Assembly: GCA_022823185.1 (NCBI GenBank)
Contig: JAJDXQ010000013.1
Span: 1-64,000, forward strand
DNA from: Caldilineaceae bacterium
Lineage (GTDB): Bacteria > Chloroflexota > Anaerolineae > Caldilineales > Caldilineaceae
Direction of reading: 5' to 3'
DNA length: 64,000 nt
The position numbers and the translations under genes are program-made. This document shows, one piece after another, positions 1 to 64,000 of this stretch; within the stretch, counting starts at the first letter, position 1; every line of letters starts with the position of its first letter. The notes under the pieces were generated by a model. The model searched no databases, was not told the DNA's origin, and was given only the letters and a program-made list of their open reading frames with translations.

Positions 1-465
1 ATCTGGATCTGGACGATCGTCTTTGTCTGTTTCTCCCGCCGCATCGAAATTCTCGACTGGTGACACATGCTGCAGTACGTCTGGCAGATCGCCAATCAGG
101 CAATGGAGCCAGCATCTGCCGAAGCCTCTGCCTGGATCAAAGCCCAAAAAGCCGCGCTGGCTCGCGGTCAACTGGGCCTCTTCTTCAGTCACATTTTGCG
201 TCTCTACCCCAAGCTGGGCGATGCGCCTCCTGAAGTCAAACAGGCCGTCGCTTACCTGTGGAAAAACCGGCATCGCATGCATTACGCCTCCTATCGAAAG
301 GCAGGCCTCCCTATCAGCAGCGGAGCCGTCGAATCCGCAGCCAAAACTCTTGTCCAACAGCGTATGAAACAAAGTGGCATGCGCTGGTCCCGTGACGGTG
401 CTCAGGCCATGCTCGCTCTCCGCGCACGCCTACACAGCGACCGTCGGCACGAAATACCCAACTGA
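1..465 (+). pseudogene. ISKra4-like transposase remnant, C-terminal part with in-frame stop
   Basis: The last 132 codons (from 67) encode the C-terminal end of an ISKra4-type transposase. The signature block SGAVESAAKTLVQQRMKQSG, followed by MRWS and GAQAML.LRA, is typical of these DDE enzymes. In the same frame the sequence continues back to base 1 and reads WIW...EILDW, then TGA at 61-63, then HMLQYVW. In intact relatives this segment normally reads DWYH, so the TGA replaces an aromatic codon. The start of the gene lies outside the window. With a nonsense codon it cannot make a full transposase unless the stop is read through. No terminal inverted repeat could be confirmed between 466 and 545. 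Confidence 0.75.
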
Positions 466-545
466 CCAACTTCGCCCCCAAATTGGACTGCACCCTGAAC
501 TAAGAGGCTGCTGAGTCAAGTATATAATTCCCTTTTTGGACGCGG

Positions 546-1526
546 TTATTCGGCGCGGTTGGTGAGGTGGATGAGGCCGTCGCCGCTGTGGACGCGGCGG
601 ACGCCGCGGCGCATGATGACGAAGCCGTCGTTTTGCGCGTGCAGTTCGGAGAGCGTGTTGCCGAGGGGGTCGTGGATTGTGCCGACGAGCTGGCCTGTCC
701 GGACTTCCTGGAGCAGCTCGACGTGGGGGCGGAAGAAGCCGGCCACGGGGGTGGACATGATTTCGTCCATGTTGCCGTCGCCCACGAGGTGCTGCGGGGG
801 CGGGACCGCCGCGGGTTCGCCTGCGAGCATGTCGAGGTGGCGCATGACATTGAGGACGCCATTGGTGAAGCAGTCCACGTCTTCGGGGCGGGCGCGGCCG
901 GCGCCGGCGGCTTCTGTGTAAAGGCAGGGCACGCCGCAGTCGATGGCGGCGGAGATGGAGCGGCCGGGCGGTATGGGCGGTGGATGGCCCCACAGGACGG
1001 GCGCGCCGAAGACGCGTGCAGCGGCGAGCGAGCGCTGGCCCACGTCTTCATCGCTGTGGAGGTAGCCTGCCAGGGTTGGGATGTCGCCGACGACGCCGGC
1101 GCTGTGGAGGTCGATGAAGAAGTCGGCTCCGCTGATAAATTTGCGGGTGAGCCAGTAGGCGATCTGCTGGGTGAGCGTGCCGGTTTCGGAGCCGGGGAAG
1201 ACGCGCGCGAGGTTGAGGCCATCGATGGGGCTGTTGCGGGTGGCAGTGGCGTAGGCGGCCATGTTGCAGACGGGGACCATGAGCAAGGATCCGCTCAGCT
1301 GGGAGGGGTCGACCTGTTCAGCAATGCGGGGGATGGCTTCGACGCCCTCGTATTCGTCGCCGTGGACACCGGCGAAGACGACGAGGGTTGGTCCCGGTTG
1401 GGCGCCGGTGATGGTCAGCAGGGGGAGTTGCCACGCGCCGCCTTCCACGCGCGGGGAAATGTCCAGCCAGCGGGCGTCTTTGCGTCCTCGCTCGAGGTTG
1501 GTTACGTCCAGTTGTGCGATGTGCAT
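546..1526 (-). CDS. Succinylglutamate desuccinylase/aspartoacylase family zinc hydrolase
   Basis: 326 aa, cytoplasmic, no signal peptide. It belongs to the AstE/AspA branch of the M14 zinc-carboxypeptidase fold, which cleaves N-acyl amino acids or related amides. Visible zinc ligands are H55 and E58 in GVHGDEYEG and H141 in DLHSAG; E205 in YTEAAG is the likely general base. The C-terminal 80 residues form the beta-barrel domain usual in this family. The ATG at 1526 is chosen because an AGGAG sits 7 nt upstream; a longer frame to 1592 has no ribosome-binding site and runs into a repeat array. It is the last gene of the minus-strand group from 5300. The exact substrate cannot be read from sequence. 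Confidence 0.85.
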   Translation of the reverse strand: MHIAQLDVTNLERGRKDARWLDISPRVEGGAWQLPLLTITGAQPGPTLVVFAGVHGDEYEGVEAIPRIAEQVDPSQLSGSLLMVPVCNMAAYATATRNSPIDGLNLARVFPGSETGTLTQQIAYWLTRKFISGADFFIDLHSAGVVGDIPTLAGYLHSDEDVGQRSLAAARVFGAPVLWGHPPPIPPGRSISAAIDCGVPCLYTEAAGAGRARPEDVDCFTNGVLNVMRHLDMLAGEPAAVPPPQHLVGDGNMDEIMSTPVAGFFRPHVELLQEVRTGQLVGTIHDPLGNTLSELHAQNDGFVIMRRGVRRVHSGDGLIHLTNRAE

Positions 1527-1586
1527 AATGGTTCTCCTGAAAGATGATCCAAATCTTGTCGGCAGGCTGCCAAGAACACCTTTTTT

Positions 1587-1695
1587 GTCCACGAAGGGCC
1601 ACTAAGGGCCACGAAGAAAACCTCCTATTGATCCGCGAAGGGTCGCGAAAGGTCGCGAAGAAAACCCTACGATCCACGAGGGGCCGCGAAGGGCA
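1587..1695. repeat. Three degenerate copies of a CGAAGGG-rich repeat
   Basis: Three related blocks follow one another: 1587-1622, 1630-1667 and 1671-1695. Each begins GTCC or GATCC and consists of 12-bp subunits like CCACGAAGGGCC. The first two end in the shared CGCGAAGAAAACC-type tail (CACGAAGAAAACC in the first); the third stops at GGGCA. The array lies between the zinc hydrolase start and the end of the upstream beta-propeller gene. No protein or RNA product is evident. Confidence 0.7.
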
Positions 1696-1724
1696 TCTTT
1701 CCCCCGGTTGGAAGGGAAGACCTG

Positions 1725-3227
1725 CTACTCGCGGAACTGGATGGCGTACAGGTCAGCGTCTTTGAGGACGAAGCGGAGGCGGATGGGTTGCCCGGAGAGG
1801 GCGCTGAGATCGCTGCCGCCGGTCCAGTGGGCGACGCGGTCGGTGGCGTCGCCGAAGATTTCGTCGCTGTCGTCGAGGGAGAAGCCGGGGACGGGGCTGC
1901 CGACGTGATCCTGGATCTCGACGCGCAGGCTGCCGGCGGCGGAGGTGGCGAAGTTGAGGTAGAGATGCCTGCCTGAGAAGATCAGTGGTTTGGTGAGGCA
2001 GGCGCCGCCGGACAAGGGGGCGTGGAGGGAGACGAAGCCGTCGAGACGGGTGGTATAGCGGCGCAGGTTCGTGCTGGGGCCGGTCCAGTAGCCTTCGGTG
2101 ACGTAGAGCGAGAGCTCGGGCGGGGCGCCGGGGGAGTCGGGTTCGGTTTCGATGAGGCCCCAGGCGACGCAGTTGTCGCCGTAGACCCAGCTGTCGACGA
2201 CATTGGGGCCGGGGCGGATGTATGCCTCCGGCCAGCGCTTGAAATTCACGCCGTCGCGGCTGGACATGAAGACGCCGTCTGTTACGACGGAGCCGTAGCG
2301 GGGATGGGCGGCGCTGCGGGCGCGGCGGTACTCGAGGCCGGGCAGGTTGTCGGTCTGGGCGACCCAGCCGCGGTCGATATAGCGCATGGGAAAGCCGAAT
2401 AAGATGTGGGGCGCGCGGGCGTAGGGGCGGATCTGGTTGGTGTAGAGCGGTTGTTCGGGCGTGTCGCCGTAGTCGAGCCATTTTGGCTGGGACCAGTTGA
2501 GAAAGTCGGGCGAGGTTGCGGTCTTGATGCCGCGCACGCCGTGGGGCGCGCCGCCGCGAAAGTCGCGGAAGTAGGCTCGGTACTCGCCGCGGTGGTCGTC
2601 ATAAAAGGCCAGATTCAGGGAATCGAAGTAGCCTTCGGTGATGACGGGATCCGGGATGTCTTCGTTTTCTCGGCGCATGAAAGAGAAGTTGAAGCCGTCT
2701 GAGGATTGGAGGGCGTAGAGGGCGCGCGGTGTTTTGCCTGGGACGATGGCCTTGTACCCGGCTCCCTCCTGGCTGGCCGGGTTGGTGTCGGGGAAGACGG
2801 CGGTGTCGCCGGCGCTGAGTTCGATGCCGGGGAGGCTGTCGGGCGCAAGAACGATGTTGTTGCGGCTGTTGCCCTCGAATTCGACCAGGCCGAGTGCGGG
2901 CTTGCGCCAGCTCTTGCCATCGCTGCTTTCGGCATAGCAGACGAAGTAGGGGTGGGGGTAGTTCATCCTGCCGCCGGTCATGTCGTAGTGCCAGGCGCCG
3001 TAGTACATGCGGATGCGCCCGTCTCTATCCTGGAAGACGGTGCGGTAGAGGCAGGCGTTGCCTTCGCAGGGCGCGTCGGTCTGCAGGACGACTTCGCGTT
3101 TGACGGGCGGGTGGAGGCGCAGGTCGAGCCCGTCGTCCAGTTCGGCGATGAGGAAGTCATCGATCATGGGTTCGAGGCGCGTGCCGATGTCGATCGGTTC
3201 GGGGTGTGTGGAGGAGAAGCTGCTCAT
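1725..3227 (-). CDS. Beta-propeller glycosidase-like protein (GH32/43/68 superfamily type)
   Basis: About 500 aa, no signal peptide. The pattern suggests a five-bladed beta-propeller glycosidase-like protein: an N-terminal MIDDFLIAELDDGLDLRLH segment, then blades with FQDRDGRIRMYYG, CYAESSDGKSWRKPALGLVE and FMSSRDGVNFKRW repeats. The C-terminal 110 residues look like a beta-sandwich (LHAPLSGGACLTKPL..., VEIQDHVGSPVPGFS). It is a clear paralog of the protein at 10659-12125, sharing long collinear motifs, so both probably act on similar substrates. ATG at 3227 is preferred: AGGTG lies just upstream; a GTG at 3236 is possible. Hydrolysis has not been shown for this family as far as I know, so 'glycosidase' is inference from fold. 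Confidence 0.7.
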   Translation of the reverse strand: MSSFSSTHPEPIDIGTRLEPMIDDFLIAELDDGLDLRLHPPVKREVVLQTDAPCEGNACLYRTVFQDRDGRIRMYYGAWHYDMTGGRMNYPHPYFVCYAESSDGKSWRKPALGLVEFEGNSRNNIVLAPDSLPGIELSAGDTAVFPDTNPASQEGAGYKAIVPGKTPRALYALQSSDGFNFSFMRRENEDIPDPVITEGYFDSLNLAFYDDHRGEYRAYFRDFRGGAPHGVRGIKTATSPDFLNWSQPKWLDYGDTPEQPLYTNQIRPYARAPHILFGFPMRYIDRGWVAQTDNLPGLEYRRARSAAHPRYGSVVTDGVFMSSRDGVNFKRWPEAYIRPGPNVVDSWVYGDNCVAWGLIETEPDSPGAPPELSLYVTEGYWTGPSTNLRRYTTRLDGFVSLHAPLSGGACLTKPLIFSGRHLYLNFATSAAGSLRVEIQDHVGSPVPGFSLDDSDEIFGDATDRVAHWTGGSDLSALSGQPIRLRFVLKDADLYAIQFRE

Positions 3228-3241
3228 GAGAGTCACCTGGG

Positions 3242-3287
3242 TAACGGCAGTGGTTAGTGGTCGGTGGTCAGTGGTCAGTAACGGCAG
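3242..3287. repeat. TGGTCAG heptamer array (4 units) flanked by TAACGGCAG
   Basis: Four tandem heptamers (TGGTTAG, TGGTCGG, TGGTCAG, TGGTCAG) at 3251-3278, bounded on both sides by TAACGGCAG. It sits in the gap between two minus-strand genes. Same family as the arrays at 5388-5459, 9011-9035 and 24211-24272. Confidence 0.85.
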
Positions 3288-3305
3288 TTGGCGGCGGTTG
3301 TTGGG

Positions 3306-4160
3306 TCAGAGGTTGGGGGCGCGGAGAACTGTGTTGGTTGAGGGGAGTTTCCAGATTTCGTGGTAGACGGTGGGGGAAGGGCGCGATGGGGGGTAGCCGG
3401 GCGGTTTGTTGTCGGGATCGTGAAGCTCGTTTCGATCGCGGCCTTCTATATGGTGGAGCCAGGCGAGCTCTTCGGGGGCGGCGGCGACTTCGCGACGGAG
3501 GATGAACTCGACGTAGTCGAAGGCGGTGAAGGCGGCGTGGGCGAGGAAGACGCGGTCGACGGCGCGGCCGTTCCAGGTAGCGAGGTCTGGCAGAACGAGG
3601 GGGCCGGTGCAGACCTGGAAGGCGGCGTCTTCGCGGTTGACGTTAATGAGATTGACGGGAAATTCGACGGTGACGCGCAGGCCGGTCTGGTCGTCCTGGT
3701 AGGTGGAGCGGGCGTTGAGCAGGGCATTGGCGAGGGTGGCTTCGATCAGGGGCCCGCTGGAGTTGAGCTCGATGGGGTGGGGAAGCTTCTTGAGGCTGAT
3801 GTTGTGATCCTGGAAGGCGTCGCTCAGTTCCTGCGCGGAGCCGGGCTCTGTTTCGCTGCTGGGTCGTTTCGCGATCGGGATGCGATGCGAGCGGCTGAAG
3901 GCCATGCGGAATTCGCTGCTGGGACGCTGGAAGAAGCCCTGACGGGGGATGGTGTATTCGGTGCGGCAGGGCGCGCCGACGAAGAGCTCGGCCAGGGCGC
4001 CGCCATTCTCGTCGGAGATGACACAGCTGGATTCGATGCTGAAGCGGACGTGGCGCACGTCGCCCTCTTTGCCGATGAAGCCGCCGGCGTATTTGTAGTA
4101 GGGATCAGCCTGAACGGGAAACGTCTTCCAGGTGAAAAAGGAGCGGGGAAAGTCGATCAT
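3306..4160 (-). CDS. Hypothetical protein of sugar-catabolism cluster
   Basis: 284 aa, no signal peptide or membrane segment. I do not recognise the family. The first 120 residues read as beta-strand-rich (FFTWKTFPVQ, VRHVRFSIESSCVIS, AELFVGAPCRTEYTI) and residues 150-230 contain another strand-rich block. The protein ends in a Pro-rich stretch. A GGAGG 5 nt before ATG 4160 fixes the start. It lies between the MDR dehydrogenase (63 bp upstream) and the beta-propeller glycosidase-like gene, so it is probably part of the same catabolic transcript. Confidence 0.6.
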   Translation of the reverse strand: MIDFPRSFFTWKTFPVQADPYYKYAGGFIGKEGDVRHVRFSIESSCVISDENGGALAELFVGAPCRTEYTIPRQGFFQRPSSEFRMAFSRSHRIPIAKRPSSETEPGSAQELSDAFQDHNISLKKLPHPIELNSSGPLIEATLANALLNARSTYQDDQTGLRVTVEFPVNLINVNREDAAFQVCTGPLVLPDLATWNGRAVDRVFLAHAAFTAFDYVEFILRREVAAAPEELAWLHHIEGRDRNELHDPDNKPPGYPPSRPSPTVYHEIWKLPSTNTVLRAPNL

Positions 4161-4223
4161 GTCGGCCTCCGCGGCGGTTGGCTGTATTCAGACTGAGGTT
4201 ACGGTTTCTGGCGGTCTTAGGTA

Positions 4224-5300
4224 TCAGTCCCAGGTGAAGAAGACGCTGAGCCAGCCTTCGTGGGCGGACATCATGCGATCAAAGAGTTGGGGAGCTTCGG
4301 TGTAGGGCGCGACATGGCTGACGAGCGGCTCGATTTGGAGTTGTTTGCGGCGGATGAGGTCGAGGATTACGTGCTGGTTGCGGATGCGCGTCCACGGCCA
4401 GTAGGGATGGGTATCGCTCATGCCGGTCTGGTAGGAGCCGGTCATTATGATTTCGCGGCGGAAGAGCTCGTTTGATTCGATGGGAATGGAGCCGCTGGTG
4501 GCTCCGACGAGGATGATGCGGCCGCGGTCGGCTGCGGCCTTGATCATAGTGGGGTAGTTGCCGATATAGGAGGTGCAGTGGAGTTGGACTTCGGCGCCGC
4601 TGCCCTGCGGCATGCTGGGCAAAGCGCCGCGCCAGCGCCAGGGCAACTGTGTGAGGGCATGGATTTCGGCGATCACGTCCTGGTTGCCGACGTTGACGAG
4701 GTGGGAGGCGCCGAGTTGCTGAGCGAGCTCCAGCCGCTCTTCCACGAGGTCGACGCCGATGAGAGGATGGGCGCCGACAAGGCGGCAGAGCTGCAGGGCC
4801 ATCAGGCCGACGACGCCGAGGCCGTGGACGGCGACGGATTCGCCGATCTGGATCTGGGCGCGGCGGACGCCGTGCAGGGCGATGTCGCCGAGAACGCAGA
4901 AGGCGATCTCGACGTCGGTGAGATCGTCGGGCAGCTTCTGGACGCTGTACTGTTGTGGGATGGCGACTTCGCCGGCTTTGAGTTCGGGCGTTACCAGCCA
5001 GTGGGTGGCGTGGTTGCCGCTGCAGAGCACGCGGTCGCCGACGGCAACCTGGTCGATTTCGCTGCCCACGGATTCGACGACGCCGATGGCGGTGTAGCCG
5101 AGCCCCTGGGGCTTGAATGCGGCCTGTTCGGCGGGGCTGGCGTTGCGGCGGGCGCGGATGCCGTTCATTTCGGAGCCGGCGCTGACCTGGGTGAGGCGGG
5201 TGCGCACGAGGAGCTGATTGGATGCGGGGGCTGGCACTTCGAACTCTTCGATTTCGATTTGGCCCGTTGGGGTGAGGACCAACCGTTGTCCCTTTGTCAC
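4224..5300 (-). CDS. Medium-chain dehydrogenase lacking the catalytic zinc cysteine
   Basis: 358 aa MDR-fold protein. The N-terminal GroES-like half is followed by a Rossmann half with HGLGVVGLMALQLC near residue 165 and GVDLVEERLELAQQLGA after it. The position that carries the catalytic zinc ligand CGSD in ordinary alcohol dehydrogenases reads SAGSEM here (about 40-45), and there is no four-cysteine structural-zinc loop. It resembles the zinc-independent 'threonine dehydrogenase-like' MDRs, some of which oxidise sugars or chlorophyllides. GTG start at 5300 has AAAGGAAA upstream. It is the first gene of the minus-strand group that runs to 546. Substrate unknown; a polyol or sugar alcohol is plausible from context. 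Confidence 0.75.
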   Translation of the reverse strand: MTKGQRLVLTPTGQIEIEEFEVPAPASNQLLVRTRLTQVSAGSEMNGIRARRNASPAEQAAFKPQGLGYTAIGVVESVGSEIDQVAVGDRVLCSGNHATHWLVTPELKAGEVAIPQQYSVQKLPDDLTDVEIAFCVLGDIALHGVRRAQIQIGESVAVHGLGVVGLMALQLCRLVGAHPLIGVDLVEERLELAQQLGASHLVNVGNQDVIAEIHALTQLPWRWRGALPSMPQGSGAEVQLHCTSYIGNYPTMIKAAADRGRIILVGATSGSIPIESNELFRREIIMTGSYQTGMSDTHPYWPWTRIRNQHVILDLIRRKQLQIEPLVSHVAPYTEAPQLFDRMMSAHEGWLSVFFTWD

Positions 5301-5333
5301 GTGAGTTTCCTTTGGATGTTGGCGCGATGCCTA

Positions 5334-5363
5334 TCGACAGCAGTACAGGGTCAAGTGTACAAT
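5334..5363 (+). promoter_or_regulatory. Candidate sigma70-like promoter for the class IV aminotransferase
   Basis: TCGACA (5334-5339), 18-nt spacer, TACAAT (5358-5363). Each hexamer matches the consensus in five of six positions. It would give a leader of about 110 nt that contains the heptamer array before the GTG at 5478. Confidence 0.4.
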
Positions 5364-5387
5364 CATTTGCAATCTGAATCCAACAGG

Positions 5388-5459
5388 GGGAACTGCAGTG
5401 GGAACTGCAGTGGTCAGTGGTCAGTGGTCGGTGGTCAGTGGTCAGTGATCAGTGGTGAG
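5388..5459. repeat. GGGAACTGCAG heads plus seven TGGTCAG heptamers
   Basis: Two copies of GGAACTGCAG (5388-5398 and 5401-5410) precede seven tandem heptamers at 5411-5459: TGGTCAG, TGGTCAG, TGGTCGG, TGGTCAG, TGGTCAG, TGATCAG, TGGTGAG. The array lies in the intergenic space just upstream of the aminotransferase start at 5478. Confidence 0.9.
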
Positions 5460-5477
5460 AAAACAGGGGGGAGAGCA

Positions 5478-6419
5478 GTGACAAGCCAACGGACAGTTTA
5501 CGTGAGTGGAGAGTTTGTGGCGGAGAGCGAGGCGGGTTTTTCCATTTTTGATTCTGCGTTGATGTACGGTGATGTGATCTTTGAGACGACGCGTACGTTT
5601 AACGGGCAGCCGTTTCGGTTGCGGGCGCATATTGAGCGGCTGTATGTGGGGCTGCGGACGCTGGAGATCGACTGCGGGTTGACAGCGGACGAGATGGAGG
5701 CGGCGACGTTGGAGACGATCGAGAGGAACCGGCCCTGTTTTGCCGACGGGACGGATTTTCAGATTGTGCATAATGTGTCGCGGGGGCCGATGGGGCTATA
5801 CGAAACGGTCTTTGAGGGCGGTGTGAAGCCGACGGTGACGATCAACTGCTGGCCGCTGACGTGGCATTTGGCCGCGCTTGCGGAGGCGTATGTGGAAGGG
5901 GTCCATGCGGTCATTCCGGCGCAGCGCTCTGTGCCTGCGCGGCTGATCGACCCGAAGATCAAGAACCGGAGCCGGATCTACTACCAGATCTCCAACTTGC
6001 AGGCGCAGAAGGTGGACCCGGAGGCGTGGGCGCTGTTGACGGATGAGGACGGGTTTCTGACGGAGGGCACGGGGTCCAACTTCTTCGTGGTGAAGGACGG
6101 GGGCCTGCTGACGCCGGAGCCGCGCAACATTCTGCGGGGCGTCACGCGGCAGGCGGTCCTGGAGCTGGCGGAGAGCCTGGGGCTGGCGTGCAGGGAGCGC
6201 AATCTGGAGCCGTATGACGTGATGACGGCGGACGAGGCGTTTTTCACCTCGACGCCGTTTACGATCATGCCGGCGACGCGCTTCAACGGGCATGACGTGG
6301 GCGCGGGGGAGCCGGGGCCGGTTACGCGGCGGCTGATGAAGGCATGGGACATGATGGTGGAGGTGGATATGGTGGCGCAGGCGCGGGCGTATGCCAGGCA
6401 AGCAGCGGCTCGAGGTTAG
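5478..6419 (+). CDS. Class IV (branched-chain/D-amino acid type) aminotransferase
   Basis: 313 aa PLP fold-type IV enzyme, the family of IlvE, D-alanine aminotransferase and aminodeoxychorismate lyase. Seen in order: GFSIFDSALMYGDVIFETTR near the N-terminus (start of the small domain), the Schiff-base lysine region DPKIKNRSRIYYQ, the phosphate-binding loop TEGTGSNFFVV, and the C-terminal FFTSTPFTIMPATR. GTG at 5478 is chosen because GGGGGAGAG lies 5-8 nt upstream and the homology starts at once with TVYVSGEFV; the open frame back to 4578 is antisense to the dehydrogenase. It stands alone on the plus strand between two minus-strand groups. Which amino donor or keto acid it uses cannot be told. 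Confidence 0.88.
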   Translation: MTSQRTVYVSGEFVAESEAGFSIFDSALMYGDVIFETTRTFNGQPFRLRAHIERLYVGLRTLEIDCGLTADEMEAATLETIERNRPCFADGTDFQIVHNVSRGPMGLYETVFEGGVKPTVTINCWPLTWHLAALAEAYVEGVHAVIPAQRSVPARLIDPKIKNRSRIYYQISNLQAQKVDPEAWALLTDEDGFLTEGTGSNFFVVKDGGLLTPEPRNILRGVTRQAVLELAESLGLACRERNLEPYDVMTADEAFFTSTPFTIMPATRFNGHDVGAGEPGPVTRRLMKAWDMMVEVDMVAQARAYARQAAARG

Positions 6420-6468
6420 TGGACAGATTGCCGCTCGCACGCGGCGGGGGTCCGGGGGCGCCCCCCGG

Positions 6469-6494
6469 CCCGGCGGCGGGTGTTTGCCGCCGGG
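6469..6494. terminator. GC-rich stem-loop between convergent genes
   Basis: CCCGGCGGC (6469-6477) pairs perfectly with GCCGCCGGG (6486-6494) around an 8-nt loop. It lies 50 bp after the plus-strand aminotransferase. There is no clear T-tract, so termination is likely but not certain. The rest of 6420-6702 is very GC-rich and holds no recognisable gene. Confidence 0.5.
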
Positions 6495-6702
6495 GATCTG
6501 CGCCAGGCCACCCGGTCCAGGCACTGCCCCGCCCCAAGGGGATGGGGACATGGGCGCTGGCGGCGTACGGTTGGGCAGACAGGACGGCGGGGCGCGAGAA
6601 GGGCGGGGCGCGGAGGGGCCGCCAACACAGGGCAAGGCCACCAGGCAGCAGGGTGGGGGTTGGGGGAGGCCCCAGAAGGCAGTGGATGGTAAATATTCGG
6701 CG

Positions 6703-7776
6703 TCAGTCCCGCGGCAGGGGCCAGTGTATTTTTTCGACGCCGGCGGCCTGGGAGCGCATGATGGCGATCATGATTTCGAGGCTGTGGAGGGCGCGCTGGC
6801 CGCTGGAGATGCTTTCGCCTCCGTTTTCGATGAGGTGGATCAGTTCGTCGACGGCGTGGACCATGCCGCTGGCGTAGTCTACGGAGCCGCCAAGCTGGCG
6901 GCTGGTGACTTCGTGGGAGTGCTCCTGCGATGTCAGGTAGACGACGGCTTCGGTGTTGCTGATGCGGATGCGGCCCCTGGTGCAGAGGAGGTCGAGCTCG
7001 AAGTTGACGAGTGTTCGCTGCGACATTTCGATGTGGGCGCGCACGCCGTTGGTGAAGTAGACGAAGGCGGAGGCGCCGGGATCGGTTTTGGGGTCGTGGC
7101 CGCCGTCACCGCGGTATTCGGTTCTGTCCTCGTAGCCTTCTTCCATGCCGCCGATGAGCCAGTCGGGGGCGGCGCCGGCGTACATGCAGACGGTGTCGAT
7201 GAGGTGGGTGCCGTTGCGGAACATCATGGCCCGTTCGCCTCCCATGTGGGCGCCGATGCGGGTGAGGGAGCCGATGCGTCCCTCCTCGATGATGGCCAGG
7301 GCCTGGCGCCAGAAGGGATCCCAGCGGCGGCCATGGTTGACGCATATTTTGGTACCGTTCTTTTCGACAGCGGCCAGCATGCGATCGGCGTCGGCGAGGG
7401 TGGTGGCGAGGGGTTTTTCGCAGTAGATGGCGGGGACGCCGGCCTCGGCCGCGTCGACGACCATCTGGGCGTGGAGATGGTCTGAGGTGACGACGCTGAG
7501 GATGTCGAGGTTTTCGCGTTCGAGCATGGCGCGGTAGTCGTTGTAGTGGGCGGCGGGGCCCCAGTTTTGATCGTATCTGGTGAGCAGTTCGGGCACGAGT
7601 TCGCAGACGGCGACCACTTGGGCGCGGGGATGGGCGGCGTAGGCGGAAGCGTGCGAGTGGGGTTGGGGGTGGCGCGTGGACCAGAGGTCGTAGCGCGGCG
7701 GCGACTGGCCGATGCCGGTGAGGCCAATGATACCGGCCCGGTAGACTTTGTCACTTGGTTGATTTGTGACGGACAT
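6703..7776 (-). CDS. Gfo/Idh/MocA family oxidoreductase
   Basis: 357 aa. N-terminal Rossmann fold starts AGIIGLTGIGQ; the family motif EKPL appears as YCEKPLATTLADADRM about residue 120, and the C-terminal alpha/beta domain carries the substrate-site region GTHLIDTVCMYAG. Members oxidise, reduce or dehydrate sugars and cyclitols with NAD(P). ATG at 7776 has AAGAGG 7 nt upstream; the longer frame to 7869 overlaps the upstream gene and has no such site. It is the last of three Gfo/Idh genes in tandem (gaps 40-55 bp), at the end of the 13-kb minus-strand run. Substrate not deducible. Confidence 0.88.
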   Translation of the reverse strand: MSVTNQPSDKVYRAGIIGLTGIGQSPPRYDLWSTRHPQPHSHASAYAAHPRAQVVAVCELVPELLTRYDQNWGPAAHYNDYRAMLERENLDILSVVTSDHLHAQMVVDAAEAGVPAIYCEKPLATTLADADRMLAAVEKNGTKICVNHGRRWDPFWRQALAIIEEGRIGSLTRIGAHMGGERAMMFRNGTHLIDTVCMYAGAAPDWLIGGMEEGYEDRTEYRGDGGHDPKTDPGASAFVYFTNGVRAHIEMSQRTLVNFELDLLCTRGRIRISNTEAVVYLTSQEHSHEVTSRQLGGSVDYASGMVHAVDELIHLIENGGESISSGQRALHSLEIMIAIMRSQAAGVEKIHWPLPRD

Positions 7777-7831
7777 TATATCCTCTTGTTTGCTTAATGT
7801 ATGACGGTGGCCGGTGATCACCTGTTGCCGT

Positions 7832-8995
7832 TTAGCGTTCTTCTCTCTTCGCTTCTTCTCTCCAGACAACGTAGGGATTCTCTCGATTTTGCAGCGGGAA
7901 GTCGACGCGGGCGCGCAGGCGCTGGGATTCGTGGATCGCCATGATCATTTCGAGGACGGCGCGGGCGTCATGGCCGTTGGTGACGGCGGTCACGGGGCGG
8001 TCTTCCTCGATGGCACTGATCAGCTCTTCGACGAAGACCCTGTTGTTGAGCTGGAATTTCTCGGTTACGGAGCGCGGCTGGCCGTCCTCGTTCCGGTCCC
8101 ATTCGGGAAGGATGATGCGTTTCCAGGCGCCGTCTCTGTCGCCGGGGAGCCAGAGGCGGTAGGGGTAGTGGTAGAGTTCGCCCAACGGCGCGGCGCGGAG
8201 TGAGAGGATGCCGGCGGAGCCGTGGATCTCAAGGCCGAGCCAGTTGACCTGTTCGCGGGTGTCGGAGTCGTCGCTGCGGCAGGAGTCCAAGTGGGCGGTC
8301 ACGCCGTTCTGGAAGACGAAGTAGGCGGCGAGTCCGTTGCCGGCGATCAGGCCGACGCCCTCGTCGCCTTCATAGATGTCGGCGGTGGTGAGCTCGCGGC
8401 CGTCCTGGGTGACGTGGGCGTGGGCCCAGGCGACTTCGGAACCGGCGAGAAAACGGATGTCGTCGAGGAGATGGGGGCCGAGGACGATGAGGTCCATGGC
8501 GCCGGCGCGGTGGTCGGCTTTGCCGTGGCGGCGGATCATCTGGACGTCGCCGATGAGGCCGTCGTCGATGAGCTTTTTGGCGTGCAGCTCGTAGGGGTTG
8601 GCGCGGCGGTGGGCGACGGCGATCCTGGTGTTGTGTTTTTCGCAGGCGGCGAGCATGGCGTCGGCTTCGGCCAGGGTGCGGGCGAAGGGTTTTTCGCAGA
8701 AGACGCCTTTGACGCCGGCCTGGGCGCAGGCGATGACCATGTCTGCGTGTTGGTCGACCCAGCGGGGGCAGACACTTACGAGGTCTGGCTTCGTCTGCGC
8801 GAGCATTGCGCGATAGTCGGCGAAGCTTTGGGCGGCGCCGGCGCGCTGGACTGCGGCGGCGCGTCCTTCTTCGTCCGGATCGGCGAGCGCGACGACTTCG
8901 ACATTGGGCAGGCCCTGGAAGGCGGTGTCGAGATGGTGGCCGTAGTTGCCGCGCCCGGTGTGGCCGATGATTGCGGCGCGATAGGTTGCTGACAT
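7832..8995 (-). CDS. Gfo/Idh/MocA family oxidoreductase
   Basis: 387 aa. The nucleotide-binding site shows as AAIIGHTGRGNYGHHLD, the family motif as FCEKPFARTLAEADAML near residue 105, and the catalytic-site segment as GPHLLDDIRFLAG. ATG 8995 begins the homology; the purine-rich CCGGGG upstream is a weak ribosome-binding site, so translation may depend on the preceding gene, whose stop is only 40 bp away across a heptamer repeat. The open frame further upstream to 9451 is an out-of-register reading of the neighbour and is not used. Second of three adjacent paralogs; probably consecutive or alternative steps on one sugar or inositol. Confidence 0.88.
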   Translation of the reverse strand: MSATYRAAIIGHTGRGNYGHHLDTAFQGLPNVEVVALADPDEEGRAAAVQRAGAAQSFADYRAMLAQTKPDLVSVCPRWVDQHADMVIACAQAGVKGVFCEKPFARTLAEADAMLAACEKHNTRIAVAHRRANPYELHAKKLIDDGLIGDVQMIRRHGKADHRAGAMDLIVLGPHLLDDIRFLAGSEVAWAHAHVTQDGRELTTADIYEGDEGVGLIAGNGLAAYFVFQNGVTAHLDSCRSDDSDTREQVNWLGLEIHGSAGILSLRAAPLGELYHYPYRLWLPGDRDGAWKRIILPEWDRNEDGQPRSVTEKFQLNNRVFVEELISAIEEDRPVTAVTNGHDARAVLEMIMAIHESQRLRARVDFPLQNRENPYVVWREEAKREER

Positions 8996-9010
8996 GTGAA
9001 CCCCGGTGGT

Positions 9011-9035
9011 GGGAACTGCAGTGATAAGTGGTCGG
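9011..9035. repeat. Short GGGAACTGCAG + TGGTCAG-type repeat copy
   Basis: GGGAACTGCAG (9011-9021) followed by two degenerate heptamers TGATAAG and TGGTCGG, ending directly at the stop codon of the 9036-10073 gene. A minimal member of the same family. Confidence 0.75.
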
Positions 9036-10073
9036 TTATTCGCCGGTGGAACGGATTTCGATGTCGTCGAGGCCTTCGGCGAGAGGCAGGCGCACTTGGG
9101 CGCCGGTTTTGTGGGAGACGTGGATGGCTGTGATGACCTCGAGCGCTTTGAGGCCGTCGCGGCCGGTGGAGACGCTTTCGCGGTCTTCGAGCAGGCAGTC
9201 GATGCTTTCGCGGGTGGCGGAGTAGAAGTAGTCGTCGAGGGTGAATTCGGCCGGCATGTCGGGGATGGGCTGGAATTCGTAGCGTGTGCCGTAGCCTTCG
9301 TCGGCTTCGACGAGGGGGCCGTATTCCCAGAGGCCGCGGCGTTCGCTGAAGTGGATGCGGCCTTCGGTTCCGGCGATCTTGGTGTAGCCGAGATGCTCTC
9401 TGCGTTCGGCGATGCAGTCGATGAAGATGACGACGCCGTCTGAGCAGGCAACCATGCCGGCGCCGCCGGGATCGGCGACAGTTTCCTGGTTGAGGTAGCC
9501 GGAGACGAGCTGGGGCTGGGCGTCGGTGAAGAAGAAGGCGTAGTCGACGGTGTGCGTGCCGTTGGTGAGGAGCGGGCGGCAGCCTTCGTAGGTGATGGTC
9601 TTGATGTCGCCGACGGCGCCTTCTTCGATCATGCGCTTGATGCGCTGATAGTGGGGGAGGAAGCGGCGCGTGTGCTCGGTGATGAGGCGGGCGCCGCTGC
9701 GGTCGCAGGCTTCCACCATCTTGCGGCCCCAGGCGACGCTGGTGGCGAGCGGCTTTTCGACCATGATCACCTTGATGCCGGCTTCGGCAGCTTCAATGAC
9801 GGGATGGTGGTGGTAGAGCGTGTTGGTGGTGACATCGACGACATCGAGGCGGGCTTTTTCGTACATGTCGACGGCGGTGGGATAGCGGTGCTGGGGCTCG
9901 ATTTCCCACTCGTCGCCGAACTGCTGGAGGCGCTGCGGGTCGATGTCGGCGACTGCGACGAGTTCGGCGTCTTCGCAGCGGCGGTAGCCGGCCGCGTGGG
10001 AGAAGGGTCTGCGTCCCAAGCCGCCGATGGGCCCAGCGCCGACGATTCCGACTCTTACTTTGGCTTTTGACAT
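9036..10073 (-). CDS. Gfo/Idh/MocA family oxidoreductase
   Basis: 345 aa. VGIVGAGPIGGLGRR is the dinucleotide-binding loop, VEKPLATSVAWGRKM the family lysine motif near residue 110, and GTHTVDYAFFF the active-site helix. AGGAG 8 nt upstream of ATG 10073 fixes the start. First of the three tandem Gfo/Idh genes; the three are divergent from each other, so this is an old expansion rather than a recent duplication. It follows the GNAT gene by 42 bp and likely shares its transcript. Confidence 0.88.
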   Translation of the reverse strand: MSKAKVRVGIVGAGPIGGLGRRPFSHAAGYRRCEDAELVAVADIDPQRLQQFGDEWEIEPQHRYPTAVDMYEKARLDVVDVTTNTLYHHHPVIEAAEAGIKVIMVEKPLATSVAWGRKMVEACDRSGARLITEHTRRFLPHYQRIKRMIEEGAVGDIKTITYEGCRPLLTNGTHTVDYAFFFTDAQPQLVSGYLNQETVADPGGAGMVACSDGVVIFIDCIAERREHLGYTKIAGTEGRIHFSERRGLWEYGPLVEADEGYGTRYEFQPIPDMPAEFTLDDYFYSATRESIDCLLEDRESVSTGRDGLKALEVITAIHVSHKTGAQVRLPLAEGLDDIEIRSTGE

Positions 10074-10115
10074 GTGTATGCTCCTGGGACGGCAGTGGGT
10101 TCTTTGAAGGGAGGG

Positions 10116-10598
10116 TTACGGGTCGTCAGCGTTGATGGGCATGATGTAGTGGATCTGGCGGGCGACTTCCCGGAAGCCGAAGTCGGGGTAGAAGTGGGCG
10201 CCGACGTCGTTCTGGTCGAGCGTTTCGATGCGGGCGTAGGTGAGGCCCTCGGCGGCGAAGTAGGCGAGGGCCTCTTCGAGCAGGCGGCGGCCGATGCCGC
10301 GCTGCTGGAATTCGGGCAGGACGGCGAAGTTGGGGATGCCGCCGATGCCTGCGGCCTTGTCTACGCGGGTGGAGACGTAGCCGACGATCTGCCCGTCGAC
10401 TTCGGCGACGAGGATGCCTTGCGCGTTGGCTGCGACGTCGTCGTCGATGTGGCGCACTTTGCGCCAGCGCCAGTCTTTGCCGTGGATAATCCCGTAGAGG
10501 CGCTCGATGTTCTGGTCGACACAGACGCCGTCAAAGCAGATGGCGGTGATCGTTTTAAGCGTTTCCAGATCGGACGGTCGGTAGCGTCGGATTTCCAT
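10116..10598 (-). CDS. GNAT family N-acetyltransferase
   Basis: 160 aa single-domain GNAT fold. The acetyl-CoA pyrophosphate loop is visible as NFAVLPEFQQRGIGRRLLEE (about residues 90-109), and the C-terminal region ETLDQNDVGAHFYPDFGFRE is the usual beta5-alpha4 segment. AGGAG 6 nt before ATG 10598. It lies between the beta-propeller protein and the three Gfo/Idh enzymes. GNATs acetylate amines on small molecules or proteins; in this setting an amino-sugar is a reasonable but unproven acceptor. Confidence 0.88.
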   Translation of the reverse strand: MEIRRYRPSDLETLKTITAICFDGVCVDQNIERLYGIIHGKDWRWRKVRHIDDDVAANAQGILVAEVDGQIVGYVSTRVDKAAGIGGIPNFAVLPEFQQRGIGRRLLEEALAYFAAEGLTYARIETLDQNDVGAHFYPDFGFREVARQIHYIMPINADDP

Positions 10599-10658
10599 CC
10601 ATTGCTCCTGCGTGACGCTGCGGTGGGGCCGGCAAGGCAGGCGTCGGTCGGTTTTGCC

Positions 10659-12125
10659 CTACTCTACAAACTGGAAGGCGTAGACGTCGGCGTCCTGCAG
10701 CGCAAAGCGCAGCCGCACGAGCTCGCCGCTGAACTGGCTGACGTCTGCGCCGTTTGTCCAGCGCACGGTGCGGTCGAGGTCATCGCCCAGGAGTTCGACG
10801 CAGTCGTCGAGGCTATAGCTCTCGATGGCCAGATCGACCTGTCCGTGGAGCATTTCTACGCGTACACTTCCGGCGGCGGAGGCGGAGAAGTTCAGCTCTA
10901 AATTGCTCCCCGTGAACCTGATGGGCCTGGTGATCATTTCGCCGCCGCTGGGGGGCGCGTGGAGGGAGACGAAGCCGTCCGTGCGGAGGGTGTAGCGGCG
11001 CTGGCTCACCGAACTGCCGCGCCAGTAGCCTTCGCTGACGTACATAGAGAGCTCATCGGGCGCGCCGGCGAACTGGGAGCGGGTGGAGACGAGGCCCCAG
11101 TTCTGGTAGTTGTCGCCGTAGGTCCAGTTGTCCTGGGGACGCAGGCCGGGGCGGATGAATGCTTCGGGCCAGATGTTGAATTCGATGCCGTCGCGGCTGC
11201 TCATGAAGAGGCCGTCGGTGAGGGCGGCGCCGTAGCGCTCGTGCGCGGCGGCGCGCAGGCGGCGGTGTTCCGGTTCGGGCAGGTCTTCGATGGCGGGGGA
11301 CCAGGGGCGCTCGACGTAGCGGGCGGGAAAGCCGACGAAGATGTGGGGCGCGCGGAAGTAAGGCGTGACCTGGTTGGTGTAGAGCTCGGCGATGCGGGTG
11401 GGGTTGTAGTCGATAAATACGGGTTCGGTCCAGTTGAGGAAGTCTGGGGAGACACAGGTCATGATGTCGCGGCCATGGCGGAAGTCGCGGTGGTAGTCGC
11501 GGTATTGGCCGCGTTCGGCGTCCCAGAATGCCAGGTTCTGGGAATCGAAATAGCCCTTGGTGATGACGGGCTCGTCGCGCATTTGCGTCCAGTGGATGCC
11601 GTCGGGCGAGGAGAGGGCGAAGAGGCCTTTGTATCCCCGGTTGTTGGCGAGCGCCTTGTATCTTTCGGCGGCGGGCGCGTCGGGATTGGGGTCTTTGAAG
11701 GGTACGAAGTTGATGGCGGGGCTGGCGTCGTCTCGGGCGTCGAGGATGATGTTGTTGTTGCGCGAGCCGTTGAATTCGACGAGGCCGAGGTTTGGCTTGC
11801 TCCAGTGGATGCCGTCGCCGCTTTCGGCGAGGCAGACGAATTCGGGGTGGGCGAATTTAAGGGAGCCGGCGTCGTGAGTGAAGTGCCAGCCGCGGTAGTA
11901 CATGCGATAGCCGTCATCGTCCTGGAAGACGGTGACGTAGCCGGAGGCGTTGCCCTCCCAGGGGGCGTCGGTTTCGAGGGCGACTTCCTGTGGGACGGGG
12001 CGGTGGAGGCGCAGCTCGGCGTCGCGGGAGAGGGCGGCGATGAGATGGTCGTCGACGAGCAGTTCGCGGCGGGAGCCGATGTGGATTCCCGGGCCGGGCT
12101 CAATGTTGCTGAGTGACGTGGACAT
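10659..12125 (-). CDS. Beta-propeller glycosidase-like protein, paralog of the 1725-3227 gene
   Basis: 488 aa, no signal peptide. Collinear with the protein at 1725-3227: LVDDHLIAALSRDAELRLHR at the N-terminus, YVTVFQDDDGYRMYYRGWHF, AESGDGIHWSKPNLGLVEFN, FMSSRDGIEFNIWPEAFIRP and the C-terminal LHAPPSGGEMITRPI sandwich. Repeated 'DG..W' blade motifs suggest the GH32/43/62/68 propeller fold. Start ATG 12125 follows AAAGGGAG by 7 nt. The absence of a secretion signal suggests it works in the cytoplasm on imported material. Enzymatic activity is inferred from fold only. Confidence 0.7.
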   Translation of the reverse strand: MSTSLSNIEPGPGIHIGSRRELLVDDHLIAALSRDAELRLHRPVPQEVALETDAPWEGNASGYVTVFQDDDGYRMYYRGWHFTHDAGSLKFAHPEFVCLAESGDGIHWSKPNLGLVEFNGSRNNNIILDARDDASPAINFVPFKDPNPDAPAAERYKALANNRGYKGLFALSSPDGIHWTQMRDEPVITKGYFDSQNLAFWDAERGQYRDYHRDFRHGRDIMTCVSPDFLNWTEPVFIDYNPTRIAELYTNQVTPYFRAPHIFVGFPARYVERPWSPAIEDLPEPEHRRLRAAAHERYGAALTDGLFMSSRDGIEFNIWPEAFIRPGLRPQDNWTYGDNYQNWGLVSTRSQFAGAPDELSMYVSEGYWRGSSVSQRRYTLRTDGFVSLHAPPSGGEMITRPIRFTGSNLELNFSASAAGSVRVEMLHGQVDLAIESYSLDDCVELLGDDLDRTVRWTNGADVSQFSGELVRLRFALQDADVYAFQFVE

Positions 12126-12206
12126 GGTGAACTCCCTTTGCGGCCGATGGCGGCGGGCCGGATTGACGGTTGCCTTTCGTGGAGGCTGCTGCCCCGGTTC
12201 GCGCGC

Positions 12207-13073
12207 TCAGGCTGGCGTTACGCCGATGCGGTCGAGACGCTGTTTGGCTTCGGCGTAGACCTCTGCGGAAAGCGGGCCGGCCTGAATGGCCTGCGCGTTT
12301 TCGGCGAGGTGGGCGGGATTTGTTGTGCCGACGATGATGGTGTGGGCATGGGGATGGGTCAGCGTATAGCGGAGCACAAATGCGGTGTCGCTCTCGTCCG
12401 GCTGGCGGAGCTCGTTCAGGCCCGCGTTGGAAAAGGCCTGCCAGCGGTCAAGGCTGCCGATGCCGACACCGGGCTTGCCGAGGGCGACGCCGCCGCGGAT
12501 GATGTTGCCGGCGCCGGCCTGGGCGGTTTTGGTCAGCCAGTTTTCGTGGTCGCGTTCGAGCGCGGAGTAAGGGATCTGGTAGGCGTCGAAGACATCCCAA
12601 CCGAGATAGGTTGGCAGGTGGGGGAGCGTGGTGGACATGCCGATCCAGCGCACTTTGCCCTGGGCGCGCATGTCCTGCAACGCCTGCGCCAGGTCTCCCT
12701 GTTCGCAGTCGGCCACGGTCGGGTTGTGCAGCTGCATCAGGTCTACGTAGTCGACGCGCATGCGCGCCAGGCTTTCATGGAGGCCGCGGAAGAGGTTTTC
12801 TCTGGTCCAGATATGGCCGTCGGGGTGGCAGCCGCATTTGGTGGCAAGGATATATTCATCGCGGCGATGGCGCAGGTAGCGGCCGATCATCTCCTCGCTG
12901 TTGCCGTAGTCGTTGGCGGTGTCGATGAAGTTGATGCCGGCATCGAGGACGGCGTTGAGCTGGGCATCCATCTCTGCGTCGGTCATGGCGCGGCGATGGC
13001 CGGCGCCGAAACCGAGCCGGGTGACCTCCAAGCCGGTACGACCTAGGGTTGCTGTGGGGAGGGTATTGGACAT
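12207..13073 (-). CDS. Aldo/keto reductase
   Basis: 288 aa TIM-barrel NADPH-dependent oxidoreductase. The catalytic tetrad is visible: Asp and Tyr in FIDTANDYGNSEE (about residues 50-62), Lys in ILATKCG (about 79) and His in LMQLHNP (about 117). It is slightly shorter than typical AKRs (300-330 aa), chiefly at the C-terminal loop that shapes substrate choice. AAAGG 6 nt before ATG 13073. Located between PhyH and the beta-propeller gene in the long minus-strand run; probably reduces or oxidises a sugar carbonyl. Confidence 0.88.
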   Translation of the reverse strand: MSNTLPTATLGRTGLEVTRLGFGAGHRRAMTDAEMDAQLNAVLDAGINFIDTANDYGNSEEMIGRYLRHRRDEYILATKCGCHPDGHIWTRENLFRGLHESLARMRVDYVDLMQLHNPTVADCEQGDLAQALQDMRAQGKVRWIGMSTTLPHLPTYLGWDVFDAYQIPYSALERDHENWLTKTAQAGAGNIIRGGVALGKPGVGIGSLDRWQAFSNAGLNELRQPDESDTAFVLRYTLTHPHAHTIIVGTTNPAHLAENAQAIQAGPLSAEVYAEAKQRLDRIGVTPA

Positions 13074-13147
13074 CGTGAACCTTTCGTGGATGCAGTTTCA
13101 GCTTGGAGGTCGTTCAGTTCTTTGGCAGAGAATGACCGGCTCTGAAA

Positions 13148-13945
13148 CTAAACACGGCCAGGGAACTCCTTGCCGCGGATGTGCATGAAGGGTGTGCTGC
13201 CCTTGCGGGGCGTCCCTTCTACCTGGTCGCGGTGGGATTCGTCAACGATACCGAGGTAGCTGGTTTCGGCGTCGAGGTAGTGGAGCGCGAGACCGCGGCG
13301 GCGGTTGGGCGTGGTGTTGGCTTCAGTGCGGTGGAAGTTGAGGCCGTGGTGGAACATGCAGTGGCCGGCTTTCAGCTCGACGGGGACGGGTTCGGCCAGA
13401 AACTCCTGGGCCAGGAAGCGATCTTTGTATTCGCGGGTGATGGGCCCCCACTTGTGGCTGCCGGGAATGACCGTCATGCAGCCGTTCTCGACGGTGGCGT
13501 CGTCGAGGGCGACCCAGCAGCTGACATGGTTCTGGGGGGCGAACATGGGCCAGGCGACGGAGTCCTGGTGCCAGTCGGTGACGGTGCCGTTGAAGCGGGG
13601 TTTCATCATGAGCTGGTCGGTGTAGAGCTTGATGTTGGGGCTGAGGAGTTCCTCGATCACGTCGACGATCTCGGGTTTTTTGGCGACGGCTTCGAAAAGG
13701 TCGTCGTGGTAGCAGAGGTAGACCATCTTGCGGATCATGTCGATGCGAGGCTCGACGGTCTTTTTGCCGTCACGGAACTGCGCTTCGAACTGGATGTAGT
13801 GTGGCGGCACGTGGGTGAGACGGCCGGCGGCGATATCTTCGCTGCGCTGGCGGAGGGCCTGGATGTCTTCGTCGGACAGGACGCGGCCGTAGGGCAGATA
13901 GCCGTGCTCGTTGAAAAACTGTTTCTGCTGGGCTGTCAGGGTCAT
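13148..13945 (-). CDS. Phytanoyl-CoA dioxygenase (PhyH) family protein
   Basis: 265 aa Fe(II)/2-oxoglutarate oxygenase. The iron facial triad is visible as WHQD (His and Asp) near residue 120 and the distal His in FHHGLNFHRTEAN near 200, followed by the Arg of RRRGLALHYLD that binds 2-oxoglutarate. GAGGAG 7 nt upstream favours ATG 13945 over an ATG 15 nt earlier. PhyH homologs are expanded in marine and sponge-associated bacteria and hydroxylate many small molecules. Paired with a second PhyH gene at 14933-15709 across two small membrane-associated genes. Confidence 0.88.
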   Translation of the reverse strand: MTLTAQQKQFFNEHGYLPYGRVLSDEDIQALRQRSEDIAAGRLTHVPPHYIQFEAQFRDGKKTVEPRIDMIRKMVYLCYHDDLFEAVAKKPEIVDVIEELLSPNIKLYTDQLMMKPRFNGTVTDWHQDSVAWPMFAPQNHVSCWVALDDATVENGCMTVIPGSHKWGPITREYKDRFLAQEFLAEPVPVELKAGHCMFHHGLNFHRTEANTTPNRRRGLALHYLDAETSYLGIVDESHRDQVEGTPRKGSTPFMHIRGKEFPGRV

Positions 13946-14001
13946 GGTTGGTCTCCTCAAAGTTCAGGGGCGCAGGCCGCAGGGCTCTTCATCAGAGCAA
14001 G

Positions 14002-14418
14002 TCAGTGGCGCAGAAGTTTGGGTAAGAATAACTGTACGCCGAATACGCCCAACAGTCCAAACACCAAACTGGGCGCGACCAGCAGGAAGCTGCGTTGAAA
14101 GGTATAGGTAAAGACGACGTCGGAAAGAAGGAGGTCGAGCGCTGGGATTTGGCCACCTAACAGCGCCCAGGAGGTGTAGGCCCAGAAGCCGCCAAAGAGC
14201 GGAACGCTTGCGAAGGAAGCCACCATATACAGGAGGACCGCCTTGGGTTCTGCCATGGCCAGCAGAGACCCGGACAGAGCGGCGGCAAGACTGAGCGCGA
14301 GCATATCCGCCGGCCAGGCGACATAGTCTTTGAGGTGGGTAAGGGAGATCAACCCCATGTAGGCCAGGATCGCGGCGACGGCGAAGACGGCCAGGCACTG
14401 TCGAAGTCCGGGGTTCAT
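14002..14418 (-). CDS. Small integral membrane protein of unknown function
   Basis: 138 aa with about four hydrophobic helices (CLAVFAVAAILAYMGLISL; MLALSLAAALSGSLLAM; AVLLYMVASFASVPLFGGFW; SFLLVAPSLVFGLLGVFGVQ). No motif or family recognised. It overlaps the upstream gene by 4 nt (ATGA at 14415-14418), so the two are translationally coupled and probably act together. They sit between two PhyH dioxygenase genes. Confidence 0.65.
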   Translation of the reverse strand: MNPGLRQCLAVFAVAAILAYMGLISLTHLKDYVAWPADMLALSLAAALSGSLLAMAEPKAVLLYMVASFASVPLFGGFWAYTSWALLGGQIPALDLLLSDVVFTYTFQRSFLLVAPSLVFGLLGVFGVQLFLPKLLRH

Positions 14419-14918
14419 GGAAGGGCGTCCTGCAGCCGCAAGAGACGCTCATCGCGCCCGTGGGGATGGACCAGACGGAATCCGGCTTCAACGGACCAGT
14501 AGTGCTCTTGGTGCGCGGCCAAAATTTGATCGAGATCGAAAATTTGCAGCGGGAACTCCATGTCCAGGCTCTCGCGGGGGGCGAGGGTCCTTTCGATGGT
14601 GGAGGCGCGGCTGTAGAGTGAACGGTCGATGTCGGGGTCGTTACGCCAAGTGCTGTAGCTGCCGCCGATGCGCGTGCCGTTCAAGAGCAGGTCGAAGAAG
14701 TAGCTGTTGAGTTGGACCGGCAGATTGGACCGATTGTGAAGGATGAACTGCACAGTGAGTTGGGAACTGTCTGCTTCGGCCCGGCGCACACCGGTTAACT
14801 CCAGTTCGAGGCTGCGCACACTTTGCAGAGAGCCGACATAGTTGGAGACGGCCTGCCAACTGGCCGCCAAGGCGATGAGACCCAGGAAAACGAGGAAGGT
14901 ATAGGCAACGCGGGGCAC
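14415..14918 (-). CDS. Membrane-anchored protein with possible LEA14/WHy-like domain
   Basis: 167 aa. GTG start at 14918. Residues 5-25 (AYTFLVFLGLIALAASWQAV) form a single N-terminal membrane anchor. The rest is predicted outside and beta-rich: LELELTGVRR..., LTVQFILHNRSNLPVQLNSY, FDLLLNGTRIGG. The 'N-R-S-N-L-P-V-Q-L' pattern with preceding strands recalls LEA14/WHy domains, which are small Ig-like folds; this is a tentative match by eye. Coupled to the membrane protein downstream. Confidence 0.6.
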   Translation of the reverse strand: MPRVAYTFLVFLGLIALAASWQAVSNYVGSLQSVRSLELELTGVRRAEADSSQLTVQFILHNRSNLPVQLNSYFFDLLLNGTRIGGSYSTWRNDPDIDRSLYSRASTIERTLAPRESLDMEFPLQIFDLDQILAAHQEHYWSVEAGFRLVHPHGRDERLLRLQDALP

Positions 14919-14932
14919 GGTTGGCCGACTAA

Positions 14933-15709
14933 TCAGACATATCCTGCATAGGATCTGCCCCGCACCGAGATATAGTCAACATGGACTTCATCGGAGGTGC
15001 TCAGGTCTTTTGTCTTGGCCATCATGTAGTGCAGAGCCCAGGCGCGGCGGCGTTTGGTCGAGGTGTTGGGGCTGGAATAGTGCAGGTTGAGGCTGTGGAA
15101 GAGGAGGCAGCCGCCGGCGGGTATGGGTACGGGCACCTCGTTGGCTTTCATCTCCTCGGTAAGGAGTTGCGGCAGGTGTCTGAGGTGAAGCAGGCCGTAG
15201 TTTTGGCTGCCGGGGAGGCAGCGGATGCAGCCGTTTTCGAGGGTGGCGTCATCGAGCGCGATCCAGCAGGTGATCTGGTTCTGAGGGATTAGGAAGGGCC
15301 AGGAGGCGGAGTCCTGATGGTACTCCTTGACGGAGCCGTGTCCGGGCGGCTTCATAAAGATCTGATCGCCGAGCAGCTTTATGTCCGGCTCGTCGAAGAG
15401 CTCGGAAATCAGGTCGACGAGCTTGGGTTTCCTGGCGATCGTGAGAAAGGAGTCATGGATGGAGGCGGGGAAGTTGATTTTGCGCAGCTCATCGAGTGGG
15501 CTGGCGGTCTGCACTTCGCCGCGGGCCACCACCATCTCTTTTTCGATGACGGGAATCCCCTTGATGTCGGACGCCACCTTGACGCGGCCAAAGGCAATAT
15601 CCTCGGTCAACTGCTGGAGTTGCGCCAGTTCTTCAGGGTCGAGCAAGGTGGGGTAGGGCAGAAAGCCATCCCGCCAGAAAGTCTCTTTTTGCTCCGGCGT
15701 CAAAATCAT
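14933..15709 (-). CDS. Phytanoyl-CoA dioxygenase (PhyH) family protein
   Basis: 258 aa. Opens MILTPEQKETFWRDGFLPYP, very like its neighbour paralog (TLTAQQKQFFNEHGYLPYG). Iron ligands appear in EYHQDSASWPFL and in FHSLNLHYSSPN, with the co-substrate Arg in KRRRAWALHYM. The ATG at 15709 is chosen since GGAGG lies 5 nt upstream; the frame open to 15922 overlaps the permease gene. Follows the ABC permease by 50 bp. It likely hydroxylates the compound brought in by the adjacent importer, but this is inference. Confidence 0.88.
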   Translation of the reverse strand: MILTPEQKETFWRDGFLPYPTLLDPEELAQLQQLTEDIAFGRVKVASDIKGIPVIEKEMVVARGEVQTASPLDELRKINFPASIHDSFLTIARKPKLVDLISELFDEPDIKLLGDQIFMKPPGHGSVKEYHQDSASWPFLIPQNQITCWIALDDATLENGCIRCLPGSQNYGLLHLRHLPQLLTEEMKANEVPVPIPAGGCLLFHSLNLHYSSPNTSTKRRRAWALHYMMAKTKDLSTSDEVHVDYISVRGRSYAGYV

Positions 15710-15759
15710 CTTTTCCTCCATGGCGCTTGCGCAACTGACCTGACGGGCACAGAACTGCC

Positions 15760-16686
15760 TCAGTCCAGACTCATACGGGGGTCCAGTGCGTCGCGCAGGC
15801 CGTCGCCGATGAAGTTGATGGCCAGGACGCAGATGGTGATCATGAGGCCGGGGGGAACCCAATACCAGGGCATGTTTTCGATTATCTGAATGTTCTGGGC
15901 CTCGTTGAGCATGTTGCCCCAACTAGGGGTCGGGACCTGTACGCCGAGACCGAGGAAGCTAAGGCCGGCCTCGGTAAGGATGGCGCCGGCGATGCCGAAG
16001 CTGGCTGCAACTGTGATGGGCGCGATCACATTGGGCAGGATGTGACGCACTATGATCCATCTCTCTTCGACGCCGACGGCGTGGGCGGCCATTATATAGT
16101 CGGTCTCGCGAATGGAGAGGATCAGGCTGCGGACGAGGCGGGTTACGCCTGTCCAGCCGATGAGACCGATCGCCAACATGGAGTTAAATATACCCGGACC
16201 GAGGATGGATACAAGCGCGATGAGAATGATCAGGATCGGGAACGCCATGACGGTGTCGGTTATGCGCATGATCAGGGCATCAACTGTGCCGCCATAGTAG
16301 CCGGACACGCTACCCAGGATCGTCCCGATGGTGATGTAGAGGGAGACGGCGACGATGCCCACGGACATGGAGACTCGTCCGCCGTAGACCACGCGGCTCC
16401 AGATGTCGCGACCGGTGAGGTCGGTGCCAAGCAAATGGCCTTCCTCGCCGGGGGCGAGGCCAATCTCTCTGATTTCAATCTTGTGGGGATGAATCGGGGC
16501 AACGACAGGGGCAAGGGGGAAGGCAATGACAATCAGGAGAAACATCAGGATGGCGCTGGCCAGGGCAAGTTTGTGGCGGCGGAAACGGCGCCACGCGCGG
16601 CGTCGCTGCGCGGCTGCGCCGCCCTCGCCGGCTTGGAGGGCGTCGGATATTTCCTGGAGTCCTTCGGGTTTTGATTCAGCAGTCAT
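15760..16686 (-). CDS. ABC transporter permease, DppC/OppC type
   Basis: 308 aa. Cytoplasmic N-terminus rich in Arg (RRRAWRRFRRHKLALASAIL), then the first membrane helix, a periplasmic loop with GTDLTGRDIWSRVVYGGRVS (the OppC signature), and further helices. The EAA-type coupling loop is HAVGVEERWIIVRHILPNVI. Ends with GDGLRDALDPRM, typical for the family. Pairs with the DppB-type permease upstream and the family 5 binding protein. No OppD/OppF ATPase gene is nearby. Confidence 0.92.
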   Translation of the reverse strand: MTAESKPEGLQEISDALQAGEGGAAAQRRRAWRRFRRHKLALASAILMFLLIVIAFPLAPVVAPIHPHKIEIREIGLAPGEEGHLLGTDLTGRDIWSRVVYGGRVSMSVGIVAVSLYITIGTILGSVSGYYGGTVDALIMRITDTVMAFPILIILIALVSILGPGIFNSMLAIGLIGWTGVTRLVRSLILSIRETDYIMAAHAVGVEERWIIVRHILPNVIAPITVAASFGIAGAILTEAGLSFLGLGVQVPTPSWGNMLNEAQNIQIIENMPWYWVPPGLMITICVLAINFIGDGLRDALDPRMSLD

Positions 16687-16772
16687 GGCGCAGTGTGGCT
16701 CGTGCTAACGGAACAGGACCGCTCGCGGGCGCCTGATAGTCGTAGCCGGCCCCAGTCAAGCGCATTGGAATG

Positions 16773-17756
16773 CTACTCGTAGCGAATGCGGGGATCAATT
16801 GCCCCGTAGGTCAAATCTGTAATGAGGTTGCTAAAGACGATTGTAAGGGCGGAGACCAGGACCATGCCCATGATCAGGGGATAGTCGCGCGTGGCAACTC
16901 CGTCCAGGTAGAGAATGCCCATTCCAGGCCAGTTGAAAATGGTCTCGATAATGATTGAGCCGCCGAAAAGGCTGGGGAGGCGCAGACCGATGATGGTGAT
17001 CACGGGTAGCAGGGCGTTGCGAAGAATGTGGCGGAATACGACAACTGGGTCGTTCAGCCCTTTGCTGCGGGCGACTGTGATGTAGTCGAGCCGGACGACC
17101 TCCAGGACGCTGGAACGTGTGTAGCGCATGATGCCGGCGGTCGAGTCCAGACCCAGCACGATGGCAGGGAGCACGAGGTACCGCGACCGGTCCAGCATTG
17201 TGCCCCAGAGGCCCAGGTCTCTGCCGATGGTGGAATAGCCGCTGGTGGGCACCCAGCCCAATTTGAGCGAAAAGAGATAGATCGCGCCAATTGCGGCAAA
17301 GAAGCCTGGAATGGAAATACCGATAAAGGCAAGGAATGTGAGCACGTAGTCCGGGGGCGTGTACTGATTCAGAGCTGAGAAGATGCCCAGGGGAATGCCC
17401 AGAAGAATAGATATGACTACGGCGGCGGCCATGAGACGAAGCGTGGCGGGCAGACGGCGAGCGATTTCTTCGGCGACGGGGATTTTGCTGCGGATGCGCA
17501 CGCCCAGATTGCCCTGGAGGAGGCCGCCCATCCATTGCATATAACGAACGGGAGCAGGCCTGTCGAGACCATACTTTTCGCGCAGTTTATCGGCGTTTGA
17601 GCCTTCATCGCCGCCGGCGCCCGATTCGAAGTCCATGAGGATCATTGCCGATACGGCGTCGCCCGGGGCCAGCTCGGTGAAGGTAAATGTAAGGATTGTG
17701 ATCCCGAACAGCACGGGCAGCATCTGGACGATGCGACGAAGGATGTAGCGATTCAT
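16773..17756 (-). CDS. ABC transporter permease, DppB/OppB type
   Basis: 327 aa. Starts MNRYILRRIVQMLPVLFGIT, the standard DppB amino end, with a first helix and long periplasmic loop containing YGLDRPAPVRYMQWM. The coupling loop reads ARSKGLNDPVVVFRHILRNA near residue 225. Ends in LTYGAIDPRIRYE. It lies 87 bp after the binding protein, with a stable hairpin between them. Confidence 0.92.
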   Translation of the reverse strand: MNRYILRRIVQMLPVLFGITILTFTFTELAPGDAVSAMILMDFESGAGGDEGSNADKLREKYGLDRPAPVRYMQWMGGLLQGNLGVRIRSKIPVAEEIARRLPATLRLMAAAVVISILLGIPLGIFSALNQYTPPDYVLTFLAFIGISIPGFFAAIGAIYLFSLKLGWVPTSGYSTIGRDLGLWGTMLDRSRYLVLPAIVLGLDSTAGIMRYTRSSVLEVVRLDYITVARSKGLNDPVVVFRHILRNALLPVITIIGLRLPSLFGGSIIIETIFNWPGMGILYLDGVATRDYPLIMGMVLVSALTIVFSNLITDLTYGAIDPRIRYE

Positions 17757-17784
17757 GGGTCAAGGCAGGTGTGAGAAGAGAGGA

Positions 17785-17818
17785 GTGAGGAGAGAGGATG
17801 TACGCCCTCTCCCCACAC
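17785..17818 (-). other. Intercistronic stem-loop between binding protein and permease
   Basis: GTGAGGAGAGAGG (17785-17797) and CCTCTCCCCACAC (17806-17818) pair over 12 of 13 positions (one G-U, one mismatch) with an 8-nt loop. It lies 26 nt after the binding-protein stop. No T-tract follows on the minus strand. Such hairpins commonly protect the upstream mRNA so that the binding protein is made in excess over permeases. Confidence 0.6.
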
Positions 17819-17843
17819 TCTGTTTCTCAGTCTTTAGCTGTTC

Positions 17844-19571
17844 TTACTCGCCGGCGAGGTACCAGTTCGCCGGATAGCGTTCGGCGAAGGGCTCGTCAAG
17901 CTGGCGATTAATGTTGTTGCAGACGCTGGCGCTGAAGGCCGAGTAGCGCGTCGGCCGGAACACGGGGATCTCACCTGCTTCTCCGGTGATGATCTCGGTG
18001 GCCTGGTAGAGCATCTCCTTGCGCTTGGCTGGATCCGGTTCGGACATGGCGGATTCGGCCAAGGCGTCAAACTCTTCGTTGCAGTAGTGGCCTACATTGC
18101 GGCCGGCGGGCCAACTGCGGTCGCAGCCAAGGGAGAGCCGTAGTTGGTCGGGGTTGAACCAGCCACAGCAGCCGTAGGAGAGATCGAAGTCGTCGTTGTC
18201 ATAGACACGTGCGACCCAGGCGGGGCCGTCGAGGTAGACGAGTTCGACGTCGATGCCGACATCAGCCCAGAACTGCTGCATGGCGGCGTGGATGCGCTTA
18301 TTCTGGTCATCTTGGTAGTAGGTGACGAAGCTGATTTCCTGTTCCGAATCCCAGCCGGCCTCGGCCAGCAGTTCGCGGGCCCTGTCGGGGTTGTACTCGT
18401 AGGTCGTAATATCGGGACTTACGAATTCGGGATTGGTCAGTCGGAGGTGGAGGACGTCTGCCAGATCGCCGTAGTAGGCATCTGCCATGGCCTCACGGTC
18501 GAGGGCGTAGAGCAGAGCCTGGCGCACGCGGGCGTCCTGGAATTCAGGCCGGTTGTGGTTGGGCCAGACGGTCATGCCACCACCCAGCTGACCGCCAAGG
18601 AGGACGATATTGGGGTCGTCCTTGTAACGCTCATATTCGACTGCGGTGACACGGCCGGCCATGTGGATCTCGCCGTTTTCGAGGGCTGCGAAGGCGGTTG
18701 CGCCGCGCAGGCCGAGCCGGAAGATGATGCGGTCAAGGTAGGGGCGACCGGCGTAGTAGTCCTCATTGGCTTCGAGGATGTAGAACTGATCGGGCTCGAA
18801 ATCACCCATTGTGAAGGGGCCGGAGCCGACGGGATTGCGAACCGCGTATTCGGTCTCGCCCAGGTCGGCAAAGGCGATGTCTTCGAGCAGATGCTTGGGC
18901 CAGATGTTGAAGGCGGCCATATTGCTGAGAACGCTGCTGCGGGGCGCGACAAGGTTCAACTCGAGGGTGAAATCGTCTAGCACCTTGATGCCGGAGATTT
19001 CATCGGCATCGCCGGCTTCAAATTCAGCGGCTCCGGCCAGCTGATCGAGGCCCGAAGTACGGCCATGGGAGGCGCCGGTATCGGGATGGAAGAACATTTG
19101 CAGCGAGAACTTAACGTCCTCGGCGGTCAGCTGCTCGCCGTCGTGGAAGCGCACGTCATCGCGCAGGTTGAAGGTATAGGTGAGGCCATCATCGGATACT
19201 TCCCAGCTTGTCGCCACGTCGGGATGGATGGAGACGGCGTCGGTGTCGCGGTCAATCAGCTGGCTGAAGAGGTAGTCGTCGCGGGCGCTGAAGATGAACC
19301 AGTTGCTGCCGGTCATGGCGCCGGCGCCGCCCGCCACCACAACTTCGCCGCCGTACTCGGGCGGTGAGTCGGTGCAGACGTGGATATGGTCGCTGTCAAC
19401 GTCGGCTTCGTCGTACCACGGTTCAACGGGTTCGGCCGCCATTTCTTCTTCCGCCTCCTCCTCTGGCATTGCAGCCGTCTCGGTTTCGGCCGGGGCGGCG
19501 CAGGCTGCGAGCAGCCCGAGCAGCAGGATGAGGAATACGGCGAGTCCAAGGGACTTCCTTGTGATCGTCAT
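17844..19571 (-). CDS. ABC transporter substrate-binding lipoprotein, family 5 (peptide/opine/nickel type)
   Basis: 575 aa. Lipoprotein signal with lipobox LLAAC (Cys24), followed by an acidic linker (AETETAAMPEEEAEEEMAAE). The mature part is a family 5 binding protein: the region SWEVSDDGLTYTFNLRDDVRFHDG is the family hallmark, with VGSGPFTMGDFEPDQ and RQALLYALDREAM later. Binds peptides, opines or oligosaccharides outside the cell. First gene of the long minus-strand run and directly downstream of a strong candidate promoter at 19836-19865. Confidence 0.93.
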   Translation of the reverse strand: MTITRKSLGLAVFLILLLGLLAACAAPAETETAAMPEEEAEEEMAAEPVEPWYDEADVDSDHIHVCTDSPPEYGGEVVVAGGAGAMTGSNWFIFSARDDYLFSQLIDRDTDAVSIHPDVATSWEVSDDGLTYTFNLRDDVRFHDGEQLTAEDVKFSLQMFFHPDTGASHGRTSGLDQLAGAAEFEAGDADEISGIKVLDDFTLELNLVAPRSSVLSNMAAFNIWPKHLLEDIAFADLGETEYAVRNPVGSGPFTMGDFEPDQFYILEANEDYYAGRPYLDRIIFRLGLRGATAFAALENGEIHMAGRVTAVEYERYKDDPNIVLLGGQLGGGMTVWPNHNRPEFQDARVRQALLYALDREAMADAYYGDLADVLHLRLTNPEFVSPDITTYEYNPDRARELLAEAGWDSEQEISFVTYYQDDQNKRIHAAMQQFWADVGIDVELVYLDGPAWVARVYDNDDFDLSYGCCGWFNPDQLRLSLGCDRSWPAGRNVGHYCNEEFDALAESAMSEPDPAKRKEMLYQATEIITGEAGEIPVFRPTRYSAFSASVCNNINRQLDEPFAERYPANWYLAGE

Positions 19572-19835
19572 GGTTTCAACTCTCCTTGATGGTGAATGAA
19601 TCCAAACACATCAGCATTGGGCGCAAAGCGAAGTTCGCTAAGGCAACGAAAGGTGGCGGGTAGTCGGTTGCGGCGCCGGTGAATCCAGGACAAACCGCGG
19701 TAGCGCGAAGGCTGAACGCCGCGCAGGTTAGGTTTGCGGCAGGTGTCCGATCTTCCCTGACGAGGAATGCAAGGCCCAAACGAACGGATTAGATCAACGT
19801 GAGAGATACGCACCTTATACGATTGGGCTACGGAT

Positions 19836-19865
19836 TGTATACCACAGCCTAGCGGGCTGCGTCAA
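19836..19865 (-). promoter_or_regulatory. Sigma70-like promoter for the 13-kb minus-strand run
   Basis: On the minus strand TTGACG (19865-19860), 18-nt spacer, TATACA (19841-19836), with an extended -10 TG just upstream (TGGTATACA). Predicted start about 19829, leaving a leader near 255 nt before the binding-protein ATG at 19571. Confidence 0.6.
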
Positions 19866-20089
19866 GTCGCATTTTTTTTGGCTGGTTGTGTGGCGGATTC
19901 CAGTGTGGAGGCAGGATTTGCAGGAAAAATAGGGGTTTTCAGGATGGCGGGAGGTGGAGCGCTGCTTTGGGGGCGGGTCTTTGGCGGGGGATGGAGGGTT
20001 GCTCATGGGGCGGGTCACCGGAGGAGGGGTGGGTATGGAAAGGGAATGCGTTTTGTTTGGGCGGGCGGCGGTTGTAGAAGGGGGCGCGC
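19866..20089. other. Intergenic stretch with no recognised gene
   Basis: Between the promoter and the end of the YifB gene. It is purine-rich on the plus strand, with a T8 run at 19872-19879. I see no gene, tandem repeat or convincing terminator here. Confidence 0.4.
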
Positions 20090-21616
20090 CTACATGATGA
20101 GGCGCGGGCGGTATTGGAGGGCTTCGGCGAGGTGCGGGGTGTCGATTTCGTCTTCTCCGGCGAGGTCGGCGATGGTGCGGGCCAGCTTGAGGATACGGTG
20201 ATAGGCGCGGGCGCTGAGATCCATCTGGCGCACTGCGGCCTGCATGAGGTTTTTGCCACTATCGTGCAGCTGGCAGTAACGTTGCACTTCGGCCGGGCCC
20301 ATGTCCCCGTTGACGACGATATGGGCTTTGTCCTGCTGGGCGAAGCGGGCCTGCTGGCGGGCGCGGGCCTGTTCGACGCGGCGGCGCAGGTGGGCGGACG
20401 GCTCGCCGGCATCGAGGCCGGACAGTTTTTCGAAAGGGACGCGGGCGACGTCGACGTGGAGGTCGATGCGGTCGAGAAGCGGACCGCTGATGCGGCCCTG
20501 GTAGCGCTGAACGGTTGACATCGAACAGGAGCAGGGTTTGCGTTCGTCGCCGTAGAAGCCGCAGGGGCAGGCGTTCATGGCGGCGACAAACATGAAATTG
20601 GCGGGGAAGGAGAGGGTGCCGGAGGCGCGGCTGATGGTTACGATTTTGTCCTCGAGCGGCTGGCGCAGGCTCTCCAGGTTTTTCGAGCCGAACTCTGGCA
20701 GCTCGTCGAGGAAGAGGACGCCGCGGTGGGCGAGGCTGATTTCGCCGGGGCGCGGCATGGTGCCGCCGCCAACCAGGCCGGCGTGGCTAATGGTGTGGTG
20801 TGGGGCTCGGAAGGGGCGGGGGCGGACCAGTGGGCCGTCGCCGTTCAGCTCGCCGGCGACCGAGTAGATACGGGTAATTTCGAGGGACTCGGACAGCGTG
20901 GCCGCGGGCAGGACCGAGGGCAGGGCGCGGGCCATCAGCGTTTTACCGCTGCCGGGCGGGCCTACCATGCGGACGTTGTGGCTGCCGGCGCAGGCGATTT
21001 CGAAGGCGCGTTTGGCGTGCTCCTGGCCGCGGATGTCCTGGAAGTCGACGGCGTAGACGATTTCGTCGCCTGGGTTGAAGGTAGTTGGGTTCTGGAGAGG
21101 GATTTCATTCTGGCCGGACAGGTGGGCCACGATGTCGCTGAGGCGCTCGACAGGAAAGACGTCGATGCCTTCGACGAGCGCGGCTTCGGGCGCGTTGGGT
21201 TGGGGCACGAACAGGCGCCGGTAGCCGGATTTCTGCGCCATGGCGGCCATTGAAAGGACGCCGTTGACGGGGCGGACGGAGCCATCGAGGCCCAGTTCCC
21301 CGACGATCAGGGCGTCGTCGAGGTCGGCGAGGACCTGGCGGGTGGCGGCCATGATTCCGAGTGCGATGGGCAGGTCGTAGGCCGGGCCCTCTTTGCGCAG
21401 GTCGGCGGGGGCCAGGTTGACGGTGAGGCGATGGTTGGGAAAGTGAAATCCGCTATTGGCGATGGCGGAACGGACGCGTTCGCCGCTTTCGCGCACGGCG
21501 GCACTAGGCAGACCGACGACGGTCAGGCGCTCGAGGCCGTTGGTGATGTCGACTTCGACTTCGATCTGTTCGGCGTCCAGTCCGACGATGGCGCAGCTCT
21601 GCACTTTGGCAAGCAT
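20090..21616 (-). CDS. comM: YifB family Mg chelatase-like AAA ATPase (ComM)
   Basis: 508 aa, full length for the family. N-terminal half is the S5-like/Lon-type region (VVGLPSAAVRESGERVRSAI). Walker A GPPGSGKT at about 219-226, Walker B VLFLDELPEF at about 300-309, the family's cysteine cluster NACPCGFYGDERKPCSC near 348-364, sensor region and the C-terminal Mg_chelatase domain. In other bacteria ComM is a hexameric helicase that promotes branch migration during natural transformation. ATG 21616 has GGAG 5 nt upstream and matches the usual MLAKVQSCA start. The gene follows the epimerase at 21665 by 48 bp. Confidence 0.93.
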   Translation of the reverse strand: MLAKVQSCAIVGLDAEQIEVEVDITNGLERLTVVGLPSAAVRESGERVRSAIANSGFHFPNHRLTVNLAPADLRKEGPAYDLPIALGIMAATRQVLADLDDALIVGELGLDGSVRPVNGVLSMAAMAQKSGYRRLFVPQPNAPEAALVEGIDVFPVERLSDIVAHLSGQNEIPLQNPTTFNPGDEIVYAVDFQDIRGQEHAKRAFEIACAGSHNVRMVGPPGSGKTLMARALPSVLPAATLSESLEITRIYSVAGELNGDGPLVRPRPFRAPHHTISHAGLVGGGTMPRPGEISLAHRGVLFLDELPEFGSKNLESLRQPLEDKIVTISRASGTLSFPANFMFVAAMNACPCGFYGDERKPCSCSMSTVQRYQGRISGPLLDRIDLHVDVARVPFEKLSGLDAGEPSAHLRRRVEQARARQQARFAQQDKAHIVVNGDMGPAEVQRYCQLHDSGKNLMQAAVRQMDLSARAYHRILKLARTIADLAGEDEIDTPHLAEALQYRPRLIM

Positions 21617-21664
21617 TGGATTCTCCGGGGGATTGAGTTGGCGGTGTCCGGCGGACACCATGGG

Positions 21665-22519
21665 TTAAAGGCCAGCGAGCTGCCAGGACTTTTGCAGGGA
21701 TTCGGCCGCGGCCTGGGCGGCTTCGGCGGGAGGGAGGGCGCGGATGCGCTGGCTGAACGGTTCGACGGTGACGGGGCCGTCGTAGCCGATGGCGTGCAAG
21801 GCCTGGAGAAAGCCGGCGACGTCGGTGAGGCCGGTTTCGGCGGGCAGCGTTCGTTCATTGTCGATCTGCTCGTCTGCGCTGCGGCCGGCGATGGCGTCGT
21901 TTACATGGACGTTGACGACCTGCGCGTTGGTGAGGCTGCGCACTGTTGAGACATCGGCATGGCTGGTGAAGAGGTGAAAGATGTCGACGAGGAGGCCGAC
22001 GCGGCCGGTTCCGAGATCGGCGGCGAGTTGCTGCGCCCCCTCCATTGTATGGATGAATGGGAATCTCTTTTCGTCGCGCAGGGTTTTGGGGCCGACCCAT
22101 TCGAGCCCGAAGCGGATGCCGTTCCGGGCCAGGATTTCAGCTATGGGACGCAGACGGGCCAGGTGGAATTCGTAGTTTTCATCGTAGGGGCGCTGGTCGT
22201 CGGCGGGGGCAATGTAGGTGGAGGTACGGTCTGCGCCGAGGGAACTGGCCAGCGCGGCGCGGGCCGGCAACTCTTCCAGATCGCGGCGCCAGCTGTCTTC
22301 GTCGGCGCGGTAGGCGACGGGCAGACTCCAGACGCCGTACTGCAGGCCGGCCTCCTTCATCTGTTGGGTGACTGCGCCGGCGCCCTGGGCGGCGGCGATC
22401 CGCTGGAGTTCCGCGATCGACACGTCGAGCCCGCCAAAGCCGCAACGGAGGGCTAGTTGGACGGCTTCGCTGAAAGGGACTTCTATGCCCAGAGCGCCGG
22501 GGCTGAGGTTCGGGAACAT
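21665..22519 (-). CDS. Sugar phosphate isomerase/epimerase (xylose isomerase-like TIM barrel)
   Basis: 284 aa. TIM-barrel metal ligands appear in order: Glu in FGLEWVG, Asp in LLVDIFHLF, His in VVNVHVND and Glu in VTVEPFSQ. AGGAG precedes ATG 22519. The family includes hydroxypyruvate isomerases, inosose dehydratases and tagatose epimerases; the ligand spacing alone does not decide between them. Located between the MFS transporter (upstream) and yifB. Confidence 0.85.
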   Translation of the reverse strand: MFPNLSPGALGIEVPFSEAVQLALRCGFGGLDVSIAELQRIAAAQGAGAVTQQMKEAGLQYGVWSLPVAYRADEDSWRRDLEELPARAALASSLGADRTSTYIAPADDQRPYDENYEFHLARLRPIAEILARNGIRFGLEWVGPKTLRDEKRFPFIHTMEGAQQLAADLGTGRVGLLVDIFHLFTSHADVSTVRSLTNAQVVNVHVNDAIAGRSADEQIDNERTLPAETGLTDVAGFLQALHAIGYDGPVTVEPFSQRIRALPPAEAAQAAAESLQKSWQLAGL

Positions 22520-22636
22520 GGTTTTCTCCTGTCGAGAGGCGGGTGAGCGGGCCGGTGAAGGTTCAGGGGACGGATTCTCTTGTGGAAAGGCGGCGGGCAG
22601 ATAGCCGGCACGCGTCTGTGGTTGAGCGGGCCAGGT

Positions 22637-24109
22637 TCAGTTGCCGGCCGGCTTGCGGCTGCGCAGGCCCAGGCTGGTGGCGATACCAAAAAGGCCGGCG
22701 ACGGCAGTTGCAAGGAACACTTGCTGGTAGGCTTCGATGACGGGCAGGCCGCTCAGGAGGGCGCCGCGCAAGAGCACACCGGCCAAGGCCGTGCCGATGG
22801 CGACACCGACGAAGCGAATCATACTATAGACACCGGCGGCCGTCCCCATCTGGTCCTCGTCAGTTTCGGACATGGCGGCCTGGTGGAGGGCGGCGAGCAT
22901 GGTGCCTACGCTCAACCCGTGCAGAGCGAGCAGAGCGAGGGCAAGGCTGATGGGGGCGGAGGCGGGCAGCAGGGAGAAGAGGAAGACGGAAAGCGCCTGT
23001 CCGGACAGGCCGGCGAAGACAGGCCAGCGGCTTCCCCAGCGGTCGGCTGCGAGTCCGCCGAACCGCACCATAACGGTCATGCCGGCGGGGTTGATGGTAA
23101 GAATGAGGCCGAGGACAGTTGGGCTGATGTTGTGGATATCGACGAGATAGAGCGGGACGAGGAAGCTGGAGCCCCCCATTACGAACATGCGCATGGCGGC
23201 GCACAGGGAGGCGAAGCTGAAGTTACGGTAGCGGAACAGGCCCAGGGAGACGAACGGGTCGGGACGACGTCTTTCCCAAACCAGGAAGGCGCCAAAGCAG
23301 ATAAACAGCGCGGCAAGGAGGCGCCAGTCCTGCAGGGGCTCGACACCGGTGATGGGCCGGCTGGAGAGGTAGAAGAGGCCCATGGTAAGGGCTCCGGCGA
23401 GCAGAAGGACGCCGGGCCAGTCGAAAGTGCGCCAGAACCGGGGCCGCACGTTGCTGAGGCCGGCGGGCACCCACTGATTGACGGCAAAGAGGCCCACGAT
23501 GCCCAGCAGGAGGGCAGGACCGAAGGCAGCCCGCCAACCCCAGGCGGCGATGAGAAACCCGCCGATAAATGGGCCGATGGCAGCGGTCAAGGGCCCGATG
23601 GAACCCCAGGTGCCGAGCGCCTTGCCTCTCTCTCCTTCGCGGAAGATGGTGGCGATGAAGGCCATGCCGAGAGGCATGATGCCGGCGATGCCGAAGCCCT
23701 GGGCGGCCCGGCCAATCATAAACCAGGTGAGATTGGTGGCGAAAAAGGTCATGGCGGAGCCAACGGAGAAGATGGCGATCCCGGCCAGGATGAGACGGCG
23801 GCGGCCCACGCCATCGCTGAGACGGCCGTAGACGGGCATGAGGATCATGTAGGGCAAAGTGAAGGCGCTGGAGGTCCAGGCAACTACGTCGGCGCTCATG
23901 GCGAAGGTGTCGCGCAGGACTGGAAGTGCGACGCGGCTCATTGAGGAGCTGAGGGGCATGATGGTCGAGGGAATCATCAGGGCGTAGAGTATGAGCCATG
24001 CCTGCTGGGATGGCAGGGCGCTCTCACGGGCGGGAACCGGTTCGGGTTCGGATGCGTTTTTTCGTTGATGGCCGATGCGGCGGAGGATTGAGGTGGGGGT
24101 GCTTTCCAC
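22637..24109 (-). CDS. MFS transporter, DHA2-type (14 helices)
   Basis: 490 aa, GTG start at 24109. Motif A appears as YGRLSDGVGRRRLILAG between helices 2 and 3, and the antiporter motif C as IGPLTAAIGPFIGGFLI. About 14 hydrophobic segments are visible, which fits the DHA2 drug:H+ antiporter family, often exporters of toxins or siderophores. The first 40 residues are hydrophilic. No strong ribosome-binding site is seen before the GTG, so a slightly later start is possible. Its promoter region carries a seven-unit heptamer array about 100 bp upstream. Confidence 0.88.
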   Translation of the reverse strand: MESTPTSILRRIGHQRKNASEPEPVPARESALPSQQAWLILYALMIPSTIMPLSSSMSRVALPVLRDTFAMSADVVAWTSSAFTLPYMILMPVYGRLSDGVGRRRLILAGIAIFSVGSAMTFFATNLTWFMIGRAAQGFGIAGIMPLGMAFIATIFREGERGKALGTWGSIGPLTAAIGPFIGGFLIAAWGWRAAFGPALLLGIVGLFAVNQWVPAGLSNVRPRFWRTFDWPGVLLLAGALTMGLFYLSSRPITGVEPLQDWRLLAALFICFGAFLVWERRRPDPFVSLGLFRYRNFSFASLCAAMRMFVMGGSSFLVPLYLVDIHNISPTVLGLILTINPAGMTVMVRFGGLAADRWGSRWPVFAGLSGQALSVFLFSLLPASAPISLALALLALHGLSVGTMLAALHQAAMSETDEDQMGTAAGVYSMIRFVGVAIGTALAGVLLRGALLSGLPVIEAYQQVFLATAVAGLFGIATSLGLRSRKPAGN

Positions 24110-24210
24110 GGGTACAACCTTTTCGATCGAGGCGTGTGTGTTTTTCCAGGCGACTCTTTAGCGGTTCAGGCGCATTTCCTTATCATACCTGTAGTGGGCG
24201 CAAAGGGGAA

Positions 24211-24272
24211 GGGGGAACTGCAGTGGTCAGTGGTCAGTGGTCAGTGGTCAGTGGTCAGTGGTCAGTGGTCAG
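24211..24272. repeat. GGGAACTGCAG head plus seven perfect TGGTCAG heptamers
   Basis: GGGGGAACTGCAG (24211-24223) followed by seven exact TGGTCAG units (24224-24272), then a diverged TGGGTGG. It lies in the divergent intergenic region. This is the most regular copy in the window. Confidence 0.95.
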
Positions 24273-24769
24273 TGGGTGGCGGGAGGGGGAGACGCCGCGG
24301 GGCGGTGCAGTGGGGGAACGTTACGGGGCGCGGGGAAAATCGGCGCAAGGTTGGGGCAGCCTGGGGGAATCGACGATGAGGCATGCCATGCGCTTCAGCT
24401 GGAAACCGCAGAGCTGGCCTGCGCTCAGGTCGAGGCGAGAGGCGAGGCTGGCATTGACAAAAAGGGGCGGGCGTGACAGTATTGAACGCTGGATGGGGAA
24501 GGCGCCGACATCGTTAGACCGCGAGAGGCTGATTGGACCCTGCGCCGGCCTTGCCGGTGGGCAGATGGTCCGATTTAGGTCGGTCTGCCCGGGTCGCCGG
24601 TGGAACGGGGCGCAGACATCCACACGGGTGATTTTCCCAGAGATTCTGACATTTTGGCGCGCAGGGGTCGATTGGTTCGCCGCAGTTGCCATGGGAATGA
24701 ACGGTGGGCGGCGGGCGTTGGTTGGATCTGCGTGCCGGCGCGCAGGATAAAGGCAGAGGACAGACGCAA
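24273..24769. other. Divergent intergenic region without a recognised gene
   Basis: About 500 bp between the heptamer array and the dehydrogenase start. There is a TTGACA at about 24452, but no good -10 at a suitable distance. Reading frames here have no recognisable domain. Presumably holds promoters for the plus-strand catabolic genes. Confidence 0.4.
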
Positions 24770-25780
24770 ATGAAAGCACTGATGTACCGCGGCCCATGGG
24801 AGATGCCGGTGGAGGAGATGGAGGACCCGACGCCTTCGGCTGGAAAGGTGGTGGTGGAGGTGGAGGCTGTGGGCATTTGCGGTTCGGATGTTCACGGGTT
24901 TACCGGGAACAGCGGGCGGCGCACGCCGGGCATTGTGATGGGCCATGAGTTTGCAGGCACGATTGGCGAAGCGGGGCCGGAGGTGGAGGGCTTCGGGGCA
25001 GGAGACGGTGTCGTTGTGATGCCGCTTTATTCGGTTGCGGCGGGCGCAGACCCCTTTCCGATCAACCTTTCTCCGCACCGGAGGCTGACGGGCATGAACG
25101 AGCACGGGGCGTACGCGCAGCGTGTGGCGGTGCGAGCGGCGCAGCTGTTTCGCAAGCCGGAGAGGATGAGTTGGGAACGCGCTGCTTTGTGTGAGCCGAT
25201 GGCGGTCACGCTTCATGCGGCGCGGATTACGCCGATTGACCCGATGCAGAAGGTTGCCGTCGTTGGCGCGGGGCCGATCGGCCTGCTGACGATGCTTGCG
25301 GCCCGCCTGAAAGGGGCGGGAACAGTGATCGCGGTTGACCGTTCGGTTCACCGGCTGGAGCTGGCCGAGGAGCTGGGCGCGGACGCGGTGATCAACGTGG
25401 ACGATGGGGACGCGGCGGCAACGATACGGGAGATGACGGGGGGCGGTGTCGATGCAGCGTTTGAGGCGGTGGGGATCAGTTCGACGGCGCAACTTTCGGT
25501 TGAGGCCACGCGCAACGGGGGCAACATCACCTGGATTGGCAACAATGCGCCGATGATCGAAGTGGACATGCAGAGCATTGTGACGCGTGAGATGAGTGTG
25601 CGGGGTTCTTACGGCTTTGACGAGACCGATTTTGCGGCGGCGATCGAGGCCCTGTCCTCTGGCCGCCTGAATGTGGATCCACTGGTGGAGAAGACGGCCC
25701 CGTTGGACGACGGCCCTGAACTATTTCGGAGCCTGGCTGCCGGCGAGACTGACCTTGTCAAAATCATTTTGAAACCGTAG
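24770..25780 (+). CDS. Zinc-type MDR dehydrogenase without structural-zinc loop
   Basis: 336 aa. Catalytic zinc ligands are present: C37 in GICGSD, H59-E60 in MGHE, and E142 in ALCEPMAV. The Rossmann loop is VVGAGPIGLL at about 164-173. The region that normally holds four cysteines for the structural zinc instead reads VVVMPLYSVAAGADPFPINL, with no cysteine. ATG 24770 has GAGGA about 10 nt upstream; the longer frame back to 24704 has no homology. Likely a sugar or polyol dehydrogenase (sorbitol/threonine dehydrogenase branch). First of three plus-strand catabolic genes. Confidence 0.87.
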   Translation: MKALMYRGPWEMPVEEMEDPTPSAGKVVVEVEAVGICGSDVHGFTGNSGRRTPGIVMGHEFAGTIGEAGPEVEGFGAGDGVVVMPLYSVAAGADPFPINLSPHRRLTGMNEHGAYAQRVAVRAAQLFRKPERMSWERAALCEPMAVTLHAARITPIDPMQKVAVVGAGPIGLLTMLAARLKGAGTVIAVDRSVHRLELAEELGADAVINVDDGDAAATIREMTGGGVDAAFEAVGISSTAQLSVEATRNGGNITWIGNNAPMIEVDMQSIVTREMSVRGSYGFDETDFAAAIEALSSGRLNVDPLVEKTAPLDDGPELFRSLAAGETDLVKIILKP

Positions 25781-25883
25781 CCGAAACGGACGGGAGTGAT
25801 AGGCGCAAAATCCGGCAGTGTGCTTGTCCGATCTGTAGAGTTTATGGTTGACTGAGAAGCAATAACACCACGTCTTGAACCCT

Positions 25884-26774
25884 ATGAAAATCGCAGCTTT
25901 TCCCAAGTGTTATCTGGACGATATTTCGCTTCACCGCACGATGTCGGTATTTGACTGGATCGAGCAGGCGCGGGCGTTGGGCGCGGAGGGTCTGGAGATG
26001 TACGAGGGCTTTTTCTGGAGCCTGGAGGACGCGTATATCGATTCGATCGGGGAGGCCCTGGAGGGGGCGGGATTCGCGATGCCGATGCTATGCTGCTCGC
26101 CGGATTTCACCGATCCGGACCCGGGGGCGCGTGAGCAGGCGGTGGAACGGGAAGCGGTGATGATCGACATTACCCGGCGGCTGGGCGGGCCCGGCGCGGT
26201 GTGCCGTGTGCTCTCCGGTCAACGGAGGCCGGGCGTTTCGGTGGAGCAGGGTTTGGAGTGGGTGGTTGGCTGCATAGGGGAGTGCATTGCCATCGCCAAG
26301 GAGAAGGATGTTGTCCTGGGACTTGAGAATCACTATAAGGACGGATACTGGCAATACCCGGAGTTTGCGCAGAGGGCGACGATTTTTGTAGAGTTGTTGG
26401 AGGCCATTCCGGAGCGAGAACATTTCGGGGTGCAGTATGATCCGTCGAATGCGCTTGTCGCGGGGGACGATCCGGTTGAACTGCTGCGCATGGTGGCGGA
26501 CCGGGTGGTGACGATGCACGCCAGCGACCGATTTCTGGAGGAAGGGACGACGCTCGACGACGTGCTGTTGCCTGACGGTCTGATTGGATATCCGGAGAAG
26601 CTTCAACACGGGGTGACGGGGCAAGGAAGCAACGACTACGACATGATCTTTTCCATCCTGCGAGACCAGGGATTTGAAGGGTGGGTCAGCATCGAGGACG
26701 GCATTAATGGCATGGAAGAGATGCGGGAGAGCATCGAGTTTTTGAAGCGGAAACGCAGTGAGTATTTCGAATAG
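25884..26774 (+). CDS. Sugar phosphate isomerase/epimerase
   Basis: 296 aa from ATG 25884 (a TTG three codons earlier is also open; neither has a clear ribosome-binding site). TIM-barrel metal ligands: Glu in VVLGLENHYK, Asp in FGVQYDPSNAL, His in VVTMHASDR and Glu in GWVSIEDG. The family converts ketoses or dehydrates inososes. It lies 103 bp after the dehydrogenase, and the phosphomannomutase follows after 67 bp, so the three may process one sugar. Confidence 0.85.
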   Translation: MKIAAFPKCYLDDISLHRTMSVFDWIEQARALGAEGLEMYEGFFWSLEDAYIDSIGEALEGAGFAMPMLCCSPDFTDPDPGAREQAVEREAVMIDITRRLGGPGAVCRVLSGQRRPGVSVEQGLEWVVGCIGECIAIAKEKDVVLGLENHYKDGYWQYPEFAQRATIFVELLEAIPEREHFGVQYDPSNALVAGDDPVELLRMVADRVVTMHASDRFLEEGTTLDDVLLPDGLIGYPEKLQHGVTGQGSNDYDMIFSILRDQGFEGWVSIEDGINGMEEMRESIEFLKRKRSEYFE

Positions 26775-26841
26775 CAGGAACCAGAAGCTAAAGAGCGGGA
26801 GGGCGTTCCCGCTCGATTCACAGTGCCGCGGAGGATGAGCG

Positions 26842-28296
<1,455 letters not shown>

Positions 28297-28397
28297 GCGG
28301 CGGCGCGAAGCGTCGGGAGACGGGTCGCGTCGCAGTGGAAGGATGTTGTGCAGCCGGTCGTGTGAGAGTTGACGGGGCAGGTTGACAGACGCAAAGG

Positions 28398-28430
28398 AAA
28401 GGCGTGAGTCTCAGGGCTCGCGCCTTTGTG
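28398..28430 (+). terminator. Intrinsic terminator after phosphomannomutase
   Basis: AAAGGCGTGAG (28398-28408) pairs with CTCGCGCCTTT (28417-28427) over 11 positions with one G-U, 8-nt loop, then TGTGGTT. The stem's own TTT gives a short U-tract. It separates the convergent 26842-28296 and 28506-28829 genes. Confidence 0.7.
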
Positions 28431-28505
28431 GTTCAGAGGGCGGCGGTTTGTGCGCCGCGGGAGGCGCAGAGGTCACTTTCGCGCCGGCGATTCGTGCCGG
28501 GAGGG

Positions 28506-28829
28506 TCAGCTGGGTCTGAAGAGCGACCGCTGTCTGATTTCCTGGCGGGTTTGCTCAAAGGTGCGGCGCAGTTTCAGGTCGGAGCCTTTCTGTGCGCCAA
28601 CGACGCGCTGTGCGCAAGTGACACAGCCCAGGGAAGCCTTGTAACTGCTCTGGTCGCAGTTGAGGCAGTCGCACAGGCGGATCATCATGAGAGAGAACGC
28701 GAGCGTGTCTTCCATTCCATCGCGCTGACTTGCCACCTGTTTGACCAGATCCTGCCAGTCTGCGCCTCGTTCCGCGCTGAGCTTTCGGATGGCCCGATGG
28801 GGAAAGAGAATTTCACTTTCGGGGTACAT
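28506..28829 (-). CDS. Small cysteine-rich protein, possible metal binding
   Basis: 107 aa, unrecognised. Five cysteines occur in the middle: C53, C55 and C58 (LCDCLNC), then C69 and C72 (CVTC). This pattern of two close pairs suggests a zinc ribbon or Fe-S knuckle, flanked by helical segments. GAGGAG precedes ATG 28829, so it is a real gene. It stands downstream of two Yip1-like membrane protein genes on the same strand, 109 bp away. Confidence 0.65.
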   Translation of the reverse strand: MYPESEILFPHRAIRKLSAERGADWQDLVKQVASQRDGMEDTLAFSLMMIRLCDCLNCDQSSYKASLGCVTCAQRVVGAQKGSDLKLRRTFEQTRQEIRQRSLFRPS

Positions 28830-28938
28830 GGCGACTCCTCTCGCGGAAGGTATTTGCCCTGCGGCGGTATGGATGCGGGTTAGATTCGGCGACTGTTAAC
28901 CGGAAAGATTGTTGAGCGCTCCTTCGAAGGCAGGCGCA

Positions 28939-29658
28939 TCAGACGGCGGAGACGACGAGATAGAGCAGGAGGCCGAAAAGTGCAAGGGCCAGCAGACTGA
29001 GGATAAGAAGGATCAGCAGCGGCAGGAGGACGGCGGCCAGAGAACGTGAACGGGGCAGATTTGTGACTTCCTCATTGGCCCTGGCGTAGACGACGAAGGC
29101 CCAGATGACACCGACTGCGCTGCAGATGCGTCCCAGGCAGGGGACGGGCGAGAGGCCGACGAGGATGAGGGGGGCGGCGGCGAAACCGGTCGCGGCGAAG
29201 AAGGGCTGCAGGCGATTGGTTGCGCCGAGGGCTTTGTTGCAGGCCATCACGAGGGCGCCGTAGACGATCCAAAGGGCGAGCCAGCGCAGGGGCCAGTTGA
29301 TCCACTCGCCGAGGGCGCTGAGGAAGGCGGCCAGCCAGCCGGGCAAGGGCTGGGGCAGGCCGGCGATCAGTTGGACGGTTTCGCCCAGGATGACGGGGTC
29401 GAACATAGGGGAGATGTAGGTAAGGGGCGTGGCCTGAATGCGGGAAGCCTGTGCGCCGAGGCGAGCGAGGGGAAGGGCGCTGCCGGCGGTTGCAGCCTGC
29501 TCCCAGTTGACAAGGAAGGGAATGAAGCCGGCCAGAAGGCCGAGAACGAGAACCATGCCGAGGGACTGGCGCATCGAAGTTTCGGTGAAACCGGAGGCGC
29601 GAAGCTGGACAGCGTCGCTCATTTTCTGGGGCGTGGGCAGCCAGTGGCGCGGGTTCAC
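28939..29658 (-). CDS. Yip1-like integral membrane protein
   Basis: 239 aa from GTG 29658, which overlaps the upstream stop by 4 nt (GTGA) and has GGAGG 7 nt upstream; the frame open to 29985 is antisense-like filler inside the neighbour. Five to six hydrophobic helices: SLGMVLVLGLLAGFIPFL, WLALWIVYGALVMACN, FAAAPLILVGLSPV, ICSAVGVIWAFVVYA and a long hydrophobic tail LLPLLILLILSLLALALFGL. Yip1-domain proteins of bacteria have unknown roles. Coupled to its paralog upstream. Confidence 0.7.
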   Translation of the reverse strand: MNPRHWLPTPQKMSDAVQLRASGFTETSMRQSLGMVLVLGLLAGFIPFLVNWEQAATAGSALPLARLGAQASRIQATPLTYISPMFDPVILGETVQLIAGLPQPLPGWLAAFLSALGEWINWPLRWLALWIVYGALVMACNKALGATNRLQPFFAATGFAAAPLILVGLSPVPCLGRICSAVGVIWAFVVYARANEEVTNLPRSRSLAAVLLPLLILLILSLLALALFGLLLYLVVSAV

Positions 29659-30359
29659 GGGTTGCCTCCGGCAAGGAACAGCAGGAACGCCACCAATAGT
29701 ACGACGACGGCGCTGACCAGGAGGGTCAGGAGCCAGGCGCCGCCGGCCACGAGCGCGGCCGGCCAGGGAGGCAGTTCGTGGGCTACTTCCAGCCCTCGAA
29801 AGGCGATGAGGATGCCCCACACGTGGACCAGGACAGCGGCGACGGAGACGAAGGGAATCATGGAAAAGAGATAGAGCAGTCGCGGGGCGGCGCTGAGGGC
29901 GACCGCGCCCAAGGTTTGGCCGAGGGCGCCCTGGCCCCCTGCGGCACGGGCAAGCAGGTGGCTGGTCAGGCCAAAGAGGAGCCACTGGCCGATGAGGCCG
30001 AGAGGCGTAGCCGCGAGGGTAAAGATGCGAAACCCGACGCTGTCGTAGCCGGTGTATGCAAGGAGGAGAGGCCAGAGAGTCCGCAGCGTACGTTCAGTTT
30101 CGAGCAGGGATTCGTCTCCGAGCGCGCTCTGGCGCAGGCCCGCGAGGACCAAATTGAGGAGCGCCTCGGAGTGGGGAAGCGAGACGGTCAGGAGAAGGCT
30201 GCCGACAAGCTGGGCGGCCGCGACCAGGACACCGATCGTCGCGCACAGAAAGAGTCCCTCGATCCAGGGGTTGTCATCGTCGACCATTTCTACGAATGGG
30301 TCGGGCTCTAGGAGGAGGGCCTTGCCAATGAACTGCGGGTAATTTTGTGGCTGTAACAT
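29655..30359 (-). CDS. Yip1-like integral membrane protein
   Basis: 234 aa from ATG 30359, where a cytoplasmic opening (QPQNYPQFIGKALLLEPDPF) leads into the first helix (LFLCATIGVLVAAAQLVGSL). Further helices: IFTLAATPLGLIGQWLLFGL, LLYLFSMIPFVSVAAVLVHV and LLTLLVSAVVVLLVAFLLFL. No good ribosome-binding site precedes this ATG, so the start is uncertain. Same fold type as the next gene, with which it is translationally coupled; they may form a heteromer. Confidence 0.65.
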   Translation of the reverse strand: MLQPQNYPQFIGKALLLEPDPFVEMVDDDNPWIEGLFLCATIGVLVAAAQLVGSLLLTVSLPHSEALLNLVLAGLRQSALGDESLLETERTLRTLWPLLLAYTGYDSVGFRIFTLAATPLGLIGQWLLFGLTSHLLARAAGGQGALGQTLGAVALSAAPRLLYLFSMIPFVSVAAVLVHVWGILIAFRGLEVAHELPPWPAALVAGGAWLLTLLVSAVVVLLVAFLLFLAGGNP

Positions 30360-30571
30360 GTAGTTGCGAAGGCTGTCCGGGCGGTAGACCCGAAGCGCGA
30401 TCCGGATGAGGGTTGGGCCATGCCTGAGAATGCAACTCGCTTGCGCCAAGCCCGATGCTCGCTTGCGGCAATGATAGCACAGGACTGACCTGCACTCGAA
30501 AATCTTGACCGTGCCATAGGCGGGCTGCTTTGGCGGCGGCGAGAAGTGACACATGTGCGCAGGAGGCGGAG

Positions 30572-31600
30572 ATGGCACCGAACTCTACGATACTTCCGAC
30601 TGGAAAGCTCCCGGCAGGTCTGCTGGCGCAGCTTATTTCAACATTGCCGATCAAAGACCCGTCTCTTTTTCTGGGACCGGCCGTAGGCGAGGATGCCGCC
30701 ATAATCGAAATCGGTGGTGACATTTTGCTGGCGGCGAAGAGCGATCCGATCACTTTCGCTACCGATGAGATCGGGTACTTTGCGGTCAATGTGTGCGCGA
30801 ATGATCTGGCGGTGTGCGGGGCGCGGCCGCGCTTTTATCTGCCCACGGTGTTGCTGCCCGAGGGGACGACGGAGGAGGATGTCCGGGGGATTTGCGATCA
30901 GCTGGGCGCTGCCTGCCGTGCGCTGGACATCGTGGTGGCGGGGGGTCATACGGAGGTGACGGCGGCGGTGAATCAGGCGGTTGTGGCCGGTACGCTGTTG
31001 GGGGAGGTTGCGCGGAGCAAAGTGGTGCGGACGGGCGGCTGCCAGCCCGGCGACGCGGTGCTGCTGGCGGGGAGCGCGGGCGTTGAAGGCACGTCGATCA
31101 TCGCCCGCGAAATGGGGGAGGCGCTGGTGGAGCGGGGCTGGTCCGAAGGGGAGGTAGAGGAGGCGGCGAACTATCTCTACGAGCCGGGGATCAGTGTGCT
31201 GGAGCCGGCGCTGGCCGCGGCGGAGGCGGAGCTGGTGACGGCGATGCACGATCCGACGGAGGGCGGTGTGGCGACCGGCCTGTGGGAGCTGGCCGAGGCT
31301 TCGGGCTGCGGGTTGGAGGTGGATCTGGCAGCCATTCCGGTGACGCGGTTGACGGCGGCGGCGTGCGCGGCATTCGGGCTGGAGCCGATGGGCACGATCG
31401 CGTCGGGAGGGCTGCTGGCGACGGCGGCGCCGGAGGATGTGGAGGCCGTGCTGGGGTTGTGGGAAGAGATTGGGAGGCGGGGGCGGGTGATCGGGCGCGT
31501 TTTGCCGGCGGGGGAGGGGGTTTACGGGTTACGGGAGGGGCGACGGGTGGCTCTGCCGCGGTTTGATGCGGATGAGATTGTGAAGTTGTGGGGGGAGTGA
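30572..31600 (+). CDS. AIR synthase-related protein (HypE/ThiL-like), without PRIC tail
   Basis: 342 aa. AIR-synthase fold (PurM/ThiL/SelD/HypE): N-terminal GEDAAIIEIGGDILLAAKSD with the metal/ATP loop, then FAVNVCANDLAVCGARPRFY, GGHTEVTAAVNQ, MHDPTEGGVATGLWELAEAS and a final GRVLPAGEGVYGLR, closest to HypE. HypE proper ends in PRIC, whose cysteine carries the cyano ligand for NiFe hydrogenase; here the end is LPRFDADEIVKLWGE, with no cysteine. No other hyp or hydrogenase gene is in the window. So it is probably an ATP-dependent kinase/synthase of unknown substrate. AGGAGG 5 nt before ATG 30572. Confidence 0.8.
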   Translation: MAPNSTILPTGKLPAGLLAQLISTLPIKDPSLFLGPAVGEDAAIIEIGGDILLAAKSDPITFATDEIGYFAVNVCANDLAVCGARPRFYLPTVLLPEGTTEEDVRGICDQLGAACRALDIVVAGGHTEVTAAVNQAVVAGTLLGEVARSKVVRTGGCQPGDAVLLAGSAGVEGTSIIAREMGEALVERGWSEGEVEEAANYLYEPGISVLEPALAAAEAELVTAMHDPTEGGVATGLWELAEASGCGLEVDLAAIPVTRLTAAACAAFGLEPMGTIASGGLLATAAPEDVEAVLGLWEEIGRRGRVIGRVLPAGEGVYGLREGRRVALPRFDADEIVKLWGE

Positions 31601-32672
31601 ACCGCGCCGGAAATCGACCGAAGAATCCAGAACCAGGCGCGGGCTCTGGATTCCGGAGAGACGGTTCAGGCCGATCCATTGCGCAGGCGGGCCAATTTCG
31701 CTTCCAGTGCCTTCACTTGCTCTTCCGCCCGCCGGCGCGCAGCCGCTTCTGTTGCAGCCTGCGCCTCTGCTTGCTCGGCCCTTGTGACTGCGACCTGGTG
31801 CTCTGGAATCACATACCCGGAATAGACTTCGTCCAGAGCCAGCGCCACAAGGCGAGGCTTGCGTTGGAGATCGTCTACCCGGAATTGCAAACCGGCCAAC
31901 ACGTTCGAAAGAATGACACCGTTCGCGTCTGGCGGGATCTCTTCGTACTCTCCATCCGGCGCGAGCGCGTAGAAGCGCATGCGCTCTCCGTCGGGGTCGA
32001 GGATGTAGTACTCCTTCACACCCCCCAGCGCGTAGTCTCTCTTCTTCTCCTCCGTGTCCCGCAGCACCTCCACCAGTGTGGAATCGGTGACCGCTTCGAC
32101 AACCATGTCGCAGACTCCGGCAAAATGACGCTGGTCCAACGCGCCCCACGACACGGGATTGCTGTTCAGGATCACGCCGATGTCGGGCTTGCGCACTTGA
32201 ACGCGCTCACCCGATGGGTCGGTTTCATCTTCGATTTTCAGGATGAAGCCGGTTTCCAGGTTGATCAGGGAGGCGTGGTCGAACGTCTCCAAATTGCAGC
32301 GCAGGAGGGCGAGGAACCAGTTGTACAGGTCGATTTGGGGGGCATTGGGCAAGGGTTTGGCCTCCAGGATGCCGTTGTTCCACTCGTAGCTGACGTCGAG
32401 GTCCGGGTAGGGATTCTCGTACCATTTTTCCCAGTACTCTTCGAGCGTGACCTGACGTCCGTGATCCGGCGCCCAGGAGTTGTCCGGGGCAACGTTCGGC
32501 GCGTCGGCTTCGGTTTGGGTGGCGCGTTTGGACTGGGGCTGGTTGGTCTGTACGCGAGGAACGTCTGGCGTCAGTTCTGTGGTTTCCATTCCTCTTCCTC
32601 CGGTATAGGGACTGTCCGCGGCGCGGTTGACTCAGGCGTATACTAACACGGTTCTGGCGGTTGATCCCAAGA
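31562..32672. repeat. Tandem duplication, copy 1
   Basis: This 1.1-kb segment is repeated at 32719-33889, offset about 1157 bp. It starts inside the 3' end of the AIR-synthase gene (TTTGATGCGGAT versus TTTGACGCGGAT) and ends at the shared GGCGGTTGATCCCAA. It contains one whole Uma2 gene. Confidence 0.85.
31666..32589 (-). CDS. Uma2 family putative endonuclease with coiled-coil tail
   Basis: 307 aa. Uma2 (DUF820) fold, a PD-(D/E)XK nuclease-like domain: EEYWEKWYENPYPD, KPDIGVILNSNP (Asp), DMVVEAVTDST (Glu) and EKKRDYALGGVKEYYILD (Lys). After residue 260 a charged Ala-rich helix (AEQAEAQAATEAAARRRAEE) likely forms a coiled coil. GGAGGAAGAGGA just upstream fixes ATG 32589. Such genes multiply in Chloroflexota and cyanobacteria; function unknown. 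It is one of two tandem copies. Confidence 0.82.
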   Translation of the reverse strand: METTELTPDVPRVQTNQPQSKRATQTEADAPNVAPDNSWAPDHGRQVTLEEYWEKWYENPYPDLDVSYEWNNGILEAKPLPNAPQIDLYNWFLALLRCNLETFDHASLINLETGFILKIEDETDPSGERVQVRKPDIGVILNSNPVSWGALDQRHFAGVCDMVVEAVTDSTLVEVLRDTEEKKRDYALGGVKEYYILDPDGERMRFYALAPDGEYEEIPPDANGVILSNVLAGLQFRVDDLQRKPRLVALALDEVYSGYVIPEHQVAVTRAEQAEAQAATEAAARRRAEEQVKALEAKLARLRNGSA

Positions 32673-32718
32673 GCCTGCGAATGTCAGCAGGTCCTGTGGG
32701 CGAGCGACGCTGCTGTGA

Positions 32719-33889
32719 TTTGACGCGGATGGGATTGTGAAGCTGTGGGCGGAGCGCAGAGCGCTGGGAATCGACCGGGGAATCCAGAACCAGGCGCGGG
32801 CTCTGGAAATCCAGAGTGACGGTTCAGGCCGATCCATTGCTCAGGCGGGACAATTTCGCTTCCAGTGCCTTCACTTGCTCTTCCGCCTTCCGGCGCGCAG
32901 CCGCTTCTGTTGCAGCCTGTTCCTCTGCTCTTCCACGCGCAGCCGCTTCTGTTTCAGCCCGTTCTTCTGCCTGCCGGCGCGCAGCCGCTTCTGCGTCGGC
33001 CCGTGTGACAGCGACATGATGCTCCGGAATCACATACTCCGAATAGACTTCGTCCAGAGCCAGCGCCACAAGGCGAGGCTTGCGTTGGAGATCGTCTACC
33101 CGGAATTGCAGACCGGCCAACACGTTCGAACGAATGACACCATCCGCGTCAGGCGGGATCTCTTCGTACTCTCCATCCGGCGCGAGCGCGTAGAAGCGCA
33201 TGCGCTCTCCCTCGGGGTCGAGGATGTAGTACTCCTTCACCCCGCCCAGCGCGTAGTCTCTCTTCTTCTCCTCCGTGTCCCGCAGCACCTCCACCAGTGT
33301 GGAATCGGAGACCGCTTCGACTACCATGTCGCAGACCCCGGCAAAGTGACGCTGGTCCAACGCGCCCCACGATACGGGATTGCTATTCAGGATCACGCCG
33401 ATGTCGGGCTTGCGCACTTGAACGCGCTCACCCGAAGGGTCGGATTCGTCTTCGATTTTCAGGATGAAGCCGGTTTCCAGGTTGATCAGAGACGTGTGAT
33501 CAAAGGTCTCCACGTAGCGGTGCAGGAGGGTAAGGAACCAGTTGCACAGGCCGATCTGGCGGGCGTTATGTAATGGTTTGGCCTCCAGGATGCCGTTATT
33601 CCACTCGTAGCTGACGTCGAGGTCCGGGTAGGGATTCTCGTACCATTTTTCCCAGTACTCTTCGAGCGTGACCTGACGTCCGTGATCCGGCACCCAGGAA
33701 CTGTCCGGCGTGCGGTTCGGCGAGACGTCTTTGATTTGAGTGGCGCCGTTCGGCTGGGAATTATCTGTCTGCGACAGAGGAGCGTCCGGCGTCAGTTCTG
33801 GGGGTACCATTCCTCTTCTTCCGGTGTAGGAACTGTCCACTGTGCGATTGGCACATATATTCTAACACGGTTCCGGCGGTTGATCCCAA
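32719..33889. repeat. Tandem duplication, copy 2
   Basis: Second copy of the 31562-32672 segment. It begins with a relic of the AIR-synthase gene's last codons (FDADGIVKLW instead of FDADEIVKLW), but with the stop codon lost to drift, and runs past the second Uma2 gene to GGCGGTTGATCCCAA. It is about 60 bp longer because of an expanded coiled-coil repeat. Confidence 0.85.
32824..33810 (-). CDS. Uma2 family putative endonuclease, duplicated copy with expanded tail
   Basis: 328 aa from ATG 33810 (AAGAAGAGGA directly upstream; an ATG ten codons earlier is less well placed). Nearly identical nuclease-like core to the 31666-32589 protein: KPDIGVILNSNP, DMVVEAVSDST, EKKRDYALGGVKEYYILD. The C-terminal coiled coil is longer, with the unit TEAAARR.AEEQ present about three times rather than once. 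The duplication is recent enough for long runs of DNA identity. Confidence 0.82.
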   Translation of the reverse strand: MVPPELTPDAPLSQTDNSQPNGATQIKDVSPNRTPDSSWVPDHGRQVTLEEYWEKWYENPYPDLDVSYEWNNGILEAKPLHNARQIGLCNWFLTLLHRYVETFDHTSLINLETGFILKIEDESDPSGERVQVRKPDIGVILNSNPVSWGALDQRHFAGVCDMVVEAVSDSTLVEVLRDTEEKKRDYALGGVKEYYILDPEGERMRFYALAPDGEYEEIPPDADGVIRSNVLAGLQFRVDDLQRKPRLVALALDEVYSEYVIPEHHVAVTRADAEAAARRQAEERAETEAAARGRAEEQAATEAAARRKAEEQVKALEAKLSRLSNGSA

Positions 33890-34180
33890 CGGCCTTCGGC
33901 GACGTGGTGTAGTCCAAATTTTGGGGCGAGTTTCAGGCTACCATTTGATAACAACAGTGGTCAGTTGTCTGAACGGAGATTTAGGGGAATTGCGGGTGAA
34001 GGGCGCGAGGGACGTGTTGGCGTCTCTGATTGGAGGAGAGAATTTCTGTGCGGAGGGGCTTGGGCGCCCACAAGGGGCGCCCCTGCAGGGGGCTGACGGT
34101 GAATGCTAAAGCCGCAGCCGTTGGATTCGGGCGAGCTTGGCCGATGGCGACGGCGCGGCGGAGCTTGAAGCGGCGCAGGG
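33890..34180. other. Intergenic stretch with CACAAGGGG palindrome and one heptamer
   Basis: No gene recognised. It contains a lone TGGTCAG at about 33958-33964 and the GC-rich palindrome at 34062-34082, then leads into the end of the carboxylate-amine ligase gene. Confidence 0.5.
34062..34082. repeat. REP-like palindrome GGGCGCCC-ACAAG-GGGCGCCC
   Basis: Two identical self-complementary 8-mers (34062-34069 and 34075-34082) around a 5-nt spacer give an 8-bp hairpin. It lies 98 bp past the end of the minus-strand ligase gene. A related core (CACAAGGGG) occurs at 39837-39845. Confidence 0.6.
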
Positions 34181-35293
34181 TTACAGCCCCTCCACCGTTT
34201 CCGCGGCGAGGTGGTCGACGACGGCTTTGACGTCGCCGCCTGATTCGTTGTAGACGCGCAGCTGGCGGTCGGCGCTGGCGCCGTTGGCGAGGATCTGTTC
34301 GATTGGGGCTAACTCCTTTTCGCTGCCGAGTTCGGCGATCTCTTCGCCGACCAGTTCGACCAGTTCGCGCAGCAGGGAGCGGGCAGGGAGCTCTTCCTGC
34401 TTGCCGAAGTCGATCATCTTGCCGTCCAGCCCGTAGCGGGCGGCGCGCCATTTGTTCTCGTCGATCAACTCCTTGGTATAGACATTGAAGGTGACGTTGC
34501 GCTGACGCAGCTTCCAGTGCCAGAGCACGAGGGCCTGGCAGAGCGCGACGATGGCGACCGCCTCGTCGACGCGCGGGCAGATGTCACAGATGCGGAACTC
34601 CAAAGTGGGGTAGAGACTGTGGGGGCGCACGTCCCACCAGATCTTGCTAGAGTCGGGGATGCAGCCGGTGTTTGTAAGGGTGCTGATGAGACGCTCGTAG
34701 GCAGCGCGGTTGGGGAAGGCGTCGGGGATGCCGCTGCGGGGAAAGTCCTCGAAGACGACGGCGCGGTAGCTTTTGAGGCCGGTTGGCTGGCCCTGCCAGA
34801 AGGGGCTGCTTGCGCTCAGGGCCAGAAGATGGGGCAGCATGTAGCGGAGGACATTCATCGTGTCGATGGCAAAGTCGGGATCCTCGAGGCCGACATGGAT
34901 GTGCATGCCGTAAATCAACAGGCGCTGGGCCAGTAGCTGCATTTCCTCCAGGACGCCCTGATAGCGGGGAAAGGGGGTGACCTCCTGCTCGGACCAGCGG
35001 CTTGAGGGGTGTGTGGAAGCGGCTACGATTGCCAGTCCTCTTTCGTGGGCGAGGCGGCTGATGAAGGCCCTTTGGCGGAGGAGCTCTTCTTTGGCTTCAG
35101 CGGGTGAAGCGCAAACGGGTGTGCCCAACTCCACCATAGACTGGTGCAGCTCTGCTTTGATCTCCCGCTCCACCATCACGATCTTGCCGTCTTCGATGAA
35201 ATTGGTGATGAATGAGCGCAGTTGGCCACTCTCCGGATCGATGACCTGATATTCTTCTTCGATGCCGAGCGTCAGTTGGGGTCGTTCAATCAT
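34181..35293 (-). CDS. YbdK-type carboxylate-amine ligase (GCS2 family)
   Basis: 370 aa, the normal length. GCS2 fold related to glutamate-cysteine ligase. The ATP/Mg-binding opening is [10 protein letters not shown] (8-17); also [11 protein letters not shown] near 130, [20 protein letters not shown] near 220 (Glu/Arg active-site strand), [13 protein letters not shown] near 290. YbdK of E. coli has weak gamma-glutamylcysteine synthesis, but the real substrates of most members are unknown. ATG 35293 overlaps the stop of the paralog upstream (ATGA), so the two are coupled. Third gene of a three-gene amidoligase operon. Confidence 0.88.
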
Positions 35294-36483
35294 AGGCTTT
35301 GCTCCGTCTGCGAAACGAGGAAATCGACGACCGCCTTGCCGTCTTCACCGCTTTGGCGCCACACTTGGCGCTGCTGGTCGGAACTGGCTCCCCGCTGCAT
35401 GATGTTGTGGAGGTGGGATACCTCTTCGCGGCAGTTGAGGCGGTCCAGAACTGGTTCGACCCGTTCAAGCAGTTCATGCAGGAGGTCGTGAATGGGCACT
35501 TCCTGTTCGATGCCGAAGTCGAGCAGTTTTCCCTGGAGCCCGTAGCGCACGGCCCGCCATTTGTTCTCGGCGATGAGTGTGCGGTCGTAGAGGCGGAAGG
35601 ACATGTTGCGATGGCGAAGGTCGACCATCCAGGCGACAGTGGCCTGGATCAGGGCGGCGACGGCGAGTACGTCGTCGATGTCGGGCAGGGCGTCGCAGAC
35701 CCGAATTTCAAGTGCGGCCTGTTCGGTTGCGAGCGTTTTGGACCGGGTGTTCCCTCCGGATTCTGTGCGCGGGGGCGACGGGTCCTGCTGATGGGAGTGG
35801 GGGCGGATGTCCCACCAGATGGCTTCCGAGTCGGGAATGCTGTTGGTGCGCAGGAGGGTTTCGACGTAGTCGAGGTAGTCGTTGAGGCTGCGGAAGGCGT
35901 TGGGGATGCCGGTGCGGGGCAGGGCGTCCAGGAGGACAGAGCGGTAGCTGGCCAACCCGGTATCGAGGCCTTGCCAGAAGGGAGAGGCGTTGGCAAGGCA
36001 GAGAATGTGGGGCAAAAGGTAGCGCATCGCGTTCATGACATCGATTGCCAGGTTTCTGTCTTCGATGCCGATGTGGACGTACATGCCGAAGGCGAGCAGG
36101 CGGCGGGCGATGAACTGTGTGTCCTCGATCAAGGCGCGATAGCGGGGCGACTCCTCCTGTTCCCGTTCCCAGTAACTGAAGGGGTGGGCGCCGGCCGCCA
36201 TCATTTTGAGGCCGTAGGTCGCGGCCAGATCGCGCATCTCGCGGCGGATAGCCAACAGCTCCTTGCGGGCCTGCTTGACATCCCGGCAGATCGGTGTGCC
36301 GGCGCGGGGCGCGACCAGGTCACTCTCTTCTCTACGGGCCTTGGCCTCACCTTTCCCCTGGGAGTCCAATAGGGTGAGCCCCTGGGCGGTGGCGAACCCG
36401 CGCAGTTCCCGGGTTTCCGGGTGGACGAACTGATACTCCTCTTCGATGCTGATATTGAATGATGGTTGGCTGTACTCGGCCAT
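35290..36483 (-). CDS. YbdK-type carboxylate-amine ligase, divergent paralog
   Basis: 397 aa from ATG 36483 (AAGAAGAGAG upstream; the longer frame overlaps the preceding gene). Same motifs as the next gene: [59 protein letters not shown]. It differs by an insertion of about 20 residues ([20 protein letters not shown]) in the middle, between the two active-site strands, which probably alters substrate specificity. Middle gene of the ATP-grasp/YbdK/YbdK operon. Confidence 0.88.
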
Positions 36484-36526
36484 TGATCGCTCTCTTCTTA
36501 CGTGTCTTCGGGGCGCATCGGGTCTG

Positions 36527-37906
36527 CTACGCGTCCTTTTCTTCAACCACGAATACCGGCACGATGGAGCCCCCGCCGGCGGTAACGTTGAGGAGTGTCT
36601 CGCTGCTCAGGCGGCATAGGCAGCCGTGAACACGTTCGCCGCGGAACAGGAAGGGATCCGAATCCACGAGACGCGGGTCGATCGCGACACCGCCATCGTC
36701 CGTCATTGCCGGGAACTCCTCGTAGGCGATCTGTACCCGTTCCTGGACGACCGTCGGCTCACTGGCGGCGGCTGCCAGGGCCGCGTCCCATTCAGGCTGT
36801 TGCGTTTCCCAGCCGATGCGCACACCCTTGCCGCCGTATTCGTCGTTCGGCTTGAGAACAAGACTTTCGCGGTTGGCGCTGGCCCATGGCAGGAGGTCGA
36901 TTGGATTGCCGTTCGGGTCGATGGTTGATCTTTCCTCGACGGTTCGGGTCCAAGGGATGTGCGCTTTCACCGCTTGCTGTTCGTCAGCTGTCAGGAGATG
37001 GGCATTGCGCTCGTCGCTGGCTACGGCGAGGCTGGCCTTTTTATGGAGCAGCTTGCAACTGAAGGGGTTTACGAGGCAGATTGCGCGAGCTTGCAGCGCA
37101 TCGACGATCGGATGATTCAGGCCGTAGCGGAGGAGCAGCTCGCTGGTCAGAACCCGCTTGTAGACGAAATCGACCGGTGTTCCGGAGGCATAAAGCCGTC
37201 CGTTTGTGAATTCCATCTCCTCCGGGTCGCAGATGACGGCGGTGACGCCGTGTTCGGCGAAAAACTCGACGAATAGGTCAAATTCGCTGGCGGTGGGTAC
37301 GTCGTGCCAGTCGACGATAGCGATATCGGGTAGTTTGCTGCTGTCGCCGCGCCATTTGTAGTAGACGCGCAGGAACTCGTCGAGAGCCGGTCTTTTGCTG
37401 GGCAGCTTGCGCAAAGCATAGAGCTGGCCGAACTCTTGCATGACCGGCATTTCCAGAAACAGTTCGCCGAGAACGTCGGAATAGGCCATGGAGGCCGGGC
37501 TTTCGCCGTTGAACTCGACAAAACCGAGGCTGCGGCTGCCGTCCTGGTTGCGGGCGAAAAAGCTGTCCAGGCGGGCGGTGGGGATGGTGGAGCGGTAGCC
37601 GTGATCGATGCGAATGAGATGCTCTTCTTCCGGAGTTGCGTGGATCTGGGCGCGCAGCTCGGCGTCGTCCAGCATGAGGCTGGCGAGGCGGTCGAAGAGG
37701 CGAAGAATCAGTTCTGTGCGGTTGACCAGATAGCGCCACTCTTCAGGCGAGTAGAAGAGGGGGCGCAGCACGGTGCAGAGAGGGCGCTCGCCGAATACCA
37801 TGTTGCGCTCCGCCATGCGCGCGGTGAGGAGATCCCAGCTGTCATTGGCGAGGCCGGGGCGGGAGAGAAGGTCATGGTAGCGGGAGATGGCGGTCAGTGA
37901 GTTCAT
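36527..37906 (-). CDS. Circularly permuted ATP-grasp, glutathionylspermidine synthase-like
   Basis: 459 aa, cytoplasmic. Pattern of the glutathionylspermidine synthase/circularly permuted ATP-grasp group: RIDHGYR and [11 protein letters not shown] in the first half, then [17 protein letters not shown] and the ATP-binding segments [20 protein letters not shown] (about 335-354) and [10 protein letters not shown]. These enzymes join a carboxylate to an amine using ATP. First gene of the operon; the two YbdK-type ligases follow after 43 bp. Together they could assemble a short peptide-like metabolite. Product unknown. Confidence 0.8.
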
Positions 37907-38001
37907 AGGGCCGTTAGCCGTGCTGCGTTTCTCGGCGGCCGTCAGAGTCTTTCAGTATACGACGAGATTGCTGGTGTGTACCAAGCGCCGAAATCGGGCG
38001 G

Positions 38002-38397
38002 CTAGGCGCTGCAGTTGATACCGTAGCCCGGTTCGCCGGCTTCGGGGTCGCGGAAGGTCAACGTGAGGTCGAAGGTCTGATGGTCGACCAGCTGTGCGTC
38101 TTTGCTCAGGCCGACAGACAACATTGCTTCGACCCGGTAGGTTTCGTTGGGCGTGACGGGGTCTTTGAGGTGCAGGGTGTTGTTGAGGCGGGTATCGGTT
38201 TGGGCCAGGAGGAAGAGGCTGTTGTTTTCGGTTCCATCGGGGTTGTAGACGATGAGCTCGACATTGGGGGCGTCATCTTCGAGGCGGGCAGGCAGCCAGA
38301 TGCGCACCCACAGGCGTCGCAGGTCGGGGTATGGATAGATGAGAATGCGCTCAAACTGGAGAGGCGCGTCCTGCTCGAACAGATTGATTTCCGTCAT
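38002..38397 (-). CDS. Hypothetical protein, predicted beta-sandwich
   Basis: 131 aa, no signal peptide. Unrecognised. It alternates short beta strands (LRRLWVRIWLPARL, NVELIVYNPDGTENN, TYRVEAMLSVGLS, TFDLTLTFRDPEA), suggesting an Ig-like or jelly-roll fold. Divergently transcribed from the DUF1537 kinase across a 114-bp spacer. Confidence 0.55.
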   Translation of the reverse strand: MTEINLFEQDAPLQFERILIYPYPDLRRLWVRIWLPARLEDDAPNVELIVYNPDGTENNSLFLLAQTDTRLNNTLHLKDPVTPNETYRVEAMLSVGLSKDAQLVDHQTFDLTLTFRDPEAGEPGYGINCSA

Positions 38398-38470
38398 TGG
38401 CGGTGGCCGGGGGGCTTGCGTACCTGTGCAAGCGAGTTTATGCTTGAATGGGCGGGCGCCATTCTAACCC

Positions 38471-38490
38471 GTGAATGTAAGTTCACATTA
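38471..38490. promoter_or_regulatory. Candidate operator palindrome upstream of the acid-sugar kinase
   Basis: GTGAA-TGTAAG-TTCAC (38471-38486) overlaps AATGT-AAGTTC-ACATT (38474-38489). Two nested inverted repeats 23 nt before the ATG at 38512 look like a repressor site (GntR/LacI-like sizes). No regulator gene lies nearby, so this is tentative. Confidence 0.3.
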
Positions 38491-38511
38491 AGTATAGCAG
38501 GATCTTTTTTT

Positions 38512-39762
38512 ATGAGATACCTGAAAATTATTGCTGACGACCTGACCGGCGCGGCGGATACTGCGGCCCGTTGCCGGCGGTTTGGGCTGCCGGCAACGAT
38601 TTTTCTGGATATACCGGAAGCGCCGTTGCCGGCGGGGGCGCTGGCCTTTACATCTGACTCCCGCCATCTGGCGGAGGAGGCGGCCGCGAAGGAGACCCGT
38701 AATACGGCTGCGTCGCTGCCCGCTCTGGACGGACGGTGGTACAAGAAGATTGACTCGACCTTGCGGGGCAACGTCGGCAGTGAATTGGATGCGTTGCTGG
38801 AGCTCGTGGGCGCGCCGGCAGCGCTTGTCTGCCCGGCCTTTCCGGCTCAGGGGCGGCGCGTACGCAACGGGATTCTCTCGGCCCCGGGTCTCGGACCGCC
38901 GGAGGTGCACCTGCCCTCTCTTCTGCGCGAGCAGAGTCGATTCTCTGTTAGGGCGCTGAATCTGGAACAGGTTCGCGGCGGTGAACTGGCGGCGAGTATG
39001 AATCGGCTCGCGCGCGAGGGGGAGAGAGGCGCGGAGCGAACCGTGATCGCGGTCGATGCGCTGACTGACGACGACCTGGACAGGGTGGTGGAGGCGCAGC
39101 GGGAGGGCCTTCCGGATGCGCTGCTGTGTGGGAGTGCCGGACTGGCGGGTGCGCTGGTTCGACGGGCGTTTGAACGCGGGGCTTTCCGAGCACGACCGGA
39201 GGAAAACCGGCAGTATGCTGTGCGTTCGGTCCTTGCGGTGGTGGGCAGCGGCAGCGAGGTTGCCCACCGGCAGATCGAATTCCTGCTGCGCGCCCAGGGC
39301 GATGCTTCTAATCTGGCAGTCAGCCGGATGAACGTGTTGCCGGAGACCGAAGAGGCGGCTGCGGCCGCTCTGGAGCCGGCTGATCCGATCTGGCTGTTGC
39401 AGCAGCCCCGACCCCTGCCCGGCACGGTCCTGGAAGGCGCTGAGGCGCGCCAGCGGGCCGACTACCTGGGCCGTATCAGTGTGGCGGCGCTGGCGCGGCG
39501 GCCGGTCGATCTACTGCTGCTCGTGGGTGGCGATACGGCGATGCCGATACTCAGGCACCTGGGTGTAGCGCGGCTTTCGGTTGAGAAGGAGTTGCTGCCG
39601 GGCATGCCGCTCTGCAGCGCCGTCATCGCGGGGCGGCCGACGCTGGTGGTGATCAAGCCGGGGCATTTCGGGGGAGATGGGACGCTGGTGGAGTTGCTGG
39701 CCAGGGCGGGCCTGCCCAGCGGGGGAAACGGCAGCGGTTTGGGGCCGGGGATGCGGGGCTAG
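38512..39762 (+). CDS. Four-carbon acid sugar kinase family protein (DUF1537)
   Basis: 416 aa. N-terminal domain opens IADDLTGAADTAARC (7-21), with KKIDSTLRGNVGSELDALLE near 80; the C-terminal nucleotide-binding domain has VVGSGSEVAHRQ, LLVGGDTAMPIL and VIKPGHFGGDGTLVELL. Family members phosphorylate D-threonate, erythronate or oxo-derivatives, after which a PdxA2 or aldolase cleaves the product. Here a PdxA homolog lies 1.3 kb away on the other strand (41087-42157). ATG 38512 begins the homology; a weak AGGA lies about 10 nt upstream. The longer frame to 38080 is antisense to the neighbour. Confidence 0.88.
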   Translation: MRYLKIIADDLTGAADTAARCRRFGLPATIFLDIPEAPLPAGALAFTSDSRHLAEEAAAKETRNTAASLPALDGRWYKKIDSTLRGNVGSELDALLELVGAPAALVCPAFPAQGRRVRNGILSAPGLGPPEVHLPSLLREQSRFSVRALNLEQVRGGELAASMNRLAREGERGAERTVIAVDALTDDDLDRVVEAQREGLPDALLCGSAGLAGALVRRAFERGAFRARPEENRQYAVRSVLAVVGSGSEVAHRQIEFLLRAQGDASNLAVSRMNVLPETEEAAAAALEPADPIWLLQQPRPLPGTVLEGAEARQRADYLGRISVAALARRPVDLLLLVGGDTAMPILRHLGVARLSVEKELLPGMPLCSAVIAGRPTLVVIKPGHFGGDGTLVELLARAGLPSGGNGSGLGPGMRG

Positions 39763-39818
39763 CCGGCATGTTGGCGTTTTGCATGATGGCGGGACGCGCA
39801 GGGTGTCAGGGGGGCGTT

Positions 39819-39837
39819 GCGGGGGGAATCCCCCCGC
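39819..39837. terminator. Hairpin between convergent kinase and aminotransferase genes
   Basis: GCGGGGGG (39819-39826), loop AAT, CCCCCCGC (39830-39837). It works as a stem in both directions. The following CACAAGGGG resembles the palindrome at 34062-34082. No T-tract. Confidence 0.5.
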
Positions 39838-39902
39838 ACAAGGGGGGGCCGCTTGCGGGCGACTGCCCAAATCGGCACTGGTTCGTCGGCTATGGACAGT
39901 GG

Positions 39903-41090
39903 TTAGAGCAGCGCGCCAACGTTTTCACGCACTTTGAGGATGGCGCGGGCGATGTCGTCCATTTCGTCAGGCTCGGCGAGGAGGATGTTCTGGCTGATGG
40001 AGACGGCCTGCTGGCAGAGGCGTTCGCTGTTGGGGCAGGGCGTGACGCGGCTGAAGGGTTCGACGAGCGGGGGCTGGCGGTAGAGGGGGCGGGAATACAG
40101 GGGGCTGACGGGGATGTTTTCGGCCCGCAAGGCGGAGATGAACTGTCGGCGAGGCAGACCGCCGAAGGCGTCGGCGTCGTAACGCATGAGGAAGAGATGG
40201 TGGGAATGGGCGTCGGCGCGTGGATCCCAGCGTTGCGGCGTGAGCCCATCGATTTCCACCAGGAAGGCGCGCAGCCGGCGGGCGTTGCTCATTCGGCGCT
40301 GGAGCTGGTCGTCTAGCCTGGCGAGCCCGGCGGAGAGGACCGCGGCCTGCCAGCCGCCCAGGCGCAGGTTTGTGCCGAGATTGGGGTGTTCGTAGCCGGG
40401 GCCTTCAGTGCTGCGTCCGCAGTTGGCGATACTCCACATGCGTTCGGCCAGCTCGGCATCGTTGGTGAGGAGCGCGCCGCCTTCGCCGGCGGTCAGGTTT
40501 TTGCTGGACTGGAAGCTGAATGAGCCGGTTTTTCCCAAGGCGCCGACGGGATTGCCGCTCCAACTGCTGCCGTGGGCGTGGGCTGCGTCTTCGATGACGT
40601 GGAGATTGTGACGCCGGGCCAAGGGCAACAGGGCATCGAAATCGACGGGCAGGCCGCCGAAGTGGACGGGAATTACGGCTTTGGCGCGGGGGCTGACTGC
40701 GGCTGCGACGGCCTCGGCTGAGAGATTCCACGATTCGATGTCGACGTCGGCGAAGACGGGGGTGGCGCCGACGATGCGCACCGCGGCGGCGGTAGCGATA
40801 AAGGTGTAGGGAGGCACGATGACCTCGTCGCCGGGGCCGATGTCGAGGGCGCGCAGGGCGGTCTCGAGGGTGGTCGAGCCGTTGACGGTTGTGACGCAGT
40901 GTTGGGCGGCGTGCCGGGCGGCAAAGGCTGTTTCAAACTCTTCCACGGCGGTGTCGTAGCCGCCCCATTCTCCTCTTTCAAGCACAGCCAGAAGACCGGC
41001 GCGCTCGGATTCGTCCCACTGCGGCCAGCTGGGCCACGGCTGGGAGCGGACGGGCTGGCCGCCGTGGATGGCAAGCGTTGACTTTGTCAT
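39903..41090 (-). CDS. DegT/DnrJ/EryC1/StrS family aminotransferase
   Basis: 395 aa PLP enzyme that aminates keto sugars or cyclitols. PLP lysine K197 in SFQSSKNLTAGEGG, catalytic Asp in HVIEDAAHAHG, N-terminal substrate segment VNGSTTLETALRAL. ATG 41090 has AGAGG 6 nt upstream and overlaps the pdxA-like stop by 4 nt, giving translational coupling. The open frame up to 41627 is an out-of-frame reading through that gene. Coupling to PdxA suggests that both act on the same acid sugar or amino sugar. Confidence 0.9.
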   Translation of the reverse strand: MTKSTLAIHGGQPVRSQPWPSWPQWDESERAGLLAVLERGEWGGYDTAVEEFETAFAARHAAQHCVTTVNGSTTLETALRALDIGPGDEVIVPPYTFIATAAAVRIVGATPVFADVDIESWNLSAEAVAAAVSPRAKAVIPVHFGGLPVDFDALLPLARRHNLHVIEDAAHAHGSSWSGNPVGALGKTGSFSFQSSKNLTAGEGGALLTNDAELAERMWSIANCGRSTEGPGYEHPNLGTNLRLGGWQAAVLSAGLARLDDQLQRRMSNARRLRAFLVEIDGLTPQRWDPRADAHSHHLFLMRYDADAFGGLPRRQFISALRAENIPVSPLYSRPLYRQPPLVEPFSRVTPCPNSERLCQQAVSISQNILLAEPDEMDDIARAILKVRENVGALL

Positions 41091-42157
41091 ATTTGCCTCT
41101 GGGCAGGCGGGTTGTGGGCGCCTGGGCCGAGCATTTGCGCGCACAGCTTCAGGGCCTGTTTGAGGGCCTGTGGGCTGGCCTCGCCCTTGCCGACGATGTC
41201 GAAGGCGGTGCCGTGGGCCGGCGTCGTAACCGGCGCGGGCAGGCCGCCATGGACGGTGACGCCGCGTTCGAAGCCGAGCAGTTTCATGGCGATCTGGCCC
41301 TGGTCGTGGTACATGGTTACGACGCCGTCGAACTCGCCGCGGCTTGCGCGCAGGAAGACGGTGTCGGGCGGGTAGGGGCCGGAGGCGGCGATGTCCTCTT
41401 CCTGGGCGGCTTCGACGGCAGGGCGGATGACATCGTTTTCTTCGCTGCCGAAGAGGCCGCCTTCGCCGGCGTGGGGATTGAGACCGGCCACGGCAAGCCG
41501 GGGCGAGGGCACGCCGCTCTGACGGATTGTGTTGTGGATGAGGCGAATGGCGGGCAGGATTTCGTCGACGGAGATATGCTGATAGACGGCGCGCAAGGGG
41601 ATGTGGGAGGTGACGCGGGAGGTCCAAAGCCCATCAAGCGTATTGACTTCGCCGACGTGGCCTTCTACGCCGAGGCGTTCGGCGAAGTAGCGGAGCTCGT
41701 CCTCGTGGCGGCTGCCGGCGGCATGCATGGCCTGTTTGTTGAGCGAGGCGTATGTGATGCCGTCAATGACACCGGCGCGGGCGAGCTCCGCGGCATAGTC
41801 GAGCGATTGGAGGACGTAGCAACCGGCGTCCGGGCTCATGCGGCCGGGTGTGTGCGCTTCGGGCAGGAAGGATGGGCCGGTGAGGAGCACGGGTCCGGTG
41901 GACGAGAGCGGCAGGTCGTCGGGTGAGCTGTAATGCGGCAGCTCTAGCGAGAGGTCGGCGCACTGGGCGCCCCATTCCAGGATCCAGGGTTCGCCGATGA
42001 CGACGATGTTTGTGCCGCCGTAAGAGGGGGCCGTTTTGTCTTGACCGGTCGATTCCGCCAGGACGCGGGCGACGATTTCGGGCCCGATTCCGCTGGGGTC
42101 GCCGAGGAGAAGAGCGAGGCGGGGCGTGCGCGTCAGTTTCGCTGAACTGGGAGTCAT
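41087..42157 (-). CDS. pdxA: PdxA family dehydrogenase (4-hydroxythreonine-4-phosphate or phospho-threonate type)
   Basis: 356 aa. LLLGDPSGIGPEI at the N-terminus, metal ligands in HEDELRYFAE (His, about 160), AVYQHISVDE and NPHAGEGGLFG, and the C-terminal MYHDQGQIAMKLLGFERGVT. In B6 synthesis PdxA oxidises 4-phosphohydroxy-L-threonine; the PdxA2 branch works on 4-phospho-D-threonate, made by a DUF1537 kinase. The nearby DUF1537 gene and lack of other pdx genes favour the catabolic role. Coupled to the DegT gene downstream. Confidence 0.85.
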   Translation of the reverse strand: MTPSSAKLTRTPRLALLLGDPSGIGPEIVARVLAESTGQDKTAPSYGGTNIVVIGEPWILEWGAQCADLSLELPHYSSPDDLPLSSTGPVLLTGPSFLPEAHTPGRMSPDAGCYVLQSLDYAAELARAGVIDGITYASLNKQAMHAAGSRHEDELRYFAERLGVEGHVGEVNTLDGLWTSRVTSHIPLRAVYQHISVDEILPAIRLIHNTIRQSGVPSPRLAVAGLNPHAGEGGLFGSEENDVIRPAVEAAQEEDIAASGPYPPDTVFLRASRGEFDGVVTMYHDQGQIAMKLLGFERGVTVHGGLPAPVTTPAHGTAFDIVGKGEASPQALKQALKLCAQMLGPGAHNPPAQRQI

Positions 42158-42239
42158 GTGACGGTTTGATGTTGATGTTCAGGTCCGGCGCCGTGCGGAA
42201 GGACGTGAACAGCGGCTGCCAGGAAGCTGATGGCCCAAC

Positions 42240-42274
42240 GCCCAATGCTGACAGTGCGCAGGTCAGCATTGGGC
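42240..42274. other. Perfect 13-bp hairpin after the LarA-like gene
   Basis: GCCCAATGCTGAC (42240-42252), loop of nine, GTCAGCATTGGGC (42262-42274). On the minus strand it follows the LarA-like stop (42294) by 19 nt and precedes the PdxA start (42157). No T-tract, so it may be a partial terminator, an mRNA stabiliser or a protein-binding palindrome. Confidence 0.65.
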
Positions 42275-42293
42275 ATTTCAGTTGGCCTGCAGA

Positions 42294-43619
42294 TCAAGCA
42301 TACTCCAGAATTGGCTCCATTTGCCACGGGGTCTGCATAACGCCTTCGGTGAAGGTCAGCGGCGTTTCGCCGGTGATGGTGAGACGTGGATGGCTCTCGA
42401 CTTCGGCGCGCAGGCTGGGGCTGACGTAGAAATCTTCCAGGGTCAGGGTATCGCGGATGAAGACGATTTTGGCGGCTTCCTGGGGCTCTGCGCAAATGCG
42501 GAGGGAGACTTCGAGGGCGCGTTCATCGTCGGCGAAGGTGAGGGGCAGGTGGGAGCGGGTAGCGCTGAAGATGCCGGATGTCACGGCGTTCATGTAGGTG
42601 GCCTGCCAGTCGATCTTGCGGAAGACGCGTTCGGTGGTCACGTTGGCGAGGCCGAGGCCGGAGACGTTGCCGTGGGTCTCTTCGGTCAGGTCGAGGACGG
42701 TGATGATGGCGACGTCGACTTTGCCGAAGTTTTCGGGCTGGCGAGGGATGCTGAGGCGGCTGATGACATTTGTGTCCATGCCGGTGCCTGAGATGTTTTT
42801 GCCGAGGTCGCGTACGACCAGGACGTCCACTGCCTCAAAGGGGATCTGGGCGAGGTAGTCCTTGGCCTTGACCAGCAGGTCGGCCTCTGTTTTGGTGCCG
42901 ACTTCGGCCGCGGTGAGGCCGGCGATGAGAGCGGTGTCCTCAAAGGCGTTTTCGACGGGGCAGATGGCGCCGCGGAAGTTGGTGTTGGCCTCGTAGACGC
43001 GTGCGGCGGGCTCCAGGTAGATTTGGAAGTTTTTGCCGCCGCCGCTGTGCATCATGGATGCGCCGTGCTGCTTGCCCCAGCCGATGACACACATTTTGGA
43101 GGGGCCGCTTTCCAGGTGGCTGCGGAAGTCGGTGTGCGGCTTGATGCGGCTGACGAGAACGGCGTGGTCGGCGGCGATGGAGTCTTTGCCCTGGCAGACT
43201 GCCGGCCCGTCGGGGATGCGCCCGATTTCGGCCACTTCCATGGTCGCCCTGATTTCCACGCCCATGGCATCCTCGGTGACGCCCATGCCGGCGAGGATCT
43301 CCTTTTGTCCTTCGACGGTGGCTCCGCCGTGGCTGCCCATGGCGGGGACGACGTACGGCCTCATGCCGGCGGCTTTGAGGTGGTCGACGGCCGCCCGAAC
43401 GATTTGGGCGAGGTTGGCGATGCCGCGGCTGCCGGCGCCGATGGCGACGGAATCGCCCGGCTGCATGGGCGCCATGATGCCGCTCTGGGTGAGGGCTCTG
43501 CCGACGGCGGCGTGGATGTCATCGACTTGGGGTGTGTCGAAGGTCTGGTGAACGGCCAGGAGCGTGTCGGGCAGGTTGGCAGGGAAGCGGATGTCCTGGA
43601 TGTCTTGAAGCAGGTTCAT
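42294..43619 (-). CDS. LarA-like (DUF2088, lactate racemase superfamily) protein
   Basis: 441 aa. N-terminal domain resembles the nickel-pincer lactate racemase LarA: VAIGAGSRGIANLAQIV (Arg of the active-site loop) and PAMGSHGGATVEGQKEILAG (His equivalent), then HTDFRSHLESGPSKMCVIGW. The usual 'R-P-T-P' of LarA is replaced, so a related racemase/epimerase or other reaction is possible. No larB, larC or larE cofactor genes are visible. AGGAG 9 nt before ATG 43619, and a strong candidate promoter right upstream. Confidence 0.75.
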   Translation of the reverse strand: MNLLQDIQDIRFPANLPDTLLAVHQTFDTPQVDDIHAAVGRALTQSGIMAPMQPGDSVAIGAGSRGIANLAQIVRAAVDHLKAAGMRPYVVPAMGSHGGATVEGQKEILAGMGVTEDAMGVEIRATMEVAEIGRIPDGPAVCQGKDSIAADHAVLVSRIKPHTDFRSHLESGPSKMCVIGWGKQHGASMMHSGGGKNFQIYLEPAARVYEANTNFRGAICPVENAFEDTALIAGLTAAEVGTKTEADLLVKAKDYLAQIPFEAVDVLVVRDLGKNISGTGMDTNVISRLSIPRQPENFGKVDVAIITVLDLTEETHGNVSGLGLANVTTERVFRKIDWQATYMNAVTSGIFSATRSHLPLTFADDERALEVSLRICAEPQEAAKIVFIRDTLTLEDFYVSPSLRAEVESHPRLTITGETPLTFTEGVMQTPWQMEPILEYA

Positions 43620-43635
43620 CGTTTATGTCTCCTTC

Positions 43636-43664
43636 AATATATTGTTGCCGGCGGGGCAAATCAA
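43636..43664 (-). promoter_or_regulatory. Sigma70-like promoter of the LarA-like gene
   Basis: Minus strand TTGATT (43664-43659), 17-nt spacer, TATATT (43641-43636). The predicted start lies inside the AGGAG region, leaving only about 10 nt of leader. Confidence 0.5.
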
Positions 43665-43683
43665 GATATTCTGCATTTTCTCG

Positions 43684-44895
43684 TTAGTCTTCTAATTTGT
43701 CCAACCAGTATGCCTTGATCGCCTCGAATCGACACAGGCGATTCTGAATCGCGTCGCCGGCCGCGCGAGTGCTTCCAAGTGTGCTGGGAGAGAGGAAGTC
43801 CGTTTCCGTGTTAAGGAGGTCAAGCGTTTCCCGCTCAATCGCACTCGATGCCTGAGTTGAGAATATCCTGCTCGTCATGACTCGACACGCTGCCCGAAAA
43901 GTTGAGGCTGGCGTGAAGAGGACGTCGCAACTTGCTGCCTGTCCGGTATTGCTGCCTTGTTCTGCCAAGGCGTTACGCTCCCAAAACACGCCATCGGAAT
44001 AGCCCTGTATAGTCGTGTCTTTGGCGGCCAGAGACAGACGCTTTTCAGCCAGACAGCAGTACTCCCGCTCGATTTCGATGCCTACGAAACGGCGCCCCAG
44101 CTTTTTGGCAACGACTGACGTCGTGCCGGAACCGAGGAAGGGATCGAAAACCACTGCATGCGGTTCTGTGCTTGCGAGGATGACCTTGGCCAGCAACTTT
44201 TCCGGCTTCTGGGTCGGGTGGTCGGTGTTTTCAGGCATTGACCAGAAGGGGACGGTCAGGTCGGTCCACAGGTTCGATGGGTGGGTACGACGGTAGCGAC
44301 CGCCTTCGCTTCCTGACAGTTCTTGCCAGTCCTTGGGCCTTCCACTTTCGTCAGTATACGGAGCGCGCACGCGACGGGTCAGTTTGACCGCATCGACGTT
44401 GAAAACATAGTCATCGGAAAGGGTACAGAACCAGATATCTTCGGCGGCGTTTTTCCAGTTGGCTTTCGCGCCCCGCCCCTTTTCCCGCTCCCACGTGATT
44501 CGGTTACGGACAATAAAATGGTCTCGCACGATCTTGTGTATGGCGGCAGAGGAACGCCAATCCCCACACAGATAGAGTGAGCCGTCTGGTTTCAGCAGGC
44601 GCGCCAGCTGGGGCAGCCAGCCGGCCAGCCATTCCTCGTACTCCTCCAAAGAACGTGCGGCAAAGGTATTGCCATTGAACTGTTTGGAAAGATTATAGGG
44701 CGGATCGACGAAGATAAGGTCAGCGAACTGACTTGGTAGAAAACCCAGGATTTCCAGCGCGTCTTGATGGATCGTTCGGTCTAGAATTGCGTCAAGATTG
44801 ACGGGCCCATCCAAAGAAAGCAGGCGGCTGCCATAGAGGCTGCGCTCGTCGTCATCCAGTGTGATGGTACGGTTACGCGGCGCTCTGTCTTTCAT
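43684..44895 (-). CDS. Orphan beta-class DNA (adenine/cytosine-N4) methyltransferase
   Basis: 403 aa. Catalytic motif IV DPPY at 64-67, target-side HPTQKP at 226-231 and AdoMet motif I FDPFLGSGTT at 250-259; this IV-before-I order is the beta class. About 110 C-terminal residues (after IEIEREYCCLAEKRL) have no clear match and may help recognise DNA. No restriction enzyme gene is adjacent, so it is an orphan or a solitary remnant. Its base composition appears less GC-rich than its neighbours, which fits acquisition by transfer. Confidence 0.88.
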   Translation of the reverse strand: MKDRAPRNRTITLDDDERSLYGSRLLSLDGPVNLDAILDRTIHQDALEILGFLPSQFADLIFVDPPYNLSKQFNGNTFAARSLEEYEEWLAGWLPQLARLLKPDGSLYLCGDWRSSAAIHKIVRDHFIVRNRITWEREKGRGAKANWKNAAEDIWFCTLSDDYVFNVDAVKLTRRVRAPYTDESGRPKDWQELSGSEGGRYRRTHPSNLWTDLTVPFWSMPENTDHPTQKPEKLLAKVILASTEPHAVVFDPFLGSGTTSVVAKKLGRRFVGIEIEREYCCLAEKRLSLAAKDTTIQGYSDGVFWERNALAEQGSNTGQAASCDVLFTPASTFRAACRVMTSRIFSTQASSAIERETLDLLNTETDFLSPSTLGSTRAAGDAIQNRLCRFEAIKAYWLDKLED

Positions 44896-44938
44896 GATCT
44901 CGGCAGATCCAGAATTCGGTGACGCGATTGGAGTCGGG

Positions 44939-44955
44939 ACCGCGGAAAACGCGGT
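44939..44955. terminator. Short stem-loop after the HPS-like gene
   Basis: ACCGCG (44939-44944), loop GAAAA, CGCGGT (44950-44955), abutting the HPS-like stop codon. No T-tract on the minus strand; weak evidence for a terminator. Confidence 0.35.
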
Positions 44956-45630
44956 TTATCCTTTGACCTTGGTCACTATCTCTCGCAGAAGGCCTTCAAA
45001 GTCGTCGGTGGCGGCGGTGAAGGCGTCGGATGCGATCACGAGCGGAGCGCCGAAGACGACGATTTCGGCGCCCAGTTCGAGTGTTTCGATGGCCTGTTCG
45101 ACGGTCAGCCCGCCGACGGCCTGTACAGGGATGTCGACGGCGGCGAGGATGGACGGCAGGTCATCGAGGGGGCTGAGGCTGGGGATCATGTTGCGTTCGT
45201 CGAACCCGGTATGGACGATGATGACATCGACGCCCATGTCCTGGGCCTGTTTGGCGCGGCCGGGTTTGTCGAGGCAGAGCATAACGTCGCACATGACCTT
45301 GCCGCCGCAGCGCTGCGCCATTTTCACCTGTTCGATGATGCTGGCGTCGTGGGCGACACCCATGACGACGACGTAGTCGGCTCCGGCGTTGAACATCATC
45401 TCGGCTTCGAGGCCGGCGCCGTCCATCGTTTTGAGGTCGGCCACGATGGGATGATCGGGGAAGGCTTCGCGCATGGCGCGGACGCTGTGGAGCCCTTCGG
45501 CAAGAATCAGGGGCGTGCCGGCTTCGAGCCAGTCGACGCCGGCGCGCACGGCGGCGCCCGCCATGTCGAGGGCCTCTTCGATGGAAGTTACGTCGAGTGA
45601 GACCTGGATGATTGGATCTTTTTTGGGCAA
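44956..45630 (-). CDS. 3-hexulose-6-phosphate synthase / KGPDC-like protein (OMPDC superfamily)
   Basis: 224 aa TIM barrel. The suprafamily DxKxxD motif is present as ADLKTMDG (D65, K67, D70), with VHTGFDERN and AVGGLTVEQAIE further on. Members are 3-hexulose-6-phosphate synthase (formaldehyde fixation) and 3-keto-L-gulonate-6-P decarboxylase (ascorbate/gulonate use). There is no adjacent 6-phospho-3-hexuloisomerase. TTG start at 45630 with GGAG 7 nt upstream. In this acid-sugar setting a keto-acid sugar phosphate decarboxylase is plausible. Confidence 0.82.
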   Translation of the reverse strand: MPKKDPIIQVSLDVTSIEEALDMAGAAVRAGVDWLEAGTPLILAEGLHSVRAMREAFPDHPIVADLKTMDGAGLEAEMMFNAGADYVVVMGVAHDASIIEQVKMAQRCGGKVMCDVMLCLDKPGRAKQAQDMGVDVIIVHTGFDERNMIPSLSPLDDLPSILAAVDIPVQAVGGLTVEQAIETLELGAEIVVFGAPLVIASDAFTAATDDFEGLLREIVTKVKG

Positions 45631-45683
45631 CTTTACGCTCCGCGGGAGATGGATGTGGGCGATACCAGATGCTCTGTCGGGCT

Positions 45684-46316
45684 CTACCTACTTGCTTCAG
45701 AGAACACGTTACCTACGTCGACTTTGAAGCCTTGCAGAAGTACAGATAATGCCTCCTCGCCTGCGAGGTACTCACCATGAAGCGCGTACTCCTGTCCGCG
45801 TAACGTGAGGACGGTGATCGATGCATTGGTCGGATCGGCGATCCAGTATTCGGGGATCCCGGCCTGCGCATACTCGCGGCGTTTCGTGACTGTGTCCCTT
45901 CGGGGGTCATCAGGATTGACGACTTCCATGACGAGATCGGCGCCGCGCCAGAATTGTTCGCCCAAACTATCAGTATGTTCGGCGGCCATGAAGACGATAT
46001 CCGGCTGCCTGAATTTACCTGGCCAGAGTTGGACCCGCATGGGTGCAAAGAGAACCATGCCCGAATCCCTGTCACTGACATAGCTGTACAAGTGGTCAAA
46101 GAGGGCGGCCAGAAGAAGCTGATGGGACTGGGTTGGCGTTGGCAGGATCTCTAACCGGCCGTGCGAGAATTCTATGAGGCGATTGGTGCCCAACGAAAAG
46201 TACTCCTCCTCGCTCCAGTAGCCCTGGGCGGGGAAAAGTTGGGCAATCTCCCAAGTCAGTTCGGGTGCGTCCTGGCAGTTCGTCGTCGGGTAGGCCATTC
46301 TCTGTTTCGTTTCCAT
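45684..46316 (-). CDS. Uma2 family putative endonuclease
   Basis: 210 aa from ATG 46316 (ATG 46298 is an alternative). Uma2 core: YWSEEEYFSLGTNRLIEFSHG, QPDIVFMAAEH (Asp), DLVMEVVNPDDPRRD (Glu), TKRREYAQAGIPEYWIAD (Lys). It is the third Uma2 gene in the window and lacks the coiled-coil tail of the other two. Lies 26 bp after the MDR dehydrogenase on the same strand. Function of the family is unproven. Confidence 0.82.
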   Translation of the reverse strand: METKQRMAYPTTNCQDAPELTWEIAQLFPAQGYWSEEEYFSLGTNRLIEFSHGRLEILPTPTQSHQLLLAALFDHLYSYVSDRDSGMVLFAPMRVQLWPGKFRQPDIVFMAAEHTDSLGEQFWRGADLVMEVVNPDDPRRDTVTKRREYAQAGIPEYWIADPTNASITVLTLRGQEYALHGEYLAGEEALSVLLQGFKVDVGNVFSEASR

Positions 46317-46342
46317 CCCGGACAGATTCAAACGGTCTCTGA

Positions 46343-47383
46343 TCAGGCGTCCAGGCGGAGGACCGATTTCACGTTGTCGCCGTGCTCCATGCTTTCGAAT
46401 GCCTCTTCCCAGTCTTCCAGGGGGTAGATGCCGCCAATGACCGGACCCAGATTTACCTGCCCTGTGGAGAGCAGAGTGAGCACACGCTCCCAGGTGGGGT
46501 AGAGGTGGCTGAAGGTACCCTGGAGCGTTACGGCTTTGGCGACGAGCGGGTCGAGGCTGAAGTCGAGCGGCTGCGGGCCCCAGCCGATCTTGGTGATGCG
46601 TCCGTTGGGGCGGACGAGCTCCATTGACTGTTGCAGTGCTTTGCTGACGCCGGTGGCGTCGATGACCAGGTCGGCGCCGAAGCCGTCGCCCAGCGATTCG
46701 ATCAGCGCCTTTGGATCCTCGCGCTGGATGTTGAGTGTGTAATCGGCGCCGAGTTCGGCGGCCACCTCCATGCGCTTGGCGTCGGCGTCGGTGCCGAGAA
46801 CGACGAGGGCGCCGGCGCCGCGGATGCGGGCGATCTGGAGGGCCATGATGCCGATGGGGCCGGGGCCCTGGATTACGACGAGGTCGCCGGGTTTCATGGC
46901 AGTTTTTTCGACGAGGGCGTTGTAGGCGACGCAGATCGGTTCGGTGAGCGCGGCGTGCTCGTCGGGCACGTTGTCCGGTACGCGATGGAGGATCTGGGGA
47001 CGGGCGGCGACGTAGCTGGTCATAGAGCCGTCGGCGAGGGCGCCGTAGCCGAGGCGGTTGGGGCAGAGGTTGTAATCGCCGCTGAGGCAATAGACGCAGG
47101 CGTCGCACACCTCGGCCGCGGTTTCGACGGCCACCCTGTCGCCGATCTCCCAGCCGGATACGTCGTCGCCGACATCGACGATGACGCCGGCGAACTCGTG
47201 GCCGAGTACGAGCGGCAGCGTGATCTCCCACGACTGCATGTTGCGCCACATGTGTACATCGGAGCCGCATACGCCGGTGGCCTTGACCTCGACCATGACC
47301 TGGCCGGGCGCCATTTGCGGTTCGGGTACGTCGCGTATTTCTACTTCTTTATCGCCGTAACCGAATTTGGCAACTGCTTTCAT
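46343..47383 (-). CDS. Zinc-dependent MDR dehydrogenase, complete zinc sites (sorbitol/threonine type)
   Basis: 346 aa. Catalytic ligands C39 (GVCGSD), H62-E63 (GHEF) and Glu in ALTEPICVAYNAL; structural zinc cysteines C93, C96, C99 and C107 (VCDACVYCLSGDYNLC). NAD loop GPGPIGIMALQIARI. In contrast to the other two MDRs in the window, this one keeps all zinc sites. Probably oxidises a polyol, L-threonine-like or sugar substrate. ATG 47383; no obvious ribosome-binding site. Confidence 0.9.
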   Translation of the reverse strand: MKAVAKFGYGDKEVEIRDVPEPQMAPGQVMVEVKATGVCGSDVHMWRNMQSWEITLPLVLGHEFAGVIVDVGDDVSGWEIGDRVAVETAAEVCDACVYCLSGDYNLCPNRLGYGALADGSMTSYVAARPQILHRVPDNVPDEHAALTEPICVAYNALVEKTAMKPGDLVVIQGPGPIGIMALQIARIRGAGALVVLGTDADAKRMEVAAELGADYTLNIQREDPKALIESLGDGFGADLVIDATGVSKALQQSMELVRPNGRITKIGWGPQPLDFSLDPLVAKAVTLQGTFSHLYPTWERVLTLLSTGQVNLGPVIGGIYPLEDWEEAFESMEHGDNVKSVLRLDA

Positions 47384-47586
47384 TGTGATGGCTCGCTTTG
47401 CGCTGCCCTGGTTTTCTGTACGCTGCGGTCTTGCCGGCTTGCGCCGGGGGGCAGGGCTGATAGCTGATTATACCCGAACTGCGGGCGGGCGGGCGAACGC
47501 GTTGGAAAGATGGGGCATATCTCAGGACTGGTGGGACAGTTGCCTGGCGTTGTGGGGAAGGGCGGAGCCTGGTTCAGAAAAGCAAG

Positions 47587-47616
47587 TTGACACGTCTGTA
47601 ATATATATAATATTAT
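47587..47616 (+). promoter_or_regulatory. Candidate promoter of the DegT/ABC operon
   Basis: TTGACA (47587-47592), 18-nt spacer, TATTAT (47611-47616), in an AT-rich island (ATATATATAATATTATAT) unusual for this window. It would drive the plus-strand genes from 47842. The rest of 47384-47841 holds no recognised gene. Confidence 0.5.
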
Positions 47617-47841
47617 ATCCATGACCCTTATGTCGTTGCGATGGCGTGCATCATTTGACAAGCATTTGTCGACCGTGACGAAGATTTTTGGATTCCTGAA
47701 ACTGGCCAGATCGTTCAAAGCGTACGTTAAGCCAGACTCCATCCAGAAGATTCGAAAACAGATATAACTGACAGCGTGATCGCTTGTACCCTCAGACGGA
47801 TGAGACTAGCCCGCCAGAACAGGAATACGGGGACCCCAGAA

Positions 47842-49092
47842 ATGGCAGAGAGATTGACTGAACTGGAAGGCGCGGCGGCCCAGTTGGTCGGAGATATGCA
47901 GGGGGCGTTGCCGACAATGTTTCCGCGCATTGTCGGGCCAAACTGCCTCAGATACGTAGAAGAGGTCGTCACGGGGGGACTGAAGGTCAACATGACCGAG
48001 CGCTTTGAGAAGGCCTTTGCGGAGAGGCTGGGCGTGAAACACTGTGTGACGACACCTGGCTGTACTTCAGCTCTGGCAACGCTCGCCGCTGCACTTGAAT
48101 TCGAACCAGGCGATGAGGTAATTGTCAGTCCCGTAACGGACTTTGGCACCATTCAGGGTCTGTGCCTGGAGAATTATATTCCCGTGTTTGCCGATACGGA
48201 GGCCGGCACGGTGAATGTGAGCGCTGAGACGATTGAGCCGTGCATTACGGATCGTACGCGGGGGATCCTGGTCGTACACAAGACGGGACTGGTCTGCGAT
48301 ATGGACCCGATAAACGAACTGGCGCGCAGGCACAATCTTTTTGTTTGTGAGGACGCCTGTCAGGCGGCCTTCAGCGAGTATAAGGGTCGGGTGGTGGGGA
48401 CACTGGCCGACGCGGCCGCATTTTCGTTTGATCCCGAGAAGACGATGAGTTCCGACATAGGTGGCTGTGTCGTCGCCGACGATGATGCGCTGGCGTCGCG
48501 CATGCGCTTTATCGCACACGATCGCGGCGCGGAGTGGATCCCTGGCTTCGGACGTTATCATCATGAATTGGGTTACTCGTACCGGATGCCGGAATGCACT
48601 GCGGCGATATGTCTGGGGCAGCTAGAGGTAATCCATGAGCACGCGGCCCATCGGGACAGAATCGCGCGTCTGCTGTGGCCTCTGCTTTCAGAGATCCCGG
48701 GCGTCACACCGCTGCCGATTCCAGACAACGTAAATCTGTTTTCGTGCTGGATGGTCGGTCTTTGGATGGACCCGTCGGAGTTCAGTTGCACAGCGGAGGA
48801 ACTTTCTCAACAGTTGGCCGACGCGGGCATCCCGGGCGCAGGTACTGCAAAGTATTACCTGATGCCCGAGGCCCTTGCCTTTTTGCAGAAGCGGGCTGAA
48901 AGCAGGTCGCATCAGTTTTCCATGCCGCCGGCGTCGCGAACATATACCTACGGCGCTGATACCTGCCCCAATGCAAAAGCATATCTTGAGAACTTCGTCC
49001 GTTGGGCGTCTGTCAGCGAAAAGTATCAGCCGGAACATTGCGAACTGGTCGCGGACATCGTGCGGACGGTTGCCGACCGCAATCGCCATTAG
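47842..49092 (+). CDS. DegT/DnrJ/EryC1/StrS family aminotransferase
   Basis: 416 aa from ATG 47842 (a GTG at 47776 is open but poorly supported). PLP lysine K200 in FSFDPEKTMSSDIGG, Asp171 in FVCEDACQAAF, substrate loop VTTPGCTSALATLAAAL. The C-terminal part contains KYYLMPEALAFL and DTCPNAKAYL, shared with the DegT protein at 52551-53801 (KDYYLLYDHPAFL, MCPNAERGL). Opens an operon with a binding protein and two permeases. Likely aminates or deaminates a keto-cyclitol or keto-sugar related to the imported compound. Confidence 0.88.
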   Translation: MAERLTELEGAAAQLVGDMQGALPTMFPRIVGPNCLRYVEEVVTGGLKVNMTERFEKAFAERLGVKHCVTTPGCTSALATLAAALEFEPGDEVIVSPVTDFGTIQGLCLENYIPVFADTEAGTVNVSAETIEPCITDRTRGILVVHKTGLVCDMDPINELARRHNLFVCEDACQAAFSEYKGRVVGTLADAAAFSFDPEKTMSSDIGGCVVADDDALASRMRFIAHDRGAEWIPGFGRYHHELGYSYRMPECTAAICLGQLEVIHEHAAHRDRIARLLWPLLSEIPGVTPLPIPDNVNLFSCWMVGLWMDPSEFSCTAEELSQQLADAGIPGAGTAKYYLMPEALAFLQKRAESRSHQFSMPPASRTYTYGADTCPNAKAYLENFVRWASVSEKYQPEHCELVADIVRTVADRNRH

Positions 49093-49206
49093 GTTTGTGT
49101 TGAGAAGAGAAGGAGGTGGCGCATAGGAAAGTGTCTTCGTCGACGTGCGTGAGGAGGTCGTACAGCTCTACGTTTGCTTCCAGTCCGAGACTGTAAAGGA
49201 GGAATC

Positions 49207-50574
49207 ATGCGTCCGACAGGAAAGATCAACCGACGAGATTTCTTGCGTCTGTCTGCGGTAACGGTCGCAGGGGCGTCTGCAGTGGCCTGTGTGCCGGCCG
49301 CTCCGGCGACGGAAATGACGGACGAGGGTGATGCTGCGCCGTCCGCTGAAATGGTGGAACTGATATATTGGTACGACAACTCGTACCCTGAGGCGACGAT
49401 GAGTCTGGCTGGGGAGGAGTTTAACGAGTCGCAGGCGAATATCTCGATTGAGATGGTGCCATTGCCATACGGTGAAGCGATTCAGAAGGTCTATGTCGCC
49501 CTGGCCGGCGGCGAGGCGCCTTTTGACCTGACCTTTAACCATCCAATGCAGCGGGCAACGTATGCTGTCCGCGGCGTTTTGATTCCCTTGAATGACTATA
49601 TCGAAGCGGACGACCGGGTTAATGTGGATAACTTCTACCCCGGCCTGGTGGAGAATCTGTCCTGGCAGGGGCAGATATACGCCATCGCCGACGGCGCACA
49701 CCCAATGTTCGTCCTGTACAATCCCAGTTTGATTGAAGCAGCAGGTCTGGAAGATCCGTGGGATGTCTATCAGGCAGGGGGATGGACGCTGGAGAAGTGG
49801 GAGCGCGAATATGCGGGGGCGCTTTCCACTGGTGAGGGAGTCGAAAGGCAGTGGGGCCGCACACCAATGTCCCGAACTATCAGACTCGAAAACCTCTGGA
49901 TCTGGGGTTTTGGGGGCGATGTCTGGAACGAGGATAACACAGCGACCGTCATCAACGAGCCCGAAGCGATAGAGGCTTGGAATTGGATGGCGGATACGAC
50001 GAAGTTGGGTTACACGCCGACGCCGGCGGAGGCGGAGGAGTTTCGCGGCGGCGCGGAGATGATGAACTCCGAACGTGTGGCGATGGGATTTTTCCATCGA
50101 GAGATTCTCCCGTACTTGCGAGAGGATCTGGTTCTGGGCCAGGTTCCATTGCCCGAGATGCCCAATGGACCGACGATCACGCGCAACCCGCCTGAAGGGC
50201 CGGGCATTTACAGTGGGAGCCCGCATCCGGATGAGGCGTGGGAGTATGTATCCTTCAACACCAACCGGACGCACGAACTGCTTATTCTGGCCCATTACGG
50301 AGACCCCACTTCACCAGAGGTGGCGGAGTCGGATCTTTGGCTGAAACAGGGTCTGCTACCCTGGGAGAGACCTGAGGTTGTTGATATTGCAGCGGCACAG
50401 GTTACTAGGGTCATTCTGCACATTCCGGGCATTCGCGAGATGGACGCGCTCATCCAAGGGGCTTGGGATGAAATCGTTCTGGACCGGAAGACAGCGCAGG
50501 CTGCCATGGATGAAGTGAAGCCGGAAGTCGACCAGCTCATTGCCGAGTATCGAGAAGAGTACGGAGATTTCTAG
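49207..50574 (+). CDS. ABC sugar-binding lipoprotein with Tat signal
   Basis: 455 aa. Twin-arginine signal NRRDFLRLSAVTVAGASAVAC (R9-R10, lipobox Cys28), so it is exported folded and lipid-anchored. The mature part is a family 1 binding protein: LIYWYDNSYPEATMSLAGEE, PFDLTFNHPMQRATYAVRGV, FGGDVWNEDNTATVINEPEA. AGGAGGA precedes ATG 49207. It lies between the DegT gene and the permeases. Specificity probably for a sugar or cyclitol. Confidence 0.9.
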   Translation: MRPTGKINRRDFLRLSAVTVAGASAVACVPAAPATEMTDEGDAAPSAEMVELIYWYDNSYPEATMSLAGEEFNESQANISIEMVPLPYGEAIQKVYVALAGGEAPFDLTFNHPMQRATYAVRGVLIPLNDYIEADDRVNVDNFYPGLVENLSWQGQIYAIADGAHPMFVLYNPSLIEAAGLEDPWDVYQAGGWTLEKWEREYAGALSTGEGVERQWGRTPMSRTIRLENLWIWGFGGDVWNEDNTATVINEPEAIEAWNWMADTTKLGYTPTPAEAEEFRGGAEMMNSERVAMGFFHREILPYLREDLVLGQVPLPEMPNGPTITRNPPEGPGIYSGSPHPDEAWEYVSFNTNRTHELLILAHYGDPTSPEVAESDLWLKQGLLPWERPEVVDIAAAQVTRVILHIPGIREMDALIQGAWDEIVLDRKTAQAAMDEVKPEVDQLIAEYREEYGDF

Positions 50575-50756
50575 TGCCAGCGGCGATGCCAGCGACACAA
50601 AGTCCGGCAACATTGCAGCTTTGAGAAGGACAGGTTCAGGAAGTGGAGGCGGAGTGGCGTTTACCGTTGGGCACAGTGCTCCACGGGCGCCACTTCGCCA
50701 AGAACTCGGCTCCCCGCAGGTTTGAAGCTACCAAAATAAGGAACATCCTGTTGAGA

Positions 50757-51662
50757 ATGGCATCGATACAGTCCATGTTGGGTTCGCGTACGCAGTTGCG
50801 CCGAGACATTCTCGGATATATGTTCATTGCACCGTGGCTGGTCGGCTTCATCGTATTTACGGCGGGTCCGATGATTGGCCTGGTGTACCTCGCCTTCACC
50901 CGCTACCCCGTCCTGTCACCGCCCACATTCAACGGGCTGGACAACCTGGAGAGGATGGTCGGAGACAGGTTCTTTACCATCTCACTATGGAACACAGCCT
51001 ACTTCACTTTTTTGGGCGTACCGGCACAGGTAGTTTGGGCACTGATGCTCGCGCTGTTGCTCAACATGCGAGTGCATGGCGTAAACGTATTCCGCACTTT
51101 GTATTATCTGCCCACCATCATTCCCGGCGTTGCCAGTGTGTTCCTCTGGATGTACATCTTCAATCCCGATTACGGGCTGGCCAACTACATCTTGTCTTTG
51201 TTTGGGATACCGGGCCAGGCCTGGTTGTGGGACCCTGAACTGTCCAAGCCTTCCCTTATCATCATGGAACTCTGGCGCGTGGGGACGATGATGGTGGTGT
51301 TCCTGGCTGGATTGCAGGGTGTGCCTTCGTCGCTATACGATGCGGCCGCGATCGACGGTGCAGGCATGTTTGCTCAGTTCAGACATGTCACGGTGCCGAT
51401 GATTACACCGCTTATTTTCTTCAATCTGGTGGTCGGGATCATCAGTTCCTTCCAGATATTCACCGCAGCTTACATCGCTACTCAGGGCGGCCCGGTTCAC
51501 ACCACGCTTTTCTACGTGCTTTTTGTCTATCGGCATGCGTTCGAGAATCTGCGGATGGGCTATGCCTCTCTTCTGGCGTGGGTGTTGTTTTTCATCATTT
51601 TGGTCTTTACTATCGTTCAGTTCAGGATGGCGCGCTTATGGGTGTTCTACGAAGTGGAATGA
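50757..51662 (+). CDS. ABC transporter permease, MalF/UgpA type
   Basis: 301 aa from ATG 50757 (start uncertain; an ATG six codons later also fits). Six helices; the coupling motif is SLYDAAAIDGAGMFAQFRHV and the conserved PTIIPGVASVFLWMYIF precedes it. Ends within 4 nt of the second permease start. Part of the DegT-SBP-permease-permease-DegT operon. Confidence 0.9.
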   Translation: MASIQSMLGSRTQLRRDILGYMFIAPWLVGFIVFTAGPMIGLVYLAFTRYPVLSPPTFNGLDNLERMVGDRFFTISLWNTAYFTFLGVPAQVVWALMLALLLNMRVHGVNVFRTLYYLPTIIPGVASVFLWMYIFNPDYGLANYILSLFGIPGQAWLWDPELSKPSLIIMELWRVGTMMVVFLAGLQGVPSSLYDAAAIDGAGMFAQFRHVTVPMITPLIFFNLVVGIISSFQIFTAAYIATQGGPVHTTLFYVLFVYRHAFENLRMGYASLLAWVLFFIILVFTIVQFRMARLWVFYEVE

Positions 51663-52507
51663 AACCTATCTCATTCCCTTTTGTGTCCAACGCGATACGG
51701 TATGCGCTGTTGATTCTTGGTGGCGTGATCTGCTTCATTCCCCTTGGGTGGATGGTGTCAACTTCCCTGAAGATGCCTGGCACAGAGTTTATCTTCCCGC
51801 CGGAGTTGATTCCGCGGCCAGTGGTTTGGAGCAACTACATCGACGCCGTTACACGTCCGGGACATCCTTTCTTTCTCTATACTCGCAATAGTGTTGTTAT
51901 CACCTTAGCGGCCACCTTGGGCACTGTCCTGACAAGCTCATTTGTAGCGTTTGGTTTTGCCCGAATACGCTTCAGGGGCCGTGATTTCTGGTTCATCGTG
52001 CTTCTCTCCACGTTGATGCTTCCCGATGTGGTCCGTTTGATTCCCTCATTTATTTTGTTCAAACTGTTGGGGTGGATCGATACACTGTTGCCTCTTATCG
52101 TACCGTTCTGGTTTGGCGTCAATGCTTTCTATGTTTTTCTGATTCGCCAGTACTTCAGGACGATTCCGTTGGAGCTGGATGAGGCGGCGTTGATGGATGG
52201 GGCGGCTTACGTGCGCATTTACTGGCAGGTCATTCTGCCGATTTCGGGACCGGTGCTGGGCGCGGTGACGATTTTTTCGGTCCTCAGTCATTGGAATGAT
52301 TTTTTGGGGCCTCTGATATACACGAATTCAGTAGACCTGCGCACACTTGCGCTCGGACTGCGCTTCTTCATGAGTCGAACAGGCACTGACTGGAACCAGC
52401 TGATGGCTGCGTCTATCCTGATGCTAGCCCCGATACTGGCGCTGTTTTTCTCGATGCAGAGATATTTTATCCGCGGCATTCATATGACAGGCTTTGGAGG
52501 TCGGTAG
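51659..52507 (+). CDS. ABC transporter permease, MalG/UgpE type
   Basis: 282 aa. ATG 51659 overlaps the upstream stop (ATGA), favoured over two earlier ATGs. Coupling motif ELDEAALMDGAAYVRIYWQV, with MLPDVVRLIPSFILFKLLGW and WNDFLGPLIYTN typical for MalG. No ATPase gene follows; a MalK protein from elsewhere (for example 56590-57672) must energise it. Confidence 0.92.
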   Translation: MKPISFPFVSNAIRYALLILGGVICFIPLGWMVSTSLKMPGTEFIFPPELIPRPVVWSNYIDAVTRPGHPFFLYTRNSVVITLAATLGTVLTSSFVAFGFARIRFRGRDFWFIVLLSTLMLPDVVRLIPSFILFKLLGWIDTLLPLIVPFWFGVNAFYVFLIRQYFRTIPLELDEAALMDGAAYVRIYWQVILPISGPVLGAVTIFSVLSHWNDFLGPLIYTNSVDLRTLALGLRFFMSRTGTDWNQLMAASILMLAPILALFFSMQRYFIRGIHMTGFGGR

Positions 52508-52550
52508 TTGAATCCAGGCTTTCTGAGCGGGAACCAAGGGGGCAGACAGG

Positions 52551-53801
52551 ATGAAAGGGACAACAGAGCAACTGGCAGTTGACGGCGGGACTCCTGTTTT
52601 TGCGGAACCAATCGGCCAGAATCTAGCCGTACGCAAAGTTGGCGCAGAAGAGGCGGAAAGTGTGGCTGCGCTGATTCGCGGTGGAATAAGCGGCGATCCA
52701 ATCGATGCGTTCTGCGAGGCATTCACACAAGCCCATGGAGTGCGCCATGGTGTTGCTGTGGATTCGGGAACGGCGGCCGTTCACGTTGGCGTAGTAGCTG
52801 CCGGTGTTGACCCCGGTGATGAGGTGATTCTGCCTGCGATCAGCGACGTTGGTTCGGTGAAGGGGATCCTCGCCCATAATGCTATCCCGATATTCGCCGA
52901 TGTAGATCTGCACTCCTACAATATCGATCCCGTCGATGTCGAGTCGAAGATTTCAGACAGGACTAAGGCGATCATAGCCGTCCACCTTTACGGTCAGCCG
53001 GCGCCAATGGACGAGTTGATGGATATTGGCAGGCGCCATAATGTCCCGGTCATCGAGGATTGCGCACAGGCGCACTTCGCTGAGTACAAAGGGCGGAGAG
53101 TGGGAACTATCGGAGATATTGGGGTGTTCAGCTTCATCACCGGCAAACATATGACAACGATCACCGGCGGTATGGTGATGACGAACAATGACGAGTATGC
53201 GAAGCGGGCGGAGCTGTTCAGCATCGGGCGGGGTGAGGAAGAAGGAAAGAAAGAGGGTATGTTCTTCCGAACGCACGTAGGACTCGGACTCAATTATAGA
53301 ATGAATCCACTGGGTGCGGCAGTGGGGCTGGTACAGTTAAACAAGCTGGGCGACATCGTGGCACGGCGCAGAGAAACCGGTCAGATGCTTGACAAACTGA
53401 TTCACGACATTCCCGGACTCAGTCCGCCGCACATCGTTGACGAAGCGATGCACGCTTACTGGCTCTACGCCGTCCGCATGGACGAACGCGCTTTCACGGC
53501 GGACACCTACGCTTTTGCCCGAGCCCTGCAGGCAGAGGGTGTGTCCTGCATGCCAAAGGACTACTATCTACTGTATGACCATCCTGCCTTTCTGGACCCG
53601 GCCCCGCCGAGAAATCCGGAGTACGCGTTTCCGCGAGCCGTGTATGACGACCGTGAGCGCTATTTCAAGGGAATGTGCCCAAACGCCGAACGCGGACTGG
53701 CTGCGCACATCGTCATCACGTGGAGCGAGTTCTATACGCGGGAAGATGTGCTTGGTGTTGAAAAGGCATTGCGCAAGGTAGCGGATGCCTACAGAGCATA
53801 G
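52551..53801 (+). CDS. DegT/DnrJ/EryC1/StrS family aminotransferase, second of the operon
   Basis: 416 aa, same length as the operon's first DegT protein. Opens with LAVDGGTPVFAEPIG (typical start of the StrS group), PLP lysine K199 in FSFITGKHMTTITGG, catalytic Asp170 in PVIEDCAQAHF. It and the first DegT share the long C-terminal extension containing CPNA. The pair resembles two-aminotransferase arrangements in aminocyclitol metabolism (for example scyllo-inosose amination by StrS-type enzymes). Last gene of the operon. Confidence 0.88.
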   Translation: MKGTTEQLAVDGGTPVFAEPIGQNLAVRKVGAEEAESVAALIRGGISGDPIDAFCEAFTQAHGVRHGVAVDSGTAAVHVGVVAAGVDPGDEVILPAISDVGSVKGILAHNAIPIFADVDLHSYNIDPVDVESKISDRTKAIIAVHLYGQPAPMDELMDIGRRHNVPVIEDCAQAHFAEYKGRRVGTIGDIGVFSFITGKHMTTITGGMVMTNNDEYAKRAELFSIGRGEEEGKKEGMFFRTHVGLGLNYRMNPLGAAVGLVQLNKLGDIVARRRETGQMLDKLIHDIPGLSPPHIVDEAMHAYWLYAVRMDERAFTADTYAFARALQAEGVSCMPKDYYLLYDHPAFLDPAPPRNPEYAFPRAVYDDRERYFKGMCPNAERGLAAHIVITWSEFYTREDVLGVEKALRKVADAYRA

Positions 53802-53957
53802 ATTTCGGGACCGAACATGAGGGGCTAGCGTCAGTCATCTCAGTCTACTCATCGGCAATGGCGTCTTTTGCCCGTTAACGTCCCCACACTTACGCGTCCA
53901 CTGCGCGTGAGCCGTGCCACTTCAGAGTTGACACGCCCAATTTCATAGCCATTTGGG

Positions 53958-53988
53958 GGCCGTCAGAGCCAACTCGCGCTGGACGGCC
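53958..53988. terminator. Possible stem-loop between convergent operons
   Basis: GGCCGTC (53958-53964) and GACGGCC (53982-53988) pair over 7 bp with a 17-nt loop, just before the end of the esterase gene. Long loop and no T-tract; weak. Confidence 0.3.
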
Positions 53989-53994
53989 TGTTCG

Positions 53995-55476
53995 CTATTC
54001 CTGGCGCACGTGGATGTCGGCGAAGTCCATGTAGCGTTCCCAGTCGTAGAGGGTGACGTCGTGTTTGCCGGTGCGTATGTGGTAGCCGATGGCGCTCCGG
54101 ACGGGCTGGTTGACGGGCGGCAACTCGTCGACGGCGATGCCGTCGGCGCCGAGCAGGCGGTAGACGGGGTCGGCGTTTTTGGCGCCGAGGAACTCGCCGC
54201 GGGGGTCGGCCCAGAGGTCCTCGTCGGCGCTGACGACGTAGACAGGGCGGGGCGCGACGAGGGCGATGAGCATGTGCTGGTCTACGGGCAGCTCATCTTC
54301 CTTGTCGTTGTAGCGTTTGAAGTTTTCGCAGAACCAGTGGGGATAGGTGACGTTGGCATGGCGGGCGGTTTCGCCGAAGCGACGGCGGAAGAGGGCGGCG
54401 CCGCCGCAGCCTGAGTTGTTGGGGATGACGAGGGCGAAGCGTTCATCCTGCGCGCCGGCCCAGAGCGCGGTCTTTCCGAGGCGGGACTGGCCCATCACCG
54501 CGACGCGTGTGTGGTCGACGTCGTCGTCGGTCTCCAGGTAGTCGAGCGCGCGGCGCAGGCCCCATGCCCAGGCGCCGATGGCGCCCCATTCGTTGGGACC
54601 TGGTCGCGTCTGCCCTTCCTTGTAGTAAAGAGGATGGACGCCGTTCTGGTAGCCGTCGTCATAGTCGGGGTCGAGGTCGCCGTAGTAGATTGTGGCGATG
54701 GCGTAACCGCGCTCGAGGATACGCTCGACGGGCCAGCGGGAGAGGGCGTTTCCGCGGCTGGCCTCGGTGGCGCGGTGGTTGCGGATGCCGCGGTCGAAGC
54801 GGTTGCGCATCCACTGCTGTGAGATGGTGATGCCCGGATCGCTATGGATCGACTGGTTGCCCTGGAAGTTGGGAACGAGGAAGGAAGGCACGGGCTTTGG
54901 TTTGTCGTTGGGGAGGTAGACGAGAATGTCCATCCTGGGATCGTCGCGGCGGCCGGTGAAGTAGACAGAGATTTCTTTACGCGTTGCCTGGCCGTCGAGG
55001 GCGTCTTCATCGACAGAGGTGACATCGAAGGTCATGTTTTCGGGACGGCCGGGCGCTACGCCGTAGACGTGCTCTTCGAACAGGCGCAGGAGTTCGGGGC
55101 GGCGCTCTTCCCTCCACATGGCGGCGTCAATGACTGCGCGACCGTCGGCCATGCGCAGCGGGTCGGGCAGCTCATAGGCGGGTACGCGCGCTTCATCGTA
55201 GTTGACATCCTCGCACTGGCGCACCTGGTTGTACCAGTCGCTGGCCTGCTGGCGGGTCGGGTCCAGCTTGAGCGCCATTTCGAAGATCTCGGCTGCGAGC
55301 GGTTTGTTGTCCTGCAGCCCGTAGGCGCGGCCGAGCACCTCGTAGGTGAAGGAGTGTGTCAGCAGTTCGGGATGGATGTCGACCAGGTGGGTCAGGTTGG
55401 AGATGATGTATTCAGGTTTGTCCCAGGTTGTCATCTCTTCCAGCAGAAGGTCCAGTTGTGTAGATACCTTGGCCAT
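53995..55476 (-). CDS. CE15-like glucuronoyl esterase with helical N-terminal extension, no signal peptide
   Basis: 493 aa from ATG 55476 (AAGGAA about 6 nt upstream; ATG 55482 has no spacing). Residues 1-90 look like a TPR-type helical repeat ([24 protein letters not shown]). The alpha/beta-hydrolase part has the CE15 nucleophile motif [12 protein letters not shown] (Ser about 331), [14 protein letters not shown] and [12 protein letters not shown], and the late His in [17 protein letters not shown]15 enzymes cut esters of 4-O-methylglucuronate and are normally secreted; this one has no export signal. Last gene of the ABC/IolE operon. Confidence 0.82.
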
Positions 55477-55555
55477 TGACATTTCCTTGCCTGGATAACG
55501 TGCGGCGTTCCAGCGAATTCGGGACCGAAGAGTCGGGGATCGGTTGGGGTCAGGT

Positions 55556-56476
55556 TCAGACCTGAAGTACGTCTCGGAGATAGTCGCGGCTTATCTTGGC
55601 GCTGTCGACCGGGGACCAGCCTGGGTCGCGCTGTGAGCGCCCGACGGAGTCCTGCTCGACGATCATCCAGCCCTGGTAGGATTGTGTTCGCAGCGCATCA
55701 AAGAAGGCCGGAAAGTCGATTGCGCCTCGACCCAGTTCGGCAAAGATGTCCATCGCCCAGGCCTGGCGCATGTGGATCCGTTCCCGCCGCACTTTTTCCA
55801 GTTTGTCCGGCCAGACGTCTTTGATGTGGAGATACCCGATGCGATCGGCGTATTGCTTCGTTGCGGAGACGACATCGCCACCGCCGAAGTGGTAGTGACC
55901 GGTATCAAAGCACAGTCCGACCAGTTCAGGGTCGGTCAATTCCATGATTCGTTCGACTTCTGCGGGGGTCTCGACATAGGTGCCGGTGTGATGGTGGAAG
56001 ACGGTCTTCAGGTTGAAGCGTTCCTTGCAGCAGGCGGCGACGGTCTCCAGCGCACTGGCGGCGCGTGTCCATTGCGCGTCGGTCCAGCCTTGGCTGCCAT
56101 CGGCGGCAACGAAGCCGGCGACTTCAAGGCGCTCGGGCACGGTGTTGCCGGCGATGATGATTTCTGAGACGCCGAAGCTGGCGAGGAGCGAGCCGACAGT
56201 TTGAACCTGCTGGAGCATCGAGTCGAGGGCTCCTTCTTCCTCTATCGGCAGGGCGACATAGGAGGAGGCCGCCTGCAGATTTCTCTTTTCCAGCTCGGCG
56301 CGCAGATCGTCTGCTTCGGCGGGGAAAAAGCCTCCGGCGCTGATCTCAGTGCCCTCGTATCCGGCGGCTGCGATACCGTCCAGCATCTGGGGAAAGCTGA
56401 GCCCGCTGGTTTTGCTTCCATCAAAGGAAAGGACATCCCAACTGATCGGGGCGCTGCCTATCTTCACATTCAGCAT
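55556..56476 (-). CDS. IolE-like sugar phosphate isomerase/epimerase (inosose dehydratase type)
   Basis: 306 aa. Very like IolE (2-keto-myo-inositol dehydratase): N-terminal [32 protein letters not shown] (metal His/Glu), [16 protein letters not shown] (Asp), YLHIKDVWP (His) and [16 protein letters not shown]. No other iol gene is adjacent, so the name iolE is not given. It follows the MalK gene by 113 bp. The likely role is dehydration of an inosose or epimerisation of a keto-uronate imported by the same operon. Confidence 0.85.
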
Positions 56477-56589
56477 AGTTCCTCACTTGGCAAGTATACG
56501 CAGGCGCCTGCGCGCCATCATATTGATTGGGTGGAGCAGAGGGAGGCGTACACTGCGCCGCCGGCGCGCGACGTCAATGGTCCTGCGGT

Positions 56590-57672
56590 TCAGCGGATGG
56601 CTGCCCCGGTATTGTCATCGAAGAGATGAAAGCGGTTGAAGGCGAGACTGAGGGTATCGCCCTCGCGCACTTGGGTTGAGGCTACATCTTTGACCTTGAG
56701 GAGGAGGCCTTCTTTCTCAATGTCAAGTATTGTCTCCGAACCGAGTGGCTCCAGGAGGAAGACCCTGGCCTGGTTGTCGCCTTCGTCATCCGTGGTGAAG
56801 CGAATCTCTTCGGGGCGGACGCCCAGGGTACATTGGCCGCTGGGACAGAGTTCGGCCGCGCGATCGGCCATTTCAGCGCTGACCGGAATGACAAACTGAT
56901 CGCTCTTGTGGACGGTTCTGCCGTTCTCCTTTTGGAGCGCGCCGGGGATGAAGTTCATGGGTGTCGAGCCGACGAAACGAGCGACGAAGTTGTTGGACGG
57001 CAGGTCGTAGATTTCGCTGGGCGTTCCCAGTTGCTGAAGCGTGCCTTCATTCATCACGGCGATCTGATCGGCCATTGTCATGCCCTCGACCTGATCATGG
57101 GTCACGTAGATCATGGTTGTGCCCAGCTCGTGCTGGAGGCGTTTGATCTCGGCGCGCATGTAGACGCGCAGGAGGGCGTCGATATTGGAGAGCGGCTCGT
57201 CCATGAGGAAGACGACGGGTTCGCGCACGATGGCTCTGCCGAGGGCGATGCGCTGCTGCTCGCCGCCGGAGCAGAGGCCGGGCGGCCGGTCCAGGGTATG
57301 CGTTATGCCGAGCATTTCGGCGACATCTCGCACGCGGCGCTCCATCTCATCTTTGGGCGTTTTGCGCAGGCGCAAAGGATAGGCGATGTTGTCGAAGGCG
57401 GTGAAGTGGGGGTAAAGGGCGTAGCTCTGGAAGACGAGGGCGACATCGCGTTCGCGCGGTTCGAGGTCGTTGACGCGCGTTTCGCCGATGTAGATGTCGC
57501 CGTAGGTGGGGCGTTCGAGGCCGGCTACGCAGCGCATGGTGGTGGTCTTGCCGCAGCCGGAGGGGCCGAGCAGGACGACCAGGTCGCCGTCTCTGACGAC
57601 GAGATTGAGCTGGTTGACGGCGCAGGTATCGCCGAAGTACTTTGTCAGGCCTTCTATTCTTACTTCCGCCAA
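56590..57672 (-). CDS. Sugar ABC importer ATP-binding protein, MalK/UgpC type
   Basis: 360 aa. Walker A GPSGCGKTT, Q-loop LVFQSYALYP, signature CSGGEQQRIALGRA (Cys replaces the usual Leu), Walker B FLMDEPLSNID, switch His in YVTHDQVE, and the C-terminal MOP/TOBE domain TLGVRPEEIRF. TTG at 57672 is preferred: AAGGAGAG (57679-57686) lies 6 nt upstream and the product begins MAEVRIEGLTKYFG like other MalK proteins. The upstream frame to ATG 57711 would overlap the permease. This is the only ABC sugar ATPase in the window and might serve several importers. Confidence 0.93.
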   Translation of the reverse strand: MAEVRIEGLTKYFGDTCAVNQLNLVVRDGDLVVLLGPSGCGKTTTMRCVAGLERPTYGDIYIGETRVNDLEPRERDVALVFQSYALYPHFTAFDNIAYPLRLRKTPKDEMERRVRDVAEMLGITHTLDRPPGLCSGGEQQRIALGRAIVREPVVFLMDEPLSNIDALLRVYMRAEIKRLQHELGTTMIYVTHDQVEGMTMADQIAVMNEGTLQQLGTPSEIYDLPSNNFVARFVGSTPMNFIPGALQKENGRTVHKSDQFVIPVSAEMADRAAELCPSGQCTLGVRPEEIRFTTDDEGDNQARVFLLEPLGSETILDIEKEGLLLKVKDVASTQVREGDTLSLAFNRFHLFDDNTGAAIR

Positions 57673-57688
57673 AGTGTACTCTCCTTGC

Positions 57689-58597
57689 TCACTGGCCGCT
57701 GGCGACGCCAAAGGTCAGCCCGCGCACGAGGAACCTCTGCAAAGTAAATGCCGCCACAAGAACGGGGAACACGGCGATCGTGCCGGCGGCGCTGACCACG
57801 CCCCAATCCAATTCATGCTGCGGGATCTGCGCCTGGATCGCAATCGGCAGCGTCATCGTCTTCATGGAATTCACGAAATAGAGGGCGATGATGTACTCGT
57901 TCCAGTTGAAGATAAAGAGCAGGATGGCGATCGAAAAGAGGCTGGGGAAGATCAGGGGCAGCAGGATGCGGCGCACGGCGCCGAAACGCGTGTCGCCATC
58001 CATGAGGGCAGCTTCTTCTACGTCCATGGGGACATCCATGAATGTGCCGCGCAGAACCCAGACGGCGAATGCGGTGTTGAGAACGGTATAAAGGATGATC
58101 AGGGTATATTTTTCGTCGATAATTCCGAGATCGCTGCCGAGGAGGAATAGGGGGATGGCTGAGGCGATGGGGGGCAGGAGCGCGACGAGGCCCATGAGGC
58201 CGACGACGATGGCGACGAACTTGAAAGGCAGGCGCATCCTGGTAGCGGCGTAGGCGGCGGGCACGGCAATGATGAGGCAGATGATGGTTGCCAGGGTGGA
58301 AACAACGAGACTGTTGTAGACGTTTTCGAGGATGCGGCGTTCAAAGATGGTCACCCAGGCGTCGAGCCGGGGATCGGTTGGGAAGAAACGGGGCGGGATG
58401 TGGGCGAGGTCGCGCAAGGACTTGATGGAAGAGATGGCGACCCAGTACATGGGGACAAGGGTCCAGAAGGCGGCGAGGTAGAGGACAATGACAACGAGCA
58501 GTTTACGCAGGTTGAGACGGCGCCCCTGCGCGGCCATTATTACATCCTGGGGCACGGATTCGTTGGTTGTCGTCTCGCTCACATCTGTTTGTGCCAT
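57689..58597 (-). CDS. ABC transporter permease, MalG type
   Basis: 302 aa, six helices. N-terminal 30 residues hydrophilic. Coupling motif DVEEAALMDGDTRFGAVRRI, preceded by TVLNTAFAVWVLRG and followed by FNWNEYIIALYFVNS. Second permease of the complete importer; its stop leaves 16 nt to the MalK start. Confidence 0.93.
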   Translation of the reverse strand: MAQTDVSETTTNESVPQDVIMAAQGRRLNLRKLLVVIVLYLAAFWTLVPMYWVAISSIKSLRDLAHIPPRFFPTDPRLDAWVTIFERRILENVYNSLVVSTLATIICLIIAVPAAYAATRMRLPFKFVAIVVGLMGLVALLPPIASAIPLFLLGSDLGIIDEKYTLIILYTVLNTAFAVWVLRGTFMDVPMDVEEAALMDGDTRFGAVRRILLPLIFPSLFSIAILLFIFNWNEYIIALYFVNSMKTMTLPIAIQAQIPQHELDWGVVSAAGTIAVFPVLVAAFTLQRFLVRGLTFGVASGQ

Positions 58598-58630
58598 CAG
58601 CTTGCACTCCTATGAAAACGGCCTTCGGTC

Positions 58631-59584
58631 TCAGCGGCTTCGGCGCTCCACCCAGAGATATCTGACGAAGATCGTGCCGGCGATATAGGTCATGAGCAGC
58701 ATGACGAGCACCGCGGCAGAGGCGTAATGGGGCTTGAGCCGCTGGAAGGACATGCCGTAAATGTACCAGGAGAGGTTCCAGGTGGCGCGGCCCGGGCCGC
58801 CCTGGGTAGTGGCGGCGATGGTGCCGATGGTGCGGGTGGACCAGACGAAGACGAGGATGGTGGCGATGGCGAACATCGGCCGGATATAAGGGAGGGTCAT
58901 GTCCCAGAAGGCGCGCCAGCGGGTTGCGCCGTCGACGGCGGCGGCCTCGTAGATGTCGCGGGGGACCTGGTTGAGGCCGGCGTAGAGAAGCAGAAATGCC
59001 AGGGGGCTGATGCGCCAGATCTCGACGACACAGAGGGCGATGAAGGCGGTATCGGCCTTCACTAGCCAGATTATCGGTTCGAGGCCGAGTGCGGCGAGAG
59101 GCACGTTCACCAGTCCCAAGGTAGGGTGGTACATGATCTTCCACATCATGCCGGCGACGATTTCGGAGACCATCAGCGGAATGATAAGGATTGAAATCCA
59201 GATCGCCTTGCGGCCGGCGTAGTCGCTGTGCACCAGAAGGGCCAGTCCCAGCCCGACCAGGAGGCACATGGGAACGACGACGACGCCCATTTTGAGGCTG
59301 AAGATCAGCGCGCCGTGGAAGATGGTGTCCCGGGTGAGACGGGAGAGGTTAGCCAGGCCGATCCACTCCCCCTTCTCGCTGGTGAGAATCAGCCAGAAGT
59401 TGTAAACGATGGGATAGAACTGGACCAGGATCAGGGTCAGGAGGCTGGGGATGATCAGCATGACCCCGAGGCGGTTGTCGCGAAAGCTGAAAAGTTCGGA
59501 CCACATGCCCTGGGGCGGCGGCTGTGAGGCGGGGCTATTCGCGCCCTGTCCGGGCAAGGGACTGACGGTCTGTTGTACGGTCAA
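58631..59584 (-). CDS. ABC transporter permease, MalF type
   Basis: 317 aa. TTG start at 59584 with AAGGAG 7 nt upstream. Six to seven helices; coupling motif DIYEAAAVDGATRWRAFWDM, first helix VMLIIPSLLTLILVQFYPIV. Follows the binding-protein gene across a strong hairpin at 59653-59688. Confidence 0.92.
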   Translation of the reverse strand: MTVQQTVSPLPGQGANSPASQPPPQGMWSELFSFRDNRLGVMLIIPSLLTLILVQFYPIVYNFWLILTSEKGEWIGLANLSRLTRDTIFHGALIFSLKMGVVVVPMCLLVGLGLALLVHSDYAGRKAIWISILIIPLMVSEIVAGMMWKIMYHPTLGLVNVPLAALGLEPIIWLVKADTAFIALCVVEIWRISPLAFLLLYAGLNQVPRDIYEAAAVDGATRWRAFWDMTLPYIRPMFAIATILVFVWSTRTIGTIAATTQGGPGRATWNLSWYIYGMSFQRLKPHYASAAVLVMLLMTYIAGTIFVRYLWVERRSR

Positions 59585-59652
59585 CGAAACGCTCCTTGGG
59601 CCGGTAGGTCAGGAAGACGGTCTGCACGCCGGTGCGTGAAGCGTGCGCACAG

Positions 59653-59688
59653 GCAAAGAGGAGTGGGGGGATTCCCACTCCTCTTTGC
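59653..59688 (-). other. Perfect 15-bp intercistronic hairpin after the sugar-binding protein
   Basis: GCAAAGAGGAGTGGG (59653-59667), 6-nt loop, CCCACTCCTCTTTGC (59674-59688), starting 10 nt after the binding-protein stop (minus strand). No T-tract follows. Position and strength fit an mRNA stabiliser or partial terminator that sets the excess of binding protein over permease. Confidence 0.75.
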
Positions 59689-59698
59689 TGAAATCAGA

Positions 59699-61042
59699 CT
59701 AGTTCGTGACACCTTCCATCTCGAGACGGATTTCGGCGCCAGCCTGCTCGCAGGCTTCCTGGCCGGTTATGTCACCGGCGCCGACGGCGCTGAAGGCCGG
59801 TCCCAGGATGGCGAGGCTGATGCCTGTGGCCTGGGTGCTGCGGGGGCGCCACTTGGGCGGCACCATCAGGGCCTCAAACTGGGCCGGGAACCAGGGCTTT
59901 TCCAGGATCAGTTCGGGGTCGTTGAAGACGGACTTGCGGAAGGGGATGCCGCCGGCGTGGGCGTAGGAGAGCGCGTGCTCCTGGTTGTAGTGCATCCACT
60001 CCATGTAGGTCCAGGCGGCGTCCTTGTGCTCGGAATGGGCGTTGAGCACGAGGCCCCAGTGGCCCATCATGGAGACATGGGGCGCGCCGACTTCTGAGGC
60101 GGGCAGAGGCAGATAGAGCATCTTGCCGGCCACGTCGGAGTCGGTCTCGTCCTCGAAGGCGGCGTAGGCGTCGCCGGGCCAGCCGATGCCCATCATGGCG
60201 CGGCCGGAGACGACTTCAGCGACCATCTCAGTGGTGCCGTAGGTATTGCCGCCCGGCGGCAGGTACTTGCTCAACTGCTCGTAGAGCGTGAGCGCATCGC
60301 AGCCGGCCTCGTTGTCGAGGATGACGTTGAATTCGTCGTCGAAGATGCCGCCGCCCATTGACCAAAGCAGGGCGAGGGCGTCACTGCCGGCGGCGCCGCG
60401 CACGTTGTAGCCATAGAAGGGCGGGTCACAGTCGGGGCAGTGGACTTGTTCGGCGATCGCAAGTACGTCATCCCAGGTTACAGGCGCATCGAGACCTTGT
60501 TCGTCAAGGATGTCCTGGCGGATGTAGAACATGATGACGTTGCCCTGGATGGGCAGGGCGTGCAGGTCGGGACGTTCACCGGTCTGGAAGTCCAGGGGGA
60601 TGGGGCCATAGGGGGGAGGCCAGGAGAAGACGTCGTAGGAGACCTGGGGCACGTCGTCGTCGCGGGTTGCGCCGTAGGCTTCGGTCAGGTTGACGGACAG
60701 TCCGCCGTCGACGATATTGGGCATCCAGGGATCGTCGGCGAAGATGACGTCGAATTCACCGGACTCGGTGCGGGCCAGCGAGATCACTTTTTCGAAAAAT
60801 GTCGTCCAGGGGAAAGGCGCGACTTCGACCTTGATGCCCGGGTTTTCTTCTTCAAACTGCGGGATCAGAGCGACGAGACCGTCAGCTAGAGGCCCTTGAG
60901 CGGTGATGATACTGATGGTGACTTCCTCGGCCATCTCCTCTTGCATGGCCCCGGTCTCTGCCGGCGCAGCGGGCGCCGCGCAGGCCGACACCATGATTGC
61001 CATCACGAGGGTGAAGACGGCGAACAGATAGAGCTTTCTCAT
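59699..61042 (-). CDS. ABC sugar-binding lipoprotein, family 1
   Basis: 447 aa from ATG 61042 (AGGAGG 9 nt upstream). Sec lipoprotein signal MRKLYLFAVFTLVMAIMVSA then Cys21 and an acidic linker. Mature family 1 protein: IPQFEEENPGIKVEVAPFPW, FDVIFADDPWMPNIVDGGLS, WGLVLNAHSEHKDAAWTYME. First gene of the complete importer operon that also contains IolE-like and CE15-like enzymes, which suggests a uronate or cyclitol-like ligand. Confidence 0.92.
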   Translation of the reverse strand: MRKLYLFAVFTLVMAIMVSACAAPAAPAETGAMQEEMAEEVTISIITAQGPLADGLVALIPQFEEENPGIKVEVAPFPWTTFFEKVISLARTESGEFDVIFADDPWMPNIVDGGLSVNLTEAYGATRDDDVPQVSYDVFSWPPPYGPIPLDFQTGERPDLHALPIQGNVIMFYIRQDILDEQGLDAPVTWDDVLAIAEQVHCPDCDPPFYGYNVRGAAGSDALALLWSMGGGIFDDEFNVILDNEAGCDALTLYEQLSKYLPPGGNTYGTTEMVAEVVSGRAMMGIGWPGDAYAAFEDETDSDVAGKMLYLPLPASEVGAPHVSMMGHWGLVLNAHSEHKDAAWTYMEWMHYNQEHALSYAHAGGIPFRKSVFNDPELILEKPWFPAQFEALMVPPKWRPRSTQATGISLAILGPAFSAVGAGDITGQEACEQAGAEIRLEMEGVTN

Positions 61043-61184
61043 GACTTTGCTTCCTCCTTGCTGAAATAGGTTTGGAGAGTACTGCACTGGAGTTTCACGA
61101 AGATGCGATACTTTCAGGCACTTGGCAAGGTCAGACGACGAGGGAGGATCTATCTTGTTGGAAAGGTCCGGCTATTTGGCTGGA

Positions 61185-61213
61185 ATTCTGGAGTAAAGCG
61201 CGATTCTTGTCAA
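61185..61213 (-). promoter_or_regulatory. Sigma70-like promoter of the ABC/IolE/CE15 operon
   Basis: Minus strand TTGACA (61213-61208), 17-nt spacer, CAGAAT (61190-61185). Predicted leader about 135 nt before ATG 61042. Its -35 touches the stem-loop at 61212-61233. Confidence 0.5.
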
Positions 61214-61233
61214 GTCCCCGGAATCGGGGGCTT
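61212..61233. terminator. Stem-loop at operon boundary upstream of the promoter
   Basis: AAGTCCCCG and CGGGGGCTT pair over 9 bp (one G-U) around GAAT. On the minus strand it lies past the sialidase stop (61371) and just before the next operon's -35, so it probably ends the upstream transcript. Otherwise 61043-61370 holds no recognised gene. Confidence 0.5.
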
Positions 61234-61370
61234 TGGTGACCGCATCTGCCGCTTTGACGTTCCCCATTCCAGATTTTTCCGCGGGTTCGGGCAGCGGTGG
61301 GTAGGGAAGGCGCCGGTCATGTGTTGGCGAGTGAGAGGCAGGGATTGCGAGGAATGTGACTTATCGTCCG

Positions 61371-62495
61371 CTACGCAATTTCCCAGCGGACGGCGACGAC
61401 ATACTGGACGATTGGGCTTTCTACTGTCCACTCGTGGAAGACGGTGAAGAGCGTTCCATCGTTGAGTTGGATCGTGGTGGGATAGCCGATGTGCCAGTAG
61501 AGATTGGGGACTGCTTCCGGGGGTGCGATGCCGCCGGAACTGATGACAAACTCGTTGGCGACGTCCCAGTGCAGCCCGTCCTGGGAGATGCAGGCGCGGA
61601 TTCCCCAGGGGTCGCGGCGATGGCCGTAGGTGGAGAGCATGCGGCCGTCTTGCAGGAGAGTGAGGTCGGCTGGGTAGCCCCAGAGGTTGGTGGGTTCAGG
61701 CCGGCTCCAGGATTCGCCATCATTGAGTGAATGGGCGGTCCACATATGTTGGTGTCGGTTGCGGACGCCGTGCATGGTGCGCATCATGGTGACCAAGGCG
61801 CCGTCGGCAGTGCGGGCGAGCGCGGTTTCGTCGAATGAGATGATGTTGGCGGGGTCATAGGCGATGGTGGAATAGTATTCCCAGTCGTGACCCTTGTTGT
61901 CAGAACGCATGAGGTATGAGCGGACGCGTTCGTGGAGGTTGTCCGTTTCCATCCAGGCGCGTGCGAACTGGTGTCCGTGGCAGGCCATGAGCAGGGAGCC
62001 GTTGGGCAGCTCCACCACGCCGTCGATTGGCTGGCCCCAACGCATGGGCGCTACGTTGGCCTTGTAGGCGGCGCCCCACGTATAGCCGTTGTCAGAAGAG
62101 GCAGTGATGCCGACGCCGTCGACATCGCGCGTGCCGCGGGGCCTGTCTTGCGGACCGAAGTCGTCCAGCATGCCCTTCTGGTCGACGAAGGCCCATTGAA
62201 AGTAGTTGACGAGGAGGGTGCCGTCTGAGAGTTGCGTGACGGAGGGTGTGTCGCTGCCGAAGTGATGGGTGGCGGGCCAGACGATTACAACGGGCGTCCG
62301 GTCCCACGACTGACCGTTATCGGTAGAGCGGATCAGAAGAATGCTGTCGAAATCTGGATGTATGTAGCCGCTGGTTTCGTTGAAGACCACGACGACATCT
62401 CCGTTCTGGAGCTGCGCGGCGCCGACCTGGCATGTGTAGCGGGAGGGGTCGTGATAGAGGGTGATCTTCTCCGCATTTTTCATGATTTGACCCAT
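61371..62495 (-). CDS. Sialidase-like BNR/Asp-box protein without signal peptide
   Basis: 374 aa. Four Asp-box motifs are visible: STDNGQSWD, SSDNGYTWG, RSDNKGHDWE and SLNDGESWS, the hallmark of six-bladed sialidase propellers. No secretion signal, so it should act inside the cell. Whether it hydrolyses sialic acid or other sugars is unclear; the arginine triad cannot be placed with confidence. ATG 62495 has GAGGA 7 nt upstream. It follows the MalG-type permease by 71 bp, so it probably processes the imported sugar. Confidence 0.8.
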   Translation of the reverse strand: MGQIMKNAEKITLYHDPSRYTCQVGAAQLQNGDVVVVFNETSGYIHPDFDSILLIRSTDNGQSWDRTPVVIVWPATHHFGSDTPSVTQLSDGTLLVNYFQWAFVDQKGMLDDFGPQDRPRGTRDVDGVGITASSDNGYTWGAAYKANVAPMRWGQPIDGVVELPNGSLLMACHGHQFARAWMETDNLHERVRSYLMRSDNKGHDWEYYSTIAYDPANIISFDETALARTADGALVTMMRTMHGVRNRHQHMWTAHSLNDGESWSRPEPTNLWGYPADLTLLQDGRMLSTYGHRRDPWGIRACISQDGLHWDVANEFVISSGGIAPPEAVPNLYWHIGYPTTIQLNDGTLFTVFHEWTVESPIVQYVVAVRWEIA

Positions 62496-62566
62496 TTTGA
62501 CGTCCTCTGCTTTCCGCCTTGTTGGTTCAGTGGACTTGCCCTCTATGAGGTATTGCCGTTGCGAAG

Positions 62567-63442
62567 TCAGCCTTTTATGCCGACTTGGGTGACCCCTTCA
62601 ATGAAGTAACGCTGCAGGATAAGAAAGAAAATCAGCGTTGGCAGGGCGACGATGGCGACGGCAGCCATGGCTTCGCCGTAGCCGCTCTGGGTGGAGGTGC
62701 CTTGAATGTCGAGACGCGTGTAGAAGGCCATCCCCACGGGCAGCGTTTTCCACTCCGTTTTGAAGGCGACCAGCAGCGGCCAGAGGAAGGAGTTCCAGTT
62801 GCTGGTGAAGATGAGAATGGCGCCGGCCAGCGTAGCCGGCCTCGCAAGCGGCAGCGCCACGCGCATAAAGGTACCTAGTCGACTGCATCCATCAATGGCG
62901 GCCGCGTCCTCCAGCTCGCGCGGGAAGGAGAGAAAGAACTGACGATACAGGTAGACCGGGAAGACACTGGCCAGGGGAGGAACGATCAGGGAAATGAAAC
63001 TGTCCTGGACTTCCAGCCGCAAGACGCCGATAAAGAGCGGAACGATACTCATCTCGGGCGGGATCATCAGCGAACTGATCAGAAGCCAGAAGATGACTGT
63101 GCGTCCTGGGAAGTGCATCCTCGCCAGGGCGAAGCCGGTCAGCGACCCCAACACCAGGCTGCCGGCGACAACACAGACCGAGGTCACGATACTGTTGACA
63201 AACCAGCGAATTACGGGTGTGTCCGCCACCACAGTCCGATAGTGTTCCCAGGTAATTTCGGTGGGAATCAGGTCTACCCCTGCCATGATCAGTCGATCGG
63301 GCTTGACGGAGGTGTTGAGCATCCAGTAGAGCGGGAATAGCCAAAGCAGAGCCACAACGGCGCCTGGCAGCCAGATTATGAAGGTCTTGATGAAACGCAA
63401 CGACGTCTGGTTGTAGAGAGTGCTGAGGCTCAGGTTCGACAT
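62567..63442 (-). CDS. ABC transporter permease, MalG type
   Basis: 291 aa, six helices. Coupling motif ELEDAAAIDGCSRLGTFMRV, with FWLLISSLMIPPEMSIVPLF and FTSNWNSFLWPLLVAF typical for MalG. Together with the partial MalF-type permease it belongs to a second sugar importer whose binding protein would lie beyond 64000. Confidence 0.92.
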   Translation of the reverse strand: MSNLSLSTLYNQTSLRFIKTFIIWLPGAVVALLWLFPLYWMLNTSVKPDRLIMAGVDLIPTEITWEHYRTVVADTPVIRWFVNSIVTSVCVVAGSLVLGSLTGFALARMHFPGRTVIFWLLISSLMIPPEMSIVPLFIGVLRLEVQDSFISLIVPPLASVFPVYLYRQFFLSFPRELEDAAAIDGCSRLGTFMRVALPLARPATLAGAILIFTSNWNSFLWPLLVAFKTEWKTLPVGMAFYTRLDIQGTSTQSGYGEAMAAVAIVALPTLIFFLILQRYFIEGVTQVGIKG

Positions 63443-63463
63443 GATCAGAGTGGCTTTTGGGCT

Positions 63464-64000
63464 CTAATTGCTATGTTCCCTTACCAGGCGCGCCCGCAGG
63501 AGGGTAAACAGGAGAATTGTCAGGAAGAGAAGGAGAGAAAGAGCGGCGGCAAAGCCGAGGCGAAAGCGGACAAATCCCTCATGGTAGATATAGGAAACGA
63601 TGGTGGCTGAATGCCCGCCCGGCCCGCCGCCTGTCATCAGATAGACCTGTCCAAAGATGCGGAAGGCGCTGATGATTTCGAGTGTAATGACCAGCCCCAG
63701 CGCCGGAGTCAGGAGAGGAAGGGTTATTCGCCAGAACGCCTGCCAGGCTGAGGCGCCGTCGATGACGGCCGCTTCTCCCAATTCGGCCGGAATCTCTTTG
63801 AGTCCGGCCAGTAGGATAACCATGTGGAAGCCCACCGCCTGCCAGATGGTGACAAGGGAGATCGACTGGATCACCCACTTGCTTGTCGTCAACCAACCCT
63901 GTTTGGGGATTCCGATGCCGTAGAGCGCCAGGTTGAGAAGGCCGGTCTCTTTCTCGAAAATCCAGATCCAGATGATGGCGGTGACGGTAATGGCAACGAC
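63464..64000 (-). CDS. ABC transporter permease, MalF type (5' end outside window)
   Basis: The frame is open to the window edge: IIWIWIFEKETGLLNLALYG is the conserved MalF segment before the fourth helix, then the coupling motif ELGEAAVIDGASAWQAFWRI and TGGGPGGHSATIVSYIY. A TTG at 63892 is internal, not the start. Partial gene; at least 178 residues are visible. Confidence 0.9.
   Translation of the reverse strand, partial: VVAITVTAIIWIWIFEKETGLLNLALYGIGIPKQGWLTTSKWVIQSISLVTIWQAVGFHMVILLAGLKEIPAELGEAAVIDGASAWQAFWRITLPLLTPALGLVITLEIISAFRIFGQVYLMTGGGPGGHSATIVSYIYHEGFVRFRLGFAAALSLLLFLTILLFTLLRARLVREHSN

Follow-up and report, generated by a model that had tools for sequence, protein, structure and literature searches.

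We analysed a 64,000-nucleotide window from the 5.17-Mb genome of a sponge-symbiont member of the Caldilineaceae (Chloroflexota). Between positions 6703 and 19571 of this window, open reading frames and Pfam searches define 13 genes in a single orientation on the minus strand, where a preliminary description of the same DNA had counted twelve. Its single strand and gaps of at most 87 bp proved exact: the intergenic distances along the run are 87, 86, 38, 14, -4, 41, 74, 81, 60, 42, 40, and 55 bp. In 13 of 13 genes, GC is higher at third codon positions (0.73-0.86) than at second positions, which supports coding, and gene starts were refined for PhyH A (15721), Gfo2 (8995), and Gfo3 (7776). No Rfam elements were found. 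The features are as follows:

19836-19865, minus strand: promoter TTGACG-N18-TATACA (extended, TGTGGTATAC)
19795-19832, minus strand: putative operator, four direct repeats CGTAG/CGTAT/CGTAT/CGTTG with exact 11-bp spacing
17844-19571, minus strand: family 5 solute-binding lipoprotein (SBP5; PF00496, 3.5e-86; LLAAC lipobox)
17757-17843, minus strand: stem-loop between SBP5 and DppB, without a U-run
16773-17756, minus strand: DppB-type permease (PF00528, 2e-36; PF19300)
15760-16686, minus strand: DppC-type permease (PF00528, 3.4e-36; PF12911)
14933-15721, minus strand: PhyH dioxygenase A (PF05721, 1.3e-33)
14415-14918, minus strand: small protein 1, one N-terminal membrane helix and an LEA2-like beta-sandwich (AF2 pLDDT 74; Foldseek)
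14002-14418, minus strand: small protein 2, hydrophobic, about four membrane segments (hydropathy)
13148-13960, minus strand: PhyH dioxygenase B (PF05721, 8.5e-41)
12207-13073, minus strand: aldo/keto reductase (AKR; PF00248, 9e-39)
10659-12125, minus strand: five-bladed-propeller-type protein, remote GH130/GH32 relative
10116-10598, minus strand: GNAT acetyltransferase (PF00583, 1.1e-16)
9036-10073, minus strand: Gfo/Idh oxidoreductase 1 (Gfo1; PF01408, 1.8e-18)
7832-8995, minus strand: Gfo/Idh oxidoreductase 2 (Gfo2; PF01408, 3.8e-21)
6703-7776, minus strand: Gfo/Idh oxidoreductase 3 (Gfo3; PF01408, 1.1e-17)

Pfam agrees with the families assigned earlier, except that the propeller protein and both small proteins have no Pfam match. 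As in Dpp/Opp-type ABC importers, a family 5 SBP with a lipoprotein signal is encoded with DppB- and DppC-type permeases. Unlike in those systems, enzymes follow the permeases and the DppD/DppF ATPases are absent: the run has no cognate ATPase gene, and the rest of the genome has 46 oligo_HPY matches. The two PhyH proteins are 39% identical to each other and carry the HxD iron motif as HQD in 15 of 15 orthologs. The motif HHGLNFHR..RR of PhyH B is likewise kept in all 15, and the exact LFHSLNLHY..RR pattern of PhyH A in 11 of 15. A halogenase reading was ruled out by the HxD Asp, which is kept in all orthologs; with the HxD...H iron triad and the 2OG-binding Arg both retained, the two proteins are hydroxylase-like, not halogenase-like, in sequence. 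One PhyH A ortholog (G002; L041 8449-9234) contains a single in-frame TAA and is either a decayed copy or an assembly error. Small protein 1 has Foldseek matches to AF_0446, the luminal domain of TMEM106B, and an LEA protein (LEA-type TM ~0.4). Both small proteins are single copy and, among 100 genomes searched, restricted to this genus. The nearest named solved enzymes of the AKR include L-galactose dehydrogenase, and the EKP motif of the Gfo/Idh proteins is present in 15 of 15 orthologs.

The propeller protein could be placed only remotely. Searched against the PDB, its diverse profile (A5) matched beta-1,2-mannobiose phosphorylase at 6.7e-10 and GH32 enzymes weakly, at about 4e-3; 12 of 24 family members matched NF052550, again weakly (best 3.2e-6). 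The likeness to GH130 beta-1,2-mannobiose phosphorylases and GH32 propeller hydrolases thus lies in remote similarity of the propeller domain. Unlike those enzymes, the protein has an extra C-terminal region, and no family member matches any Pfam family above cut-off, GH130 included. The AF2 model was poor (pLDDT 44) and was left out of the fold search. The sequence has no obvious signal peptide, and our best guess is a putative cytoplasmic glycosidase or phosphorylase. Because of this remote relationship to GH130/GH32 enzymes, a glycoside is the favoured candidate substrate. The family is widespread and unnamed, occurring in Poribacteria, Acidobacteriota, Planctomycetota, Armatimonadota, Latescibacterota, and others. 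A second member (55% identical) lies at 1731-3224 of the window, beside genes for a Zn-ADH and an AstE/AspA-type protein, and is conserved in sister species.

The promoter that the preliminary description had placed at 19836-19865, with TTGACG at 19865-19860 and TATACA at 19841-19836, is conserved across species. Simple consensus scans performed at chance level and missed it, so we used cross-species footprinting instead. In 14 of 15 genomes the outermost SBP copy is preceded by the TTGACG/TGTGGTATAC block (L052 carries a variant). Six sister species have two to three tandem SBP5 copies (L119 3056-9253; L120 2404-10541; L150-L153), and the block is absent upstream of the inner ones, as expected if the inner copies and the whole run rely on read-through. 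By phylogenetic footprinting, then, the promoter is real. At the boundaries of the 12 downstream genes, sites of comparable score occur in 0-3 of 15 genomes each, which is about chance, and no conserved promoter was found there. In one genome (G015), about 4.6 kb of other DNA separates the SBP5 copies. The four repeats stand immediately 3' of the -10 element and are recognisable in most species in the aligned leaders. This CGTWG-like pattern was spotted post hoc; three such repeats in register were found nowhere else in the 330 kb of own-genome DNA scanned. We infer that the repeats form a putative operator; no regulator gene was found among the neighbouring genes scanned.

The only foldable boundary with a strong stem-loop is the one between SBP5 and DppB. 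Its folding z-score is below 0 in 15 of 15 genomes (median z, -4.0; median energy, -34.5 kcal/mol), and the remaining internal boundaries long enough to fold have median z-scores of about 0 (-0.1 to 0.9). The stems of L050, L051, and L052 share no sequence relationship with those of the other genomes, and RNAalifold gave no convincing consensus for this gap. Since the hairpin is kept without alignable sequence, genomes were folded one by one. A T5 run is missing from the hairpin in 13 of 15 genomes. Such elements at SBP-permease boundaries allow excess production of the SBP, and from this analogy SBP5 is probably made in excess over the rest of the operon.

The single transcription unit proposed earlier is well supported: there is one conserved promoter and none internally, and in all but one of the 14 sister species no gap exceeds 131 bp (at most 97 bp in 10 of 14; 117 bp in L039; 131 bp in L050 and L051; larger in L052). 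The inner tandem SBP copies that lack a promoter are further support; the run does contain one strong hairpin, which has no U-run. We consider it likely, from these sequence features, that the run is one operon.

Conservation of gene order in relatives had been suggested as a check, and the 13 genes are found in the same order and on the same strand in 14 further species of the genus, the exception being G004, in which a gene for a 1055-aa Type ISP restriction-modification protein occupies the Gfo2 position (L052 4593-7760). Those sister loci that come from named records belong to Caldilineaceae MAGs; one, bin5 (MPML01), came from the sponge Aplysina aerophoba (PMC5649159). However, the flanking genes (comM, an aminotransferase, an ADH, the gene at 3306-4160, and the second propeller gene) are equally syntenic wherever the contig reaches, so order at the level of the genus says little about joint function, and we rejected it as proof. 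The absence of the run from G008 is uninformative as well, because comM and the other flank genes are also missing there. A dispersed repeat of about 250 bp (6441-6690) separates Gfo3 from the convergent aminotransferase gene; the sister genome G008 has copies with 79-84% identity at many places, and L121 has one.

Outside the genus, linkage is much narrower. At E<=1e-60, a Gfo1 ortholog was found among 396 genomes of the class only in G026, of genus g11 (70%). There the gene order is SBP5 (52%), Gfo1, DppB (68%), and DppC (67%), followed by a serine hydrolase (PF00144/DUF3471). SBP5-DppB-DppC-Gfo1 is the only part of the run found together outside the genus, in this one other genus, and Gfo1 the only enzyme linked to the importer there, which ties Gfo1 to the importer's substrate. 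Unlinked orthologs had been named earlier as evidence against a single unit. Propeller homologues outside the genus (in Poribacteria, Acidobacteriota, Planctomycetota, and others) lack the partner genes, bar occasional weak AKR, ADH, or Gfo/Idh matches. The context of the AKR was followed in other genera and set aside; its relatives there (G022, G026, and G056) have unrelated genes around them and share no context.

Matches in the genome (G000) number 109 for PhyH, 120 for Gfo/Idh, and 58 for SBP_bac_5. In 23 cases a PhyH gene has a Gfo/Idh gene within 3 kb, about twice the 12.1 expected, a count reached in 8 of 2000 shuffles under a null of random contig order and shift, with contig sizes partly estimated. 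SBP5 genes are enriched near Gfo/Idh genes at 10 kb (31 versus 18.5 expected), and proximity of PhyH to SBP5 is at chance level. With three Gfo/Idh, two PhyH, and one SBP5, the run is among the densest stretches holding all three. A PhyH A query gave at least 42 matches in each of 17 genus members, whereas most other genera of the family gave few matches or none. In Poribacteria, PhyH genes make up more than 1.9% of genes (PMC3909097), and the density in this 5.17-Mb Chloroflexota symbiont is like that reported there. Both are sponge symbionts with very many PhyH genes, mostly without an assigned function; unlike the poribacterial expansion, the one here is in the phylum Chloroflexota and its PhyH genes are clustered with those for Gfo/Idh proteins. 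The literature searched, of which coverage was incomplete, yielded no paper on PhyH in Chloroflexi of sponges.

The closest described systems are the 3-keto-glycoside operons: the levoglucosan operon lgdA-B1-B2-C of Bacillus smithii (PMC7676230) and the GlycDH/OGE/HYD/Gfo set of Agrobacterium (PMC10628242). Shared with these are oxidoreductases, including Gfo/Idh proteins, within one operon (three PF01408 proteins here), and we propose a likeness to their oxidation and reduction of a glycoside. The B. smithii neighbourhood has a sugar ABC-transporter SBP gene, whereas the importer here is of family 5. Unlike the known operons, the run has no sugar-phosphate-isomerase-type eliminase or hydratase within 6703-19571; PF01261 genes lie outside it, at 21665-22519 (the nearest, beyond comM) and 25884-26774. 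Beyond what those operons hold, it adds two PhyH proteins, an AKR, a GNAT, the propeller protein, and two membrane proteins. Elsewhere in the window, consecutive genes for a Zn-ADH, a xylose-isomerase-like TIM barrel, and a phosphoglucomutase/phosphomannomutase (24704-28296, plus strand) may belong to related sugar metabolism.

The reading we prefer, to which we give about an even chance, is one operon whose products take up a small compound of the sponge environment, probably of glycoside type, and degrade it inside the cell. SBP5, read first, would capture the compound, and DppBC would import it with an ATPase encoded elsewhere. In the cytoplasm, the propeller enzyme would cleave or phosphorolyse the glycosidic bond, the sugar part would undergo oxidation and reduction of the 3-keto-sugar type by the Gfo/Idh enzymes and the AKR, and the Fe(II)/2OG dioxygenase pair would hydroxylate a recalcitrant substituent or remove it. 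Against it stand the absence of a beta-eliminase-type TIM barrel from the unit, the equal synteny of the flanks, the propeller and AKR relatives that occur elsewhere without these neighbours, and the poor model and remote GH130 likeness of the propeller protein. The preliminary description had the run import, hydroxylate, reduce, and acetylate a compound; with only SBP5-DppBC-Gfo1 together outside the genus, this is only partly supported, and its acetylation step depends on one generic GNAT. The run may plausibly form one pathway.

A shared promoter could also serve two or more functional groups, namely an importer core of SBP5-DppBC-Gfo1 and enzymes added in this lineage from paralogue pools (PhyH, Gfo/Idh, and propeller), co-expressed and acting on different compounds. 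The linkage of the core alone outside the genus, the size of the three pools in one genome, the genus-restricted small proteins, and the loss of Gfo2 in G004 all fit such additions; yet nearly all of the 15 species, whose propeller proteins are 77-98% identical, retain the 13 genes as a linked and intact set, and no conserved internal promoter was found, so we hold this to be possible but rather unlikely. It is improbable that the run serves cell-envelope or glycolipid modification and not catabolism, with the membrane pair and the oxygenases modifying a sugar building block and the importer acting in salvage: glycosyltransferase, nucleotide-sugar, and ligase genes are absent and the importer SBP is the leading gene, even though a pair of membrane-protein genes separates the two PhyH genes, Gfo1 resembles solved sugar-modifying as well as catabolic oxidoreductases, and a GNAT is present. 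Least probable, and by our estimate very much so, is a pathway for a peptide or amino-acid derivative in which PhyH would hydroxylate an amino-acid-like compound. The "peptide importer" annotation, best PDB matches of SBP5 to peptide and heme binding proteins, and the serine hydrolase after the G026 cluster point that way, but sugars and opines are also ligands of family 5 SBPs (agrocinopine AccA is among the matches), and the run has no peptidase and does have three Gfo/Idh proteins and a glycosidase-like protein.

A bolder version of the glycoside reading assigns all 13 genes to one pathway not described before: the two Fe(II)/2OG dioxygenases would open a host- or symbiont-derived glycoside, the Gfo/Idh and propeller proteins would degrade it, and a dedicated regulator would act on the four 11-bp-spaced CGTWG repeats. 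We regard this version as unlikely on present sequence evidence; if true, sponge symbionts would share a PhyH-Gfo/Idh catabolic system, of which this pathway would be the best-defined member. PhyH genes take up an unusually large share of some sponge-symbiont genomes, and almost none has a known role. With its importer, promoter, putative operator, and partner enzymes, the operon is a conserved setting of defined extent for testing what PhyH enzymes may do, and SBP5 is a handle for finding the substrate.
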